Below, in pieces: positions 1-64,000 of a DNA stretch of 64,000 bases (within the stretch, counting starts at the first letter, position 1; the number at the start of each line of letters is the position of its first letter). Location of the stretch: the NCBI GenBank assembly GCA_902546765.1, contig CACCLG010000005.1:1-64000 (forward strand), given 5' to 3'. The notes under the pieces are model-generated. The model was given only the letters and a program-made list of their open reading frames with translations. It was not told the DNA's origin and did no database searches. Both the position numbers and the translations under genes were made by a program. Origin of the DNA: an uncultured Pelagibacteraceae bacterium. Its GTDB lineage: Bacteria > Pseudomonadota > Alphaproteobacteria > Pelagibacterales > Pelagibacteraceae.

Positions 1-619
1 TGCACATAAGTTTTCATCAGGTTCATTTACGGAGGGAAGATTGGCATCTAAAGCAGCTGTTAAATACATTCAGGATAAAAAAGCTGATGATATTCATGTT
101 TCTGATGAACAATTGGAGAAGTTGAAAGCAGAAATATTTAAACCGATAGAGAACTATACAGTTGGAAGGAACGAGATAACTGGTGGAACTGTTTCCCCAA
201 GTTATATACTTCCGATTCAAGGTCTTCAGAGACTTCAAAAAATTATGGATGAATATTGTGGTGGTTTGACCAATAATTACATGACCAATGACAATCTTCT
301 TAAAAAAGGCATCGAACAACTTGAAATGTTAGAGGAAGACCTGGAAAATGTTGGAGCAGAGGATTATCACCAATTAATGAGAGCTTGGGAGCTTAAACAT
401 AGAGCTGTGACCTCTCAATGTGTTACTCATCATACTCTTTTTAGAGAAGAAACACGTTGGCCAGGATATTATTACAGAGGCGATCACATGAAGCTTGATG
501 ATGAAAATTGGCATTGTTTAACTGTTTCTAGAAGAGATCCTGAGACAGGAAAATTTGAAATGGAGAAAAAGCCGGTTTATCATATAGTTGATGATAAAGA
601 GAAAAAACAAGCCTCTTAG
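1..619 (+). CDS. aprA: Adenylylsulfate (APS) reductase alpha subunit, C-terminal part
   Basis: Only the 3' end of the gene lies in the window. The reading frame is open from base 2, so the apparent TTG start at 41 is not the true start. The visible part opens with AHKFSSGSFTEGR and continues into the C-terminal region typical of AprA, including the stretch ETRWPGYYYRGDH. AprA is the FAD subunit that interconverts APS with sulfite and AMP. In an aerobic organism with sulfonate lyases next door, it most likely runs in the sulfite-oxidising direction. AprB would be expected upstream, outside the window. The family call is firm; the direction is inferred. Confidence 0.93.
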   Translation, partial: AHKFSSGSFTEGRLASKAAVKYIQDKKADDIHVSDEQLEKLKAEIFKPIENYTVGRNEITGGTVSPSYILPIQGLQRLQKIMDEYCGGLTNNYMTNDNLLKKGIEQLEMLEEDLENVGAEDYHQLMRAWELKHRAVTSQCVTHHTLFREETRWPGYYYRGDHMKLDDENWHCLTVSRRDPETGKFEMEKKPVYHIVDDKEKKQAS

Positions 620-637
620 AGACCACCCCAAATAATA

Positions 638-988
638 ATGAGCATTGTTGATAAATCTGATACTGAAATTATAAGTATTGCAGATCCTATCTGGCAAAAC
701 CTTGTTAAATCCTCAAATATTAAAGATTATGGGGGGTTTACTAGGGATTTGTCCTCACAAATGCTTTACGGAGCAAATGAAGTCGAGCTAGGTAAACAGT
801 GGTCAACCAATAAACTTTTGTCATCATTATCTGAAGGATGTAAGGCAATTGGATGTCTTAGAAGAGGAAAGTACGTTACGATAGTCTATAAACAGACAAG
901 CACTGAAGTGTCCGGAGATTTTTTAGGTAGGCTCGTCTTAGGAGATGAGGGAGACGAAGTCAAAGTCTTTGGAGCAACAATTTTTTAA
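638..988 (+). CDS. Uncharacterised 116-residue protein downstream of aprA
   Basis: This small soluble protein begins 18 bases after the aprA stop, in the same direction, so it is probably co-transcribed. There is no signal peptide or membrane segment. The size and the alternation of an N-terminal helical part with a C-terminal strand-rich part suggest an NTF2/SnoaL-like small alpha-beta fold, but that is only an impression. Two cysteines near residues 69 and 74 (GCKAIGC) could matter in a redox or sulfur context. I do not recognise the family. Its position ties it to sulfite/APS metabolism. Confidence 0.8.
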   Translation: MSIVDKSDTEIISIADPIWQNLVKSSNIKDYGGFTRDLSSQMLYGANEVELGKQWSTNKLLSSLSEGCKAIGCLRRGKYVTIVYKQTSTEVSGDFLGRLVLGDEGDEVKVFGATIF

Positions 989-990
989 TT

Positions 991-1029
991 TTAGCAAATA
1001 TTTCTTGCAAAGTGTTAAACTTGTGCTAA
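991..1029 (+). other. Stem-loop after the aprA-linked gene
   Basis: TTAGCA at 991-996 is complementary to TGCTAA at 1024-1029. An inner AAGT/ACTT pairing surrounds a short loop. No T-run follows, so it is not a standard intrinsic terminator. It may stabilise or process the upstream transcript, and it lies just before the next small reading frame. Confidence 0.3.
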
Positions 1030-1038
1030 TTGGCGGGT

Positions 1039-1182
1039 GTGACTAAGATATTTTTAAAAAAATCAAAAAAAATTAAATCAGTCACACTCAATTATTTAGT
1101 AAATCATGCAAAATCATTTGTATTTTTTGGCTTAGGCATTTACTGGTCAGTGATTGTAATAAGCACATTTTTAGGGTCTTAA
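1039..1182 (+). CDS. Possible 47-residue membrane peptide (GTG start)
   Basis: An open frame starts with GTG at 1039 and stops with TAA at 1180-1182. The product has a lysine-rich N-terminus (MTKIFLKKSKKIKS), then a hydrophobic segment with aromatic residues (FVFFGLGIYWSVIVISTFLG). This is a plausible single membrane span with a positive-inside flank. It fills the gap between the aprA-linked gene and the TauE-family exporter, both on the same strand. A weak GGCGGG lies immediately upstream. Its position suggests an accessory membrane component, but the function is unknown and the start is uncertain. Confidence 0.5.
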   Translation: MTKIFLKKSKKIKSVTLNYLVNHAKSFVFFGLGIYWSVIVISTFLGS

Positions 1183-1230
1183 TCTTAAGCAAATTGTTGA
1201 CTTTGTTTCCTTAGAGGAATATCAAAAAGC

Positions 1231-2319
1231 ATGGAGTATTTTCTTCCAATTGCTCAAGTAGAAATAAATTTACTTTTTATATTTGGATTAAGTCTTGTAG
1301 TTGGAATTTTATCAGGATTATTTGGTGTGGGCGGAGGTTTTTTAATGACACCGTTCTTAATATTTTTAGGCATTCCTCCCGCTTATGCAGTTCCAAATGA
1401 AGCAAGTAATATTTTAGGAACATCTGTTTCAGGATCTACAACACATTATTTAAAGGGTACTTTAGATTACAAAATGGGTTTAATGATTGTTGTTGGTGGA
1501 ACAATTGGAACATTGCTTGGAATTTTAACTTTTTCTTATTTTAAGGATATAGGAAAAATAAATGTAGTTATATCACTTGCGTATATGTACATCCTAGCAA
1601 TACTTGGAACATTAATGTTAATTCAAGGCGTATCCGAAATTGATAAGGCAAGAAAAAAAATTGTAGTAAAGAAAAAATTGCATACACACTATTGGATACA
1701 TGGCCTTCCTTTAAGAATGCGATTTAAAAAATCAAAATTATATGAAAGTGCATTTACACCAATTATTATTGGATTAGTTGTTGGATTTATTGCTGCAATC
1801 ATGGGTGTAGGAGGCGCATTTATTTTAGTTCCTGCCATGATTTATATAATTGGAATGCCAACAAAATTAATCCCAGGAACATCTTTATTTGTAACTATAT
1901 TTGTTAGTGCAATTGTTACAGTTTTACATGCATTTAATTATGGAACAATTGACTTAGTTTTAGTTTTTGTTCTTATATTGGGATCAATTATAGGAGTACA
2001 ACTAGGTCAAAAATTTGGAGAAAAAGTTGACAGCTCAGAATTTAAGACAATTTTAGCAATTCTTCTTCTTCTCGTTGGAATAGCAATTGCTTACGACACA
2101 TTTATTAAAGAAGAAAAAATAGTTGAAATAGTAATTAATGGATCAACAAGTCTTGGAAAAATTGGAGAATTTATTTTAAATTATTCTAAAGACTTACCAA
2201 TTTTTTATGGACTTACTTCAGTTATATTGGCAGTTGGTCTAGGAGTAGGGGCTGCTGTAATTAGAAATTATTTTTCAAAGTGGAATGCTTCTAGAGAGGC
2301 AAAATTAAAAGCCTCTTAA
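1231..2319 (+). CDS. TauE/SafE-family sulfite or sulfonate exporter
   Basis: This is a 362-residue polytopic membrane protein with the duplicated architecture of the TauE/SafE (DUF81) family. Each half carries a glycine-rich motif: GLFGVGGGFLMTPFLI near residue 30 and MGVGGAFILVPAMIYI near residue 190. A charged loop of about 40 residues separates the halves. Family members export sulfite or organosulfonates or act as anion permeases. Lying between aprA and the sulfonate lyase genes, it most likely disposes of sulfite or sulfate. It converges on the minus-strand exporter gene with a 4-base overlap of stop codons. Confidence 0.85.
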   Translation: MEYFLPIAQVEINLLFIFGLSLVVGILSGLFGVGGGFLMTPFLIFLGIPPAYAVPNEASNILGTSVSGSTTHYLKGTLDYKMGLMIVVGGTIGTLLGILTFSYFKDIGKINVVISLAYMYILAILGTLMLIQGVSEIDKARKKIVVKKKLHTHYWIHGLPLRMRFKKSKLYESAFTPIIIGLVVGFIAAIMGVGGAFILVPAMIYIIGMPTKLIPGTSLFVTIFVSAIVTVLHAFNYGTIDLVLVFVLILGSIIGVQLGQKFGEKVDSSEFKTILAILLLLVGIAIAYDTFIKEEKIVEIVINGSTSLGKIGEFILNYSKDLPIFYGLTSVILAVGLGVGAAVIRNYFSKWNASREAKLKAS

Positions 2320-3401
2320 TTTAAAACTATTTCACTTAAATAATTAATCGCAACCAAGCTTACAAATCCCACAGTTAAAAGAGATACAAATCCGACTATA
2401 AACGGCTTGTATCCCATTTTATTTAAGTCTTTTAGATTTGTAGACAATCCTATTGCAGCCATGGCCATTGTTAAAAATATTTTTGAGGAAATTTTTATTG
2501 TATTAACGAAGTCGACCCACATTTCTTTTCCTGTTACACTTGTATTATAGAAAAATACATCTCCAATATTTCTTAAAATAATAAATGCAATAAAACCTAA
2601 TACAAAATATGGAAAAATTTTAACAACCGAATACTTTTGATCGTGATTTTGACCCCTATTATATAGATAAGCGAATAAAGGTATCATTATAACAAGAAAT
2701 GTATTTCTAATTAGCTTTGTAACTGTCGCTATATTTAGAGTTTCAGGACTATTAAATTGTTGATCGTAAATAAGACCAGCCGCAGCTACTTGTGAGGTCT
2801 CGTGTATTGCAGTTCCAAGAAATAAACCAACAAATAATGGATCTCCATCAAAATAAATGTTGGCAAAATAAGGATATATTAACATTGCTAGAATACCGAA
2901 CAATGTCATATTAGCTACAGCATATGCCACCTCACTTTTCTTTGCGTTAATTACCGGCGCTGTCGCAATAATAGCTGTTGTTCCACAAACGGTGCTACCA
3001 ATCGCAATTAAGTAAGACATTCCTCTTGATATTTTGAGTTTTTGAATGAGAAGTTTTATGACGATCAATACACTAATAATACATACAATTATTAAAGGAA
3101 TAGCTATCGATCCAAATTTTATAAATTCGAAAGGTTTTAATTGAATTCCTAAACAAATAATACCAAGTTTAAGAATATTCTTTTGAGTAAAGTCCAATCC
3201 AATTAAAAAACCTGCCCTAATATTAAAAATATTTCCTAAAATTAAACCTAAAATAATTGCAATCATTGCTGTTGAAATAGGACTGTTTTCATATCCCAAC
3301 AATTCAATTCCAATAATATTATTTAAACCTTCAGAAAAAGAATAAAGTATAAAAGCTAAAACTATACCAGGTAATAAATTTAAAGGATGTTTTAAAGTCA
3401 A
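2316..3401 (-). CDS. YeiH/UPF0324-family putative sulfate exporter
   Basis: This 361-residue protein has about ten hydrophobic segments. Its pattern, with NSPISTAMIAIILGLILGN near residue 38, GSTVCGTTAIIATAPVI in the middle and AMAAIGLSTNL towards the end, is that of the YeiH (Cons_hypoth698) family. These proteins are often annotated as sulfate exporters and are frequent neighbours of sulfonate-degrading genes. It lies 13 bases downstream of suyB on the same strand and is probably co-transcribed with suyAB. It would remove sulfite or sulfate released by the lyase. Transport substrate is inferred from context. Confidence 0.85.
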   Translation of the reverse strand: MTLKHPLNLLPGIVLAFILYSFSEGLNNIIGIELLGYENSPISTAMIAIILGLILGNIFNIRAGFLIGLDFTQKNILKLGIICLGIQLKPFEFIKFGSIAIPLIIVCIISVLIVIKLLIQKLKISRGMSYLIAIGSTVCGTTAIIATAPVINAKKSEVAYAVANMTLFGILAMLIYPYFANIYFDGDPLFVGLFLGTAIHETSQVAAAGLIYDQQFNSPETLNIATVTKLIRNTFLVIMIPLFAYLYNRGQNHDQKYSVVKIFPYFVLGFIAFIILRNIGDVFFYNTSVTGKEMWVDFVNTIKISSKIFLTMAMAAIGLSTNLKDLNKMGYKPFIVGFVSLLTVGFVSLVAINYLSEIVLN

Positions 3402-3414
3402 GTGTAGTTAAAGT

Positions 3415-4581
3415 TTATGCACTTCTATAAAGCTTAGTCATTACAAATTCTTTATGACCTAAAGCTTCAGCGCAGGTAAGTCTACCATTAGCTACTCTTA
3501 ATGTAGCTTTAATAAGTTCATCTCCAGCTTGATCTAAATTCATTTCTCTTGAAAGTATTTTAGATACATCAACATCAATATGTTCACTCATAGTTTTTGC
3601 TGTTAATGGGTTAGCCGTTAACTTAATGACTGGCTCAATTGGATTTCCTATAATGTTCCCTTGTCCTGTTGGAAATAAATGAATATTATATCCACCTGCC
3701 GCTTGCAAAGTTACGCATTCAGCGGCTGCCGATGAAGTATCCATAAAATATAAACCAGGCCCCTTAGTTGGTTCTTCAGCAGGTTCTAAGACATCTATAA
3801 ATTGTCTTGAACCAATTTTTTGAAAATTACCAAATGCTTTTTCCTCAATAGTTGTGAGACCACCTGCAATATTTCCAGCTGTAGGTTGACTTTCAGACAA
3901 ATCATCCGTTGCTTCTTTTAAAATAAAATCATTATAAGCATTCCAAGTTTTTTTAAACTTTTCTTGTGCCTCTGGTGTTTTTCCTCTTTTTTCACAAACA
4001 GTTTCAGCTCCAGTTAGTTCTGAAGTTTCTCCAAAACATAAATGAACACCTAGAGGTTCTAATTTATCCATTAAGTTTCCAACCGTAGGGTTTGATGCAA
4101 GTCCAGATGTTGTATCTGACTCACCACATTTAACAGAAATCCATAAATCACTTATTGGCCTTTCTTCTCTCTGTTTTTCTGAAGCCCAAATTGAAAATTC
4201 TTGTGCTTTTTTTGAAACTTTCGCAATTGTATCAATATCTCCAACACCCTCTATACTGAAACCTTCAACTGGTTTTCCAGTAACTGCAATTGCATCTACA
4301 ATTCTTTTTGTCCATTTGGGTTCAATGCCAATAACTATCACTGCTGCAACATTTGGATTTCTACCTGTCCCAATCATAGTTCTAAAGTGTAATTCTAGGT
4401 CAGCACCAAATTGCAATCTTCCGTAAGAATGAGGCAATGCGATTGTTCCTTTAATATTATTTGCAACTGCTTCTGCGCAAGCATTTGAAATATCGTCCAC
4501 AGGGAGTATTATCACATGGTTTCTTGTTCCAGATCTGCCGTCTTCTCTTTTATAACCTAAAAATGATTTTGGAATTTCCAT
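3415..4581 (-). CDS. suyB: (2R)-sulfolactate sulfo-lyase, beta subunit
   Basis: This 388-residue protein belongs to the UxaA/altronate-dehydratase-like C-terminal family. It begins [20 protein letters not shown], which closely matches the SuyB start, and contains the conserved [16 protein letters not shown] region. With SuyA it splits (R)-3-sulfolactate into pyruvate and sulfite in the cytoplasm. The gene follows suyA by one base, which is typical of the two-subunit enzyme. Altronate or galactarate dehydratase is the alternative. The short length, separate small subunit and sulfur-rich neighbourhood (xsc, TauE, YeiH, aprA) favour SuyB. Confidence 0.9.
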
Positions 4582-4582
4582 C

Positions 4583-4870
4583 TTACCATTTCTTAGTTTT
4601 TACATTATGAACGTGAACGTGTTCACCTTTTTTAATCGACTTAACTACCTTACCAATATCGTGTCCATATTTTAAAATAGTATCACCCTCATTTAAGTCA
4701 ATCATTGCTATTTTGTGACCTAAAGGAATTTCATCCTTTGATTGAATTTGAACAGATTTATCATTCTCCATTACCCAACAATTACAGTCTTGGCTTGGTG
4801 TAATTTTTTCTATGACAACCACGCCTACATTATCTTTTTCGTCGTGAATTATTATATCTGTGTTTGCCAT
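4583..4870 (-). CDS. suyA: (2R)-sulfolactate sulfo-lyase, alpha subunit (SAF domain)
   Basis: This small SAF-domain protein carries [11 protein letters not shown] near its start and [20 protein letters not shown] near its end, as in the small subunit of sulfolactate sulfo-lyase and the N-terminus of altronate dehydratases. I chose the ATG at 4868-4870, giving 95 residues starting [13 protein letters not shown], because it matches the family start. An upstream in-frame extension to 4903 (TTG then ATG) would add 11 residues without similarity. It is divergent from xsc, with under 100 bases between the two starts, so one regulatory region probably serves both. Confidence 0.88.
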
Positions 4871-4962
4871 TGTGACGATTTCTTTGTTTGAAATTTGCAT
4901 CAACTTATATATTAATCGGACTCTTTAACAATTAAAAAAATAGAATTTAGGACATCATTGTT

Positions 4963-6747
4963 ATGACTAAAATGACGACCGAGGAAGCTTTTGTAAAAGT
5001 CCTTCAGATGCATGGCATAGAACATGCTTTTGGAATTATTGGGTCTGCGTTCATGCCAATTTCAGATATTTTTCCTTCAGCAGGAATTACTTTTTGGGAT
5101 GTAGCACACGAAACAAACGGGGGATTGATTGCAGATGGATACACAAGAGCGACAGGAAAAATGTCCATGGTTATTGCACAAAATGGTCCGGGAATTACAG
5201 GTTTAGTTACACCAATTAAAACTGCTTATTGGAATCACACTCCTTTACTTTTAGTAACACCACAAGCCGCGAACAAAACTATGGGGCAAGGTGGCTTCCA
5301 AGAAGTAGAACAGATGAATTTATTCAAAGACATGGTTTGTTATCAAGAAGAAGTTAGAGATCCTTCTAGAATGGCTGAGGTTTTAAACAGAGTTATTGAA
5401 AAAGCATTTAGAGGATCAGCCCCTGCACAAATAAATGTACCAAGAGATTACTGGACACAAGTTATAGATATTGAATTACCTCCAATTGTAAGATTTGAAA
5501 GGCAAGGTGGGGGACAAGATGCAATTGATAAAGCAGCAAAATTATTATCTGATGCAAAATTTCCAGTAATATTATCAGGAGCAGGAGTTGTAATTGGTGG
5601 AGCCATAGAAGATTGTAAAAAATTAGCTGAGAAATTAGATGCCCCTGTTTGTAATGGATATCAACATAATGATAGTTTTCCAGGAAGCCATCCCTTGGCG
5701 GTTGGACCATTGGGTTACAATGGATCTAAAGCAGCAATGGAATTGATCTCAAAAGCTGACGTAGTTTTGGCATTAGGCACAAGACTAAATCCATTTTCAA
5801 CTCTTCCAGGTTATGGAATAGATTATTGGCCAAAAGATGCCACTATAATTCAAGTAGATATGAATCCAGATAGAATTGGATTAACAAAAAAAGTTACAGT
5901 TGGAATTTGTGGAGATGCAAAATTAGTTTCACAACAAATTTTACAAAAACTTTCATCTAATGCTGGAGATAACAATAGAGAAGAAAGGAGAAATTTAATA
6001 CATAAAACAAAATCAGCATGGCTACAAACTCTTACTAGCCTAGATCATGAAGATGATGATCCAGGGACTGTTTGGAATAAAGAAGCAAGAGAAAGAGACT
6101 CAGATCGAATGTCTCCGAGACAAGCATGGAGAGCAATTCAAGTTGGAATGCCAGATAATGTAATTATTTCAAGTGACATAGGAAATAATTGTGCAATTGG
6201 AAACGCTTATCCAACTTTTGAAAAAGGAAGAAAATATTTAGCACCAGGCTTATTTGGTCCTTGTGGATATGGTTTCCCATCGATTTTAGGAGCAAAAATT
6301 GGATGTCCTGATACACCAGTAATTGGTTTTGCAGGTGATGGTGCATTTGGAATATCTATGAATGAGATGAGTTCGTGCGCAAGAAAAGAATGGCCAGCAA
6401 TTACAATGGTTATTTTTAGAAATTATCAGTGGGGTGCAGAAAAAAGAAATTCAATTTTATGGTTCGATGATAATTTTGTTGGAACAGAACTTGATCCAGA
6501 ATTAAGTTACGCAAAGGTAGCAACTGCTTGCGGTTTAAAAGGAGTTACTGTTAAAACAATGGAAGAAACTACAGCTGCAATTAAACAATCTTGTGAAGAT
6601 CAAAAACAAGGAATTACAACATTTATTGAAGTTATCTTAAATCAAGAATTAGGCGAGCCATTTAGAAGAGATGCAATGAAAAAACCTGTTCGTGTGGCTG
6701 GGATTAAAAAAGAGGATATGAAACCTCAAAAATCACTAGTAAATTAA
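4963..6747 (+). CDS. xsc: Sulfoacetaldehyde acetyltransferase
   Basis: This 594-residue protein is a thiamine-diphosphate enzyme. The N-terminal Pyr domain carries the conserved glutamate at residue 50 in VAHETNGG. The cofactor motif GDGAFGISMNEM (458 onward) ends in a conserved RN, and the length matches Xsc. The opening GIIGSAFMPISDIFPSAGI is characteristic of Xsc rather than acetolactate synthase. It converts sulfoacetaldehyde and phosphate into acetyl phosphate and sulfite. It is transcribed away from suyAB and followed by an 11-bp perfect palindrome. No phosphate acetyltransferase gene lies in the window, although one would be needed to use the acetyl phosphate. Confidence 0.93.
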   Translation: MTKMTTEEAFVKVLQMHGIEHAFGIIGSAFMPISDIFPSAGITFWDVAHETNGGLIADGYTRATGKMSMVIAQNGPGITGLVTPIKTAYWNHTPLLLVTPQAANKTMGQGGFQEVEQMNLFKDMVCYQEEVRDPSRMAEVLNRVIEKAFRGSAPAQINVPRDYWTQVIDIELPPIVRFERQGGGQDAIDKAAKLLSDAKFPVILSGAGVVIGGAIEDCKKLAEKLDAPVCNGYQHNDSFPGSHPLAVGPLGYNGSKAAMELISKADVVLALGTRLNPFSTLPGYGIDYWPKDATIIQVDMNPDRIGLTKKVTVGICGDAKLVSQQILQKLSSNAGDNNREERRNLIHKTKSAWLQTLTSLDHEDDDPGTVWNKEARERDSDRMSPRQAWRAIQVGMPDNVIISSDIGNNCAIGNAYPTFEKGRKYLAPGLFGPCGYGFPSILGAKIGCPDTPVIGFAGDGAFGISMNEMSSCARKEWPAITMVIFRNYQWGAEKRNSILWFDDNFVGTELDPELSYAKVATACGLKGVTVKTMEETTAAIKQSCEDQKQGITTFIEVILNQELGEPFRRDAMKKPVRVAGIKKEDMKPQKSLVN

Positions 6748-6763
6748 CTAAACAAATTTAATA

Positions 6764-6788
6764 ATTATGTATATTGTATATACATAAT
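6764..6788 (+). terminator. Perfect 11-bp AT-rich palindrome after xsc
   Basis: ATTATGTATAT at 6764-6774 is exactly complementary to ATATACATAAT at 6778-6788 with a TGT loop. The following bases (ATATTTTC) are T-rich but not a clean T-run. Position just after the xsc stop suggests a terminator or transcript-stabilising hairpin that separates xsc from the next operon. As a dyad it could also be an operator. Confidence 0.45.
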
Positions 6789-6811
6789 ATATTTTCATAA
6801 TCTGTAAAATT

Positions 6812-8116
6812 TTGAGACTAATTAATGACAACAGCTGTGTTTGGATAAACCAACTTCAAGCTAGGAATAACACTAAAATATTATCGGAAAATTTAATTTG
6901 TGATTATCTTATAGTCGGAGCTGGATATACTGGTTTATCTGCAGCTAGAAAACTTTCTGAAATTAAAAGAACATCAAAAATTATTGTAATAGATGCGCAA
7001 TTGGCAGGTGAAGGTGGTAGTGGAAGAAACTCCGGTTACTTAGTGGATACAACTTTAAATGATGGATTTACGTCAAACAAAGATATTAATAATTATAAAA
7101 CTAAAACAAAAATTTATGATTTAGGTATTAAAACTGTCAAAAAATATATTAAAGAATTTCAAGTCGATTGTGATTGGAACGAATGTGGAAAATATTTTGC
7201 ATCCTCAAGTCCAAAAGATGAAGATAAAGCAAGATTATTTGGCAAACTTCTAAATGAGCTGGGTTTTCAAAATGAAGTATTAGATAAATCAAAATTTAAA
7301 GATAGGTTAGGAACCTCTTTTTACAAAATTGGAGTTTATACAAAAGGTGGAATACTTTTAAATCCTGCTAAATTAGCAAGATCAATGATTGGTACTTTGC
7401 CAGACAATGTTGAATTATATGAAAATACAGAGTTATTAAATTGGAAAAAAGTTTCAAATAATATTGAGTGTCAATTTGAAAAAAATCAAATTAAAGCAAA
7501 AAAAATAATATTTTGTACTAATGGGTTTTTAAAATCATTAAATATTGAAAAAAATTTTTGTTTTCCAATTACTCTTACAGCTAGTATGACACGCCCTCTA
7601 ACAGAAAATGAATTTAAAGAAATAGGGTCTCCAAAGGAGTGGGGGGTGTTACCAATTAGACCTATGGGAGCAACCATTAGAACCACGAAAGATCGTAGAA
7701 TATTAATTAGAAATACTGCTGAAGTTAAAAACCCTTATTCAATGGAGAGATCAAAATTAATTAAAAAATCTAAATTACATCTTGCTGGGATTAAAAAAAG
7801 ATTTCCAAATTTGCCTGATAATATAATAGAAAATAGTTGGTCTGGTATTGTTTGTAGAAGTGGTAATAGTTCACAAATTTTTAAAAAAATTGATAATAAT
7901 ATTTATGCTGCAGGCTGTTACAACGGTTCAGGTATTGGAGTAGGAACTTTATTTGGTGAACAAATAGCATTAATGGCTACTGACCAACAATCTGATGAAA
8001 TATCTGTTATAGATGAAAGACAAAAACCCAATTGGTTACCACCTCAACCCTTTTTAAATCTAGGAATTCACACTAGATTAGCCTACGAAAGAATTAGAGC
8101 AAGGTCTGATGTTTAA
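6812..8116 (+). CDS. FAD-dependent oxidoreductase (DAO family), candidate amine/taurine dehydrogenase
   Basis: This 434-residue protein has an N-terminal Rossmann motif VGAGYTG at residues 35-41 and the conserved GEGGSGRNSG segment at 66-75, as in gamma-glutamylputrescine oxidase and related amine-oxidising enzymes. A C-terminal CYNGSGIGVGTLFG is the second FAD-contact region. It starts with TTG. Lying next to xsc, it could deaminate taurine to sulfoacetaldehyde as TauY does, but another amine or amino acid is equally possible. It overlaps the next small gene by 8 bases. Family call is firm; substrate is inferred. Confidence 0.85.
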   Translation: MRLINDNSCVWINQLQARNNTKILSENLICDYLIVGAGYTGLSAARKLSEIKRTSKIIVIDAQLAGEGGSGRNSGYLVDTTLNDGFTSNKDINNYKTKTKIYDLGIKTVKKYIKEFQVDCDWNECGKYFASSSPKDEDKARLFGKLLNELGFQNEVLDKSKFKDRLGTSFYKIGVYTKGGILLNPAKLARSMIGTLPDNVELYENTELLNWKKVSNNIECQFEKNQIKAKKIIFCTNGFLKSLNIEKNFCFPITLTASMTRPLTENEFKEIGSPKEWGVLPIRPMGATIRTTKDRRILIRNTAEVKNPYSMERSKLIKKSKLHLAGIKKRFPNLPDNIIENSWSGIVCRSGNSSQIFKKIDNNIYAAGCYNGSGIGVGTLFGEQIALMATDQQSDEISVIDERQKPNWLPPQPFLNLGIHTRLAYERIRARSDV

Positions 8117-8318
8117 AATAAATAATAACTTAAAAATTTTTTTACTTGTATTAATAGCTATACTTGTTCTTTTTTTTACAAAAGGAAAATATGGAGAATT
8201 TAGTAAAAGCAAATCAATAAAGGCATGTATAATTGCACAAAAAAGTAAATCTAAGGATAAACCTATAGAGGAGATCAAAATTTTTTGTGAAAAGGAAGTA
8301 ACAAAAAAAATAGATTAA
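8109..8318 (+). CDS. Small membrane-anchored protein with two cysteines
   Basis: This 69-residue product has a strongly hydrophobic segment at residues 9-23, preceded by a few polar residues. The soluble tail is lysine-rich and has Cys40 and Cys60. It looks like an N-terminally anchored periplasmic protein in which the cysteines could form a disulfide or hold a cofactor. It overlaps the FAD oxidoreductase by 8 bases and the aminotransferase by one, so the three are probably translationally coupled. The layout resembles the 108-residue protein at 17675-18001. I recognise no family. Confidence 0.7.
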   Translation: MFKINNNLKIFLLVLIAILVLFFTKGKYGEFSKSKSIKACIIAQKSKSKDKPIEEIKIFCEKEVTKKID

Positions 8319-9463
8319 TGAAAAAGTCCAATAGATCTAATGTAGATCCTTTTATTGTAATGGATGTGATGGAAGCTGCTAGAAAAGCAGAACAAGCAGG
8401 TAAAAAAATTATTCATATGGAAGTAGGACAGCCAGGTACGCCTGCTCCGAAGCTTGCAAATGAGTATATAACTAAAGAGTTAAAAAATAATAATCTTGGA
8501 TATACAGTTACTTTAGGCTTACCTCAGTTACGATCTAGAATTTCAAAATTGTATGGCGATTGGTACAACATTGATTTAAATCCAGAAAGAGTAATTATTA
8601 CAACAGGTTCCTCTGGAGGATTTATATTATCGTTTGCAACATTATTTGATGCAGGAGAGAGAGTAGGAATAGGTTCTCCAGGTTATCCAAGTTATAGACA
8701 AATCCTCAAAGCTCAAAATTTAGTACCTGTTGATATTGAAACAAAACTACAAAACAAATATCAACCAACTTCAGAAGATATAAAGAAAAATAATTTAAAT
8801 GGGGTTTTAGTAGCCTCTCCAGCAAATCCAACTGGGTCAATGTTAGATAAATTTTCTCTTACAAAATTAATTGAATGTTCTAAAGAACATAATGTGAGTT
8901 TTATTAGCGATGAAATATATCATGGAATAGAATATGAAAGTAAAGCAGTTTCCGCATTAGAGATAACTGATGATTGCTATGTAATAAATTCCTTTTCAAA
9001 ATATTTTTCTATGACAGGGTGGAGAATTGGATGGATGATTGTTCCCGAGGATCATGTAAGACAAGTTGAAAAAGTTTCACAAAATTTATTTATTTGTCCT
9101 CCACATGCCAGTCAAATCACTGCTCTTGCTGCATTAGATGCTAAAGAAGAGTTAGATCAAAATGTAAATGTTTATAAAAAAAATAGAGAAATTCTTTTGA
9201 AAGAATTACCAGAAGCTGGCTTTTCAACTTTTTCACCACCAGATGGAGCTTTTTATATTTATGTTGATATATCTAAATTTAGGAATGATAGCTTAAATTT
9301 TTGTAAAAGAGTTTTGGACGAAGCAGGTGTTGCAATTACTCCAGGTTTAGATTTTGACCAAAACAGAGGATCAAATACAATCAGATTTTCCTATGCAAGA
9401 AGCACAGAAAACATAATTGAGGGTGCGAGGAGAATTAAAGAATTTATGTTGAAAAATTACTAA
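8318..9463 (+). CDS. Class I/II pyridoxal-phosphate aminotransferase
   Basis: This is a 381-residue fold-type I aminotransferase. Family marks are the ASPANPTGS segment, the SDEIYHGI segment, and the cofactor lysine at residue 228 in NSFSKYFSMTGWRIGW. The C-terminal RFSYARS holds the substrate-carboxylate arginine. It shares a base with the stop of the preceding small gene. In this sulfonate context it could transaminate cysteate to sulfopyruvate, feeding the SuyAB branch, or serve as a general aspartate/alanine-type aminotransferase. Taurine:pyruvate aminotransferase belongs to another subgroup (class III), so Tpa is unlikely. Substrate is unproven. Confidence 0.87.
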   Translation: MKKSNRSNVDPFIVMDVMEAARKAEQAGKKIIHMEVGQPGTPAPKLANEYITKELKNNNLGYTVTLGLPQLRSRISKLYGDWYNIDLNPERVIITTGSSGGFILSFATLFDAGERVGIGSPGYPSYRQILKAQNLVPVDIETKLQNKYQPTSEDIKKNNLNGVLVASPANPTGSMLDKFSLTKLIECSKEHNVSFISDEIYHGIEYESKAVSALEITDDCYVINSFSKYFSMTGWRIGWMIVPEDHVRQVEKVSQNLFICPPHASQITALAALDAKEELDQNVNVYKKNREILLKELPEAGFSTFSPPDGAFYIYVDISKFRNDSLNFCKRVLDEAGVAITPGLDFDQNRGSNTIRFSYARSTENIIEGARRIKEFMLKNY

Positions 9464-9510
9464 AGGGGTTCAGCTCTTTTGAGTATACACCAAAAGAGTT
9501 CCCCTTTTTA
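9463..9510 (+). terminator. Intrinsic terminator after the aminotransferase operon
   Basis: AAGGGG (9463-9468) pairs with CCCCTT (9501-9506), and CTCTTTTG (9474-9481) pairs with CAAAAGAG (9491-9498), forming a long interrupted stem directly at the stop codon. The 3' arm runs into TTTTT. This is a convincing rho-independent terminator. Confidence 0.75.
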
Positions 9511-9523
9511 TGCCTATTTGGCC

Positions 9524-9550
9524 AAATCCATCAAATGGATTTAATTTTTT
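9524..9550 (+). terminator. Second terminator-like hairpin
   Basis: AAATCCAT (9524-9531) and ATGGATTT (9535-9542) form a perfect 8-bp stem with a three-base loop, followed by AA and a run of six T. It lies only 14 bases after the first terminator. It may be a back-up terminator or the end of a separate short transcript. Confidence 0.5.
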
Positions 9551-9803
9551 GTTTATTTTAATATGTGATATCTCACCAGCTAAGTGTCAGGTGGCGTTAA
9601 TTTAGACATTTGCACCTCCATAACATAAAATAATTATTTGTTAGATTGTATTCAACAAATTTATTTATATTTTTTGTAAATATATAATTTGAATACAACC
9701 AGACTGTTTAGTATTATCTCGATATTCAAATTAGACACATAGACTCATTTACAAATTAAATATTTTTGTTACATGATAAAATAATTTTTAATTATTAAAT
9801 CAC
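9551..9803. other. Non-coding region with several dyads, upstream of the photolyase operon
   Basis: I see no credible reading frame here. CACC (9574-9577), AGGTG (9589-9593) and CACCT (9613-9617) could form two mutually exclusive hairpins. Further on, TTGTATTCAA (9646-9655) and TTGAATACAA (9689-9698) form a perfect 10-bp inverted repeat around an AT-rich loop. It could hold the promoter and operator of the photolyase operon, or a small structured RNA. Nothing matches a riboswitch class I can name. Confidence 0.4.
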
Positions 9804-9995
9804 ATGAAAACAATATTTATTGTAGGATCAAAAAAACATACTTTAAAATACACAAGAAAAATGCCTGAAGGCGAAGTAAAGAAAATGAAATCTTTTGTAA
9901 CAAATAAAGGCCAGAAATTGGAAAAAACATCTAAATTTAAAATCCTAAATATTTCTGATGACAAAAATTCAAGAACTTTCAAAATAAATCTTTAA
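9804..9995 (+). CDS. Small basic protein of unknown function before the photolyase gene
   Basis: The product is 63 residues, lysine-rich and without a membrane segment. It starts [20 protein letters not shown], and alternating hydrophobic and charged residues suggest a small beta-rich fold. It ends 8 bases before the photolyase start in the same direction, so the two are likely co-transcribed. I do not recognise a family. Confidence 0.6.
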
Positions 9996-10003
9996 TTAGA
10001 ATA

Positions 10004-11461
10004 ATGAATAAAATCGTGTGGTTTAGGAACGATCTACGTATATTCAACAATGATGCTTTTAATGAAGCCACTAAATCAGGAAATATTCTTCCAATTTTTA
10101 TTTTTGACAAAGAATATTATAAATTACCAACTTCTAGTTCGTTTCATTTAGACTTTTTAAAATCGTCACTAGAAGAATTAACTAAAACTTTAATTGAGAA
10201 ATACAACTCTAAACTCAATATATATTATGGCAATACATTAGAAATCTTAAGTCATTTAATTGATAAATTCAAAATAAATGAGATTTATTCTAATATAATA
10301 TTTAAAAATATTTACGTAACCAACTTAGACAAAGAGGTTAGTTTTTTATTAAAAGAAAAAAATGTTAATTGGAGAATTTCTAATCAATTTGGCGTTCAAC
10401 TAAACCACAGAATTAGAAATAAATGGTCTTTTAATTGGAATAAATTTATAAATAGCGAACCTATAAGCCCAAATATTAATTGCGAATTTATTAAAGACGA
10501 TCATGTTCAGGATTTAACTAAAATAGAAACAAATAATATAGAGGATGGAGATATTCAGGCAGGAGGGAGGAAAAATGCAATAGAACTTTTAGACACTTTT
10601 CTAAATGATAGATCTGAAAATTATCAGCGTGAAATGTCTTCGCCCATAACAGGTGAAGTTTCATGCTCAAGATTAAGCCCACATATCGCATTTGGAAATA
10701 TTTCAATCACAGAAATATTTAAAAAAACAAATGATAAATTAAAATCTGAATTATCATATACAAAAAAGAAATCTTTAATTGCTTTTAAAAGTAGACTGGC
10801 ATGGCACTGCCATTTTATTCAAAAATTATATGATGAGCCTGAAATAGAATTTAGAAATATGAATAGCGCTTATAATGGAATTAGAGAAAATGATTTTAAT
10901 GAAAAATTTTATGGAGCATGGGAAAATGGAAATACTGGCTTCCCATTTGTAGATGCTTGTATGAGATATCTAAAAAAAAAAGGTTGGATTAATTTTAGAA
11001 TGAGAGCAATGTTAGTTTCATTTGCTTCATACCAATTATGGTTAGATTGGAAAAAAACCTCAAAACATTTAGCAAGATTATTTACTGATTATGAGCCAGG
11101 AATTCATTATTCTCAATTTCAAATGCAATCTGGGACAACTGGAATAAACTCTATAAGAATTTATAATCCTATAAAACAATCAATTGATCAGGATCCAAAT
11201 GGAGATTTCATAAAAAAATGGGTTCCGGAGTTAAAAAATGTTCCTGGAAAATTAATACATGAACCTTGGAAACTTACATATATTGAGCAAAAAGGAATTA
11301 ATATAGAAATTGGCAAAGATTACCCATCACCTATAGTCAACAATCAATTATCAACCAAAATTGCTAAAGATAAAATTTGGAATATTAGAAAATCCACAGA
11401 AGCTAGAATTATTTCAGCTGAAGTTCTAAAAAAACATGCGAGCCTATCTCAAAGAAGATAG
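10004..11461 (+). CDS. DNA photolyase/cryptochrome family protein
   Basis: This 485-residue protein begins with the photolyase N-terminal alpha/beta domain ([17 protein letters not shown]). The helical FAD-binding domain includes the tryptophan-rich segment around [18 protein letters not shown] and the [16 protein letters not shown] region. It is expected to use blue or near-UV light to repair pyrimidine dimers, which fits surface-ocean life. The C-terminal GTTGIN..RIYNP..Q pattern resembles a photolyase-like subgroup rather than E. coli PhrB, so a cryptochrome role cannot be excluded. The flanking small genes are of unknown function. Confidence 0.9.
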
Positions 11462-11478
11462 AATTTTGCAATAATTGT

Positions 11479-12033
11479 TTGATGACTTTTAAAAAATATC
11501 TATGGAAATGTAGGTTGCTAGTTTTAAATACACCCAATTATAGTCATCCAGAATACAAGAGATCAAAAGATTTATATCAAAAAAATATAAAAGGTTTTCA
11601 TAAAAGGTACATAAAATTAATCACAAAATTGAATAAGTCAAAAAAATTTAAAGTTATTTTAATTGATTTTAATGGTTTAAAAAAAAATGAATTGGATAAA
11701 GTGTATACAAAAAAAATCTTTGAAATAGTTGATAAAATGCCAATGAATAAACTAATTAAAGGTAAAAATTTTAAACCTTTAAATCTTTCCTTATTTTCAG
11801 ATTATAAACCGGAGACAACTTTAAAAGGCTTAGGTTTTAAAGATAAGGTAAAAGCATTATTTACTATTTCAGCTATAAAAAAAAGACCAATAAAATATCA
11901 AGTAAATGTTATTGCGACTATGCTAGGTAGGGCTAAAAATCATCCAAATAAAACAAAAGACATGAATGATGCTATAATTGTTTTTAGCAAATGGATGGAA
12001 AATTATAAAATCAATAAAAAAAAACAAAATTAA
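11479..12033 (+). CDS. Uncharacterised protein with DUF4174-like N-terminus
   Basis: This 184-residue protein lies 17 bases after the photolyase gene on the same strand. The N-terminal half (KYLWKCRLLVLNTPNYSHPE, then a helix and a strand-like stretch) resembles DUF4174 proteins, a thioredoxin-like small domain. The C-terminal half, from about residue 115, is a helical basic region (GLGFKDKVKALFTISAIKKR, then NVIATMLGRAKNHP). It has a single cysteine. Function is unknown; a photolyase-linked operon position is all the context offers. Confidence 0.7.
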   Translation: MMTFKKYLWKCRLLVLNTPNYSHPEYKRSKDLYQKNIKGFHKRYIKLITKLNKSKKFKVILIDFNGLKKNELDKVYTKKIFEIVDKMPMNKLIKGKNFKPLNLSLFSDYKPETTLKGLGFKDKVKALFTISAIKKRPIKYQVNVIATMLGRAKNHPNKTKDMNDAIIVFSKWMENYKINKKKQN

Positions 12034-12212
12034 GGGATTTTCATAAATAGAATTTTTAGTCGTTTTTGAAATTATATTGGGCAATAATGCCTAAAAAGAA
12101 TATCGTAAATGAAAGAATAGTAACAGTTTTCAGTATTGTTAAAGTTAATGAAATTATTTAACTATTTACCTAAAACTAGATTACTGTAATTTTTTTTGTT
12201 AATAGTAGATTT

Positions 12213-12485
12213 ATGGCCTTATTAAATGAAAAACTAAAAATGATAACTTGTTCAGATTTCAGGATATTTTTAAAAAAAATGATCAAAGATAAAATTGAAA
12301 AAGAATGGACAGAAAATTTTGTGGAAAACCTAAATTTAGTAATGGTGTCAAGAAATACAATTAAAAGAAGATACGAAGATAAAGGGATAGATCTAATAAA
12401 GCTAATAAATGATGTAAGTTATTACAGACATGTAAAGAAAAAAGTTAACTCTAGAGGAAATTTAGAATTTCAAGACCAGCAATAA
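12213..12485 (+). CDS. Uncharacterised small protein
   Basis: This 90-residue charged protein has predicted helices and no membrane segment. The stretch NTIKRRYEDKGIDLIKLINDV contains the basic and amphipathic character of a nucleic-acid-binding helix. A 180-base gap separates it from the upstream gene, and it shares one base with the following 37-residue frame. I do not recognise the family. Confidence 0.6.
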   Translation: MALLNEKLKMITCSDFRIFLKKMIKDKIEKEWTENFVENLNLVMVSRNTIKRRYEDKGIDLIKLINDVSYYRHVKKKVNSRGNLEFQDQQ

Positions 12486-12598
12486 TGTCAAAAAGATATA
12501 GTGGTAAATCATTTAAAGACTCTAGCGTGATGAAAAAAGCAAAGTTAACTCTTAAAGAAAAGAGAAAAGCTAAAAAAGAGAAAAAGAAAAGCTGTTAG
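12485..12598 (+). CDS. Very basic 37-residue protein
   Basis: The start codon overlaps the preceding stop in TAATG, which argues for translational coupling. The product (MSKRYSGKSFKDSSVMKKAK, then a lysine-rich tail) is over one third lysine and arginine and probably binds RNA or DNA if it is expressed. Its last four bases overlap the end of the convergent glutamate dehydrogenase gene. The reading frame alone is short evidence. Confidence 0.5.
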   Translation: MSKRYSGKSFKDSSVMKKAKLTLKEKRKAKKEKKKSC

Positions 12599-13995
12599 TG
12601 TCTTGGTAGACCTTCTTTTGTATAAAACTTTCTAAGTTTTTTTAAAGACAAGTAATAAGCACTTTCTCTAAAAGATTTTTTAATTAGTTTTTTTATACTT
12701 AGTATTTCATTAAAAGAATTTCTCATTGAGTCTTCTAGACCAGAATTAGTTAAATCAATTTCATCAGCACCATGCACAATAGTATTTATCAACTCTGGAT
12801 CTGTTTTTGTATTTGTTGTTTTTTCTACGAGTTTTATTAATTCTAAGAGTTTTTGTTCTTGATATCTTTTCTCCATTCTACCAAATCTAATATGTGATAA
12901 ATTTTTAACCCATTCGAAATATGAAACAACAACCCCACCAGCATTTACATAAATATCAGGAAGAACTGTTACTCCTTTATTAAATAATATTTTATCACTT
13001 GCAGGATCTATTGGCCCGTTAGCGGCTTCAACAATCAATTTTGTTTTTACTTGCTCAACATTATCTTTGTTGATAACACCTTCAAGCGCAGCTGGGACTA
13101 AAATATCACACTCAACTTCAACAATTTCTTTTGGATTTCTAATAAATTTTCCAAGCTCATTATTTTCAATAGTTTTTTTAAATAAGACACATTCAATAAG
13201 CTTATTAATATCTATTCCTTTTTTGTTATATAAAATTCCATTATATTCACCAATTGCAATTATTTTTGCATTATCTCTATTATAAAGTTCGTAAGCTAAA
13301 TGTCTTCCAACGTTACCAAACCCTTGGATAACAATTCTATTATCTTTTAAATTTTTATTTAATTTTGCTTTTTTAACTTCTTCTTTATTTCTAAAAAATT
13401 CTCTTATAACTTCTTCAATGCCTCTTCCTGTTGCCTCAGTTCTTCCCGCAATTCCTCCTCCATGTCTTGGTTTACCTGTAACACATGCTCTATAATTAAT
13501 ATCTTCTGGTCTTAAAGATTTATAAACATCTTTAATCCATCCCATTTCCCTCTCCGAGGTTCCAACATCAGGCGCTGGAACATTTATTGCAGGAGAAATA
13601 AATCCTTTTTTAATTAATTTTGTTGCAAAAGTTTTTGTAATATTTCTTAATTGATTTTCATTGTACTCATTTGGATTTATTCTTAATCCACCCTTAGATC
13701 CACCATAAGGAATATCAACTATTGCACATTTATAAGTCATTAATGCTGCAAGAGCCTCTGTGTCATCTTGATCTACAGAATTTGAATATCTTAAACCACC
13801 TTTACTAGGCAAAATATGTTCTGAATGAACTGCTCTCCAGCCAGTAAAATTTTTAATTCCACCATCAATTTCAACCCCAACATTTACTTTAATTAAGGAA
13901 TGTGTCGCTTTTATATGTTCAAGTAAATCTGAGGTAAAATTTAAATTTTTTGCAGACTGTTCAACGTAATGGTCTACGTTCTTTTTAAATGACAT
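12595..13995 (-). CDS. gdhA: Glutamate dehydrogenase (Glu/Leu/Phe/Val dehydrogenase family)
   Basis: This 466-residue protein has the family order. A dimerisation and substrate domain carries PYGGSKGGL, with the catalytic-site lysine, and NVPAPDVGT. The NAD(P) domain follows with GFGNVGRHLAYEL near residue 225. The EGVINKDN, EAANGP and NAGGVVVSYFEW motifs close the active site. It interconverts glutamate with 2-oxoglutarate and ammonium, linking amino-acid oxidation and nitrogen assimilation. The family is clear; leucine or phenylalanine dehydrogenase is less likely given the length and motifs. It is monocistronic and convergent with the small genes on its 3' side. Confidence 0.9.
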   Translation of the reverse strand: MSFKKNVDHYVEQSAKNLNFTSDLLEHIKATHSLIKVNVGVEIDGGIKNFTGWRAVHSEHILPSKGGLRYSNSVDQDDTEALAALMTYKCAIVDIPYGGSKGGLRINPNEYNENQLRNITKTFATKLIKKGFISPAINVPAPDVGTSEREMGWIKDVYKSLRPEDINYRACVTGKPRHGGGIAGRTEATGRGIEEVIREFFRNKEEVKKAKLNKNLKDNRIVIQGFGNVGRHLAYELYNRDNAKIIAIGEYNGILYNKKGIDINKLIECVLFKKTIENNELGKFIRNPKEIVEVECDILVPAALEGVINKDNVEQVKTKLIVEAANGPIDPASDKILFNKGVTVLPDIYVNAGGVVVSYFEWVKNLSHIRFGRMEKRYQEQKLLELIKLVEKTTNTKTDPELINTIVHGADEIDLTNSGLEDSMRNSFNEILSIKKLIKKSFRESAYYLSLKKLRKFYTKEGLPRH

Positions 13996-14120
13996 GCCGT
14001 ATTAAACCAATTTTAATTAGTTTATTAAAGAATATTTATGTTCAATTTAGGCTAATGATATGCTTATTAATAATGAAAATTATTACAAAAGTATTAAAAC
14101 AAAATTAATCGAATAGGAAA

Positions 14121-15023
14121 CTAACTTGTTCTAGTTAATAACATCAGAGATACGCCAGATATAAATATTAGTATTCCAAACAATTCTATCTTACTTAATT
14201 TTTCTTTAAATAAATATTTGGAAGATGCAAAACTAAAAAGTATTTCAATTTGCCCAAGTGCTCGAACAAAAGATGATTGAATAAGTGTGAATGCATAAAA
14301 CCAAGAGAGAGTAGCTAAAAAACCAGATAAGCCAGCCATACAACATTCAGCTTTATTATTGTATAATTTTTTGAATTCAGATTGTTCAAAAATAAGAAGA
14401 TAAATTGTTATTATAAAAGTTTGAATTAGTAGCCCAAAAAATAAAGTGCTTAATGCTTTTTCAAAATTAGATGAAATATTTTCCAATGATAAGGCAGCAG
14501 CTCTAAAATAAACAACACTTAGCCCTAAAAAAAGACCAGTAATAAGACCTACTAATGTTGTTTTTGAAAATAAATTTTTAATAAAAAAATTAATATCTTT
14601 TATAGTCATTATAATAACCCCAGTAGTTGCTATTATAATTCCAATAACACCAGCAGCATTAAGTTTGTCATTCAAGACAATGTATTCAAAAATTGCAACT
14701 TGAATGACTTCAGTTTTACTTAATGAAGTACCAACTACAAAATTTGAAAATTTAAATAAATATAAGAGACTGAAAGTAAACATTATTTGAAGTACAGAGG
14801 CAAAAAATACGTAAATAATGAAATTCGAATTAGATAAAATTGCTGAAATAATTGAAAAATTTTGAAAGTAAGAAAAAAATAATATTGTTGCAAAAGGTAA
14901 AGCAAAAACAAACCTAACGTAACTTGATGCAATTAATGAGAGATCTTTATTTAATTTTTTTTGCAGCGATGATCTTAAATTTTGAAAAAAAGCTCCAAAA
15001 AACGTAAATATAATCCAATTCAT
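14121..15023 (-). CDS. EamA/DMT-superfamily membrane transporter
   Basis: This 300-residue protein has about ten hydrophobic segments in two repeated halves. The second EamA half ends in the usual KLSKIELFGILIFISGVSLM. Family members export or import metabolites such as amino acids or nucleotide sugars. The substrate cannot be told from sequence. It stands alone, divergent from the ICL/PEP-mutase gene at 15140. Confidence 0.82.
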   Translation of the reverse strand: MNWIIFTFFGAFFQNLRSSLQKKLNKDLSLIASSYVRFVFALPFATILFFSYFQNFSIISAILSNSNFIIYVFFASVLQIMFTFSLLYLFKFSNFVVGTSLSKTEVIQVAIFEYIVLNDKLNAAGVIGIIIATTGVIIMTIKDINFFIKNLFSKTTLVGLITGLFLGLSVVYFRAAALSLENISSNFEKALSTLFFGLLIQTFIITIYLLIFEQSEFKKLYNNKAECCMAGLSGFLATLSWFYAFTLIQSSFVRALGQIEILFSFASSKYLFKEKLSKIELFGILIFISGVSLMLLTRTS

Positions 15024-15139
15024 ACTTGATTATTTCTATTGTATTTTTTTTAATATTCGAATTTAGTAGTTTAAACTATCAATTTAGATAAAAAACAAAA
15101 AAACCAGGTAAATAATATTTTTTTTAAAAATAATTAAAA

Positions 15140-16015
15140 ATGTTTTCAAAAATAAAATCAAAAGATAAAGCAGTTAAACTTAAAGAACGTTTAAATAAAA
15201 AAGAGATTATAGTTATGCCAGGATGTTTTGATTCTCTTTCGGCAAAATTAATTGAAAAAGAAGGTTTAGAAATTGGTTTTATGTCTGGCTTTAGTGTTTC
15301 ATCTACTAGACTTGGAATGCCAGATACTGGCTTAATCTCATTTTCTGAAATGGCAGATCAAGTAAGAAATATTTGTAATTCAACATCTATACCAATTATT
15401 TTTGATGGTGATACAGGATATGGAAATTCTGTAAATGTATTTAGAACAGTGCGTGGTTATGCTGATGCTGGAGCCGCTGGAGTAATGATTGAAGATCAAA
15501 AATGGCCAAAGAAATGTGGCCACACTAAAGGAAAAGAAGTTGTTGATTTAGATGAGGCAAAATCAAGAATTAAAGCGGCAGTCGATGCCAGCAAATTTGG
15601 AGATAAAGATATTTTAATTATGGCTCGAACAGATGCAATTGCAACAAGAGGCTTGCATGATGCAATAGAGAGAATGAAAGCTTTTTCAGAAATTGGTGCT
15701 GATATTTTATTTATTGAAGCAGTAAAATCTAAAGATGATATGAAAAGAATAATTAAGGAAGTTCCAGGTCATCATATGATTAATTTAATTGAGGATGGGG
15801 ATACTCCTTTGTTAGAAATAAATGAGTTAGAGGAAATTGGCTATAAAATAGCAGTGATGCCACTTACCCTAATGAGTGCCTCAGTAAAAACTATGCAGGA
15901 ATGTTTAAAAAATATGAAAAATAAAGTTTATAACACTAACGTTTCAAAATTTTCTGAATTAAAGGATATCGTAGGCTTCAATGAATACTACGAAATTGAG
16001 GATAAATATAAATAG
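15140..16015 (+). CDS. Isocitrate lyase/PEP mutase-family enzyme
   Basis: This 291-residue TIM-barrel protein has the family metal site IIFDGDTGYG (Asp89, Asp91) and the loop KKCGH at 124-128, whose cysteine is the catalytic residue of isocitrate and methylisocitrate lyases. Compact length fits 2-methylisocitrate lyase, oxaloacetate decarboxylase or carboxyvinyl-phosphonate mutase relatives. The cysteine loop favours a C-C lyase over a phosphonate mutase. No prpC or prpD lies nearby, so a methylcitrate cycle role is not supported by context. Downstream on the opposite strand are dihydroxyacetone-kinase-like genes, possibly part of the same catabolic theme. Confidence 0.83.
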   Translation: MFSKIKSKDKAVKLKERLNKKEIIVMPGCFDSLSAKLIEKEGLEIGFMSGFSVSSTRLGMPDTGLISFSEMADQVRNICNSTSIPIIFDGDTGYGNSVNVFRTVRGYADAGAAGVMIEDQKWPKKCGHTKGKEVVDLDEAKSRIKAAVDASKFGDKDILIMARTDAIATRGLHDAIERMKAFSEIGADILFIEAVKSKDDMKRIIKEVPGHHMINLIEDGDTPLLEINELEEIGYKIAVMPLTLMSASVKTMQECLKNMKNKVYNTNVSKFSELKDIVGFNEYYEIEDKYK

Positions 16016-16027
16016 AGATTATTGTAA

Positions 16028-16615
16028 CTAAAAAACTTCACAAAGTTTACTTAAGGCAAACATCCCAGGATCATCAAATTCTTTTGTTTTTTCTTCAAAC
16101 ATTCTTGCTCTACCAATCAAAATTTTTTTTCCTTTAAAATTCTCTAAAGCTTCTAAGCAAGCAGATTTAATATCATCATTATAATTAGTACTTTTCTTTA
16201 TTTTCTTTATTATTAAATCAAGTGTATCTGCAATTGTTTTATCACCTAGATTTGTTTTACCTCTCTCTAAAATTGTCTTAAGAGCTGTTTCAAAAAAACT
16301 GATTATATCATTATGATCACAATGTGTTTTACCTTGCATTTTTTTTGAAATATTTATTAATGAAAATGCAATTAATGTTCCAAAACTAGATCCTGACCTT
16401 TTAACAAAAGCTTTTGAGCAAACCATAAAATTTTCACCCATATCGTTACTAAAAGATAATTTATTTTTCTGGATTTCTTCTAATCCATGAAGAATGGTAA
16501 TACCTAAATCTCCATCTCCAATTTTAGCATCAGCAGAGTTGAAATCATCGTAATATTTTTTGGACTGGTCAAATAATTTATTCAATATTATAATTAAATT
16601 TTCTTTATTTAACAT
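16028..16615 (-). CDS. dhaL: Dihydroxyacetone kinase, DhaL (ADP/ATP-binding) subunit
   Basis: This 195-residue Dak2 domain protein has the metal-coordinating aspartates Asp29, Asp34 and Asp36 in SADAKIGDGDLG, followed by the conserved RSGSSFGTL segment. DhaL supplies the phosphoryl group to the substrate held on DhaK. The gene follows dhaK by one base. No phosphotransferase DhaM subunit lies in the window, so the pair may use free ATP or act on another ketose such as erythrulose. Confidence 0.9.
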   Translation of the reverse strand: MLNKENLIIILNKLFDQSKKYYDDFNSADAKIGDGDLGITILHGLEEIQKNKLSFSNDMGENFMVCSKAFVKRSGSSFGTLIAFSLINISKKMQGKTHCDHNDIISFFETALKTILERGKTNLGDKTIADTLDLIIKKIKKSTNYNDDIKSACLEALENFKGKKILIGRARMFEEKTKEFDDPGMFALSKLCEVF

Positions 16616-16616
16616 T

Positions 16617-17609
16617 TTAATTTGTCCAGAATGGACAATAAGAAGGAGCTAATAAATTTTCTTTAATATTTTTATTAAGTTTTAAAACAGTTACAGACAT
16701 TCCTGCCATTTCCATTGAAGTTGCATACCTTCCAACATAATTTTTAAAAACTTTTATTTTCTTTTTATTAAAATTTTCGACAACTCTTCTTGATACAATG
16801 TAAAGTTCTTCAAGTGGAGTAGCTCCTAGGCTATTTATCATTAATCCTATTTCTTGATCAGACAAATTGAAATCAGTTAGTATTCGATTGCATATATCAT
16901 CTGTCAAATCATTTGCTGACTTTAATTTTTCTCTTAAAATTCCTGGTTCACCATGAATACCCATTCCTATTTCTATTTCATCATCATTAATTTCAAATGT
17001 AGGTTTTCCAGCTTCAGGCAATATGCAAGGAGAAAGAGCAACGCCTAATGTTCTAATATTTGAATTAGTTTCAAGTGCTATTTCACAAACATCTTGAAGA
17101 GATGCTCCCGTTTCAGCTAGCGCTCCTGCAACTTTAAAAACAAATATCATACCAGCAATACCTCGTCTTTTTTCTTTTTCTACAGGTTTTGCGCTCGCAA
17201 TATCATCTGCAACTATAACAGTTTTAGTTTCAATACCTTCGTCTTTAACTATTTCACAAGCCATTTCAAAATTCATTACATCTCCACCATAATTACCTAA
17301 AATGCATAGCACTCCATTACCATTATTTGCATTACGAATGGCAGACGCTATTTGTTCAACTGATGGTGACGCAAATACAGATCCTATAGCACAACTATCT
17401 AACAACCCTTTTCCAACATAGCCTGTAAAAACTGGCAAATGACCAGATCCTCCACCAGTTATTAAACCAACTTTATTTGATGACTTTATTGCACGAGTAA
17501 TAACTCTCGAATTATCTGAAGCTAGTGAATAAATATTCGGGTGAGATTTTATAAGCCCATCAATTGTCTCATCAACAAAATTACTTGGATTGTTAATTAT
17601 TTTTTTCAT
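16617..17609 (-). CDS. dhaK: Dihydroxyacetone kinase, DhaK (substrate-binding) subunit
   Basis: This 330-residue protein has the Dak1 features. TGGGSGHLPVFTGYVG is at residues 51-66, and the substrate-binding histidine is His219 in GMGIHGEPG, which forms a hemiaminal with the keto sugar. It pairs with the adjacent DhaL. It would phosphorylate dihydroxyacetone, or a C3-C4 keto sugar, to a glycolytic intermediate. Promoter lies in the 65-base divergent gap to the gene at 17675. Specificity is not visible from sequence. Confidence 0.92.
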   Translation of the reverse strand: MKKIINNPSNFVDETIDGLIKSHPNIYSLASDNSRVITRAIKSSNKVGLITGGGSGHLPVFTGYVGKGLLDSCAIGSVFASPSVEQIASAIRNANNGNGVLCILGNYGGDVMNFEMACEIVKDEGIETKTVIVADDIASAKPVEKEKRRGIAGMIFVFKVAGALAETGASLQDVCEIALETNSNIRTLGVALSPCILPEAGKPTFEINDDEIEIGMGIHGEPGILREKLKSANDLTDDICNRILTDFNLSDQEIGLMINSLGATPLEELYIVSRRVVENFNKKKIKVFKNYVGRYATSMEMAGMSVTVLKLNKNIKENLLAPSYCPFWTN

Positions 17610-17674
17610 TAAATTATTGTATATTAATTTTAATTATATCAATTAAAGAATTTTATATTAATTTTTGTTTTAAT

Positions 17675-18001
17675 ATGCAGCAACAGAAAAAATCACAAAT
17701 TATAATAATAAGTATTGTAATTTTACTTTTTGTATATGGAATTAATCAAATTTTTCAAAGCAATAAACAAAAAGATCGAATTATTAAACATGATATGATG
17801 ATAGGTGTTTGCGCAAAAAATAAGGCAAGCGTTGAGTCAAATAATCATGAAAAACTTCAAACTCATGAAGATATTAAATTAGAACTACAGACTAATGAGT
17901 TTTTCAATAAATTATTCAAAGAATGTGAAAAAGAATTTAAAAAAGCACCTAAAGATTTTAGAGCCAAATGGAATTATAAAGCAAAATGGGACGCTAATTA
18001 A
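17675..18001 (+). CDS. Membrane-anchored protein with two cysteines, unknown function
   Basis: This 108-residue protein has a positively charged N-terminus and a hydrophobic segment at residues 9-21. The remainder is a charged soluble part with Cys46 and Cys84, the second in FKECEKEFKK. It looks like a periplasmic domain held by an uncleaved signal anchor. The plan of anchor, first cysteine, then CEKE near the end recurs in the 69-residue protein at 8109-8318. It precedes the SOUL gene by 13 bases and is probably in an operon with it. No family recognised. Confidence 0.65.
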   Translation: MQQQKKSQIIIISIVILLFVYGINQIFQSNKQKDRIIKHDMMIGVCAKNKASVESNNHEKLQTHEDIKLELQTNEFFNKLFKECEKEFKKAPKDFRAKWNYKAKWDAN

Positions 18002-18014
18002 ACTATTATTTAAA

Positions 18015-18578
18015 GTGAAAAAAATATTATTAATTATATTTTACAGTATATCTATTTTTAACTATTCTAGTGTGATGGCTAGCGAGGAAGCAAAATACGA
18101 TATAATAAATTCAACTGATGTGTATGAAATTCGAAAATACGCAGACCGATTAGCTGTAGAAGTAGTGAGCACAACTGGAGACAATAGTTTTAGAAAATTA
18201 TTTAATTATATCTCGGGGAAAAATAATAAAAATCAAGAAATTAAAATGACAATTCCAGTAACCCAAACAGAAAAATCTGGAAATCTGACGATGCAGTTTT
18301 ATCTTCCATCAAAATTTAATAAAGACAATGTTCCAGATCCTACAAACTCTGATGTAGAAGTTATTAATATTGAAGGTGGGTATTATGCTGTAATTAGATA
18401 CTCTGGTAGGGCATCAGAAGAAAATTTTATTAAACATAAAAGTATTTTAGAAGATCAATTAATTAAAGATAATATTCAAATTCAAAGTCCTCCAATCAAA
18501 GCAACTTACAATAGCCCTTTTACTCTACCAATAATGAGAAGAAACGAAGCAATGTTTAGGGTTGAATATAAAAATTAG
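18015..18578 (+). CDS. SOUL-family haem-binding protein, exported
   Basis: I set the start at the GTG at 18015, giving 187 residues. It begins with a signal peptide (VKKILLIIFYSISIFNYSSV, cleaved near MASEE), whereas the longer upstream frame adds 40 residues overlapping the previous gene. The mature part has the SOUL fold pattern: YDIINSTDVYEIRKYADRLA, the MTIPVTQTEK core and the C-terminal NEAMFRVEY. SOUL proteins bind tetrapyrroles or related ligands; the bacterial periplasmic role is not settled. It converges on the creatinase-like gene with a 4-base overlap. Confidence 0.82.
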   Translation: MKKILLIIFYSISIFNYSSVMASEEAKYDIINSTDVYEIRKYADRLAVEVVSTTGDNSFRKLFNYISGKNNKNQEIKMTIPVTQTEKSGNLTMQFYLPSKFNKDNVPDPTNSDVEVINIEGGYYAVIRYSGRASEENFIKHKSILEDQLIKDNIQIQSPPIKATYNSPFTLPIMRRNEAMFRVEYKN

Positions 18579-19726
18579 AGAACAACTAAATCTAATTTTT
18601 GTTTACCTAATCTTTCATTGCCATTTTCTGTAACAAGATAAGTCTCTCCCAAATTCATTGCTAAATTACTCTCTGAATCCATCAAAATCATGTGCATGAA
18701 GAACACGTTCCCCGATCGAATTATATATGGATTTCCAGTGTATAGCATTGGCCAATCCATCCAGTTGGGAGAAAAAGTTGCTCCTAGTGAATAACCGCAA
18801 GCATTCATTCTTGCATTTTTAAATCCATGATCATCAAATGTTCTTGCATGAATATCAAAAACTTCACCAACTTTGTTTCCAGGTTTTAATTTATTCTCAC
18901 AATTTATTAACGCTTCAACACAAGCTTCATGCATCTTAAAATGTTTTTGATTTGCTTTACCGATCGGAATAGTTCTAAACATCGCCGAATGGTAATGTCT
19001 ATAAGTACCTGCCCACTCAATAGTTAGTTGATCTTCTTTGGTTAAAATTTGTTTTTCAGCTTGATATCGACAGAGTAGTGCATTTTTTCCTGAACCAATA
19101 ATAAATTCATTAGCTGGATAGTCACCACCACCTTCAAAAATAACTCTATTCATTTCAGCTAAAATTTTAGCTTCGCTCGCACCAGATTTTGCATATTTCC
19201 AAACTTCATCAAGTGCCAAATCAGCTAGGTTCGCAGCTTTTCTAACATATTTTATTTCTTCATCAGATTTTACCACTCTTAGTTTTGTAATTAATTCTGA
19301 TTTATCTTCAATTGAACAGTAATTTTCCAAAGATTGATTTAATTTAATTGCATTTCTACCGGTCAATCCATATGCTTCATACTCAATTCCAATTTTTTTA
19401 CCTTTTAAATTTAACTCATCTAAAATAATTTTTAGATCATCAGTTGGATTTGAATTATTTTTATCAACCCAAATTCTTATATCATCAATATTTGATGTGT
19501 TTTGTGCTTGCCTTAGATCTGGTGCTCTTGTTAATAAAATTAAATTTCCTTTTTGATCTAAGACTAAAGTTTGGAAAAAAACGTAGCCAAATGTATCATA
19601 ACCTGTTAACCAATACATAGATTCTTGTCTAAACATCAACAATGCATCGATGTTTTGCTCTTTAATTGAATTTAAAATATTTGATTTTCTAGATTTAAAT
19701 TCCTCTTTAGAGAAGTGAAGTGCCAT
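18575..19726 (-). CDS. Creatinase-like M24-family protein lacking metal ligands (possible ectoine hydrolase type)
   Basis: This 383-residue protein has the creatinase N-terminal domain (about 1-150) and a pita-bread domain. The five metallopeptidase ligands are all replaced: first Asp to Glu and second Asp to Ala in EWAGTYRHYHSAMFRT, His to Tyr in ACGYSLGA, and two Glu to His and Gly in FFMHMIL and NLGETYLV. It should therefore not be a metal-dependent Xaa-Pro peptidase. Creatinase and ectoine hydrolase (DoeA/EutD) are metal-free M24 enzymes that cleave C-N bonds in small osmolytes, and an analogous role is likely. It overlaps the next gene by a base. Confidence 0.78.
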   Translation of the reverse strand: MALHFSKEEFKSRKSNILNSIKEQNIDALLMFRQESMYWLTGYDTFGYVFFQTLVLDQKGNLILLTRAPDLRQAQNTSNIDDIRIWVDKNNSNPTDDLKIILDELNLKGKKIGIEYEAYGLTGRNAIKLNQSLENYCSIEDKSELITKLRVVKSDEEIKYVRKAANLADLALDEVWKYAKSGASEAKILAEMNRVIFEGGGDYPANEFIIGSGKNALLCRYQAEKQILTKEDQLTIEWAGTYRHYHSAMFRTIPIGKANQKHFKMHEACVEALINCENKLKPGNKVGEVFDIHARTFDDHGFKNARMNACGYSLGATFSPNWMDWPMLYTGNPYIIRSGNVFFMHMILMDSESNLAMNLGETYLVTENGNERLGKQKLDLVVL

Positions 19727-20499
19727 TACCTGATATTAACACTAACAGAGCCAATTTTATCAATAGTACCTTTGTATAATCCTTTTCCCTTGAAGGGCAC
19801 AACACCTACAGTAGAACCTGTGAAAACATAAAAGTCTTTATTTAAGTTTATTTTTTCTTTTTTAATTTTATTTAAAACAAATCTTAAACAATTTAATGGA
19901 TTGATATAAACAATATTTGTATTACCATTAACTTTCAAACCATTTTTTTTACTTTCTAATGAAGTTTTTAAATTATTTAAGTTAAGTTTTTTAAATTTGA
20001 TTTTTTTTCCAACTATAAACTTAATATTAAATCCAAAATCACTACAAATATCTCCAAGATAATTAAATTGCTTATTTCTTTGTCTAAATCCAACAATTTC
20101 AAAACAAGGCCCCATAAATTTTATAAATTTAGAAATATTTTTTTTTGTAACTTTACCTTTAAAATCGAAGAAAGATTTCTCTATTAAATAATAAACCTCA
20201 ACCTCAATACCTTTGGTATTTTTATATATCTTTACGTTTTGACCTGATTTAAGAAATCTTTTTTTAAAAATTTTTGCAATAAATGGCTCTTTTTCTCCTA
20301 GTTTTTTAAGAGCTTGAATTCCTGTTCCACCTGCTTTTATACCTATGGTTTCATCACTAACTTTATCTTCACATAGTTTCCTAACTTTATTAGCTAGATT
20401 AATATTTTTACAATATTTTATTGGGATGGGATTTATAAACGTATTTGTATTATAAGCTTTTACTAATTTATTTGCTATTTGATTAATTTCACTTTTCAT
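19726..20499 (-). CDS. 2-keto-4-pentenoate hydratase / fumarylacetoacetate hydrolase superfamily protein
   Basis: This 257-residue protein matches the MhpD/HpaH hydratase-decarboxylase layout, with IGIKAGGTG near residue 52 and the C-terminal VFTGSTVGVVPFKGKG stretch. That is close to the TGS-type motif seen in 2-oxopent-4-enoate hydratases. It directly precedes the creatinase-like gene on the same strand with a one-base overlap, so the two probably work on one catabolic route. No aromatic ring-cleavage genes are nearby. The sequence is unusually lysine-rich. The substrate is unknown. Confidence 0.75.
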   Translation of the reverse strand: MKSEINQIANKLVKAYNTNTFINPIPIKYCKNINLANKVRKLCEDKVSDETIGIKAGGTGIQALKKLGEKEPFIAKIFKKRFLKSGQNVKIYKNTKGIEVEVYYLIEKSFFDFKGKVTKKNISKFIKFMGPCFEIVGFRQRNKQFNYLGDICSDFGFNIKFIVGKKIKFKKLNLNNLKTSLESKKNGLKVNGNTNIVYINPLNCLRFVLNKIKKEKINLNKDFYVFTGSTVGVVPFKGKGLYKGTIDKIGSVSVNIR

Positions 20500-20508
20500 A
20501 ATTAGAAC

Positions 20509-21297
20509 TTATTGAAGAATACTCATAGGATCAAGTCTCGTTTGAAACCAATTTATTCTAAAATCAAGATGTGGACCCGTTGATCTACCAGTTGAACCAA
20601 CTGTTCCAATAATATCGCCCTGTTTTATCTCATCACCAACATTCACCATTATATCCTCTAAGTGAGAATATATGGTAGATATACCATGACCATGATCCAT
20701 TATTATTGTCCCACCTGTATAATAAAGGTCATCCTCAGCCATAGTAACAATTCCAGACCCTGATGATTTTATTTTCGTACCTTTTTTTGCCGCTATATCA
20801 ATTCCATAATGAGGCCACTTAGGTTTTCCATTGAGAATTCTTTGACTTCCATACACTCCGCTTATCATACCTTTTACAGGCATAATAAATTGATTGGTAA
20901 AAAATGTTAAATCTGAATTAATTGATCTTGCTTTTCCAATCCTACCATTTTCCTCTTTAATTCTTTTATAAACAGACTCAGGTGGAGTAACTTTATTTTC
21001 AGGTAAACCATCTATTTTTTGAATGTTATATTTTCTTTTAAAGACTTTTTTAATTACATTATTTTTTTTTCCATTATTAACTTCTGTAATTTCCAAATCA
21101 AATTTTCTATCTCTATCAATTCCAAATACAAAATATCCATCCTTGGATACTTTAACCTGCTTTTTATCAATAAATACTTTTGAACCTATTTTCGCTTTAC
21201 CTAAAATGAAATGTCCCTGTAAAAACTTACCTTGAAACTCAAGTGCTTGTGCATGAGTAGAGAATATAATTGCTATAAAAAGCAATATTTTCCTCAT
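20509..21297 (-). CDS. M23-family peptidoglycan endopeptidase, exported
   Basis: This 262-residue protein has a signal peptide at 1-18 (MRKILLFIAIIFSTHAQALE). A beta-rich linker follows, then a C-terminal lysostaphin-like domain. Zinc-site elements are HYGID, YSHLED and GPHLDFRINW. The last lacks the second histidine of the textbook HxH pair; HLDW-type variants occur in proteobacterial M23 proteins. It probably trims cell-wall cross-links in the periplasm. It shares one base with the SDR gene upstream and lies 9 bases before the hydratase gene. Confidence 0.88.
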   Translation of the reverse strand: MRKILLFIAIIFSTHAQALEFQGKFLQGHFILGKAKIGSKVFIDKKQVKVSKDGYFVFGIDRDRKFDLEITEVNNGKKNNVIKKVFKRKYNIQKIDGLPENKVTPPESVYKRIKEENGRIGKARSINSDLTFFTNQFIMPVKGMISGVYGSQRILNGKPKWPHYGIDIAAKKGTKIKSSGSGIVTMAEDDLYYTGGTIIMDHGHGISTIYSHLEDIMVNVGDEIKQGDIIGTVGSTGRSTGPHLDFRINWFQTRLDPMSILQ

Positions 21298-22055
21298 TAT
21301 TTAGCTGTCCATCCTCCATCTATAAGAATAGATGTTCCTGTAATCATTGCAGCAGCATCAGATGCTAAAAAACATACAGCGGTTGCAACATCGCTTTCTT
21401 TAGCAGCTTTACCCATTGGTATTCCGTCAAGCGCAAGTTTTTTAAATTTTTTGTTTTTAAAAAATTTTTTAACCATTGGCGTTTCAACAAAAGTAGGGGC
21501 AACAGTATTTACTCTTATATTTCTATTTGCTAATTCAACACCCATACCCTTAGTAAGACCTTCTATACCAAATTTAGTCATGTTATAAACATTTCGACCA
21601 GACATCCCTACATGTCCAAGCTGTGAAGACATATTTATAATAGATCCACCTCTTTTCTTATTTTTAAGCATTTTCTTCACAACTAATTGCGCAACGTTAA
21701 AAGCAGATTTAAGATTAAGATCTACTAGATAATTCATACTTTGTTGTTTTACCTTTTCAAATGGTTCTGGTAAATTTGTACCCGCATTATTTACCAAAAC
21801 GTCAATAAATTTTACTTTTTTTAACTTTTCATTTAAATCGCTATAATCCATTACATCGCAGTGAATTTTAATTAGTTTGCTTTTTACTTTTTTTATATCT
21901 TTTTCTAATTTGTCTAAATCTGATTTTGTTCTACTTAATCCTATTATTATTGCGCCAGCTTCAGCTAATGCTATAGCACATGCTCTACCTAAACCTTTAC
22001 CTGCTCCAGTGACTAAAGCATATTTATTTTTTAAATTGATTTTTTTTAAATACAT
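21297..22055 (-). CDS. Short-chain dehydrogenase/reductase
   Basis: This 252-residue classical SDR has the cofactor motif GAGKGLGRA near residue 17, NNAG near 90, and the catalytic Ser, Tyr and Lys (NMSSQ then YNMTKFG). Closest relatives in such contexts are gluconate 5-dehydrogenase or 3-oxoacyl-ACP reductase-type enzymes, but specificity cannot be read from sequence. It sits between a TerC-family gene and an M23 peptidase gene, all minus strand and touching by one base. It may act with the GMC oxidoreductase on one alcohol or sugar-acid route. Confidence 0.85.
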   Translation of the reverse strand: MYLKKINLKNKYALVTGAGKGLGRACAIALAEAGAIIIGLSRTKSDLDKLEKDIKKVKSKLIKIHCDVMDYSDLNEKLKKVKFIDVLVNNAGTNLPEPFEKVKQQSMNYLVDLNLKSAFNVAQLVVKKMLKNKKRGGSIINMSSQLGHVGMSGRNVYNMTKFGIEGLTKGMGVELANRNIRVNTVAPTFVETPMVKKFFKNKKFKKLALDGIPMGKAAKESDVATAVCFLASDAAAMITGTSILIDGGWTAK

Positions 22056-22636
22056 TAAATAAGTAATTTTATATCAGTATAAATTAGATCTAAAGCCACA
22101 ATTAATATTGCAAATAAACCTAACCACGCAATCCATTTATATTTTTTAATCCAGTTTGAAATTAACGTTGCAGCTGTAGCCATTAATATGATCGATAAAA
22201 CTAGACCAAAAACTAGCAAACCATAATGATCTTTAGCAGCGCCTGCAACGCCTAAAACGTTATCTAAACTCATTGTAAAATCTGCAAGTAAAACAGTAAA
22301 TATTGCTTTAAAGAAACTTGAGTTATCTACTTTTATATTATTTTTCTCATCATCACTATTTTTTATGACATCGGTATAAAGTTTGTAAACAATATAAAGC
22401 AATAACAATCCTCCAATTAATCGTAGTCCAGTGATTTGGAGCAAGTAGGCTGTAATCAAAGTTAAAATAATTCTTAAAATTACAGCACCTCCAATTCCCC
22501 AAAATATAATTTTCTTTCTTTGATCTGGGGGAAATTGAGAAGCAACCATTCCAATAATGATCGCATTGTCACCAGCTAATACTAAATCTATAAAAATTAT
22601 TTGTAAAAGGATTGTAATTTGTTCAGGTGAAAACAT
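22055..22636 (-). CDS. TerC/YjbE-family integral membrane protein
   Basis: This 193-residue protein has about six or seven hydrophobic segments and two acidic motifs. IDLVLAGDNAIIIGMV comes near residue 16 and FTMSLDNVLGVAGA near residue 120, the signature of the TerC family. Relatives have been linked to manganese or calcium export and membrane-protein metalation. It shares a base with the flanking SDR gene and directly follows the GMC gene. Possible role in metal supply or efflux; this is family knowledge, not shown here. Confidence 0.85.
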   Translation of the reverse strand: MFSPEQITILLQIIFIDLVLAGDNAIIIGMVASQFPPDQRKKIIFWGIGGAVILRIILTLITAYLLQITGLRLIGGLLLLYIVYKLYTDVIKNSDDEKNNIKVDNSSFFKAIFTVLLADFTMSLDNVLGVAGAAKDHYGLLVFGLVLSIILMATAATLISNWIKKYKWIAWLGLFAILIVALDLIYTDIKLLI

Positions 22637-24247
22637 TTATGAGTTCAATATCATATCTGCACCTTTTTCAGCAATCATTATAGTGGGTGCATTGGTGTTT
22701 CCAGATGTAATATTAGGCATTATGGATGCATCAATAACTCTAAGATTTTGTATTCCATGAACTGATAATTTATCATTAACCACTGCACTATCATCATTTC
22801 CCATTTTACAAGTTCCAACTGGGTGAAATATTGTTTGAGTGAAATCACTACCAGCTTTAACTAATTCTTCATCTTTAGTAATATGTACCCCAGGCCTATA
22901 TTCTTCAGGTTGATATTTTTTAAAAGTCTCTGTCTCTAGCATTATTTTTCTTACGAGTTTCAAACCTTCGGCAGCAACTATTCTGTCATCTTCTGTAGAA
23001 AGATAATTCATTTTAATTTTTGGATTATCTCTACTATCGTTACTTGATATATTAATTTCCCCTCTACTCGATGGTCTGATGTTAGCAACAGTTGGTGTTA
23101 TTCCTTCAAAATCATGCATAGGAGTAACTCCAAGAATATCTGTGCTTAGTGGCTGGACGTGAAATTGTAAGTTTGGTGTAGCACGTGATGGATCACTTTT
23201 AGTAAAAGCACACACTTGGCTCGCACCCATTGTAATAGGGCCACTTTGTTTAAAAATATACTGAAGACCCATTAAAAACTTTGAATATAAACTCTCAACA
23301 TCTCTATTGAGTGACTTTATATTTTTTAATTTATAAACTGGTCGAAACATCAAATGATCTTGTAAATTTTTCCCCACCCCTTTCAGTTCATGTACAACTT
23401 CTATTCCATGTTTTTTAATTTTTTCACCATCTCCAATTCCTGATATTTGTAATAAATGTGGTGATCCTATTGCACCAGCTGATAAAATAGCTTCTTTATT
23501 GACTTTAATATGATTCAATTTATCTCCAGTAAAAAAACTCACAGTATCTACTGTATTGTTATTAAAATTAAGTTTTTGAACATGAGCATTAACAATAATC
23601 TTTAAATTTTTTCTTTTTTTTATTGGATTTAAGTAACCTTTAGCAGCACTACATCTTAATTTAAAACCAAACTTACTGTGACTTGTTGTAAATTGAAAAA
23701 AACCAACTCCAAAATTATTACCTTTGTTAAAATCTATTGTTTTTGGAATTCCAACTTCTTCTGCAGCATTTTGAAACTCATCAAGTAATTTTAGATTTAT
23801 TTTTTTATTCGCTACTGATATTGGTCCACTGTCATTATGGAATTCACTTTTTCCAAGTTCGTTGTTTTCAGATTTTAAAAAATACGGCAAAACATCATTC
23901 CAACCCCACCCAGTATTTCCAAGTTGGCGCCACACATCATAATCTTCTTTCTGGCCTCTTATCCATAGTAAACCATTGATAGATGAGCTACCACCTAGAG
24001 TTTTTCCTCTTGGATATCTTATTGATCGATTATTCATTGTTTCATCAGGCTCGGTTTTAAAGCACCAATCAACTTTTGGATTATGCATAGTTTTATAGTA
24101 ACCAACTGGAATATGAATCCATGGATAGGTGTCTTTTCCACCTGCTTCAAGCAGTAAAACTTTATTTTTTGGATTTGCAGACAATCTGTTTGCTAAAACA
24201 CATCCTGCCGAACCAGCCCCAATAATAATGTAATCAAAGTTATCCAT
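22637..24247 (-). CDS. GMC-family FAD oxidoreductase (choline dehydrogenase-like)
   Basis: This 536-residue protein has the FAD motif IIGAGSAGCVLANRL at its start and the GMC signatures PRGKTLGGSSSINGL and SAGAIGSPHLLQISG. Active-site histidine and asparagine lie in FHPVGTCKMG and NTNAPT near the C-terminus. It should oxidise an alcohol group of a small organic substrate. BetA-like similarity is general for the family, and no betaine aldehyde dehydrogenase is nearby. It is divergent from the TRAP operon, whose substrate it may process. Confidence 0.85.
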   Translation of the reverse strand: MDNFDYIIIGAGSAGCVLANRLSANPKNKVLLLEAGGKDTYPWIHIPVGYYKTMHNPKVDWCFKTEPDETMNNRSIRYPRGKTLGGSSSINGLLWIRGQKEDYDVWRQLGNTGWGWNDVLPYFLKSENNELGKSEFHNDSGPISVANKKINLKLLDEFQNAAEEVGIPKTIDFNKGNNFGVGFFQFTTSHSKFGFKLRCSAAKGYLNPIKKRKNLKIIVNAHVQKLNFNNNTVDTVSFFTGDKLNHIKVNKEAILSAGAIGSPHLLQISGIGDGEKIKKHGIEVVHELKGVGKNLQDHLMFRPVYKLKNIKSLNRDVESLYSKFLMGLQYIFKQSGPITMGASQVCAFTKSDPSRATPNLQFHVQPLSTDILGVTPMHDFEGITPTVANIRPSSRGEINISSNDSRDNPKIKMNYLSTEDDRIVAAEGLKLVRKIMLETETFKKYQPEEYRPGVHITKDEELVKAGSDFTQTIFHPVGTCKMGNDDSAVVNDKLSVHGIQNLRVIDASIMPNITSGNTNAPTIMIAEKGADMILNS

Positions 24248-24359
24248 AAAATTTTGATAGATATATACATTTTTATCAAAATAAAGTCGATTTGACTTGT
24301 ATATATTTATAATTTCTGAGAGGATCCATCACTTAAATTTAACAATGAGGGACATTAAA

Positions 24360-25451
24360 ATGAAAAAAATCATATCAATGTTGTTTGCAATTACGATGGT
24401 ATTTGGATTTATATCAAATGCTAGTGCAAAAACATTAAAATGTCAGACAGTTCTTAACACTAAGGCAGATGAAGTCAAAATGTTAAAGGACTTTACTGAT
24501 ACAGTAACTACACTAACAAGTGGATCTTTAAAATTTGAGATTTTACCAGCTGGTGCTGTTGTTGGTGTAAAAGAAACTTTAGACGCGGTAGACAAAGGTC
24601 TTATCGACTGTGGATTTGCATGGACACACTACTGGTCAGGAGATCATCCTGCAGCTATGTTGTTTGGATCTCCAGTAGCAGGTGGTGGAGTTGGTATTGA
24701 CAATATTGCATTCTTATCATGGTTTCAGTATGGCGGAGGAAAAGAGCTTTATGACAGATTATGGACAGAAATGGGAAGAGATATTAAAGGATTTATGATT
24801 CAACCAGTTGGGCCTGAGGCTTTAGGTTGGTTTCCAAAACCAATTAAAGATATGGCTGACTTTAGAAAGTATAAGTTTAGAACTCCTCCAGGAATTCCAG
24901 GACAAACATATAAAGACATTGGTATAGCATCTGTAGCCATGGGTGGTGGAGATATTCTGCCAGCATTAGAGGCAGGAACAATTGATGCTGCGGAGTGGTG
25001 TTGTCCTAAACCAGACTTAACTTTTGGTTTCCAAAAAGTTTTAAAACACTATTACTTACAAGGTTTACACCAAGTAGTCGTAAATGCTGACTTTTATATA
25101 ACTGGAAAAACTTATAATGCAATGTCTGATCATGAGAAAAAGTCACTTGAGGTTGCTGCTAATGCTTCATTAGCTAAATCTCTAAGTTACAGAATTTATG
25201 AAAATGGAAAAGCATTAAGAGAGTTAACCACTAAACATGGAGTAATATTAGAGGATACACCTTCTGATTATTTCACAGAATACATGGCAGCTGCTAAAGC
25301 TTCTTTGAATAAGAACGCTGCAGAAAACAAATTTTTTAATGAAGTTTATACTTCAATGAAAAACTTTGCGGATATAGCAGTTCCATTTTGGAGTGGTGCT
25401 CAAATGTCAAATGCTAAGCTAGGAATGGCTCACGCAGCAACATTAAAGTAA
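24360..25451 (+). CDS. dctP: TRAP transporter substrate-binding protein (DctP family)
   Basis: The start is set at the ATG at 24360, preceded by GAGGGA at a good distance. An earlier ATG at 24345 would put a charged leader before the signal peptide. The 363-residue product has a clear signal peptide (MKKIISMLFAITMVFGFISN, ending in ASA). The ligand-binding arginine lies in YKFRTPPGIPGQ, and EAGTIDAAEWCCP resembles keto-acid or hydroxy-acid binders of the TakP type. A strong hairpin separates it from the permease genes, which fits higher expression of the binding protein. Confidence 0.92.
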   Translation: MKKIISMLFAITMVFGFISNASAKTLKCQTVLNTKADEVKMLKDFTDTVTTLTSGSLKFEILPAGAVVGVKETLDAVDKGLIDCGFAWTHYWSGDHPAAMLFGSPVAGGGVGIDNIAFLSWFQYGGGKELYDRLWTEMGRDIKGFMIQPVGPEALGWFPKPIKDMADFRKYKFRTPPGIPGQTYKDIGIASVAMGGGDILPALEAGTIDAAEWCCPKPDLTFGFQKVLKHYYLQGLHQVVVNADFYITGKTYNAMSDHEKKSLEVAANASLAKSLSYRIYENGKALRELTTKHGVILEDTPSDYFTEYMAAAKASLNKNAAENKFFNEVYTSMKNFADIAVPFWSGAQMSNAKLGMAHAATLK

Positions 25452-25472
25452 TCATAAATAATTTTGATTTGT

Positions 25473-25507
25473 TTAGAGCGGACTTAATAGTCCGCTCTAA
25501 TTTTTTT
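25473..25507 (+). terminator. Strong intercistronic hairpin between dctP and dctQ
   Basis: TTAGAGCGGAC (25473-25483) and GTCCGCTCTAA (25490-25500) form a perfect 11-bp stem with a TTAATA loop, followed by seven T. It looks like a rho-independent terminator but lies inside the transporter operon, so partial termination or 3'-end protection of the binding-protein mRNA is likely. Confidence 0.85.
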
Positions 25508-25518
25508 AAAAAGAATTT

Positions 25519-26133
25519 ATGGCAGAAGAACCAAGTAGATTAGACGTATCAGATGAAATGATAGCCGAAAGGCGAAGTGGTTCGGGTAAAATGCCTGAGG
25601 ATATGCCGTTATGGATGGCAAAATCAATTGTCAATATTGATAAATTTAGTAAGTGGATCGGAAGTGTTGTTTGTTGGATATTAATACCTTTAATATTTGC
25701 AATGACATACGAAGTGCTCGCGAGAAAATTTTTTTTAGCGCCAACTATATGGGCCTATGACATAAGTAGATTTTTATATGGTGCTTTATTTATGTTGGGA
25801 GCAGGATATGCTCTTTCTAAAGGTGTACATATAAGAGCAGATTTTTTATACCGTAATTTTAAAATTAAAAATCAAGGTCTAATTGATTTTTGGTTATATT
25901 TATTATTTTATTTTCCAGGATTAATTGTTTTTCTTTACATGACTGTTGGTTATGTAAGCGAGTCTATTCAAAGAGGTGAAAGAGGAATGGATACCACTTG
26001 GATGCCATATATGTGGCCAATTAAGTCTTGTTTACTAATAGGTATTATATTTTTATTAATTCAAGGAATTTCTGAATTACTTAAAAGTTATTGGGCAGCT
26101 AAAAAAGGTGTTTGGCCTGGAAAAGATAAATGA
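25519..26133 (+). CDS. dctQ: TRAP transporter small permease (DctQ)
   Basis: This 204-residue protein has a soluble N-terminus of about 40 residues and four hydrophobic segments. It carries the DctQ-typical stretch TYEVLARKFFLAPTIWAYDISRF and the GYALSKGVHIRADF loop. It forms the small membrane subunit with the DctM protein, and the two overlap by 4 bases. The pair drives Na+-coupled uptake of the ligand captured by the periplasmic protein. Confidence 0.9.
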   Translation: MAEEPSRLDVSDEMIAERRSGSGKMPEDMPLWMAKSIVNIDKFSKWIGSVVCWILIPLIFAMTYEVLARKFFLAPTIWAYDISRFLYGALFMLGAGYALSKGVHIRADFLYRNFKIKNQGLIDFWLYLLFYFPGLIVFLYMTVGYVSESIQRGERGMDTTWMPYMWPIKSCLLIGIIFLLIQGISELLKSYWAAKKGVWPGKDK

Positions 26134-27464
26134 TAGCTGAGTTTATAGATCCGGCAATATTAGGTTTTATCCTAGTAGGAGTAATGCTTTTTGCAATCTT
26201 TGTTGGTTTCCCTATTTCATTTACTTTAATATTTTTAGGTTTTGTTTTTGGATACTTAGGTTTTGGAAAATTAGTTTTTTACCTAATGACTTTGCAATTT
26301 TCTATGGTCATGACAGAACAAACTCTCGCCGCCGTTCCACTCTTTGTCTTTATGGGAATAATGATGGAACAAGCAGGATTAATGGAGAGATTATTTTCTG
26401 CATTCCAAATTATGCTAGCTAGAGTTAAGGGATCATTATATTATGCAGTTTTATTTGTTTCTGTAATATTTGCTGCAGCTACTGGTATTGTTGGAGCTTC
26501 AGTCACAATACTTGGAATAATGGCTGCAAAATCAATGAACAGGTCAAATTACGATGTGAGACTAGCTGCAGGAACAATTACTGCAGGTGGAACATTAGGT
26601 ATTTTAATTCCCCCAAGTATAATGCTTGTAGTAATGGGACCAATAATGGAAATTCCAGTCATTGATCTTTTTGCAGCAGCAATCATTCCTGGAATCTTAC
26701 TTGCAAGTTTGTATGCAGGGTACACAACAATCAGATGCATGCTAAATCCAAAGCTTGGACCGGTTCTACCTGACGACATGAGAGCTTCTAGCATGAAAGA
26801 AGTTTGGATCGAGTTTTTACTAGGATTAGTTCCACCTGCAGCTTTAGTTTTTGCAGCACTTGGAAGTATTTTATTTGGATTTGCAACACCAACAGAGGCA
26901 GCAGGTTGTGGGGCAATGGGTGCATTACTTTTATCATTGGCTTATAAAAAATTGACACTTCTAAAACTACAAGACGCATTAGTAAAAACTTTAGAGATCA
27001 CAGCATTAATAATGGTTCTTGTTGCTGCATCAAATTTTTTTGGAGCTGTATTTGCAAGATTAGGTACACCTACATTACTAACTGAATTCTTACTAGGTTT
27101 AGAAATGAATAAATATTTAATTCTTGGAATAATTATGGCAATGATTTTTTTACTAGGTTGGCCACTGGAGTGGGTACCAATTGTAATGATTATAATCCCA
27201 ATTATTTTACCTTTAGTTGAAGCATTAGGTTTTAATTTAACTTGGTTTGCGATTTTGGTTGCAGTTAACTTGCAGACCGCATGGCTTTCACCCCCTGTAG
27301 CTCTTTCAGCATATTTTTTAAAAGGAGTTGTTCCTGAATGGGATTTAAAAGATATTTATTATGGAATGATGCAATTTATGGTACTCCAAATAATTGGATT
27401 AATATTAATAATAGTATTTCCCAAAATTGCACTATGGTTACCGACACTCCTGTATGGACAGTAA
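26130..27464 (+). CDS. dctM: TRAP transporter large permease (DctM)
   Basis: This 444-residue protein has about twelve hydrophobic segments and TRAP-T large-subunit signatures. LAAVPLFVFMGIMMEQAGLMERLF is near residue 65, TAGGTLGILIPPSIMLVVMG near residue 150, and PTEAAGCGAMGALL in the second half. It is the transport channel of the tripartite system. Gene order dctP, dctQ, dctM is the classic one. Downstream lies an NCS1 permease, 25 bases away. Confidence 0.93.
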   Translation: MIAEFIDPAILGFILVGVMLFAIFVGFPISFTLIFLGFVFGYLGFGKLVFYLMTLQFSMVMTEQTLAAVPLFVFMGIMMEQAGLMERLFSAFQIMLARVKGSLYYAVLFVSVIFAAATGIVGASVTILGIMAAKSMNRSNYDVRLAAGTITAGGTLGILIPPSIMLVVMGPIMEIPVIDLFAAAIIPGILLASLYAGYTTIRCMLNPKLGPVLPDDMRASSMKEVWIEFLLGLVPPAALVFAALGSILFGFATPTEAAGCGAMGALLLSLAYKKLTLLKLQDALVKTLEITALIMVLVAASNFFGAVFARLGTPTLLTEFLLGLEMNKYLILGIIMAMIFLLGWPLEWVPIVMIIIPIILPLVEALGFNLTWFAILVAVNLQTAWLSPPVALSAYFLKGVVPEWDLKDIYYGMMQFMVLQIIGLILIIVFPKIALWLPTLLYGQ

Positions 27465-27488
27465 TTTATATTGGTTTAATATATCTTT

Positions 27489-28943
27489 GTGATTCAAGTA
27501 AAAGACAAATATCAAGTTAGAAATTGGGAACTTGTATCAATAAATCCAAATAATCGAGATTGGAGTTGGTTTGACTTTTTTAATTTTTGGGCTGTTTCAA
27601 TTCAAAGTATTATTGGCTTCTCACTAATTGCATCTCTATATTTATTGTATGATTTAAATAGTTTAGTTGTTTTAAGTGGCACATTGGTAGCAGGCCTTAT
27701 TGTATTTTTTCTCGTAAATCTTGTAGGCAACATTTCACAAAATAGTGGCTTACCATTTCCAGTTATCCTAAGACTCTCAATGGGTTTTAATGGTGCAAGA
27801 TATCTTAGTTTGATAAGAGGATTAATTGGAATTTTTATGTTTGGCGTTCAAACATTTTTTATCTCAAAATCTTTAGGTTATATTTTTAGAATTATTTTAT
27901 TCAATATAGATAGCCAAATACTTAATAACGAATTTTTTTTAATTTTTTTCTTTGGTTTGAACCCAATTGATTGGCTCTCACTTTTTGTCTGTTTAATTTT
28001 ACAATATATTCTTTTTACTAAAGGTGCTAAATTTAATAAGAACTTTATAAGATTTTCGTCAATATTTATTTATATTGGATTAATAATATTCCTTATAATT
28101 ATAATCTCTGAAAATTATGTTGCATTACTAAGCTCCTTTATACTAAGCACAAGTACAGAAAATTTTATTTCCAGAAATAATATTTTTCCATTTGTTACTG
28201 TTGTTGGAACAATGTTTGCATATTTTTCAATTCTGATAGTAAATTTTGGTGATTTTGCACGTTATGCGCAAAATAATAGTGAGATGAAGAAAGGTAATTT
28301 TACTTTAATAGTAAATTTGGTGTTATTTTCTCTAATAGCTTTATTAATTTGTTTGGGATCTGATATTATCCTTGCCCAAAAGTCTATTACAGTTGATAGG
28401 TTGTTAACAAATCCGAACGATATTATTGGAAAAATAAACAACATTCATCTTACAATTTTCTCATTAATATTTATTATTATTTCCTCTACTTCTACAAACT
28501 TAATTGCCAACTATATTCCATCACAAAATAGTTTAATAAATTTTTTACCTAATTCTATAAATTTAAAAAGATCTGGAATTATAATTATAATACTTGCATT
28601 ATTAACATCTGCTTTTTGGCTATCACTATTAAGCCAAGCAATATCTTTAAGTATTTTTGATACGTTGGCATCTTTCTTAGGACCTGTATTTGGTGTGATA
28701 ATTGCAGATTATTATTTTGTACAATATAAGAAAATTAATCATAAAGAGTTATTTTACCCAGAAGAAACAACCAAATATATTTATAGTGTTGGCTGGAATT
28801 TAAAAGCATTATATTCGGTGATTATAGGTTTTGTATTTTCTGCCTCGACCATTTGGAATGTTAATTTATTGCACTTACAAACCTTTGGATGGCTAATAGG
28901 TGCATTAGTAACTTTCATCGTATATTTACTTCTTAAAAAATAA
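27489..28943 (+). CDS. NCS1-family nucleobase/cation symporter
   Basis: This 484-residue protein has about twelve hydrophobic segments. The N-terminal NRDWSWFDFFNFWAVSIQSI and the GLPFPVILRLSMGFNGARY motif are those of the NCS1 family (cytosine, allantoin, hydantoin, uracil or thiamine-related permeases). GTG start. It likely takes up a nitrogenous ring compound, using Na+ or H+. It follows the TRAP genes and overlaps the SDR gene in TAATG. No nucleobase-catabolic gene is adjacent, so the substrate stays open. Confidence 0.85.
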   Translation: MIQVKDKYQVRNWELVSINPNNRDWSWFDFFNFWAVSIQSIIGFSLIASLYLLYDLNSLVVLSGTLVAGLIVFFLVNLVGNISQNSGLPFPVILRLSMGFNGARYLSLIRGLIGIFMFGVQTFFISKSLGYIFRIILFNIDSQILNNEFFLIFFFGLNPIDWLSLFVCLILQYILFTKGAKFNKNFIRFSSIFIYIGLIIFLIIIISENYVALLSSFILSTSTENFISRNNIFPFVTVVGTMFAYFSILIVNFGDFARYAQNNSEMKKGNFTLIVNLVLFSLIALLICLGSDIILAQKSITVDRLLTNPNDIIGKINNIHLTIFSLIFIIISSTSTNLIANYIPSQNSLINFLPNSINLKRSGIIIIILALLTSAFWLSLLSQAISLSIFDTLASFLGPVFGVIIADYYFVQYKKINHKELFYPEETTKYIYSVGWNLKALYSVIIGFVFSASTIWNVNLLHLQTFGWLIGALVTFIVYLLLKK

Positions 28944-29689
28944 TGCATAATTTTGATCTCAAAAATAAAGTTGCGATTGTGACAGGAGGTGCACAGGGTT
29001 TTGGATTAGATATCGCAAAAAGATTTATCAAGTCTGGTTCAAAAGTAATTATTTGGGATATTGATGAAGTCGAGTTAAAAAATGCATCTACTGAAATCAA
29101 TAGTGATGATTTAAATTATGATATTGTTGATGTTTCAAATTTTAAAGAAGTAAAAGATGCAGTAGATAAGATAGCTAAAAATTCAAATATAGATATTTTA
29201 GTTAATAGCGCAGGAATTACTGGACCCACTACAGAACTCTGGAATTATAAAATTGATGATTGGTCAAAAATAATTGAAATAAACCTAAATGGGACTTTTT
29301 ATTGTTGCAAGACAGTTGTGCCGCATATGATTAAAAATAATTATGGTAGAATAGTAAATATAGCATCTGTTTCAGGTAAAGACGGAAATGCAAATGCTAG
29401 CGCTTATAGCTCTTCTAAAGCAGGCGTTATAGGACTAACAAAATCTCTTGGAAAGGAATTGGCTTTAAATAATATTGCTGTAAATGCAGTTACTCCAGCT
29501 GGAGCTAATACGAGGATTTTAAACCAAATGTCAAAAGAACATGTTCAAAGAATGCTTTCAAAAGTTCCAAAAGGCAGGTTTTTAGAAGTTCATGAATTAA
29601 CGTCAATGGTTTGCTGGTTATCGTCTGAGGAAAACTCTTTTTCAACAGCTGCAGTATTTGATATCAGTGGTGGAAGATCTACTTACTAG
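28943..29689 (+). CDS. Short-chain dehydrogenase/reductase
   Basis: This 248-residue classical SDR has GGAQGFGLDIA near residue 15, the SVSG serine and the YSSSKAG tyrosine and lysine pair. The C-terminus is typical of 3-oxoacyl-ACP reductase-like enzymes or sugar dehydrogenases. Because it is coupled to the NCS1 permease (shared base) and follows TRAP genes, it probably acts on an imported compound rather than in fatty-acid synthesis. Specificity cannot be derived. Confidence 0.85.
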   Translation: MHNFDLKNKVAIVTGGAQGFGLDIAKRFIKSGSKVIIWDIDEVELKNASTEINSDDLNYDIVDVSNFKEVKDAVDKIAKNSNIDILVNSAGITGPTTELWNYKIDDWSKIIEINLNGTFYCCKTVVPHMIKNNYGRIVNIASVSGKDGNANASAYSSSKAGVIGLTKSLGKELALNNIAVNAVTPAGANTRILNQMSKEHVQRMLSKVPKGRFLEVHELTSMVCWLSSEENSFSTAAVFDISGGRSTY

Positions 29690-29810
29690 GTTTAGACAAA
29701 GGCACAATAACTTTATTTATTTTAGCTATTTTCAAATCTTTTGAAATTACAGGGGATAATATAATGATTGACCAATAAATTAATAAACTAAATATTGTAA
29801 TAGTTTTCAT
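29679..29810 (-). CDS. Possible 43-residue membrane peptide
   Basis: This minus-strand open frame starts at 29810 and ends inside the 3' tail of the SDR gene. The product starts MKTITIFSLLIYWSIIILSP and is followed by a basic tail. It would be a single-span peptide or an exported peptide with a signal sequence. Only length and hydrophobic pattern support it; a chance frame in AT-rich DNA is quite possible. Confidence 0.3.
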   Translation of the reverse strand: MKTITIFSLLIYWSIIILSPVISKDLKIAKINKVIVPLSKPSK

Positions 29811-29918
29811 AACTTATATTTACTTTGCAATTTTGAATAATGGATGTTCAAATAATGACAAATTTTTGACTTTTTAAAAAAATATTGAAATCAAAAATTT
29901 CTAGTCTATATCAGTTAC

Positions 29919-30572
29919 GTGATAAAAATTATTTTTAAATTAGTTCTAATCTCAATATTATTTTTTAAATTTGCCTATGCTGAAAAAATTAATATATTTG
30001 AGTTCACAGATATTGAACTTAAGTCTTTAGAGGTACGAAAAGTCAGAGGCGCTGATAATAAAACTGAATATTCGCTAGGATCAAATGAAAATGGAAACTA
30101 TTTAAAAGCAATTGCTGACAACGCTGCATCTGGACTTGGAAAAAAAGTTAGTGTCGATTTAAATTCAACACCATTCATTAATATCACTTGGAAAGTAGAG
30201 AAAGATTTAAATGGCATTAACGAGAAAAGTAAAAAAGGTCATGATTTTGCAGCAAGAGTTTTTGTAATAAAAAAAACTGGTGCAACTGCTTTGTCAAATA
30301 GGGCCATAAACTATGTTTTTTCAAGTAATGAAAATATTGGAGATAATTGGCCTAGTCCCTATACAAAAAAATCAGTTGATAATGTTTTATCTACAACTAA
30401 AGAAAATTTAAACAAGTGGGTTACCGTTAAAGCTAATGTCAAAGAGGATTTTAAAAAATTTCATGATTTAGATGTGTACGAATTAGATGGAATTGCAATC
30501 ATGGCAGATACTGATAACTCAAAAAATATGTCTATAAGTTATTATCAGAATATCTATTTTTCAGTGGATTAA
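29919..30572 (+). CDS. DUF3047-family exported protein
   Basis: This 217-residue protein has a signal peptide (VIKIIFKLVLISILFFKFAY, cleaved before EKINIF). The body has the DUF3047 features: ITWKVEKDL, the HDFAARVFVI segment near residue 110 and a terminal ELDGIAIMADTDNSK. The fold is a beta sandwich resembling carbohydrate-binding domains. GTG start. It stands alone with its own upstream region. Its function is unknown; periplasmic location is firm. Confidence 0.82.
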   Translation: MIKIIFKLVLISILFFKFAYAEKINIFEFTDIELKSLEVRKVRGADNKTEYSLGSNENGNYLKAIADNAASGLGKKVSVDLNSTPFINITWKVEKDLNGINEKSKKGHDFAARVFVIKKTGATALSNRAINYVFSSNENIGDNWPSPYTKKSVDNVLSTTKENLNKWVTVKANVKEDFKKFHDLDVYELDGIAIMADTDNSKNMSISYYQNIYFSVD

Positions 30573-30651
30573 ATTGAAAAATTTTATTTCTCCAAAAGCA
30601 AAAATTTATCCTTTGAAAAATATCGGTTAAATAAAAATATTCACTAAAAAT

Positions 30652-31884
30652 TTAGAGTCTTTTTTTAATTTCATTAACAATCTTAAGAGCTGAGTCATTT
30701 TCAGCTTGAGATATGAAATGATTTTCTACTTTTTTTAAAAATTTAACATCTTCATTTGACAATTTATTTTTTAAAGATTTTTCATTTATTTTAAGAATTT
30801 TTTCATAGTAAAAATGATCTATGACAGTTTGATAATATTTAAATGGTGTGGGAAATCCCAAATATCTAAAAATTATAATTATTGATAAAATATAGGATAA
30901 GTTTACTCCAAATTTATCGACGAAAGACGCGAAACTAAAAGGTAGATATTTATATAAAAATGGCAATGACCCAAAAGGCATTTCAATAATTTCTTTTGCG
31001 CGTTTATTCACTTCAAGATTTTTAATATATTCCATAGAGGGAAATGTAGATGCGTCTGAAATAATATTTGGTGCTTTAAATTCCTCTTTTAAAATTAATG
31101 AAACTGCAACCACAACTGCTGGGTCTAAATTTTTTTTGGCAACTAAATCAACAGGCAATGACACTACTTGAATATCCTCATCAGGGATATTATTTTTTAA
31201 ATCAAACCCACCTGCCTGAACCACTTCTGGATATAAGTAATCAAATTTCCTTGAAAGTGCTTTTGAAGCATTAAGTGAAAATATTTTTAGGTTCGGATTT
31301 GTCCCTAATTTAAATATAAATTGGTTATTAGCCGGTAGTAAAAAAAAACCTATATCTAAAGTACCATTTTCCATCATGTCAAAATGAATAGAATGCGTTT
31401 TATCTATGAATGTGGTGTTTTTATTATTTACTCCATAAAGATTTAATATTGTTTCTGCCAATAATCTAGTACCTGAATTTTCTGGACCAACACCAAGTTT
31501 CAATCCTTTAAAGTCAGCTAGAGAATTTAATTCTAAATCATTACGATAAAAAATAAATAAAGGCTCTAATATTAAAGAACCAAGTGCTTTAACATTTTTA
31601 AATTGTTTACCTTTTAAATCTTGAGCTACAAACCCTATGTGAATATTTTTATTATCATCGTTAACATCCTCAACTATCTTAATAGTATCCTCACGATTTA
31701 TTACCTCTGACTCAATATTATAATCTTTTAATCTTGTCTTAAGTAAATTAGCTGAGGTATCAAAAAAACCACCTTTTGGGCCTGCTTCAATATAAATAGT
31801 TTTATCTTTTAGATAACTTAAAAAAAATAAAATTATTAATGAAAATAAAATTATATAACCGAAAATATATAGTTTTTTTGGCAC
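30652..31884 (-). CDS. TAXI-family solute-binding protein with membrane anchors and a C-terminal tail
   Basis: This 410-residue protein has an N-terminal hydrophobic anchor at about 7-24, then a TAXI (TRAP-associated extracytoplasmic) domain with the characteristic EAGPKGGFFDTSANLL and LKLGVGPENSGTRLLAE. A second hydrophobic segment lies near residues 322-344, with a charged tail of 66 residues. This two-anchor plan differs from ordinary soluble binding proteins. No TRAP permease is adjacent. It lies 9 bases downstream of the Anbu gene on the same strand, so a signalling or sensing role linked to Anbu is conceivable. Confidence 0.85.
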   Translation of the reverse strand: MPKKLYIFGYIILFSLIILFFLSYLKDKTIYIEAGPKGGFFDTSANLLKTRLKDYNIESEVINREDTIKIVEDVNDDNKNIHIGFVAQDLKGKQFKNVKALGSLILEPLFIFYRNDLELNSLADFKGLKLGVGPENSGTRLLAETILNLYGVNNKNTTFIDKTHSIHFDMMENGTLDIGFFLLPANNQFIFKLGTNPNLKIFSLNASKALSRKFDYLYPEVVQAGGFDLKNNIPDEDIQVVSLPVDLVAKKNLDPAVVVAVSLILKEEFKAPNIISDASTFPSMEYIKNLEVNKRAKEIIEMPFGSLPFLYKYLPFSFASFVDKFGVNLSYILSIIIIFRYLGFPTPFKYYQTVIDHFYYEKILKINEKSLKNKLSNEDVKFLKKVENHFISQAENDSALKIVNEIKKRL

Positions 31885-31893
31885 GTATAAAAT

Positions 31894-32619
31894 TTACTTT
31901 TCCCATTCAAATCTTGGAAATGAGTCAAACACTTTAAATATACCCTCAGACCATTGATTACAAACTTTAGAATAAGTATCATCTGATATATTTAAACATT
32001 CAAGAGAAGCAAGTTTATTCTGATCTTTTTTAAGTATTGCAAAATCTATTGGCGGTCCAACTGTTAGATCACTTTTTAATGTTGAGTCCATTGAAATCAA
32101 AGCACATCTAGCAGCATCACCAATAGAAACGTCTGGTTTTATTACTCTATCTAGAATTGGTTTTCCATATTTTACCTCTCCGATAACAAGATAAGGTTTA
32201 CTATCAGCTGGTCTAATATAATTACCTTGAGGATAAACTAAATAGAGTTCATGTTTTTGACCTTGAATTTGTCCACCCACAACAAATGTAGAACCTAACA
32301 GCACATTGTCAGTATTTATCCCTTGTGGAGAAGAATGTTCAATATTTAAAGATCCGATGTAAGATGCTATTTGGTCAAAATCTGTACAAGTGTTAAGATT
32401 CATTATTCCACTAGAATTGTTTAAATCTTTCTCTAAAGATTTGAAAACAGCTTGTGAAGTACCTAAGTTCCCTGACGTTACAATTACTATTGTTCTATCC
32501 CCAACATCGTGTGTCATCATTTTTGAATAAATATTTACATTATCCAAGCCAGCATTCGTTCTCGAATCAGATGCAAAGACCAACCCATCATTAGTTTTAA
32601 TCCCTATACAATATGTCAT
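31894..32619 (-). CDS. Anbu-type proteasome-like peptidase
   Basis: This 241-residue protein starts MTYCIGIKTNDGLVFASDSR, with the Thr2 nucleophile of Anbu (bacterial proteasome-homologue) proteins after removal of Met1 and the conserved lysine in SKMM. Length matches Anbu. These N-terminal hydrolases form large rings or helices with little known protease activity, and they normally occur with ATP-grasp, alpha-E and transglutaminase-like genes. Here only the ATP-grasp partner is found, on the opposite strand across a 108-base gap. Function is inferred from the family. Confidence 0.92.
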   Translation of the reverse strand: MTYCIGIKTNDGLVFASDSRTNAGLDNVNIYSKMMTHDVGDRTIVIVTSGNLGTSQAVFKSLEKDLNNSSGIMNLNTCTDFDQIASYIGSLNIEHSSPQGINTDNVLLGSTFVVGGQIQGQKHELYLVYPQGNYIRPADSKPYLVIGEVKYGKPILDRVIKPDVSIGDAARCALISMDSTLKSDLTVGPPIDFAILKKDQNKLASLECLNISDDTYSKVCNQWSEGIFKVFDSFPRFEWEK

Positions 32620-32727
32620 AAAATTAATTAATAACGTTTATTTATCTGTCATATATTTGAAATCAAACATATCTGCTATAACTATTACGCATTTGAAAGT
32701 TTATCTTAATTATTAAACAATTGTCAA

Positions 32728-34170
32728 ATGTCAGGTAAACTTTGGAATAATTACAATGCTAGTAAAGCATATGATGGATACTTTACTAACGAAAATAAAC
32801 TTAGAAAGCATGCAGTAATAATTTCGAGCATTCTCGAAAAATACGGAAAAGAAAAACTTCAGGAAATAGAAAAAAATTGTCAAAGTACAATAAGTGCAAG
32901 AGGTATAAACTTTAGAGTTTATGCAGCAAACAACAGAGCAGAAGAAAAAAAATGGCCATTAGATATTATTCCAAGAATAATTCCAAAATCTCAATGGAAT
33001 AAAGTAACAAGAGGACTTAAACAAAGAGTAAAAGCACTAAATTTATTTATAGATGATGCTTATAACCAAAAAAAGATTTTTAAAGATAATATTATACCAA
33101 AAGAAATTATTTTTAATTCGCCTTATTATGTAAAAGAATGTGAAGGTTTCTCTCCAAAATATAAGTCTTGGGCAAACATATCTGGTGTTGATTTAATTAG
33201 AAATAAAAAAGGTGACTATTTAGTCCTAGAAGATAATTTAAGAGTACCTTCAGGTGTCTCTTACATGCTTGAAAATAGGATGGTCATGAGGGACGTTTTT
33301 CCTGAATTATTTACTAGATATAAAGTTTCATCAATTCATCAATACACTAATAAACTTTTTAATTGTATGATTGAATGTATACCAAAAAAAAATAATAATC
33401 CTCACATGGTCGTTCTTACCCCAGGTATTTATAATTCTGCATATTTTGAGCATTCTTTTTTGGCTGAACAAATGGGTATTGCTTTAGTGGAAGGAAAAGA
33501 TCTGTTTGTTGAAAATGATCATGTTTATATGAAAACAGTAAAAGGACCCTTAAGAGTTGATTGTATATATAGAAGACTTGACGATAATTTTTTAGATCCA
33601 AAAGCATTCAATAAAAACTCACTCATTGGTGTTCCTGGATTATTTAAATGTTGGTTAAAAAAAAATGTTGGTATTATAAATGCAATAGGAACTGGTATAG
33701 CTGATGACAAAGTAGTTTATTCATATGTTAATAAAATGATTGTTTATTATTTAGGAGAACAACCTATTCTTAATCAAGTTGAAACTTATTTATGCCACGA
33801 TGAAAAACAAAGAGAATATGTTTTAGAAAATTTATCTAAGCTAGTTGTTAAACCAGCTAATGCTTCTGGTGGATACGGAATAATGATAGGTCCCAAAGCA
33901 TCTGATGAAGAAAGAAGAGAAGTAGCAGAAAAAATAAGAAAAAATCCAAGGGAATATATTGCCCAACCTCTAGAAGTTTTATCAACTGCCCCGACTATTA
34001 CTGACAAAAATATAGAACCTAGACATTTGGATTTAAGACCATTTATTTTAAGTGGTAAAACTAATTATGTTACAACCGGTGGATTGACTAGAGTTGCTCT
34101 TCGTAAAGGTAGTACAATTGTTAACAGTTCTCAAGGTGGAGGATCTAAAGATACATTAATAGTAGATTAA
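32728..34170 (+). CDS. Circularly permuted type 2 ATP-grasp protein
   Basis: This 480-residue protein has the conserved DDAYNQKKIF, GVDLIRNKKGDYLVLEDNLRVPSGVSYMLENR and KPANASGGYGIMIGP motifs of the ATP-grasp family that partners Anbu (DUF404/407, COG2308). Such enzymes are predicted to ligate amino acids or peptides through an acyl-phosphate. It is divergent from the Anbu gene. The usual downstream alpha-E and transglutaminase-like genes are absent: the next gene is ybgC. The product is unknown. Confidence 0.9.
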   Translation: MSGKLWNNYNASKAYDGYFTNENKLRKHAVIISSILEKYGKEKLQEIEKNCQSTISARGINFRVYAANNRAEEKKWPLDIIPRIIPKSQWNKVTRGLKQRVKALNLFIDDAYNQKKIFKDNIIPKEIIFNSPYYVKECEGFSPKYKSWANISGVDLIRNKKGDYLVLEDNLRVPSGVSYMLENRMVMRDVFPELFTRYKVSSIHQYTNKLFNCMIECIPKKNNNPHMVVLTPGIYNSAYFEHSFLAEQMGIALVEGKDLFVENDHVYMKTVKGPLRVDCIYRRLDDNFLDPKAFNKNSLIGVPGLFKCWLKKNVGIINAIGTGIADDKVVYSYVNKMIVYYLGEQPILNQVETYLCHDEKQREYVLENLSKLVVKPANASGGYGIMIGPKASDEERREVAEKIRKNPREYIAQPLEVLSTAPTITDKNIEPRHLDLRPFILSGKTNYVTTGGLTRVALRKGSTIVNSSQGGGSKDTLIVD

Positions 34171-34220
34171 TAAATATTTATGAGTGTTGATAAAATTAAT
34201 GACAAAACTAGAATAGATAT

Positions 34221-34616
34221 ATGTCTAAATATTTTAAATACAAGTTTAAGATTTACTATGAAGACACAGATTCAGGTGGCGTAGTTTATTATGCAAATTA
34301 TTTAAAATATTTAGAGAGAGCTCGATCTGAAGCAATATATTCGTTAGGATTAACAAATACTAATCTTAAAAAAAATCATGATACATTAATAATCGTAAAG
34401 TCTTGCAATATTGAATACAAAAAACCTGCAAAATTTGAAGATGAACTAGAAATAATATCTTCAATATTATCAAAAACTAAAACTTCTTTTACAATGTTAC
34501 AAATAATAAAAAAAAACGAAGAAATAATATCTGAAGCTACAGTTCAATTAGTAACTGTAAATAAAGAGAGTAAACCGATTAAAATACCTGAAATTTTAAA
34601 TAACTTATTAAATTAA
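34221..34616 (+). CDS. ybgC: YbgC-type acyl-CoA thioesterase
   Basis: This 131-residue hot-dog-fold protein has the active-site stretch YEDTDSGGVVYYANYLKYLERARSE, essentially the 4-hydroxybenzoyl-CoA thioesterase/YbgC signature. It hydrolyses short or medium acyl-CoA thioesters in the cytoplasm. In many proteobacteria ybgC heads the tol-pal cluster, but no tol genes follow here. Its 3' end overlaps the convergent UDG gene by 9 bases. Confidence 0.9.
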   Translation: MSKYFKYKFKIYYEDTDSGGVVYYANYLKYLERARSEAIYSLGLTNTNLKKNHDTLIIVKSCNIEYKKPAKFEDELEIISSILSKTKTSFTMLQIIKKNEEIISEATVQLVTVNKESKPIKIPEILNNLLN

Positions 34617-35282
34617 TTTCAATACCCTGTTGAATAACTGTACCATTTTCTTTTCATTTATTCTTCCAGTATTTACATTTCTAGGACTTGGATGATAGCA
34701 GCCAATCAATAATATATTATTAGGTAATTTAAATACCTTATTATGTTCAAATTTAATATTTTCATTAAAGTTATAATTAGATTTATAAAAGTATTTGCAA
34801 GCATCAAATGCAATTTTTCCTAGAGCAACTATAACTTTAAGGTCTTTAAGAAAATTTATTTCTTGATTAAAGTATTTAAAACATTGATCTAATTCTTTTT
34901 TTAATGGTTTATCTTCAGGTGGAACACATTTTAAAGCAGTAGTAATAAACGCGTTTTTTAATTTAAGTCCATCATCAAGATAATCTGAGTTTGGTTGACT
35001 AGCGATTTTTACTTTGTGCAAACACTTGTATAAAAAATCTGACGATTTATCTCCTGTAAAAACCCTTCCCGTTCTATTTCCACCATGAGCTGCTGGTGCT
35101 AATCCAACAAGCAGAATTTTTCCATTTGTGTCTCCATAGCCTGTAATTGGTTTTCCCCAATATTTTTCATTAATAAATTGTTTTCGTTTTTGAATAGAAA
35201 TTTTCGTTCTAAAATTTACTAGTCTTTTACATTTGATACATTTAATAATAGAATTATTAAGTTTATTAAAATTTTTTTTCAT
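34608..35282 (-). CDS. Uracil-DNA glycosylase, family 5-like (UdgB)
   Basis: This 224-residue protein has the motif GLAPAAHGGNRTGR near residue 65, typical of family-5 enzymes, plus the C-terminal GCYHPSPRNVNTGR. Cysteines in CIKCKRL near the N-terminus and CVPPEDKP in the middle fit the iron-sulfur cluster of this group. It removes uracil and other deaminated bases from DNA, and lies as a single gene between ybgC and an exported phosphatase-like gene. Family assignment is good; substrate range is not visible. Confidence 0.88.
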   Translation of the reverse strand: MKKNFNKLNNSIIKCIKCKRLVNFRTKISIQKRKQFINEKYWGKPITGYGDTNGKILLVGLAPAAHGGNRTGRVFTGDKSSDFLYKCLHKVKIASQPNSDYLDDGLKLKNAFITTALKCVPPEDKPLKKELDQCFKYFNQEINFLKDLKVIVALGKIAFDACKYFYKSNYNFNENIKFEHNKVFKLPNNILLIGCYHPSPRNVNTGRINEKKMVQLFNRVLKLI

Positions 35283-35285
35283 TAA

Positions 35286-35840
35286 ATGAAAATATTTAAA
35301 TTATTTTTATTAATCATTATATCTTTAGCATTTTCAAACCAAGTATTTTCTGAGGATAAAATTTTAGAAAGTTTAAAAGAGGGTGGTAAAATAATATTTA
35401 TTAGACATGCTTATGCACCTGGGGGAGGTGATCCAGAAAACTTTAATATAAATGATTGCTCTACACAAAGAAATTTAAACGATGAGGGCATTACTCAATC
35501 AAAACTTATTGGAGAATTTTTTAAAACAAAAAAAATTAAAATTGATAAAGTTTTATCGAGCGAGTGGTGCAGGTGTAAAGATACTGCAAAATTTGCCTTT
35601 AATGATTTTGAAACATTTGATGGATTAAATTCTTTTTATTCTACAAAATTTGCTAAAAATGAGAAAAGACAAATTAAGGATCTCAAAAAATATATAAAAA
35701 ACTGGAAAAGTAATAAAAATTTAATTCTAGTTACACACTATGTCGTTATTTCGTCAATGTTAAATATAGCAGTAAGCTCGGGTGAAATAGTTGTTTCTGA
35801 TAAAAATTACGAAATTATTGGATCAATTGAGACAATGTAA
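35286..35840 (+). CDS. Exported histidine-phosphatase-superfamily protein
   Basis: This 184-residue protein has a signal peptide (MKIFKLFLLIIISLAFSNQV, cleaved near FSEDK). The phosphatase motif IRHAYAPGGGDP follows, with Arg40 and His41, and the second histidine comes in VTHYVV. The residues between, NINDCSTQRNLNDEG, match the small exported subgroup. It likely removes phosphate in the periplasm, a plausible phosphate-scavenging trait. The start lies 3 bases from the divergent UDG gene start, so their promoters must overlap the coding regions. Confidence 0.85.
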   Translation: MKIFKLFLLIIISLAFSNQVFSEDKILESLKEGGKIIFIRHAYAPGGGDPENFNINDCSTQRNLNDEGITQSKLIGEFFKTKKIKIDKVLSSEWCRCKDTAKFAFNDFETFDGLNSFYSTKFAKNEKRQIKDLKKYIKNWKSNKNLILVTHYVVISSMLNIAVSSGEIVVSDKNYEIIGSIETM

Positions 35841-35863
35841 GTATAATTAGATTTAATTAAATT

Positions 35864-36004
35864 ATGTCTTCAAAAAAAGCAATGAAACAAGCACAAAAGC
35901 AAAACTATGCACGATTTAAAAATAATTTTTCTTCTAACTCAAATAATCCATTCAAAAGAAAAACTATTAAAAATACGAAATCGAATTTTTCAACTAAAAA
36001 ATAA
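35864..36004 (+). CDS. Small basic protein, 46 residues
   Basis: The frame starts ATG at 35864, 23 bases after the phosphatase-like gene, and reads MSSKKAMKQAQKQNYARFKN, followed by an asparagine, serine and lysine-rich tail. It has no hydrophobic segment. Composition suggests a disordered nucleic-acid-binding peptide. No family known; gene status rests on position and composition. Confidence 0.45.
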   Translation: MSSKKAMKQAQKQNYARFKNNFSSNSNNPFKRKTIKNTKSNFSTKK

Positions 36005-36016
36005 TATAAAATTAAA

Positions 36017-36184
36017 TTAATTTTCTTTTTTTTCAGCGTAATATAAAGCTATTGCAAAAAGAGCTGTCCAAATCATTCCTAAAATAGCTTTAGGACTAGT
36101 TTCAGCACTCCATATATCTAATACAAACATACCAATAATAATACCTATAACATAAATTATAATTGCTAAATTTGTTTTACTCAT
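36017..36184 (-). CDS. Small two-span membrane protein, 55 residues
   Basis: The product has two hydrophobic segments (LAIIIYVIGIIIGMFVLDIW and AILGMIWTALFAIALYYA) separated by a short polar loop and ends in a charged EKKEN. The start codon overlaps the stop of the upstream DUF1289 gene in ATGA, which supports translation as the second gene of an operon. No family recognised. Confidence 0.6.
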   Translation of the reverse strand: MSKTNLAIIIYVIGIIIGMFVLDIWSAETSPKAILGMIWTALFAIALYYAEKKEN

Positions 36185-36429
36185 TTTATTAAATTCTTTT
36201 TAAATAATGACATTCCCTTATTTACCTTGTGATCATAAGACTCTTTAAAACTTTCTAATTGCCATCCATTCATTCTTTCTTGAATTTCTTTAAGATTTTT
36301 ATTTTTCCACTCATCAGATGTAGCTGGATCTTTCCAAATTCTTTTTTCCTCATTGTTTCTAGCACAGCCATAACAATAACCAGTAACCGGGTCTGTTCTA
36401 CATATACTGATACAAGGCGAAACAACCAT
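36181..36429 (-). CDS. DUF1289-family small Fe-S-like protein
   Basis: This 82-residue protein begins with MVVSPCISICRTDPVTGYCYGCARN, the cysteine-rich signature of DUF1289 proteins (four cysteines in C-x3-C and C-x2-C pairs). It continues with the WKDPATSDEWKN helical part. The cysteines probably bind a metal or cluster. Function is unknown in the family. It is coupled to the small membrane protein gene downstream. Confidence 0.87.
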   Translation of the reverse strand: MVVSPCISICRTDPVTGYCYGCARNNEEKRIWKDPATSDEWKNKNLKEIQERMNGWQLESFKESYDHKVNKGMSLFKKNLIK

Positions 36430-36470
36430 AAATTTTTTAATTTTTTTATACTTTTACACTATTATTCGGA

Positions 36471-36499
36471 TTGGACAAATTAGTTCAATAATATATAAA
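36471..36499 (+). promoter_or_regulatory. Sigma70-type promoter for tRNA-Leu and tig
   Basis: TTGGAC at 36471-36476 and TATAAA at 36494-36499 are separated by exactly 17 bases. The -10 box ends 16 bases before the first base of the mature tRNA, giving a short leader. Confidence 0.6.
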
Positions 36500-36515
36500 A
36501 CTGCATAATTTAACT

Positions 36516-36600
36516 GGGGCGATGGCGGAATTGGTAGACGCGCTGGTCTTAGGAACCAGTCGAGCAATCGGTGAAGGTTCGAGTCCTTTTCGCCCTACCA
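36516..36600 (+). tRNA. tRNA-Leu (anticodon TAG)
   Basis: This 85-base class II tRNA has acceptor strand GGGGCGA paired with TCGCCCT (terminal G-U), an encoded CCA, a D arm GGCGGAATTGGTAGAC, anticodon stem CTGGT/ACCAG around loop CTTAGGA, a long variable arm, and the T arm GGTTCGAGTCC. The anticodon TAG at 36550-36552 reads leucine codons. It immediately precedes tig. Confidence 0.95.
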
Positions 36601-36609
36601 TTTAAAATT

Positions 36610-38046
36610 ATGAAAGTAACAGTAGAAAATAAAAAAGGTTTACAGAAAGATCTAAAAGTCTTCATCGATAAAAAAACTATCTCCGGATATATGGACGAAA
36701 AGTACGACGAAATTAGAAAAGACGTGGTTCTTAAAGGATTTAGACCTGGAAAAGTTCCAACAGAAATTCTTAAAAGACAGTTTGGTAAAGCTGTGTATGG
36801 AGAAGTTATTGATAAAGTTTTAAAAGATACAACTACAAAAGCGCTTGAGGAGAAAAAAATTAAACCAGCTGGACAGCCTAAAATTGATTTAAAATCTTTT
36901 GGAGAAGGAAAAGACCTAGAATATATAATTACTGTAACAGAATTACCAAATATAGATGTTTCATCTATCAATAAAATCAAAGTAGATGATTATGAGGTGA
37001 AAATTGACAATACCGAAACAGATAAAAGAATTGATCAAATTGCTAAAAGCCAAAATAATTTTAAAGAAGTAGATGTAAAATACGCCGCAAAGACTAAAGA
37101 CTTAGTAGCGTTTGATTATAAAGCAACAGTTGATGGTAATGACTTTGAAGGAAACGAAGGAAAGAATACACAATTAGTACTTGGCAAAGATTTGTTTATT
37201 AAAGGCTTTGATAAACAATTGGAAGGGGTAAAAAAAAATGACACTAAAAAAGTTGAAGTAAATCTTCCAGAAAACTTTCCAAAAAAAGAATTAATAAATA
37301 AAAAAGCAGTATTTGATTGTAAAATTAATTCTGTAAAAACTCCTGATGATGTAAAAATTAATGATGATTTTGCAAAAACATTAGGTGCTACTGATTTAAA
37401 TAATTTAAAAGAATTAATATCAAAACAAATAAATGATGAGTTTAAAAATTCACTTGATTTAATATCTAAAAAACAGATTTTAGAACAAATAGAAAAACAA
37501 AAATTAGATGATCTTCCTCAGAATTTAATTGAACAAGAAGTTCAAATTTTATCCCAAGGAATGAAGGAAGATGAATTAAAGAAAAATAAGAAATCTCTTG
37601 AAGAACAAGCTCAAAAAAGAATTAAAACTGGTTTAATTCTAAATGCTTTTGGAGAAAAAAATAATATTAAAGTTTCTCAAGATGAAGTGAATGCTGAAAT
37701 TCAAAAACAATTTAGAATGATGCCAGGTCAAGAAAAAATGGTAAAAGAGTATTATGAAAAAAATCCATCAGCAATTGATGGTATTAGAGGATCGATTTAT
37801 GAGGAAAAAATCATAAATGAAATAAAAAAATCGGCTAAAGTAAATAAGAAACAAATTTCAAAAGATGAGGCTGAAAAAATATTAAAAGCTGAAAACGAAA
37901 AAAATTTAAAAGAGCAAGAGAAATTAGCTAAACAAAGTAGGGTTGAAAACAAAACAAAAGTCGAGGCAAAGAAAGGAACAGTATCAAAAAAAGCCAAAAC
38001 TCCCGCAAAGAAAAAAACCGGATCAAAAAAAGTTAGCAAAAAGTAA
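36610..38046 (+). CDS. tig: Trigger factor (ribosome-associated chaperone and peptidyl-prolyl isomerase)
   Basis: The start at ATG 36610 gives 478 residues; the longer in-frame GTG lies inside tRNA-Leu and is rejected. The ribosome-binding domain includes GFRPGKVPTEILKRQFG near residue 44. An FKBP-type domain follows (AFDYKATVDGNDFEG through KKVEVNLPENFPKKEL), then the helical C-terminal chaperone arms. The protein ends in a lysine-rich tail of about 50 residues, such as KKAKTPAKKKTGSKK. It binds nascent chains at the ribosome exit. It lies just 9 bases after the tRNA, with clpP following. Confidence 0.96.
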   Translation: MKVTVENKKGLQKDLKVFIDKKTISGYMDEKYDEIRKDVVLKGFRPGKVPTEILKRQFGKAVYGEVIDKVLKDTTTKALEEKKIKPAGQPKIDLKSFGEGKDLEYIITVTELPNIDVSSINKIKVDDYEVKIDNTETDKRIDQIAKSQNNFKEVDVKYAAKTKDLVAFDYKATVDGNDFEGNEGKNTQLVLGKDLFIKGFDKQLEGVKKNDTKKVEVNLPENFPKKELINKKAVFDCKINSVKTPDDVKINDDFAKTLGATDLNNLKELISKQINDEFKNSLDLISKKQILEQIEKQKLDDLPQNLIEQEVQILSQGMKEDELKKNKKSLEEQAQKRIKTGLILNAFGEKNNIKVSQDEVNAEIQKQFRMMPGQEKMVKEYYEKNPSAIDGIRGSIYEEKIINEIKKSAKVNKKQISKDEAEKILKAENEKNLKEQEKLAKQSRVENKTKVEAKKGTVSKKAKTPAKKKTGSKKVSKK

Positions 38047-38060
38047 TCACAAGTTGTATA

Positions 38061-38078
38061 AGTTAATTCGAATCAACT
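38061..38078. promoter_or_regulatory. 18-bp near-perfect dyad directly before clpP
   Basis: AGTTAATTCGAATCAACT reads almost the same on both strands, with an ATTCGAAT core and one mismatched pair. It ends one base before the clpP start codon, where a ribosome-binding site would normally lie. It could be an operator or a short mRNA hairpin that controls clpP translation. Confidence 0.35.
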
Positions 38079-38079
38079 T

Positions 38080-38691
38080 ATGACTTCAAAATTATTTGAA
38101 CAACTAAACACTCTTGTTCCGATGGTGGTGGAGCAATCCAGCAGAGGAGAAAGAGCTTATGATATTTACTCAAGACTTTTAAAAGAAAGAATAGTTTTTG
38201 TAGTAGGGCCAATTAACGACACCGTTGCTTCATTAGTAACAGCGCAATTATTATTTTTAGAAAGCGAAGATCCAAAAAAAGAAATATCTTTATATATAAA
38301 CAGCCCAGGAGGACTGGTAACTGCTGGATTAGGTATATACGATACTATGCAATATATTAAACCAGAAGTTAACACTTTATGTATCGGACAGGCTGCTAGC
38401 ATGGGATCTTTTTTATTAGCTGCAGGTGCAAAAGGAAAAAGATTTTCACTTCCAAATTCAAGAATTATGGTTCATCAACCATCAGCAGGATTTCAAGGTC
38501 AAGCTACAGATATAGAAATACATGCTAATGAAGTTTTATCTTTGAAAAAAAGATTAAATGAAATTTATTCAAAACATACAGGAAAATCAGTTGATGAAAT
38601 TAAATCTGCATTAGAAAGAGATAATTTCATGACCCCTGATAATGCCAAAGCTTTTGGTTTGATAGATAAAGTAGTAGAGAAAAGAGAATAA
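38080..38691 (+). CDS. clpP: ATP-dependent Clp protease, proteolytic subunit
   Basis: This 203-residue protein has the catalytic triad: Ser107 in [10 protein letters not shown], His132 in IMVHQPSAG and Asp181 in LERDNFMT. It also has the LYINSPGG oxyanion segment. It assembles into the tetradecameric protease chamber served by ClpX, whose gene is the next one. The leader is short and carries a dyad instead of a Shine-Dalgarno sequence. Confidence 0.97.
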
Positions 38692-38781
38692 ACAACTATA
38701 TCTAGTTAATCCACAACCTCCACTTGATTAAGAAGAGATAATTGTAATAAAGTATTAAAATTGATTCGATAAAAAAAATTT

Positions 38782-40041
38782 ATGAGTAATAACAAAAATA
38801 TTCTTTACTGTTCATTCTGTGGGAAAAGCCAGCACGAAGTTAGAAAATTAATTGCAGGTCCAACTGTTTTTATTTGCGATGAATGCGTTGAGCTTTGTAT
38901 GGATATTATTAAAGAGGAGAGTAAAGATACATTTGTTAAACATCAAGATGGTTTACCATCACCAAAAGAAATTTGTACAGTTTTAGACGATTATGTAATT
39001 GGTCAAGATCATGCAAAAAAAGTTTTGTCAGTTGCTGTTCACAATCATTATAAAAGGTTAAATTACGAAAATAAAACTAGTAAAACAGTTGAGCTATCTA
39101 AATCAAATATAATGTTAGTTGGACCAACTGGCTGTGGAAAAACATTACTAGCTCAAACACTAGCAAGGATATTAGATGTTCCTTTTACCATGGCAGATGC
39201 AACAACTCTAACCGAAGCAGGTTATGTAGGCGAGGATGTTGAAAATATTATTCTAAAACTTTTACAAGCTGCAGATTACAATGTTGAAAAAGCTCAAAGA
39301 GGAATAGTATATATAGACGAAGTTGATAAAATTAGTCGTAAATCTGAAAATCCATCTATTACTAGAGATGTTTCTGGCGAAGGTGTTCAACAAGCTTTAT
39401 TAAAAATAATGGAAGGCACAGTTGCCAGTGTTCCTCCTCAAGGTGGTAGAAAACATCCACAACAAGAATTTCTTCAAGTAGATACAACAAATATATTATT
39501 TATTTGTGGGGGTGCGTTTGCTGGTTTAGATAAAATAATTTCTCAAAGAGACAAAGGTTCATCTATTGGTTTTGGTGCAGAGGTGAAAAGTATTGAAGAT
39601 AAAAAAACTGGAGAATGGATGAAAAATCTTGAACCTGAAGATTTATTAAAATACGGTTTGATACCCGAATTTATTGGCAGACTTCCAATTACAGCAACAT
39701 TAGAAGACTTAGATGAAATATCGTTAGTTAAAATTTTATTAGAACCAAAAAATTCTTTAATAAAACAATATCAGGAACTTTTCAAACTTGAAGGGGTAAA
39801 ACTTACTTTTAAAGATCAAGCAGTTAAAGATATAGCAAATAAAGCAATTAGCAAAAAAACAGGTGCGAGAGGCTTAAGGTCGATACTTGAAAATATTTTG
39901 TTAAAGACAATGTTTGATTTACCTAGTCAAGAAAATATAGAGGAAGTAATCATCGATTCTGGTGCGGCGAAAGGTGTTTCACAACCTGTTATCGTACATT
40001 CCAAGAACAAAACTAAGTCTGATAAGACTTCAGCGGCTTAA
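38782..40041 (+). CDS. clpX: ATP-dependent Clp protease, ATP-binding subunit ClpX
   Basis: This 419-residue protein has an N-terminal zinc-binding domain (Cys10, Cys13, Cys32, Cys35). The Walker A motif GPTGCGKT is at residues 114-121, Walker B is in [10 protein letters not shown], and the sensor and C-terminal domains follow, with [12 protein letters not shown]. It unfolds substrates and feeds them to ClpP. Order tig, clpP, clpX, lon is the standard proteobacterial cluster. A 90-base gap separates it from clpP and may hold its own promoter. Confidence 0.97.
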
Positions 40042-40103
40042 AAACTCGTTAATAAAGAACTATTTTCTATTGCAATATATTATTTAATATCCATATTTGC
40101 CGT

Positions 40104-42491
40104 ATGGAAGTTAAAGTTACACAACCGTTGTTACCTTTGAGAGACATAGTTGTCTTTCCTAGCATGGTCATACCTTTATTCGTTGGAAGAGATAAATCTA
40201 TCACAGCCCTAAATGAAGTCATGAAAGGTGATAAAAAAATTGTTTTAGTAACTCAAAAAAATTCAGAAGTAGACGATCCAAAAAAAAACGATGTATTTTC
40301 ATATGGATGTGAAAGTAACATTTTACAATTATTAAAATTACCTGATGGGACAGTCAAAGTTCTAGTTGAGGGGATTAAAAGGGTAAAACTCGTAGATTTT
40401 AAAGATGATGAAAAATTCATTTCTTGTGCATTTGAATATCAAAAAGATATTTTAGTTAAAGATGAGGATTTACTTCCACTCGCACTTACGGCTGTAAGAA
40501 GATTAGAAAAATTAACTTCTATTAATAAAAAAGTTTCAACAGAAACCATAAACAACATTAAACAACTTAAAGATCCATCAAAAATTGCAGACAATATTGC
40601 ATCTCACTTAAATGCCACTATTTCTGAAAAACAACAAATTTTTGAAACATTAGATGTTAAAAAAAGATTAAATGGTGTTATCAAAATCATGGAAAATGAG
40701 ACAAGTATTATTGGTGTAGAGAAGAGAATTAGAGGTCGTGTTAAAACACAAATGGAGAAAACCCAAAGAGAATATTATTTAAATGAGCAATTAAAAGCTA
40801 TCCAAAAAGAACTTGGTGAAATCGAAGATGGAAAAGACGAAACTACAAGCCTAAAGAAATCAATTCAAAAAGCTAAAATGCCTAAAGAAGTAGAAAAAAA
40901 ATGTATGGCTGAACTAAAAAAACTAAAGAATATGAGCCCAATGTCAGCTGAAGCTACAGTAGTTAGAAATTATCTAGATTGGATGATAGATATTCCATGG
41001 TCTAAGAAGGATAAAGTTGATATCGATTTAAATAAAGCTTTAAAAATTTTAGATGAGGACCATTTTGGTTTAGAAAAAGTTAAAGAGAGAATTATTGAAT
41101 TTTTAGCAGTTCAAAAAAGAATGGATAAGATTAAAGGCCCAATTCTTTGTTTAGTAGGCCCTCCTGGTGTTGGAAAAACTTCATTAGGAAAATCTATAGC
41201 AAAAGCAACCAACAGACAATTCGTAAGAATGTCTTTAGGTGGTGTTAGAGATGAAGCTGAAGTAAGGGGTCATAGAAGAACATATATAGGCTCACTTCCT
41301 GGAAAAATTATTCAAATGATGAAAAAAGCTGGAACTAAAAATCCGTTATTTTTGTTAGATGAAATAGATAAAATTGGAAATGATTATAGAGGAGATCCAT
41401 CTTCAGCATTATTAGAGGCTTTAGACCCTGAGCAAAATACAACTTTTAACGATCATTATTTAGAGGTTGACTATGATTTGTCAGATGTAATGTTTGTTAC
41501 GACTGCAAATACTCTTAACATTCTACCTCCACTGTTAGACAGAATGGAAGTAATAAGAATTCCAGGATACACAGAGGATGAAAAAATCAATATTGCAAAT
41601 AAATACCTTTTACCAAAGCAGATAAAAGATAATGGAGTTAAAGAAGGAGAAATGAATTTAGAAGATGGAACTATCAAAGAGATAATAAGAAGTTACACAA
41701 GAGAGTCAGGTGTCAGAAATCTTGAAAGAGAAATATCCAAAGTCACAAGAAAAGTAGTAAAAAAAGTTGTAAATAATGAAGAAAAAAAAGTTGATGTAAA
41801 TGCAAAAAATGTTGCTGACTTTTTAGGAACTAAAAAATTCAAGTTTGGCGAGTTAGAAACGGAAAATAAGACAGGAATAGTAATTGGATTAGCTTGGACA
41901 GAGTTTGGTGGAGAAATTCTTAAAATAGAAACTGTTAATATGCCAGGAAAAGGAAGAATGCAAATTACTGGAAAGCTTGGTGACGTTATGCAAGAATCTG
42001 TAAAAGCAGCAAAATCTTTTGTGAGATCAAAAAGTTTAGAGTATGGAATAATTCCTCCTTTGTTTGAAAAAAAAGATTTTCATATTCACGTACCAGAGGG
42101 AGCGACTCCTAAAGATGGACCTTCTGCAGGTATTGCAATGGTAACATCAATTGTATCATCAATAACAAATATTCCAGTAAAAAGAGAAATAGCTATGACA
42201 GGAGAAGTTACTGTAACAGGTCAGGTTTTAGCAATAGGTGGTTTAAAAGAAAAACTTTTAGCCGCTCATCGTGCAGGTGTTAAAAAAGTTCTAATACCAA
42301 AAGAAAATGAAAAAGATTTAGCAGATGTTCCGCAAAAAGTTAAAGATGATATAAATATTATTCCAGTAGAGTCTGCGCATGAAGTATTAAAATTAGCTTT
42401 AACCAAAGAGCTTAAGCCTGTCGAATGGACTGAAGTTGAAAAAATATCAGATACTAAAAAAGACGATAAATCTCAAGCTAGTATTCAGTAA
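40104..42491 (+). CDS. lon: ATP-dependent protease Lon
   Basis: This 795-residue protein begins with the substrate-recognition domain (PLLPLRDIVVFPSMVIPLFV). The AAA+ module has Walker A GPPGVGKT at 352-359 and Walker B FLLDEIDKI. The C-terminal protease domain has the catalytic dyad Ser674 (PKDGPSAG) and Lys717 (GGLKEKLLAAHR). It degrades misfolded and regulatory proteins. It ends the proteostasis cluster, 48 bases before tRNA-Val. Confidence 0.97.
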   Translation: MEVKVTQPLLPLRDIVVFPSMVIPLFVGRDKSITALNEVMKGDKKIVLVTQKNSEVDDPKKNDVFSYGCESNILQLLKLPDGTVKVLVEGIKRVKLVDFKDDEKFISCAFEYQKDILVKDEDLLPLALTAVRRLEKLTSINKKVSTETINNIKQLKDPSKIADNIASHLNATISEKQQIFETLDVKKRLNGVIKIMENETSIIGVEKRIRGRVKTQMEKTQREYYLNEQLKAIQKELGEIEDGKDETTSLKKSIQKAKMPKEVEKKCMAELKKLKNMSPMSAEATVVRNYLDWMIDIPWSKKDKVDIDLNKALKILDEDHFGLEKVKERIIEFLAVQKRMDKIKGPILCLVGPPGVGKTSLGKSIAKATNRQFVRMSLGGVRDEAEVRGHRRTYIGSLPGKIIQMMKKAGTKNPLFLLDEIDKIGNDYRGDPSSALLEALDPEQNTTFNDHYLEVDYDLSDVMFVTTANTLNILPPLLDRMEVIRIPGYTEDEKINIANKYLLPKQIKDNGVKEGEMNLEDGTIKEIIRSYTRESGVRNLEREISKVTRKVVKKVVNNEEKKVDVNAKNVADFLGTKKFKFGELETENKTGIVIGLAWTEFGGEILKIETVNMPGKGRMQITGKLGDVMQESVKAAKSFVRSKSLEYGIIPPLFEKKDFHIHVPEGATPKDGPSAGIAMVTSIVSSITNIPVKREIAMTGEVTVTGQVLAIGGLKEKLLAAHRAGVKKVLIPKENEKDLADVPQKVKDDINIIPVESAHEVLKLALTKELKPVEWTEVEKISDTKKDDKSQASIQ

Positions 42492-42498
42492 TAAACAA

Positions 42499-42527
42499 TT
42501 TACATTATTATTTGGTTGATGTATTAG
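42499..42527 (+). promoter_or_regulatory. Sigma70-type promoter for the Val/Asp tRNA pair
   Basis: TTTACA at 42499-42504 and TATTAG at 42522-42527 are 17 bases apart. The -10 box ends 12 bases before the tRNA-Val start, close to the spacing seen before tRNA-Leu. It begins just after the lon stop. Confidence 0.5.
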
Positions 42528-42539
42528 TACCAAGATTTT

Positions 42540-42615
42540 GGGCGGTTAGCTCAGTTGGTAGAGCATCTCGTTTACACCGAGGGGGTCAAAGGTTCGAGTC
42601 CTTTACTGCCCACCA
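42540..42615 (+). tRNA. tRNA-Val (anticodon TAC)
   Basis: This 76-base tRNA has acceptor GGGCGGT/ACTGCCC, D arm TAGCTCAGTTGGTAGAGC, anticodon stem TCTCG/CGAGG around loop TTTACAC with anticodon TAC, T arm GGTTCGAGTCC and encoded CCA. It forms a tandem with tRNA-Asp seven bases further on. Confidence 0.95.
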
Positions 42616-42622
42616 AAATTAT

Positions 42623-42699
42623 GGGGGTGTAGCTCAGTTGGTTAGAGCACGTGCCTGTCACGCACGGGGCCGAGGGTTCGAGTCCCTTCACTCCCGCCA
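42623..42699 (+). tRNA. tRNA-Asp (anticodon GTC)
   Basis: This 77-base tRNA has acceptor GGGGGTG/CACTCCC, discriminator G and encoded CCA, anticodon stem CGTGC/GCACG around loop CTGTCAC with anticodon GTC, and the T arm GGTTCGAGTCC. It lies between tRNA-Val and the nuo operon. Confidence 0.95.
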
Positions 42700-42783
42700 C
42701 CAATAAAATCAGTACTATTTTTCTTTAAAAATGTGACCTATCTGCTCTTTTAGTTGATATAAAAGGTGCTATATAGATTCACG

Positions 42784-43152
42784 ATGCTAGCGGAATTTTT
42801 AAAAGATTACCTATCAATAATACTGTTCCTTGTAATTGCACTTGGGTTAAGTATGGCTTTTGTTGCAATAAATTACTTGGCATCTCCCAAAAGACCTGAT
42901 CCAGAGAAATTATCTGCATATGAATGCGGATTTGAGCCTTTCAATGACTCACGTATGGAATTTGATGTCAGATTTTATCTAGTAGCGATACTTTTTATTA
43001 TATTTGATTTGGAGATAGCATTTCTATTTCCTTGGGCAGTATCATTAGGAAAAATAGGTTTGTTTGGATTCGTTTCTATGATGATATTTCTATTTATTTT
43101 GACTGTAGGATTCATCTACGAATGGAAAAAAGGGGCACTTGATTGGGAGTAA
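42784..43152 (+). CDS. nuoA: NADH-quinone oxidoreductase subunit A
   Basis: The start is at ATG 42784, giving 122 residues; an upstream in-frame ATG would add six unsupported residues. Three membrane segments and the signature [32 protein letters not shown] identify NuoA, part of the complex I membrane arm at the quinone junction. It heads the 14-gene nuo operon, 84 bases after tRNA-Asp. Confidence 0.95.
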
Positions 43153-43153
43153 A

Positions 43154-43675
43154 ATGAATTTAGAGCAAAGAAAAGGTCAAATACCTGATGAGTTTAAACA
43201 ACTAGCTAAAGATTTTAGTGATAATGGTTTTATAACTACCTCACTAGACAACCTAATTAATTGGGCTCGAACAGGCTCACTACACTGGATGACATTTGGG
43301 TTAGCTTGTTGTGCTGTAGAGATGATGCAAACTTCAATGCCAAGATATGATTTAGAGAGATTTGGGGCAGCTCCAAGAGCTTCACCAAGACAATCAGATG
43401 TTATGATAGTCGCTGGAACTTTAACAAACAAAATGGCTCCAGCCTTAAGAAAAGTTTATGACCAGATGCCAGAACCACGATATGTAATTTCGATGGGCAG
43501 CTGTGCAAATGGAGGTGGTTACTATCATTATTCTTATTCTGTTGTACGTGGTTGTGATAAAATTGTGCCTGTAGATATTTATGTACCGGGTTGTCCACCC
43601 TCTGCAGAAGCTCTTTTGTATGGAATAATGCAATTGCAAAAAAAGATTAGGAACAAAGGTTCACTAGAAAGATAA
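43154..43675 (+). CDS. nuoB: NADH-quinone oxidoreductase subunit B
   Basis: The start is at ATG 43154, one base after the nuoA stop, giving 173 residues; a longer frame overlaps nuoA. Cysteines of cluster N2 are seen in [20 protein letters not shown] and [12 protein letters not shown]. This subunit carries the last iron-sulfur centre before quinone. Confidence 0.96.
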
Positions 43676-43681
43676 AATTCA

Positions 43682-44272
43682 ATGGAAAATTTGAAAAGCC
43701 TTGAAAAGGCTATTAACTCAGAATTAACAACAAAAATTTTATCTTCAAAAATTAAACATGATCAAATTAATATACTTATCGAAGATAATAATTTAACTGA
43801 TGTAATGATTTTCTTAAAAACTCATTCATCAACTAAATTTAGACAATTAATTGATATAACCGCAGTCGATTATCCTGAGAGAGATAAAAGGTTTAAAATG
43901 GTTTATTTGCTTTTGAGTCATGAAAAAAATTCAAGGATTAAAATTGAATTTGATATAAAAGAAGGTGAAATTTTATCCTCTTTAACCTCCATATTTCCAT
44001 CAGCTAATTGGATGGAAAGAGAAGTTTTTGATATGTACGGTGTAGAATTTAAAGATCATCCTGATTTGAGAAGAATTCTTACAGATTATGGATTTAAAGG
44101 ACATCCTTTAAGAAAAGATTTCCCTTTAACAGGTCATAATGAGGTTCGATACAGCGAAGAAGAAAAAAAAGTAATTTATGAATCAGTTAAGTTAGAACAA
44201 AATTATAGAAATTTTGATTATGAAAGCCCATGGGAGGGAACAAAATACATAAAAGATCAAACAAAAGAATAA
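43682..44272 (+). CDS. nuoC: NADH-quinone oxidoreductase subunit C
   Basis: This 196-residue protein carries the 30-kDa subunit signature [44 protein letters not shown]. It is a peripheral-arm subunit packed with NuoD and, unlike in E. coli, not fused to it. It overlaps nuoD in TAATG. Confidence 0.95.
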
Positions 44273-45447
44273 TGGCAAAAGAAGTAAAAAAACTAAATTT
44301 AAATTTTGGCCCACAGCACCCCGCTGCTCATGGAGTATTAAGATTAATCCTTCAGTTAGATGGCGAGGTAGTTGAAAAAGCAGATCCACACATTGGATTG
44401 TTACACAGAGGTACAGAAAAATTAATTGAAAATAAAACTTATGCACAAGCAGTTCCTTATTTTGATAGACTTGATTATGTAGCACCAATGAATCAAGAAC
44501 ATGCGTTTGCATTAGCAATTGAGAAAATCTTAAAAATAAATGTTCCAGTAAGAGCCCAATATATAAGAGTAATTTTTTGTGAAATAGGGAGAATTTTAAG
44601 TCATTTATTAAATGTAACAACTCAAGCAATGGATGTGGGAGCTCTTACACCAACGCTTTGGGGGTTTGAGGAAAGAGAAACATTAATGGGATTTTATGAA
44701 CAGGTTTCAGGTTCAAGATTACACGCTAATTATTTTAGAGCTGGTGGAGTACATCAAGATTTACCAAAGGGTTTAGATTCTGAAATTGCTGAATTTTGTG
44801 AAAAGTTTCCAAAAATTATCGATGATCTTGAAACATTGTTAACTGATAACAGAATATTTAAACAAAGGAACGTTGATATAGGTATAGTATCAAAACAAGA
44901 CGCACTCGATTATTCTTTTTCAGGTGTAATGCTAAGAGGATCTGGAGTTCCATGGGATTTAAGAAAATCTCAGCCTTATGATTGTTATGAACAACTTGAA
45001 TTTAAAATTCCTGTGGGGAAAAATGGTGATTGTTATGATAGATATTTATGCAGAATTGAGGAGATGAAAGAGAGTGTAAATATTATCAATCAATGTCTTA
45101 CAAATTTACCAAACGGACCAATTAAAACAAACGATGGAAAGATAAGTCCACCACCAAAAAAAGAAATAAAGCAGTCTATGGAGGCTTTAATACATCACTT
45201 TAAACTTTTTACAGAAGGTTACAGAGTAGATGAAGATGAAATTTATACGGCTGTTGAGGCGCCAAAAGGAGAGTTTGGAGTTTATTTAATTTCTGATGGA
45301 TCTAGTAAACCCTATAAATGTAAAATAAGAGCTCCAGGATTTTCTCATCTTCAAGCCATGGACTATTTAATTAAAGGTCACATGTTAGCAGATGTACCTG
45401 CAGTATTAGGTTCTATGGATATAGTATTTGGCGAGGTTGATAGATGA
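44272..45447 (+). CDS. nuoD: NADH-quinone oxidoreductase subunit D
   Basis: The start at the ATG overlapping the nuoC stop gives 391 residues beginning [20 protein letters not shown]; the frame extends further upstream inside nuoC. The 49-kDa subunit motifs [24 protein letters not shown], and the C-terminal [15 protein letters not shown] and [12 protein letters not shown] are complete. It forms the quinone-binding pocket with NuoB. Confidence 0.96.
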
Positions 45448-46052
45448 GTTTAAAAAAAATTTCAAAAAATCAACCAGATACTTTTAAATTCGATAGCAAA
45501 AATTTAAGTGAAGCTGAAAAAATAATTACAAATTATCCAAAAGGTAAACAAAAAAGTGCTGTAATGGCTTTACTTTATATTGCTCAAAAACAAAATAATA
45601 ATTGGATACCCTTAGCAGCAATGAAATATATAGCGAAGATTCTAGATATGCCTTATATAAAAGTTTATGAAGTTGCAACCTTTTATAGTATGTATAATTT
45701 AACTCCTGTAGGAGAGTATTTTTTTCAAGTATGTACTACAACACCATGTATGATTAGAGGGGCATATAAATTAGTAGATGTTTGTAAAAAAAAAATTTCT
45801 GAAAAAGAGTCTGAAATTTCTAAAAATGGTAAATCATCATGGATGGAAGTCGAATGTTTAGGAGCTTGCGTTAATTCTCCAATGGTTCAAATTAATGAAG
45901 ATTATTTTGAGGATTTAGATGAGGAAAAATTTAGTAAAATTATAGATCAAATTGATAAAAATCTAAAACCAAAACCAGGTTCATACAGAGGAAGATTAAG
46001 TTCTGAGCCTGAAAACATTAGAAAAACTTTATTGAGTAACAAAAATGCTTAA
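45444..46052 (+). CDS. nuoE: NADH-quinone oxidoreductase subunit E
   Basis: This 202-residue 24-kDa subunit has the binuclear-cluster cysteines in [11 protein letters not shown] and [14 protein letters not shown]. It overlaps nuoD by 4 bases and nuoF by 8, showing translational coupling. With NuoF and NuoG it forms the NADH-dehydrogenase module. Confidence 0.95.
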
Positions 46053-47376
46053 AGACGAAGACAGAATATTTAAAAATTTATATAACGACTTTGGAGCAGA
46101 ATTAGATTCTGCTAAAAAACGTGGGGACTGGTTAGAAACTAAAGAAATTTTCAATAAAGGTCGAAATTGGATAATTGAGGAAATTAAAACCTCTCAATTG
46201 CGTGGTCGAGGTGGAGCAGGTTTTCCAACAGGCTTGAAATGGTCTTTTGCTCCGAAGGAAGTAGGCTCAAAGCCACATTATTTGGTAATTAATGCTGACG
46301 AGTCTGAGCCAGGCACCTGTAAAGATAGGGATATTCTAAGATTTGAACCGCATAAATTAATAGAGGGATGTCTAATAGCTTCATACGCAGTCAATGCTCA
46401 TACTTGCTACATTTATATAAGGGGTGAATATTTTAATGAAGGTCAAAAACTGCAAAAAGCTATTGATGAAGCTTATAGCAAAGGATTAATTGGGAAAAAT
46501 GCATCATCAACTGGATGGGATTTTGATATATTCATTCATTATGGAGCTGGAGCATATATATGTGGAGAGGAAACTGCACTTTTAGAAAGTTTAGAAGGAA
46601 ACAAAGGTCAACCAAGACTAAAACCACCTTTCCCTGCATTGATAGGTTTGTATGGTTGTCCAACAATCATTAATAATGTTGAAACAATTGCTGTTGTTCC
46701 AACAATATTAAGAAGGGGAGGTAAATGGTTCTCTTCTTTAGGTAGAGAAAAAAATACAGGAACAAAAATTTTCTGCATTTCAGGAAATGTTAACAATCCA
46801 TGCAATGTTGAAGAAGAAATGGGTGTGCCTTTAAAAGATTTAATTGAGAAACATGCAGGGGGAGTTATTGGAGGCTGGGATAATTTAAAAGCTGTTATAC
46901 CTGGTGGATCCTCAATGCCTTTATTACCAAAAGAAGTTTGTGATACTATAAAAATGGATTTTGATGCCTGTGTCGAAAATAAAACTGGGCTTGGAACTGC
47001 TGGCATTGTTGTTATTAATAAAGATCAAGACATAATTAAATGTATGGCAAGGATTGCCAGATTTTATAAACATGAAAGTTGTGGACAATGCACTCCATGC
47101 AGAGAAGGATCAGGCTGGATGTGGAGAATGTTAGAAAGAATGGCAAAAGGTGAGGCAACTAGAGACGAAGTTGATATGTTAATGGATGTCACAAAACAAA
47201 TCGAGGGGCATACAATTTGTGCATTTGGAGAAGGTTCATCATGGCCCGTGCAAGGTTTAATCAGAAATTTTAAAGATGAAATTTTAGAGAGAAATAAATA
47301 CGATCCATTAATTCAAAGAAAAAAAGAAGTTCCTTATCTAGTAGATCAACATCTTTTGGAAAAAGAAAATGCTTAA
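46045..47376 (+). CDS. nuoF: NADH-quinone oxidoreductase subunit F
   Basis: This 443-residue 51-kDa subunit has the NADH/FMN site glycine-rich motif [15 protein letters not shown] near residue 52, the [15 protein letters not shown] segment, and the cluster N3 cysteines in [12 protein letters not shown] with a later cysteine in HTICAFGEG. It accepts electrons from NADH. The stop overlaps nuoG by 8 bases. Confidence 0.96.
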
Positions 47377-49399
47377 ATTAAAAGTTAATGACATTGATAT
47401 TGAAGTTGAAGAAGGTTTGACAGTTCTTCAAGCTTGCGAACAGGCTGGAGTAGAAATTCCTAGATTTTGTTACCACGAAAAATTGTCTATTGCTGGAAAC
47501 TGCAGAATGTGTCTAGTAGAAATGGAAAAATCTCCAAAACCTGTAGCTTCGTGTGCAATGCCTGCAGCGGATGGAATGGTAATAAGAACAAATACTGAAA
47601 AAGTTGAGAAATCAAGAAAAGGTGTTATGGAATTTTTATTAGCAAATCACCCTTTAGATTGTCCTGTTTGTGATCAAGGTGGCGAATGTGACTTGCAAGA
47701 CCAGTCTATGTTCTATGGAATTGATAAAAGTAGATTTAAAGAAAACAAAAGGTACGTACCTGAAAAATATATGGGTCCTTTGATAAAAACCCAGATGACA
47801 AGATGTATACATTGTACTAGATGTGTAAGGTTTGCAACTGAAGTTGCAGGTGTTCCTGAGCTAGGCGCAATAGGAAGAGGTGAAGACATGCAAATCACTA
47901 CTTACCTAGAAAAAGCTATGGAATCAGAGTTATCAGCTAATGTAATTGATTTATGTCCTGTTGGAGCACTTACATCGAAACCTTATGTTTTTGAGGCAAG
48001 GCCATGGGAATTAAAAAAAACTGAAACCATAGATGTTATGGATGCTGTTGGCTCAAATGTAAGAGTTGATACTTATGGTTGGGAAGTAAAAAGGGTATTA
48101 CCTAGAATAAATGAAGAAATAAATGAAGAATGGATTTCTGACAAAACTAGATATGCATGCGATGGCTTAAAAAATCAGCGTTTAGATACACCTTATATAA
48201 AAAAAAATAAAAAATTTGAAAAAATTTCATGGAAAGAGGCTTATACAAAAATTTTTGAAAAAATTTCTAAAACTCAATCTGATAAAATCGCAGCCTTGAC
48301 AGGCGATATGACAAATATGGAAACAATGTTTGCATTAAAAGATTTCTTTGAAAAAACAATAAGGTCAGAAAATCTAGATGCAAGATCCGATAATTTTTAT
48401 GTAAATACATCAGAAAGAGAAAATTTTATATTTAATTCTAAAATTGAAGGAATTGAAGACTCTGATTTAATTATTTTAGTGGGTGCAAATCCAAGATTTG
48501 AAGCAACAATGCTTAATTCTAGGATCAGAAAGAATTATATTAAAAATAAAACACAAATTTATTCTTTAGGAGATGTTGGTGATTTAACCTATCCTTATAA
48601 AATTTTAGAAAACTCAACAAAAACAATTAAAGATATAGTAAATCATACTCACAAAATTTCCGAAGAGATTTATAATTCAAAAAAGCCTATTTTTATAATT
48701 GGTCAATCAGCATTAAAACTGAATTCATCTATTTATATATTTGAGGAGTTAAAAAAATATCTTCAAAGCAAAAATAAAATTAATGAAGAGTGGAATTCTT
48801 TAAATATCCTGTCAAATAATGCCTCTACAGTTGGATCATATTATTTGAATGTTCTAAGCTCTAATGATGGGTCAAACCAAGTGCTCAAAAAAATTCATAA
48901 TAATGAAATAGAAGTCCTTTTTTTATTTGGTCAAGACAATCTAACATTTCAAAAGAAAAATGAGTTTATAATTTATGTTGGAAGTCATGGAGATAATGGT
49001 GCTTCTTTAGCAGACATAATATTACCAGGTGCAGCCTTTACAGAGCAAGATGGATACTTTGCTAATTTAGAGGGAAAAATACAAAAATCCTATAAATCTT
49101 CTTATCCCCCAGGAGAGGCAAAAGAGGATTGGGTAATAGTTAATGAATTAGCATCATCTATTAAAAGAAAAAAACTTTATGAGAAAAAAGAAGATCTAGA
49201 CAATGCGATGTTTAACTTCTTAAACATTAACCTTGCTAATAAAAAATTTAAAACTCCAAATTATGAATTTTTAGATGAAAAAATTCTTTTAGATAGGATT
49301 GATTATTATCATTCGAATGTTATCGCTCGGGCATCAAAAACAATGGGTGAGTGTAAAAGTTTAAGGACAAATTTTAAAAAAACAGGGACAGAGGGATAA
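47369..49399 (+). CDS. nuoG: NADH-quinone oxidoreductase subunit G
   Basis: This 676-residue protein has an N-terminal 2Fe-2S ferredoxin domain ([20 protein letters not shown]), the [15 protein letters not shown] cluster and the [16 protein letters not shown] four-cysteine site. A molybdopterin-oxidoreductase-like domain follows, truncated relative to E. coli but usual for alphaproteobacteria. It carries electrons from NuoF to NuoI. It shares one base with nuoH. Confidence 0.94.
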
Positions 49400-50400
49400 T
49401 GCCAGAGTACGCTACAATTCTTTTTTCAGAAGTTCTTAAAATTTTAATGTTACTTGTGCCTGTTTTAGTTTCAGTGGCAATGATAGTTTGGCTAGATAGG
49501 AGGGTTTGGGCGTTTGTTCAAAAAAGAAGGGGTCCAAATGTTGTTGGACCATTTGGTTTACTCCAATCTTTAGCTGATGCTTTAAAATATGTTTTCAAAG
49601 AAATAATTATCCCTGCTAGTTCAAATAAAGTAATTTTTATTTTAGCCCCAATTATTACAATGACTCTTGCTTTAATATCATGGGCAGTAATTCCGTTTAG
49701 TGAGGATTTTGTTCTTGCAGATATTAACGTAGGAATACTGTATTTATTTGCTGTATCATCGTTAGGAGTTTATGGAATTATAATGGGAGGATGGGCATCT
49801 AACTCAAAGTATCCATTTCTTGGAGCAATAAGGTCAGCTGCTCAAATGGTTTCCTACGAAGTTTCCATTGGAATTATTATTATAAATGTACTTTTATGCG
49901 TGGGGTCATTAAATTTATCTGACATTGTAAAAGCACAAGAAAATGTTTGGTATGTAATTCCATTATTTCCAATGTTTGTTATATTTTTTATTTCAGCATT
50001 AGCTGAAACAAATAGACCTCCTTTCGATTTACCAGAAGCCGAGGCAGAACTTGTTGCAGGGTATCAAACTGAATATTCAGGAATGATGTATGCAATGTTC
50101 TGGTTAGGCGAATATGCTAATATTTTGTTAATGTGTGCATTAGGGTCTATCTTATTTTTAGGTGGATGGTTGTCACCTGTAGATATTTTTCCATTTAATA
50201 TTATTCCTTCACCAATATGGTTAATACTAAAAATTTTGTTATTATTTGTCTTGTTTGCATTAGTAAAAGCAATTGTTCCAAGATATAGATATGATCAATT
50301 AATGAGACTTGGTTGGAAAGTTTTCTTGCCTTTGTCTTTAACTTGGGTGGTATTAACAGCAGGATATTTAATGTATTTCAATCTATTACCAGGAAATTAA
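49399..50400 (+). CDS. nuoH: NADH-quinone oxidoreductase subunit H
   Basis: This 333-residue membrane protein has about eight spans and the signatures [20 protein letters not shown] and [20 protein letters not shown]. It links the peripheral arm to the proton-pumping arm. It is preceded and followed by nuoG and nuoI with minimal spacing. Confidence 0.96.
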
Positions 50401-50401
50401 A

Positions 50402-50887
50402 ATGAAAATAAAAAGATTTTTTAAAACGATATTGATGATTGATTTTGTAACTGGATTGTTAATAGCAATAAAAGAGTCTTTCAGAAAAAAAAAAACAATA
50501 AATTATCCATTTGAAAAAGGTTCTGTAAGCCCACGTGCAAGAGGTGAGCACGCTTTAAGAAGATATCCGAACGGTGAAGAAAGATGTATAGCGTGTAAAT
50601 TATGTGAAGCAGTTTGCCCAGCACAAGCAATCACTATTGAATCGCAGGAAAGATCAGATGGTAGTCGTAAAACGACTAGATATGATATTGATATGCTTAA
50701 ATGCATATATTGTGGATTGTGTGAACAATCCTGCCCTGTAGATGCTATTGTGCAAGGACCAAATTTTGAATTTGCAACAGAAACAAGAGAAGAACTTTAT
50801 TATAACAAAGAAAAGTTATTAGAAAATGGAGACAGATGGGAAAGTATTTTGGCAGCAAATATTAATGCTGACAGTTCTCATCGATAA
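50402..50887 (+). CDS. nuoI: NADH-quinone oxidoreductase subunit I
   Basis: This 161-residue ferredoxin-like subunit has two complete four-cysteine motifs, [12 protein letters not shown] and [12 protein letters not shown], for clusters N6a and N6b. The preamble [19 protein letters not shown] is typical. It passes electrons towards NuoB. Confidence 0.96.
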
Positions 50888-50891
50888 ATAA

Positions 50892-51524
50892 ATGATAGCA
50901 CACGCAATTGTTTTTTATATTTTTTCTTTGATCGCAATTGTTTCAGCAATAATGGTAACGGTTTCAAGGAATACTGTTCACTCAGTTTTTTTTTTAATCT
51001 TAGATTTCATAAGCATATCTTGCCTTTTTATTATGATAGGAGCAGAATTTCTAGGAATGATAATGTTAATTGTTTATGTGGGAGCAGTTGCAGTTTTATT
51101 TCTTTTTGTTGTAATGATGTTAAATGTTGCGCAGCAGAAAAATGAATGGTTCGTAGCAAGTGATAGTAGCTCTCATATACCCATAGGTCTCTTAGTTAGT
51201 TTAGTAATTTTTTCAGAATTACTGATTGTCATTGGTGGATGGAAGTACAAAGCTGAACTGCAAGAATCTATTAATTTAAATTTGAATTTAAATTTAACAA
51301 ATACCCAGTCTTTAGGTTACGTTATTTACACTGACTACGTTCACCTATTTCAATTATCAGGAATGGTGCTTTTGGTTGCTATGATCGGAGCAATTGTGCT
51401 CACTTTCAGAAAACGATCTGGCGTAAAAACACAAAGCTATTTAAGACAAATTTCGAGAGAAAGAAACGAAGGCGTTGAATTGATAGATGTAGAGACAAAG
51501 AAGGGGATAAAAATAGATGCTTAG
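50892..51524 (+). CDS. nuoJ: NADH-quinone oxidoreductase subunit J
   Basis: This 210-residue protein has five hydrophobic segments and the conserved [25 protein letters not shown] helix of NuoJ (ND6), including the pi-bulge helix region. It overlaps nuoK by 8 bases. The C-terminal cytoplasmic tail is charged. Confidence 0.94.
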
Positions 51525-51828
51525 TATTGGTCTAGGTCATTATTTAACTCTTGCTGCCATTATATTTACTATTGGAGTGGTTGGTATTTTTTTAAACAGA
51601 AAAAATGTTATTGTTATTCTTATGAGTATTGAGTTAATTTTGTTGTCTGTAAATATTAACTTGGTTTCCTTTTCTATTTTTATTAATGATCTCAGTGGTC
51701 AAGTTTTTACACTATTTATATTAACAGTAGCTGCAGCTGAGGCTGCCATTGGATTAGCAATTATAGTTATTTATTATAGGAATTCTGGAACAATTAGAGT
51801 TGAAGAGATTGACAGTTTAAAAGGATAA
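51517..51828 (+). CDS. nuoK: NADH-quinone oxidoreductase subunit K
   Basis: This 103-residue protein has three spans and the ND4L signature [17 protein letters not shown] with its membrane glutamate, followed by [17 protein letters not shown] carrying the second one. Both acidic residues are expected in the proton path. Confidence 0.95.
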
Positions 51829-51829
51829 A

Positions 51830-53743
51830 ATGGGATATTATATTTTATTTTTACCACTCGCTGCATCAATAATATCTGGATTTTTTGGAAAATTAATTGG
51901 AGATAAAGCGTCTCAATTAATTACAAGTTTGTTTGTTTCCATATCAGCTTTTTTATCAATCATCGTCTTGTATAATGTTATAGCTACAGGATACTCAGAA
52001 AACTTAATTATTGCTACATGGATAAATTCAGGAAGTCTTAATGTAAATTGGTCAGTAAATATTGATCCACTTTCTGCAGTTATGCTTGTCGTTGTTACAC
52101 TGGTCTCGGCTATAGTCCATATATATTCAATTGGTTACATGTCTCATGATCCACATAAGTCACGTTTCATGTCTTATTTATCATTATTCACATTTGCAAT
52201 GTTAACTCTTGTTACATCTGATAATTTTATACAATTGTTTTTTGGCTGGGAAGGAGTTGGATTATGTTCATACTTTTTAATTGGCTTCTGGTTTAAAAAA
52301 GAAAGTGCAAATAAAGCAGCAATTAAGGCATTTATCGTAAACAGAGTTGGGGATTTTGGATTTGCTTTAGGTATTTTTTTAATTTTTTATTTATTTGGAA
52401 CAGTTAACTACGATGAAGTTTTTCAACAAATCCCAAATATACTAGACAAGAAATTAAATTTTCTTGGTTTTAATGTTAATTCTGTAGACTTAATTTGTTT
52501 ACTTTTATTCGTTGGTGCAATGGGTAAGTCCGCACAATTTTTACTTCATACATGGCTACCAGATGCAATGGAAGGCCCTACGCCCGTATCAGCGCTTATT
52601 CATGCTGCAACAATGGTAACAGCTGGAGTATTTTTAGTCGTAAGATGTTCACCAATTTATGAATATTCTGAGTTAGCTTTATCGGTTGTAACTATTATTG
52701 GTATGGTAACAGCCATTTTTGCTGCGAGTGTTGCTTTAGTTCAGACAGATATTAAAAAAATTATTGCATATTCAACTTGCAGTCAATTAGGGTACATGTT
52801 TTTTGCGGCAGGTGTTGGAGCATATAATGTTGCAATGTTTCATTTATTTACTCATGCTTTTTTTAAAGCACTTTTATTTTTAGGCTCTGGTTCTGTAATT
52901 CATTCGTTTAAAGACGAGCAAAATATTAATTTAATGGGAGGTGTCTGGAAAAAACTACCTTACACATATAGTTTAATGATAATTGGAACCCTAGCGCTCA
53001 CTGGATTTCCCTTGTTATCAGGATTTTACTCAAAAGATGCAATTATTGAGTTTGCATATTTAAGTGGAAACAATGTTGGAATTTATGCAGCCTACATAGG
53101 AATTTTCACAGCTTTTTTAACATCAATATATTCATGGAGACTTATTTTTAAAACTTTTCATGGCACTTATAATAATTCAGAAATAAATATTGATAGTATA
53201 CATGAGTCACCACCAACAATGCTTATACCACTTATTTTTCTTGCAATTGGTGCAATTTTTGCTGGTATGCTATTTCAAGATCTATTTATTGGGAAAGAAT
53301 TATCTTACACATTTTGGAATAGTTCAATTAAATTTCTTGAACCATTAAGTACAGATCATCCGCCTAATTGGTTTTTATTTTTAACCCCATCTCTAGTTGC
53401 CATATCAATACCATTATCATTTTATCTATTTGTAAGAAATTTGTCAGTCGTAGATGAAATTGTTAGAACAAATAAACCACTTTATATTTTTTTACAAAAA
53501 AAATGGTATTTCGATGAACTTTATGACTTTATTTTTGTAAATCCGTCAAAAAGAATTGGAAAATTTTTATGGAAACAAATTGATGGGTCAGTTATTGATA
53601 GATTCGGACCTGATGGAATATCTAAAGTGATCAAAAATTTTTCAGTAAGAGCTGTTAAATTTCAAAGCGGGTATATCTATCAATATGCATTTATAATGCT
53701 TCTTGGTTTCTCAGTTTTACTAACTTTATTAATTTTAGTATAA
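51830..53743 (+). CDS. nuoL: NADH-quinone oxidoreductase subunit L
   Basis: This 637-residue antiporter-like subunit (ND5) contains FFGWEGVGLCSYFLIGFW, the HTWLPDAMEGPTPVSALIHAATMVTAG signature and a long C-terminal lateral helix. It forms the distal proton channel. One base is shared with nuoM. Confidence 0.96.
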   Translation: MGYYILFLPLAASIISGFFGKLIGDKASQLITSLFVSISAFLSIIVLYNVIATGYSENLIIATWINSGSLNVNWSVNIDPLSAVMLVVVTLVSAIVHIYSIGYMSHDPHKSRFMSYLSLFTFAMLTLVTSDNFIQLFFGWEGVGLCSYFLIGFWFKKESANKAAIKAFIVNRVGDFGFALGIFLIFYLFGTVNYDEVFQQIPNILDKKLNFLGFNVNSVDLICLLLFVGAMGKSAQFLLHTWLPDAMEGPTPVSALIHAATMVTAGVFLVVRCSPIYEYSELALSVVTIIGMVTAIFAASVALVQTDIKKIIAYSTCSQLGYMFFAAGVGAYNVAMFHLFTHAFFKALLFLGSGSVIHSFKDEQNINLMGGVWKKLPYTYSLMIIGTLALTGFPLLSGFYSKDAIIEFAYLSGNNVGIYAAYIGIFTAFLTSIYSWRLIFKTFHGTYNNSEINIDSIHESPPTMLIPLIFLAIGAIFAGMLFQDLFIGKELSYTFWNSSIKFLEPLSTDHPPNWFLFLTPSLVAISIPLSFYLFVRNLSVVDEIVRTNKPLYIFLQKKWYFDELYDFIFVNPSKRIGKFLWKQIDGSVIDRFGPDGISKVIKNFSVRAVKFQSGYIYQYAFIMLLGFSVLLTLLILV

Positions 53744-55236
53744 TGGACTTTCCAATCATTTCATCTTTAATAATATTACCAACAATTGGTGCTTTGTTTA
53801 TTTTATTTACGAAATCATCTAATAGTAAATATCAAAGCAGTAAATATGTTGCATTATTCATATCTTTAGCTAACTTTATTCTCTCAATATATCTTTGGTT
53901 AATTTTCGATAAATCTTCTATTAATTTTCAATTTGTAGAAAATAGAGAATGGCTATCTGGTTATATCAACTACAAAGTAGGAGTTGATGGAATTTCAATT
54001 TTATTTATTTTACTTACAACTTTTATAACACCAATTTGTATAATTTCTGTAATTTCAACAATTAAACACCGTTTAAAAGATTTTTTAATAGCAATACTTA
54101 TAATGGAAACTCTAATGATTGGAGTTTTCTGCTCCCTCGATTTAATAATTTTCTATTTATTTTTTGAGGGTGGCTTAATACCTATGTTTCTAATAATTGG
54201 TATTTGGGGTGGTGAGAGAAGAGTTTATTCAGCCTTCAAATTCTTTTTATATACCTTACTAGGTTCAGTTTTAATGTTGATTGCAATAATATCTATTTAT
54301 TGGATATCTGGAACCACTGATGTTGAAAAGTTGTATGAAATTGGAATTGGTGAACAATATCAAAAACTTTTATGGCTGGCTTTCTTTAGTTCATTTGCAG
54401 TAAAAACACCTATGTGGCCGGTGCACACTTGGTTGCCAGATGCTCATGTTGAGGCACCAACTGCTGGATCTGTTTTGCTTGCAGCAATATTATTAAAAAT
54501 GGCTGGGTATGGATTTATAAGATTTTCTGTTGGATTATTTCCAATAGCCTCTGAATATTTTGTGCCACTTGTCTTCGCATTAAGTTTGATTGCAATTATT
54601 TACACATCTTTGGTTGCTCTAATGCAGGAAGATATGAAAAAGTTAATTGCTTATTCTTCAGTTGCGCATATGGGTTTTGTAACACTTGGAATTTTTACCA
54701 TGACTCAACAAGGCATTGAGGGCAGTATATTTCAAATGATCAGTCATGGATTGGTATCGGCAGCTCTATTCTTAAGCGTTGGTGTTGTTTACGATAGAAA
54801 TCATACAAGATTAATAAAAAAATATGGTGGGTTAGTAACTGTGATGCCAAAATATGGTATTGTATTTATGATATTTGCCCTAGGTTCTCTAGGACTTCCA
54901 GGGACAAGTGGATTTGTTGGTGAATTTCTAATTCTAATGGGCACATTCAAAAAAAGTTTTCTAGTTGCAACTATTGCAAGTTTAGGTGTTATTTTAGGAG
55001 CAGCTTACATACTTTGGATGTACAAAAGAGTTGTTTTTGGCGAAATAATTCATGAAGAAATTAAAAGCATGAAAGATCTAAAAAAATTTGAGTTATTAAT
55101 TCTTCTTTTATTAGCAATACCAATTATATTTTTTGGATTTTATCCAGAGCCATTAATAAATTCAATTGAAACATCTGTAACCAGTTTGATAGATAACTAT
55201 AATACAAATTTAACACAAAGTATTGCAAAGAAATAA
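53743..55236 (+). CDS. nuoM: NADH-quinone oxidoreductase subunit M
   Basis: This 497-residue antiporter-like subunit (ND4) has FFEGGLIPMFLIIGIWG near residue 140, FAVKTPMWPVHTWLPDAHVEAPTAGSVLLAAILLKMAGYG, and the KKLIAYSSVAHMGFV helix. It is the middle proton channel. It overlaps both neighbours by one base. Confidence 0.96.
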   Translation: MDFPIISSLIILPTIGALFILFTKSSNSKYQSSKYVALFISLANFILSIYLWLIFDKSSINFQFVENREWLSGYINYKVGVDGISILFILLTTFITPICIISVISTIKHRLKDFLIAILIMETLMIGVFCSLDLIIFYLFFEGGLIPMFLIIGIWGGERRVYSAFKFFLYTLLGSVLMLIAIISIYWISGTTDVEKLYEIGIGEQYQKLLWLAFFSSFAVKTPMWPVHTWLPDAHVEAPTAGSVLLAAILLKMAGYGFIRFSVGLFPIASEYFVPLVFALSLIAIIYTSLVALMQEDMKKLIAYSSVAHMGFVTLGIFTMTQQGIEGSIFQMISHGLVSAALFLSVGVVYDRNHTRLIKKYGGLVTVMPKYGIVFMIFALGSLGLPGTSGFVGEFLILMGTFKKSFLVATIASLGVILGAAYILWMYKRVVFGEIIHEEIKSMKDLKKFELLILLLLAIPIIFFGFYPEPLINSIETSVTSLIDNYNTNLTQSIAKK

Positions 55237-56651
55237 TGGAAAATTTAGAAATAATCTTACCTGAAATATTTTTATCACTAACAATAATGTTCTTGCTTTT
55301 ATTTGGGGTTTTTAAAAATAATAGCTCAAAATTAATATATAATTTAACAACTCTCAGTTTGGTTATACTGTTTGCTTTATTATTAAATCTTTACCAAGTT
55401 TCAGATTTATCAATTTTTAACAATAGTTACAAAGTTGATAGTTTGGCAACATTCATGAAATTATTGACCATTGGGTCTGGGATTTTTGTGATGCTAACTT
55501 CTTCAAAATATATTGAAATAAATAATATTAACAAAATGGAATATCCAATTTTAATATTAAGTTCTATTTTAGGAATGATGGTAATGATCAGTTCAAACGA
55601 TTTAATTGTATTTTATATGGGTCTTGAATTACAATCTTTGGCATTATATGTACTTGCATCTTTTAATAGAGAAAATCTTCTATCTACAGAGTCTGGTCTT
55701 AAATATTTTGTACTTAGCGCTCTGTCATCAGGCTTGTTGCTCTATGGTTGTTCATTAATATATGGTTTCTCAGGATCTACTAATTTTAATATTATTTTAG
55801 AAAACTCAAGCTCAGGTCAATATGGAATTACTTTTGGTATTGTTTTTTTATTAGTTGGATTAGCATTTAAAATCTCTGCAGTTCCATTTCACATGTGGGC
55901 TCCAGATGTTTATCAAGGATCCCCAACTTCAGTAACAACATTTTTTGCAGTACTGCCAAAAATTGCCGCTTTATCGGTTTTTATAAGATTTTTATATGTC
56001 CCATTTGCTGAAATGAACGATCAATGGCAAATGATTATTATATTTTTATCTATTGCATCTATGATTTTTGGAGCAGTAGCTGCAATAGGACAAAAAAATC
56101 TAAAACGACTAATAGCTTACAGCTCAATAGGGCATATGGGATATGCCTTAACTGGTTTGGCCGCTGGAACAAATCAGGGAATACAAGGATCTATAAGCTA
56201 TATTGCAATTTATCTAGTTATGAATTTAGCTTTCTTTAGCTGCATGTTCATGCTTCGAAGAAATAATGAGTATTATGAAAGCATTGAGGATTTATCTGGT
56301 CTTTCCAAAAATCACCCCTTATTATCATTTTCATTATTAATAATATTATTTTCACTTGCAGGTATACCTCCACTTGCAGGTTTTTTTGCAAAATTTTATG
56401 TATTTATGGCTGTAATTGAGCAAAAGATGTATTTTTTAGCAATTGTAGGATTACTGTCTACTGTTATAGCTGCTTTTTATTACTTAAGAATTATAAAAAT
56501 TATATATTTTGATAAAGAAAAAGAAAAATTTGAGACAGACCATCATTTTGGATTAAAGCTTACATTGGCTGTATCAACTATATTTATTTTAGCATACTTT
56601 ATTTATCCCAGCGGCTTAACTGAGATAGTTTCAAAAATAAATATTATTTAA
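55236..56651 (+). CDS. nuoN: NADH-quinone oxidoreductase subunit N
   Basis: This 471-residue antiporter-like subunit (ND2) has YMGLELQSLALYVLASFNR, FKISAVPFHMWAPDVYQGSPTSVT and LKRLIAYSSIGHMGYALTG. It completes complex I. The stop overlaps the birA start by one base, as in other alphaproteobacteria. Confidence 0.95.
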   Translation: MENLEIILPEIFLSLTIMFLLLFGVFKNNSSKLIYNLTTLSLVILFALLLNLYQVSDLSIFNNSYKVDSLATFMKLLTIGSGIFVMLTSSKYIEINNINKMEYPILILSSILGMMVMISSNDLIVFYMGLELQSLALYVLASFNRENLLSTESGLKYFVLSALSSGLLLYGCSLIYGFSGSTNFNIILENSSSGQYGITFGIVFLLVGLAFKISAVPFHMWAPDVYQGSPTSVTTFFAVLPKIAALSVFIRFLYVPFAEMNDQWQMIIIFLSIASMIFGAVAAIGQKNLKRLIAYSSIGHMGYALTGLAAGTNQGIQGSISYIAIYLVMNLAFFSCMFMLRRNNEYYESIEDLSGLSKNHPLLSFSLLIILFSLAGIPPLAGFFAKFYVFMAVIEQKMYFLAIVGLLSTVIAAFYYLRIIKIIYFDKEKEKFETDHHFGLKLTLAVSTIFILAYFIYPSGLTEIVSKINII

Positions 56652-57172
56652 TGAAATTGAAAATATTTCCGTTTAAAAAAGTTAAAAGTACAAATTCTAC
56701 AGCGATAAGATTAATTAATCAGAATATAAAATTTGGTTTAGTAACCTCAGAAAGACAATATAAAGGCAGAGGCCAAGGAACAAATAGGTGGATATCAAAT
56801 TATGGAAATATTTTTTTATCTATTTTTTTTCCTATAAAAAGAAACTTATCTATAAAAAATATAACTAAAATTAATTTAAATGTAGTTAGAAAAGTTATTA
56901 AAAAACATATCAATGAAAAGATAAATATTAAACTTCCAAATGATATATTGATAAATCAATCAAAAATTTGCGGAATACTGCAGGAAATAATTTTTAAAAA
57001 TAATATAAAGTATATAATTATTGGAATTGGGATTAATTTAAATAATAGTCCGATTATATCAAATTATTGTACATCATATCTTAATAAATATAGTAAAAAA
57101 AATATTAAAAAATTAGAACTAATAAAAGAGTTGAAAATAAACTTTGAGAAAAAAATTGAAAACTTTATATAA
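56651..57172 (+). CDS. birA: Biotin-[acetyl-CoA-carboxylase] ligase, short form
   Basis: This 173-residue protein has the catalytic signature GRGQGTNRWISNYGNIFLS near residue 40 and the biotin-site motif KLPNDILINQSKICGILQE. There is no N-terminal DNA-binding domain, so it is a ligase without repressor function. The C-terminal SH3-like domain is also missing or very reduced compared with typical 230 to 260 residue enzymes. It attaches biotin to acetyl-CoA carboxylase. Its position between nuoN and coaX is the alphaproteobacterial norm. Confidence 0.88.
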   Translation: MKLKIFPFKKVKSTNSTAIRLINQNIKFGLVTSERQYKGRGQGTNRWISNYGNIFLSIFFPIKRNLSIKNITKINLNVVRKVIKKHINEKINIKLPNDILINQSKICGILQEIIFKNNIKYIIIGIGINLNNSPIISNYCTSYLNKYSKKNIKKLELIKELKINFEKKIENFI

Positions 57173-57918
57173 TGATTTTAGTAGGCGATATTGGTAACAC
57201 AGATATTAAGATTTCTTTATATAGTAATTATAAAAAATTAATTTTGAAAAAAAGAATGAATCCAATTTTATTAAATTTGAATAAATTAAACTTTCATTTT
57301 AGTTTCTTAAAAAAATATTTAAAAAGTATAGATAAAATTTTATTTTGTTCAGTGGTCCCAAATAAATTTATAAAAATAAAAAAATATTTAGAACAAATTA
57401 CCAATAAAAAATGTTATGAATTAAAAAAACTAAAAATTGATAAATTAATCAAAATTAAAGTAAAAAAAAATCAAATAGGATCTGACAGGCTTGCAAATGC
57501 AATATCAGTTATAGAACCTAATAAAAATTTTATTATTATAGATTTTGGAACAGCAACAACTTTTGATATAGTAATTAATAAAAATTATATCGGGGGTGTT
57601 ATTTCTCCAGGTGTTCAATTGTCACTTGATAATTTAACTAATAGAGCCTCCTTAATTCCTAAAATAAATTTAAAAAAAATTAAAAATGTTATAGGAAAAA
57701 ACACATCTTCTGCGATTTATTCTGGTTTTTATCTTGGTTATAACGGTTTAATTGACAATATAATTAAATTGATTATTAAACAAACTCGAAAAAAATTTAT
57801 GATTGTTTTAACTGGTGGTTTATCTCACTTATTTAAAAATTCAATAAATGGAAAAGTTAAACTAGACAAAGATTTAACAATAAATGGTTTATTGAAAGCA
57901 TCAGATTTAATTAAGTAA
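57172..57918 (+). CDS. coaX: Pantothenate kinase, type III
   Basis: This 248-residue protein of the ASKHA fold begins MILVGDIGNTDIKISLY, with the metal-binding Asp6. It has IIDFGTATTFD near residue 125 followed by GGVISPGVQLSLDNLTNRASLIP, and a C-terminal VLTGGLSHLF. It catalyses the first step of coenzyme A synthesis. It overlaps birA by one base. Confidence 0.92.
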   Translation: MILVGDIGNTDIKISLYSNYKKLILKKRMNPILLNLNKLNFHFSFLKKYLKSIDKILFCSVVPNKFIKIKKYLEQITNKKCYELKKLKIDKLIKIKVKKNQIGSDRLANAISVIEPNKNFIIIDFGTATTFDIVINKNYIGGVISPGVQLSLDNLTNRASLIPKINLKKIKNVIGKNTSSAIYSGFYLGYNGLIDNIIKLIIKQTRKKFMIVLTGGLSHLFKNSINGKVKLDKDLTINGLLKASDLIK

Positions 57919-57923
57919 TAAAA

Positions 57924-59582
57924 ATGAAAGAAGAATTAATTTTTTGTCCTTTAGGTGGATCTGGAGAAATCGGCATGAATATGAACCTCTTTGCTTATGG
58001 TAAAGCAGATAACCAAAAATGGATAATTGTTGATATAGGTGTTACGTTTGCAGATGATACTGTACCTGGCGTAGACTTGATATATCCCGACCCTGGTTTC
58101 ATAGTTGATAAAAGAGATGATTTACTCGGGATAGTTCTGACACATGCACACGAAGATCACATAGGGGCTATAGCGCATATTTGGCCAAAGCTAAAATGTA
58201 AAATTTTTGCAACACCATTTACAGCGGTTCTAATTAATGAAAAATTTAAAGAGAAAAAAATAGATATTTCAGGATATTTAAAAATTGTTCAATTAAACAG
58301 TATATTAAACCTTGATCCATTTAAGATTGAGTTTGTAACTTTGACTCACTCAATTCTTGAGCCAAACGGTCTAAAAATAGAAACACCTGTAGGAAATATA
58401 CTTCATACAGGCGATTGGAAATGTGATCCTGACCCACTGATTGGTGAAAATATAAACTCAAATAGATTAAAAGAAATCGGTAAAGAGGGTGTTCTCGCAA
58501 TGATTTGCGATTCAACAAATGTGTTTAGCGCTGGAAGGGCAGGCTCAGAATTAGATGTAAGAAAAAATATGCTGAAAGTAATGGAAAGACTTGATAAGCG
58601 AATTATTATTACGTCCTTCGCTTCAAATGTAGCAAGAATGGAGACCGCGTTTTATTGTGCAGAAAAGACTGGAAGACAAATTGCTTTAGTTGGAAGATCA
58701 ATGCATAGAATTTATAAAGCTGCAAGACAATGTGGGTATTTAAATAACGTAATTGAACCTCTAGACTCAAGAGACATAAAAAATATATCAAGAGAAAAAA
58801 TTGTTTACTTGTGCACAGGCAGTCAAGGAGAACCTATGGGTGCCATGACTAGAATAGCTAATTATATTCATCCTGACGTATTTATAGAGAGGGGAGATGC
58901 AGTTATTTTTTCATCAAAGATAATTCCTGGTAATGAAAAAAAACTATATAAATTGCATAATCAGTTAGTTAAAGAGGGTATAGAAGTTATTTCTGAGGAT
59001 AGTGAATTTATACATGTATCAGGTCATCCAAATAGAGAAGATTTAAAAGATATGTATAATTGGATTAAACCTAAGTCTGTAATCCCGGTGCACGGCGAAC
59101 ATAGACACATGATAGAACACATAAACTTTGCAAAAGAAATGCAAGTTCCTTATCCAGTTAAAGTAGAAAATGGAGATATTGTAAGACTATATCCAGGTGA
59201 AAAACCAGAGGTTTACGATAAAGCCCCAAGTGGAAAGTTGTATGTTGATGGTAATATTAGTGTTGAAGAAGACGCACAATCAATTAAAGAAAGAAAAAAT
59301 TTATCAGCAAATGGTTTTGTTGAGGCGACAATTTTAATTACCCCGAAGGGAAATATTCACAACAAACCTCTATTAACTTTCAAAGGTTTACCTATTTATG
59401 AAAAAGAAGAATTTCAATATGGTCTAGAGGAGGAAATTGAAAAAACTACAAAAACATTTTCAATGAATAATAAAAAACAGGAAATAAATCTTATTGAGGC
59501 TTTAAAATCAACGTGTAGAAAATATACAAAAGAAAAAACTGGCAAAAGACCCCTCACGAATATAAATTTAGTGAGGATTTAG
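57924..59582 (+). CDS. rnj: Ribonuclease J
   Basis: This 552-residue metallo-beta-lactamase-family nuclease has the zinc motif THAHEDHIGAI at residues 73-83, HTGDWK near 155 and the beta-CASP motifs, with SGHPNRED and VIPVHGEHRHM. It acts in mRNA and rRNA processing as an endo- and 5'-exoribonuclease. The C-terminal domain is about the usual length. Gene order next to coaX and DUF1467 fits alphaproteobacteria. Confidence 0.95.
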   Translation: MKEELIFCPLGGSGEIGMNMNLFAYGKADNQKWIIVDIGVTFADDTVPGVDLIYPDPGFIVDKRDDLLGIVLTHAHEDHIGAIAHIWPKLKCKIFATPFTAVLINEKFKEKKIDISGYLKIVQLNSILNLDPFKIEFVTLTHSILEPNGLKIETPVGNILHTGDWKCDPDPLIGENINSNRLKEIGKEGVLAMICDSTNVFSAGRAGSELDVRKNMLKVMERLDKRIIITSFASNVARMETAFYCAEKTGRQIALVGRSMHRIYKAARQCGYLNNVIEPLDSRDIKNISREKIVYLCTGSQGEPMGAMTRIANYIHPDVFIERGDAVIFSSKIIPGNEKKLYKLHNQLVKEGIEVISEDSEFIHVSGHPNREDLKDMYNWIKPKSVIPVHGEHRHMIEHINFAKEMQVPYPVKVENGDIVRLYPGEKPEVYDKAPSGKLYVDGNISVEEDAQSIKERKNLSANGFVEATILITPKGNIHNKPLLTFKGLPIYEKEEFQYGLEEEIEKTTKTFSMNNKKQEINLIEALKSTCRKYTKEKTGKRPLTNINLVRI

Positions 59583-59828
59583 TTGAGTATTACAGGATCA
59601 CTAGTAGTTTTTGTTTGTTTATGGTGGATTATATTTTTCGCAATTCTGCCAATTGATGTAAATAGGGAAAAAAAAGAAAATATAGAGGGTGTTGATCCTG
59701 GAGCTCCTGAAAACCCAAAAATTTTAAAAAAAATTGGTTATTCTACTTTGATTACATCAATTATATTTATAATCATTTATTTATTAGTAAAATATGAATA
59801 TTTTAATTTAAGAAACTTTATCAACTAA
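59583..59828 (+). CDS. DUF1467-family small membrane protein
   Basis: This 81-residue protein starts with TTG right after the rnj stop. It has two hydrophobic segments (LVVFVCLWWIIFFAILPIDV and LITSIIFIIIYLLV) with the family motif NREKKENIEGVDPGAPENP between them. Function is unknown; it is a fixed neighbour of rnj and proS in alphaproteobacteria. It shares one base with proS. Confidence 0.9.
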   Translation: MSITGSLVVFVCLWWIIFFAILPIDVNREKKENIEGVDPGAPENPKILKKIGYSTLITSIIFIIIYLLVKYEYFNLRNFIN

Positions 59829-61156
59829 TGTATTTTTCAAAATCATTTATTCCAATTCTAAAAAATAATCCCACAGAGGCTAAAATAAAATCTCATCAAT
59901 TAATGTTAAGAGTAGGAATGATCAAACAGTCCTCTGCTGGAATTTACTCATGGTTACCATTGGGCTTTAAAGTGATGAAAAAAATTGAACAAACTGTAAG
60001 AGAAGAACAAGATAGAGTTGGTGTGCAAGAAATATTGATGCCAACAATTCAATCATCAGAAATCTGGAAAGAAAGTGGTCGTTACGATGATTATGGAGAA
60101 GAAATGTTACGTATAAAAGATCGTCAAAACAGAGAAATGCTTTACGGACCTACAAATGAAGAACTAGTGACTGAAATTTTTAGATCTAGTATTAAATCAT
60201 ATAAATCTCTTCCACAGTTACTCTACCATATTCAATGGAAATTTAGAGATGAACTGCGTCCAAGATTTGGAATTATGAGATGCAGAGAGTTTTACATGAA
60301 AGATGCTTACTCATTTGATTTGACAGATGATGATGCATTATTTTCTTACAATAAATTTTTTCTTTCCTATCTAAGAACCTTCAAAAGATTGAACTTATCA
60401 GCTATACCAATGGCAGCTGACACTGGACCTATTGGAGGAAATTTATCACATGAATTTATTATATTAGCCGAAACAGGTGAGAGTAAAATTTATACAGATA
60501 AAAGAATTTTTGAAGTTGATAGTGAAATTACTAAAGTTGAAAAAAATTCATTAAATATATTAAGAGAAGAGTATGAAAAATACTATGCAGTGACAGACGA
60601 AAAATTTGACAAAGATGAGTTTGAAAAAAAAGTTTCAGAAAACCAGAGAATTAATACCAAAGGGATTGAAGTAGGGCACATATTTTATTTTGGAGATAAA
60701 TATTCAAAGCCAATGAATGCAGCAGTTGATTTTAATGGAAAAAAAGAATTTGTTAAAATGGGGTCTTATGGAATAGGTGTATCAAGATTAGTAGGTGCCA
60801 TAATTGAGGCAAAATACGATGATAAAAGTGAAATTATGAAATGGCCAATCTCAGTTGCTCCATATGACTGTGCAATATTACCAATGATAAATAAAAATGA
60901 TAGTTCTAATTTAGAAAAATCAAATAAAATTTTAGAACATTTTTATAAAAATAATATAGATACCATTATTGATGATACCGATGAAAATATTTCAGCAAAG
61001 ATAAAAAAATTTAATTTAATTGGTATTCCATTTCAATTGATATTGGGAAAAAAATCAGAAGGAGATACTTTTGAATTTAGAGAAGTTGGAAAAGAAATAC
61101 AAAATTTGAAAATTGAAGAAATAATTACTCAAATAAAAAAAGCAAAATCAAATTGA
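59828..61156 (+). CDS. proS: Prolyl-tRNA synthetase, short form
   Basis: This 442-residue class II synthetase has motif 2 in FRDELRPRFGIMRCREFYMKDAY, the MAADTGPIGGNLSHEFI segment and motif 3 in GSYGIGVSRLVGAII. The editing insertion of E. coli-type enzymes is missing, as is normal for alphaproteobacterial ProRS. The C-terminal anticodon domain is present. Stop overlaps the TTG start of lolC. Confidence 0.95.
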   Translation: MYFSKSFIPILKNNPTEAKIKSHQLMLRVGMIKQSSAGIYSWLPLGFKVMKKIEQTVREEQDRVGVQEILMPTIQSSEIWKESGRYDDYGEEMLRIKDRQNREMLYGPTNEELVTEIFRSSIKSYKSLPQLLYHIQWKFRDELRPRFGIMRCREFYMKDAYSFDLTDDDALFSYNKFFLSYLRTFKRLNLSAIPMAADTGPIGGNLSHEFIILAETGESKIYTDKRIFEVDSEITKVEKNSLNILREEYEKYYAVTDEKFDKDEFEKKVSENQRINTKGIEVGHIFYFGDKYSKPMNAAVDFNGKKEFVKMGSYGIGVSRLVGAIIEAKYDDKSEIMKWPISVAPYDCAILPMINKNDSSNLEKSNKILEHFYKNNIDTIIDDTDENISAKIKKFNLIGIPFQLILGKKSEGDTFEFREVGKEIQNLKIEEIITQIKKAKSN

Positions 61157-62382
61157 TAAATAAGCTAGAAAAAGAAATAATCTTTAGATTTCTTAAAAGT
61201 AGGAAAAAAGATAGTTTTTTAAATTTAATCTCAATTTTTTCATTTATAGGCATTACATTAGGTGTGGCTGTTTTAATTATAGTTATGTCGGTAATGAATG
61301 GATTTAGAACTGAATTAATAAACAAACTAGTTGGTTTCAATGCACATGCAGTTGTTAAATCTTATGACAAAAAACTAAAAATTGATTTTGACATAACCAA
61401 AAATATCTCAAATGAGATAGATAATATTATTTTAAGCAACGATGGTGAAGCCGTTATACTTAATAAAAACTCAACAAAAGGAGTTTTATTAAAAGGTTTT
61501 TTATCAAAAGATTTTTCTAAACTTTATGTTTTACAAAATGAAAATTTTTTTGGATTAAAAACATTAAATAAAAATGAAATATCAATCGGAAAAGATTTAA
61601 GTATTAATTTAAATTTAGATATTGGTGATAAAATAACAATAATGTCACCTGTAGGTGTTCAGACTTTAGTTGGCAGTCTTCCTAAACAAGAAGTATTTAA
61701 GATTACATCAATATATGACAGTGGTTTATCTGATTATAATGAAAATGTTGCTTATATAAACCTCGAAACTTTAGAGGATTTATTTGATAAAAATGAAAAT
61801 CAAAGATTTTTAGAATTTTATTTTAAAAACCCTCAGGAAGTAGATGGCCTAAAAAATAAATTATCAAATATATACGATGAAGAATATGTTTATACTTGGG
61901 CTGATTTGAATTCTTCATTATTTTCTGCTTTAAAAGTTGAAAGAAATGTGATGTTTATTATTTTATCACTAATAATTATCGTAGCGGCATTCAATATTAT
62001 ATCTGGCTTAACGATTTTAGTTAAAAATAAAACAAGAGATATTGGCATATTAAAATCAATAGGAGTTCAAAATTCTTCAATAAAAAAAATATTTTTCATG
62101 ATTGGTTTTATAATTGGCACCTCCGCTACTGTCTTTGGTGTTATTATTGGTACTTTATTCTCGATTTATGTAGAAAATATCCGAAGTTTTATTAGTGAAA
62201 TTTTTAATATCACTTTATTCCCAGAAGAAATTTATTTTTTAAGTAAAATGCCATCTGAAATTGATCCTCAATCTATTATTTTAATTTCTTTTTGCTCAAT
62301 TATCTCAACAGTAATTGTATCAATTTTTCCTGCCACACAGGCAGCTAAATTAGATGCAGTCAAAACTTTAAAATATGAGTAA
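61153..62382 (+). CDS. lolC: Lipoprotein-releasing ABC transporter permease
   Basis: This 409-residue protein starts with TTG overlapping the proS stop. It has one N-terminal span (ISIFSFIGITLGVAVLIIVM), a periplasmic MacB-like domain of about 210 residues, and three C-terminal spans including ILKSIGVQNSSIKKIFFMIG. It transfers outer-membrane lipoproteins from the inner membrane to LolA. A single LolC/E permease is paired with LolD, so it probably works as a homodimer instead of the LolC-LolE heterodimer of E. coli. Confidence 0.9.
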   Translation: MINKLEKEIIFRFLKSRKKDSFLNLISIFSFIGITLGVAVLIIVMSVMNGFRTELINKLVGFNAHAVVKSYDKKLKIDFDITKNISNEIDNIILSNDGEAVILNKNSTKGVLLKGFLSKDFSKLYVLQNENFFGLKTLNKNEISIGKDLSINLNLDIGDKITIMSPVGVQTLVGSLPKQEVFKITSIYDSGLSDYNENVAYINLETLEDLFDKNENQRFLEFYFKNPQEVDGLKNKLSNIYDEEYVYTWADLNSSLFSALKVERNVMFIILSLIIIVAAFNIISGLTILVKNKTRDIGILKSIGVQNSSIKKIFFMIGFIIGTSATVFGVIIGTLFSIYVENIRSFISEIFNITLFPEEIYFLSKMPSEIDPQSIILISFCSIISTVIVSIFPATQAAKLDAVKTLKYE

Positions 62383-63061
62383 ATCAATTGTATTAAAAAA
62401 TATTGGAAAAAAATATTTCTCACACACTAATATAAAAGTTTTAAATGACATTAGTTTTACTTTTGAAAAAGGTAAAATTTATTCCTTAGTTGGTCCTTCC
62501 GGCTCAGGCAAATCAACATTTTTGAATTTACTGTCTTTAATTGACCAACCAAATTCAGGATCGATTGAAATCTTAGGTAAAAAAATTGATTTTTCAGAAA
62601 AAGTAGAAAATGATAAAATTAGATCTGAAAAAATTGGGATAATTTATCAGGATAAAAATCTGTTAAATGATTTTACTGCTTTAGAAAATATTTATTTACC
62701 AAAATTATTATTAACCAATGATAAAAAAAACTCGATTGAGGAAGCTAAAAAAATTAGTAAAAAAGTTAATTTAATCTCAAGATTAAATCATTATCCATCA
62801 GAATTATCAGGTGGAGAGATTCAGAGAGTTGCTATATCTAGAGCTTTAATCAATGAACCCGAAATAATATTAGCAGATGAACCAACGGGAAGCTTAGATT
62901 TTGATAATGCTAAACAAATATTTAAAATTTTACTTAACTTAAAAAATAAAAATAGAGTTATAATTTTTGCAACTCATAATAGATATTTTGCAAATATGGC
63001 AGATTGTAAATTGCAAATGATAAATGGTAAGATAAAACTTAGCAATGCAAGAGTCGATTAG
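62375..63061 (+). CDS. lolD: Lipoprotein-releasing ABC transporter ATPase
   Basis: This 228-residue ABC ATPase has Walker A GPSGSGKS at residues 40-47, signature LSGGEIQRVAISRA and Walker B IILADEPTG. It powers LolC. It overlaps lolC by 8 bases and dnaE by 17, and this order is conserved in alphaproteobacteria. Confidence 0.93.
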   Translation: MSKSIVLKNIGKKYFSHTNIKVLNDISFTFEKGKIYSLVGPSGSGKSTFLNLLSLIDQPNSGSIEILGKKIDFSEKVENDKIRSEKIGIIYQDKNLLNDFTALENIYLPKLLLTNDKKNSIEEAKKISKKVNLISRLNHYPSELSGGEIQRVAISRALINEPEIILADEPTGSLDFDNAKQIFKILLNLKNKNRVIIFATHNRYFANMADCKLQMINGKIKLSNARVD

Positions 63062-64000
63062 CAAAACATTTAATCATTTCAAAATACATACACAATATTC
63101 TATTTGCGAAGGTGCCGCTAAAATAGACTTGCTTAAAGAATATTGTAAATTAAACAAAGTACAATCCTTAGGAATATCTGACACAGCAAATTTATGCGGA
63201 GCCCTAGAATTTTCTGAGAGCATGTCGTCTGTTGGTACCCAGCCAATAATAGGTACTCAAATTAACTTTAAATATAAAGACTATTATGGATTTATTCCTT
63301 TAATAGCTAAAAATTATATTGGCTATAAAAACATAATCGAATTATCTTCAAAATCTTATCTAGAAAATGACTCCTTAAATGATCCACATTGTAAATTTGA
63401 AGATTTAATACATTTTAATGAAGGTATTATCATCCTCTCAGGATCAATTACCTCATTATCAGGAAATCTTTTTAACAAAGGATTATTCGAGGAATTAAGT
63501 AGTATTTATAAAACTCTTTCAGAAAAATTTGCTGACAATTTTTATATAGAAATACAAAGACACAATGATGCTAATGAAAAACAATTTGAAAGTTATAATT
63601 TAGAGCAATCTAAAAATTTGAATTTATCAATCATTGCCTCTAACGAAGTTTTTTATATTGATAAATCAATGCATGAAGCTCATGACGCTTTAATGTGTAT
63701 TGGACAAAAAACATATGTCAATGATGTTAATAGAAATAGGCTTTCTAATAATCACTACTTAAAAGGTTCTGATGAAATGATAGAATTGTTTAAAGATCTT
63801 CCAGAGGCACTTGAAAATAATTTTAGTCTTCCTTACAGATGTAATTATAGACCTTTGCCATCAAAGCCAATTTTGCCAAATATTTCTGATAATAATATTG
63901 ATACAAACCAAGCACTACTAAGTGAATCCTTAAATGGTCTAAAAGAAAAATTTGAAAAAATTTTTAATACAAATGAAACTGAATTTAATACTAATAATGA
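63045..64000 (+). CDS. dnaE: DNA polymerase III alpha subunit, N-terminal part
   Basis: An open frame begins with ATG at 63045 inside the lolD 3' end and stays open to the window edge, giving about 318 residues. The product has the PHP domain start FKIHTQYSICEGAAKIDLLKEY and continues with typical DnaE segments such as GISDTANLCGALEF, SVGTQPIIGTQI and EIQRHNDANEKQFE. It is the replicative polymerase catalytic subunit; the polymerase core lies outside the window. Confidence 0.92.
   Translation, partial: MQESISKTFNHFKIHTQYSICEGAAKIDLLKEYCKLNKVQSLGISDTANLCGALEFSESMSSVGTQPIIGTQINFKYKDYYGFIPLIAKNYIGYKNIIELSSKSYLENDSLNDPHCKFEDLIHFNEGIIILSGSITSLSGNLFNKGLFEELSSIYKTLSEKFADNFYIEIQRHNDANEKQFESYNLEQSKNLNLSIIASNEVFYIDKSMHEAHDALMCIGQKTYVNDVNRNRLSNNHYLKGSDEMIELFKDLPEALENNFSLPYRCNYRPLPSKPILPNISDNNIDTNQALLSESLNGLKEKFEKIFNTNETEFNTNN

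Follow-up and report, generated by a model that had tools for sequence, protein, structure and literature searches.

The question raised by this locus is what becomes of the sulfite released when SAR11 bacteria degrade sulfonates. Few cells in the sea are as abundant as SAR11, and algae produce sulfonates in large amounts. Their sulfonate metabolism may end in sulfite or in sulfate: ATP sulfurylase (Sat), with which the pathway usually finishes, is absent, and according to PMC10356861 the release of sulfate from taurine is yet to be demonstrated in culture. The core genes aprAB, suyAB and xsc, the disposal of sulfite by AprBA, and the absence of ATP sulfurylase from most SAR11 are described in the available portions of earlier reports (PMC12636525, PMC5069961, PMC10356861), and the broad chemistry of sulfite disposal, which a first, sequence-only reading of this DNA had regarded as a potentially notable strategy, is therefore not new. 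Here we propose, with a probability of roughly 0.4, that SAR11 complete an AMP-dependent oxidation of sulfite without ATP sulfurylase. A HIT-family protein encoded in the island would cleave APS and so release sulfate together with AMP (or ADP), with AMP as a recycled carrier, and lineages lacking this protein may use an unrelated small nucleotidyltransferase of the same neighbourhood.

The window, the whole stretch of DNA analysed here, comprises 64,000 nucleotides, and its contig begins inside aprA (G000:C5:1). The genes named in the sequence-only reading (aprA, TauE/SafE, YeiH, suyAB and xsc) are all open reading frames where that reading placed them (Table 1). The aprA fragment matches TIGR02061 with 295.7 bits over model positions 422-616. 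A complete aprA in another genome (G043) is 99% identical to it and is preceded by HIT, aprM and aprB; the order HIT-aprM-aprB-aprA is found in the relatives upstream of the position where the window starts. The placement of aprM directly before aprB-aprA in the relatives is that of AprBA lineage I, the name AprM being based on position, membrane segments and conservation. Neither aprM nor HIT, which lie beyond base 1 in the relatives, was part of the sequence-only reading. The upstream DNA is missing from the window's own genome, and no island HIT was found there. Predicted promoter and terminator sites are no more frequent than in shuffled sequences, and Rfam at gathering thresholds gives three tRNAs only.

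Table 1. Features of the sulfonate island and of the GMC/TRAP module in the window
Feature	Position	Strand	Basis and remarks
aprA 3' end, alpha subunit of dissimilatory APS reductase	2..619	+	last 205 codons; remainder beyond contig end
Conserved 116-aa soluble protein, function unassigned	638..988	+	follows aprA in SAR11
TauE/SafE-family exporter, probable sulfite/sulfonate exporter	1231..2319	+	PF01925 154.5 bits; 9 predicted membrane segments
YeiH-family (SuyZ-like) putative sulfite/sulfate exporter	2316..3401	-	3' of suyB; PF03601 220 bits
suyB, predicted (2R)-sulfolactate sulfo-lyase large subunit	3415..4581	-	family match, identity, tree
suyA, predicted sulfo-lyase small subunit	4583..4903	-	matches N-terminal part of galactarate dehydratase; adjoins suyB in SAR11 and plasmid relatives
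xsc, predicted sulfoacetaldehyde acetyltransferase	4963..6747	+	divergent from suyAB; TIGR03457 972 bits (cut-off 676)
FAD-dependent amine oxidase (DAO family)	6812..8116	+	PF01266 136 bits; possible sulfoacetaldehyde-forming feeder
Class I/II aminotransferase	8318..9463	+	PF00155 189 bits; weak island association
Short-chain dehydrogenase (SDR) of GMC/TRAP module	21297..22055	-	PF13561 191 bits
TerC/YjbE-family membrane protein of module	22055..22636	-	TIGR03717 210 bits (cut-off 134.8)
GMC oxidoreductase, candidate isethionate dehydrogenase	22637..24247	-	GMC family membership
TRAP transporter DctP-DctQ-DctM, candidate sulfonate importer	24297..27464	+	divergent from GMC gene; PF03480, PF04290, PF06808

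SuyB and SuyA (388 and 106 residues) correspond to domains of the galactarate/altronate dehydratase type and are encoded side by side as separate genes, the large subunit being of the UxaA/GarD type. The identity of SuyB to its nearest plasmid genes is 60-71%, as compared to 27-32% for entries annotated as altronate dehydratase. At the three plasmid genes whose loci were inspected (68-71% identity), a SuyA-like gene adjoins suyB, and exporters or sulfolactate-type dehydrogenases are also present. In a tree of 14 rows, SuyB is located in a group with 100/100 support, together with the SuyB proteins of sulfolactate-type clusters and apart from the altronate/galactarate dehydratases. Xsc is well above the cut-off of the curated equivalog TIGR03457, and the highest-scoring of the acetolactate synthase models, TIGR00118, gives it 300.5 bits, under the cut-off of 538; it is also about 80% identical to an annotated Azospirillum xsc. 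The distinction from acetolactate synthases is thus made by the curated profile rather than by a tree. Of the findings that would have refuted the sequence-only reading, a placement of SuyB with altronate dehydratases or of Xsc with acetolactate synthases, neither was obtained. These comparisons support the assignment of SuyAB as a predicted sulfite-releasing sulfolactate sulfo-lyase and of Xsc as a predicted sulfite-releasing sulfoacetaldehyde acetyltransferase, in the same island as an APS reductase, as the sequence-only reading had it.

The two exporters of that reading are present as two exporter-type membrane proteins. The YeiH protein, however, is under the cut-off of TIGR00698 (138 bits vs 232.6) and passes PF03601, and is therefore filed only as a member of this Pfam family. 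The candidate feeder genes extending to 9.46 kb fared less well. Among the 19 relative loci, which were selected for holding suyB, the FAD oxidase is on the same stretch in eight and the aminotransferase in two, and the profile searches match neither to a family specific for sulfonates. The window contains in addition a GMC dehydrogenase and TRAP transporter module (21.3-27.5 kb), absent from the sequence-only reading, which may handle isethionate; in 9/19 relative loci, the GMC gene and xsc share a stretch of 20 kb.

The island itself recurs in the relatives, with xsc and aprA each in 17, tauE in 15 and yeiH in 10 of the same 19 loci. This clustering is far beyond chance. The set of 147 SAR11 genomes includes 68 with aprA and 79 without; 64 have both aprA and suyB, four aprA only, three suyB only, and 76 neither. 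The 116-residue protein behind aprA has 55 invariant residues among 12 sequences and no Pfam or NCBIfam match in the profile searches. A counterpart 44% identical to it follows aprA in one alphaproteobacterium outside SAR11 (L088), and a small protein before the Azospirillum xsc was rejected as a homologue, having no similarity.

The sequence-only reading had inferred one oxidation route for sulfite. The presence of aprB in the relatives agrees with this, but the route is canonically incomplete because sat is over the cut-off in 0/147 SAR11 genomes, and the locus does not qualify as an AprBA-Sat pathway. The lack of sat is one half of a condition that, with the lack of aprB, the sequence-only reading had named as refuting it. 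Weaker, sub-cut-off Sat-like matches occur in five of the 147, three of which carry aprA. In comparison, sat is present in 18 of 20 alphaproteobacterial genomes outside SAR11 with AprA over the cut-off, and at 15 of 20 loci (19 of those genomes) its distance from aprA or aprM is at most 1.7 kb. In one non-SAR11 genome (G463), aprMBA has no sat and no HIT in its vicinity, and no candidate was seen in the 15 kb inspected.

The gene found in many SAR11 at the corresponding position encodes a HIT protein (PF01230, 71 bits), with the H-x-H-x-H triad intact and invariant in 12/12 aligned HITs. The island subfamily is present in 39 of the 68 aprA-bearing genomes and in none of the 79 others (Fisher 2e-17, kinship ignored). 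The gene is located before aprM or after suyB: 8-17 bp from suyB in 15 genomes, within 1.6 kb of aprA in 23, and on another contig in one (G010). A scan of named genomes, seeded with a non-SAR11 HIT and detecting only close relatives, found 16 SAR11 loci, all 16 in the island (15 before aprM and one after suyB). Second, unlinked copies are found in G063 and G035. The two island groups are separate supported clades in a tree made after 8 of 51 rows had been dropped as nearly identical to others; the AU test does not reject a single origin (p 0.119), and independent recruitment into the island is therefore not claimed.

Proteins of the HIT family that cleave APS are reported from plant, human and nematode, with Fhit producing AMP, and Hint4 and DcpS producing both AMP and ADP (PMC7072326). 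Our literature search found no paper in which an APS-cleaving HIT protein is connected with an operon for APS reductase. To our knowledge, no activity is known for any SAR11 HIT protein. From gene position and co-occurrence, we put it at a little under even odds that the HIT protein closes the SAR11 sulfite oxidation pathway in place of Sat.

It is somewhat unlikely that the HIT protein is instead a general hydrolase of AMP derivatives (Ap3A, Ap4A, AMP-NH2) riding in the locus, with sulfite mainly exported by TauE and YeiH and the little APS that is made lost by side reactions. Fhit-like enzymes do accept several AMP derivatives (PMC7072326, PMC8704414), and similar HITs are found without apr. 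Among 385 alphaproteobacterial genomes, seven others have HITs 48-53% identical to that of the non-SAR11 isolate OFTM99 at sites remote from island genes, six of the seven being without true AprA, for which reason the subfamily is not APS-specific and its reading as an APS-only subfamily was rejected. OFTM99 itself, the only one of the 20 non-SAR11 apr loci with HIT alongside, has the gene between aprA and xsc; it also carries sat, so HIT is not a sat replacement there. Moreover, no island HIT was seen in 29/68 aprA-bearing SAR11 genomes; many of these are fragmentary, and they include eight of genus g4 (87-96% complete) and G083 (98%), the apr loci of G083 and G075 having no HIT on inspection. 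Against a general hydrolase, every one of the 39 HIT-bearing genomes has aprA, and two different layouts link the gene to aprA or suyB in 38 of them. A separate strong PF01230 match (73-94 bits) is present in 30 of 32 SAR11 genomes, in which the island HIT is therefore an extra one; G050 has the island HIT only, and G000 one weak, broken match. We consider it improbable that the island amounts to no more than the ordinary sulfonate metabolism already described for SAR11, in which AprBA detoxifies sulfite and an enzyme encoded at some other place in the genome deals with APS. The published descriptions (PMC12636525, PMC5069961, PMC10356861), as far as available, and the five Sat-like matches are in keeping with it, but it gives no account of why HIT is linked to aprMBA and suyB and has to accommodate the lack of canonical sat across all 147 genomes.

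The HIT-less genomes bring in another candidate, an NMNAT-like nucleotidyltransferase of 124-130 residues that adjoins aprM in other SAR11 genera and precedes it in genus g4. This protein could be a minimal ATP sulfurylase (APS + PPi → ATP + sulfate), with the kinase-like protein fused or adjacent to it in several lineages an APS kinase and HIT a later substitute. The gene is within 5 kb of aprA in 19 of the 23 HIT-less aprA-bearing genomes that have it, as compared to 0/21 gene-bearing genomes with HIT before aprM (73 of the 78 genomes with the gene were entered; the five omitted lack aprA, which leaves the counts for aprA-bearing genomes unaffected). On the other hand, it is also near aprA in 11/13 genomes with HIT after suyB, and the two genes are therefore not simply exclusive. 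It is present in 20 SAR11 genomes without aprA. In NCBIfam it is matched best by NMN adenylyltransferases (30 bits), with 12.3 bits for the Pfam ATP-sulfurylase, and the comparison with the Sat profile gives a probability of 1.7%. The kinase half has 36 bits against the cut-off of 138.7 for the APS kinase TIGR00455, and the fusion occurs in five phage records, which would fit NAD salvage as well. A mini ATP sulfurylase is improbable on this evidence and was rejected as the main reading, though retained as a rival.

In the pathway with HIT as the final enzyme, the window would be one edge of a SAR11 island degrading C2 and C3 sulfonates. SuyAB would convert sulfolactate to pyruvate and sulfite, and Xsc sulfoacetaldehyde to acetyl phosphate and sulfite, the sulfoacetaldehyde coming perhaps from isethionate through the GMC dehydrogenase and TRAP importer, and perhaps from taurine-like amines through the FAD oxidase. 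Part of the sulfite would be exported by TauE and YeiH and part oxidised in the cytoplasm, where AprBA, anchored by AprM, would form APS from sulfite and AMP and pass two electrons to the membrane. At the step where canonical ATP sulfurylase would normally follow, the proposed replacement is the HIT protein, whose gene in the relatives immediately precedes aprM or follows suyB. It would process APS through an adenylylated histidine, giving sulfate and AMP by hydrolysis, with AMP returning to AprBA, or sulfate and ADP by phosphorolysis. What the analysis shows is gene content, conservation, the absence of canonical sat, and where HIT lies and with what it co-occurs; the direction in which AprBA works, the substrates of HIT and of the GMC/TRAP module, and export are inferred. 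With HIT as a specific candidate, placed in the relevant operon, the choice between sulfite and sulfate can be tested with one purified protein.

Pelagibacter AprBA belongs to lineage I, as does that of Allochromatium vinosum, and the sat-aprMBA operon of that organism has the same aprM-aprB-aprA order (PMC3779200, PMC2211403). The difference is immediately upstream of aprM, where A. vinosum has sat and SAR11 genus g1 has HIT, with canonical sat not found. The Pelagibacteraceae core of PMC12636525 consists of the same aprAB, suyAB and xsc genes with the same proposed removal of sulfite by AprAB; relative to the available part of that description, HIT, aprM, the exporters and the locus layout are added here. 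The pathway of Ca. Taurinisymbion ianthellae from taurine through sulfite to sulfate shares Xsc and cytoplasmic AprAB, but uses Sat and Qmo; the authors themselves remark that ATP sulfurylase is missing from most SAR11 (PMC10356861). The iseRMLKJ genes of Ruegeria pomeroyi (PMC4334477) likewise have a dehydrogenase gene adjoining a TRAP transporter, in a different gene order, and the SAR11 module, assigned by GMC and TRAP family membership, adds the SDR and TerC genes. The suyAB clusters of Paracoccus (L170, L171) have a SuyB about 70% identical, split SuyA and SuyB, and, downstream of suyAB, a gene with the annotation putative sulfate exporter family. They differ in the GntR regulator alongside, in the dehydrogenases of L171, and in that no APS reductase is annotated in the stretch inspected. 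For the last step, the APS:phosphate adenylyltransferase of Thiobacillus serves as a comparison system for AMP- or ADP-releasing cleavage of APS. Fhit, Hint4 and DcpS resemble the island protein in being HIT-family members, and theirs is a release of AMP or ADP from APS (PMC7072326). If the proposal is true, the HIT route would be a second way of using APS reductase oxidatively.

All genes named by the sequence-only reading are present in the window with the expected family matches, and it was right to observe an island here, running from the 3′ end of aprA through a 116-residue protein, TauE, YeiH, SuyB, SuyA and Xsc to a FAD oxidase and an aminotransferase. Its broad metabolic reading, that one locus degrades C2 and C3 sulfonates and disposes of the sulfur by two exporters and one oxidation route, is also right but is not new, having already been published. 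New here is a specific candidate for how SAR11 bacteria end this pathway without ATP sulfurylase. The window covers bases 1–64,000 of G000:C5, a contig of 67 kb whose genome (G000) is 65% complete. The contig begins within aprA, and the bases upstream of position 1 are not readable in this genome. Its relatives place it in SAR11, as the same island is common to named Pelagibacter loci.

SuyB of the window shares 68–71% identity with Paracoccus, Methylobacterium and Sinorhizobium plasmid genes. It does not belong with the altronate dehydratases: in a 14-row tree it falls in a group of seven rows (support 100/100), apart from four altronate/galactarate dehydratase rows. A SuyA-like gene is found at all three opened plasmid loci bearing SuyB relatives, and among these loci are genes for GntR regulators, hydroxyacid-type dehydrogenases and exporters of the YeiH or TauE kind. 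Xsc scores above the curated cut-off of its family model and is about 80% identical to an annotated Azospirillum xsc, which is adjoined by a molybdoenzyme gene set that we read as SoeABC-like. The 116-residue protein after aprA matches no Pfam or NCBIfam family, has 55 of 116 columns invariant among 12 SAR11 sequences and also follows aprA in locus L088.

Among 147 SAR11-family genomes, 69 have a SuyB relative (67 after leaving out G065 and G143, which have the distant type only, about 30% identical) and 68 have AprA. Both proteins are found in 64 genomes, AprA alone in 4, SuyB alone in 3 and neither in 76. Nineteen relative loci, each up to 20 kb long and picked from SuyB-positive genomes, have the island genes to different extents (xsc 17, aprA 17, tauE 15, yeiH 10, FAD oxidase 8, aminotransferase 2); the distance between suyB and aprA is about 20 kb in G074. 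The window also contains a module that had been overlooked, with an SDR, TerC, a GMC oxidoreductase and a divergent TRAP transporter. The GMC gene shares the 20-kb stretch with xsc in 9 of the 19 loci, and three more (L035, L038, L048) have its neighbors without the GMC gene, near the end of the stretch. In R. pomeroyi, the dehydrogenase iseJ and the TRAP set iseKLM are annotated for isethionate (PMC4334477, PMC10130141); the isethionate passages of these two papers do not assign isethionate use to SAR11.

The region upstream of aprA can be seen in relatives. In genus g1 the order is pabB-pabA-pabC, a HIT protein (132 residues), a 264-residue membrane protein, aprB, aprA and the 116-residue protein, and it is found in G043, whose SuyB is 99% identical to that of the window. 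The 264-residue protein has four predicted membrane segments and invariant histidines, and it adjoins aprBA in 16 of 20 non-SAR11 alphaproteobacterial apr loci. These segments, histidines and its position fit AprM, which is reported to always precede aprBA in lineage I, where Pelagibacter is placed (PMC2211403). At about the place of the pab genes, other SAR11 genera have a CADD-family protein. This family has a role in pABA, and we judge the difference to be a natural swap between two pABA routes. Slightly upstream of aprM in genus g6 is a cytochrome c close to SorU, possibly an alternative electron acceptor.

Features of the window and of related loci
Feature	Location	Match
116-residue protein	window 638-988	
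SDR, TerC, GMC, TRAP module	window 21.3-27.5 kb	
pabB-pabA-pabC beside apr	L036:748-3195	
CADD-family protein	L043:3895-4560	TIGR04305, 300 bits (cut-off 200)
CADD-family protein	L048:4301-5026	assigned by eye
CADD-family protein	L115:9460-10131	assigned by eye
Cytochrome c	L048:5064-5450	NF052248, 87.4 bits (cut-off 100)
Kinase-nucleotidyltransferase fusion	L112:9384-10229	
Kinase-nucleotidyltransferase fusion	L119:6471-7247	
Kinase-nucleotidyltransferase fusion	L113:9247-10028	

The proposed oxidation route stands in part. The relatives' apr locus has aprB, but canonical sat (TIGR00339) is above cut-off in none of the 147 SAR11 genomes; weaker matches of 136–256 bits occur in five, of which G002, G010 and G074 have AprA. 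This lack is already known: most SAR11 are stated to lack ATP sulfurylase (PMC10356861), and for Ca. P. ubique cysDNCHIJ and sat are listed as absent (PMC5069961), where Table 3 lists cysC in several strains. AprA is above cut-off in 22 of 385 alphaproteobacterial genomes, two of them SAR11. Among the other 20, Sat is above cut-off in 18; the two exceptions are G463, without any match, and G173, whose match is partial and lies at the end of a contig. Of 20 apr loci in 19 of these non-SAR11 genomes, 15 have sat no more than 1.7 kb from aprA or aprM and one has it at a distance of 12.7 kb; the contigs of the other four carry no sat. At the locus of G463 (L107; genome 99% complete) aprMBA is present, with neither a sat match nor a HIT relative nearby.

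The island HIT subfamily is present in 39 of the 68 SAR11 genomes with AprA and in none of the 79 without (Fisher 2e-17, a value that ignores relatedness). Within these 39 genomes the gene is 8–17 bp from suyB in 15 and within 1.6 kb of aprA in 34, 11 of the latter being among the 15; in G010 it is on another contig, and an additional copy, unlinked, occurs in G063 and G035. A strong PF01230 match (73–94 bits) other than the island gene is present in 30 of 32 SAR11 genomes. The two exceptions are G050, with the island HIT only, and G000, whose single match is weak and interrupted by a stop. Five of the non-island genes group together with 100/100 support, separate from the island type. Named genomes, not chosen for apr, were also scanned with a non-SAR11 HIT as query, which detects close relatives only. 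This gave 18 loci: the query's own, one from Gastranaerophilales and 16 from SAR11, all 16 within the apr-suy island, with HIT before aprM in 15 (including L136, where the contig ends within aprM) and after suyB in one.

Against a role of HIT in ending the pathway, some AprA-positive genomes have no island-type HIT, including eight of genus g4 (87–96% complete) and G083 (98%); the loci of G075 and G083 were read directly. Of the 23 AprA-positive, HIT-negative genomes that carry a nucleotidyltransferase of 124–130 residues, which might be read as a minimal ATP sulfurylase, 19 have it no farther than 5 kb from aprA. This gene is as close in none of 21 genomes with HIT before aprM and in 11 of 13 with HIT after suyB. 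Several lineages have it fused to, or next to, an APS-kinase-like protein. By sequence, on the other hand, it looks more like NMN adenylyltransferase than Sat, and for this reason we give it no assignment. Of the 68 AprA-positive genomes, 58 have HIT or the nucleotidyltransferase in the island; the ten with neither are G042, G083, G097 and, at 63–78% completeness, G000, G011, G013, G020, G025, G057 and G130. The two halves of the fusion are separate genes in some SAR11, and stretches 41–46% identical to it occur in five phage records (Stenotrophomonas, Clavibacter, Xanthomonas). In G018 (L115), a 98% complete SAR11 genome with no aprA or suyB match, the nucleotidyltransferase adjoins a gene that we read as TauE-like, as if aprMBA had been deleted.

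Outside SAR11, one of 20 apr loci has a HIT relative, that of isolate OFTM99 (L124), with the order sat, aprB, aprA, a CxxCxxCC protein, HIT, xsc, a gene we read as phosphate-acetyltransferase-like, and GMC. Proteins 48–53% identical to this HIT are found in seven other alphaproteobacterial genomes, six without true AprA and one (G267) with AprA on another contig. No island gene lies within 5 kb of these seven, save a 30% FAD-oxidase match in two, and their occurrence also tells against the HIT proposal.

Gene order and co-occurrence make the island HIT protein a specific candidate for the end of the pathway, and a literature search of a limited collection found no paper tying a HIT protein to apr genes. 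The protein has the invariant triad, and its Pfam matches are HIT and DcpS-C. Its best structural matches are HIT proteins of unstated function, and Ap4A phosphorylase is also matched among solved structures (5.8e-14). Cleavage of APS by this protein is plausible, and genome context together with the activities of distant relatives suggests that it may end the SAR11 pathway without ATP sulfurylase. A further precedent for APS cleavage is reportedly the APS:phosphate adenylyltransferase of Thiobacillus. Among known systems, A. vinosum has sat directly upstream of aprMBA (PMC3779200). Human and Arabidopsis Fhit are described to free AMP from APS (PMC7072326), and Hint4 and DcpS, according to a title cited there, act on APS as both hydrolases and phosphorylases.
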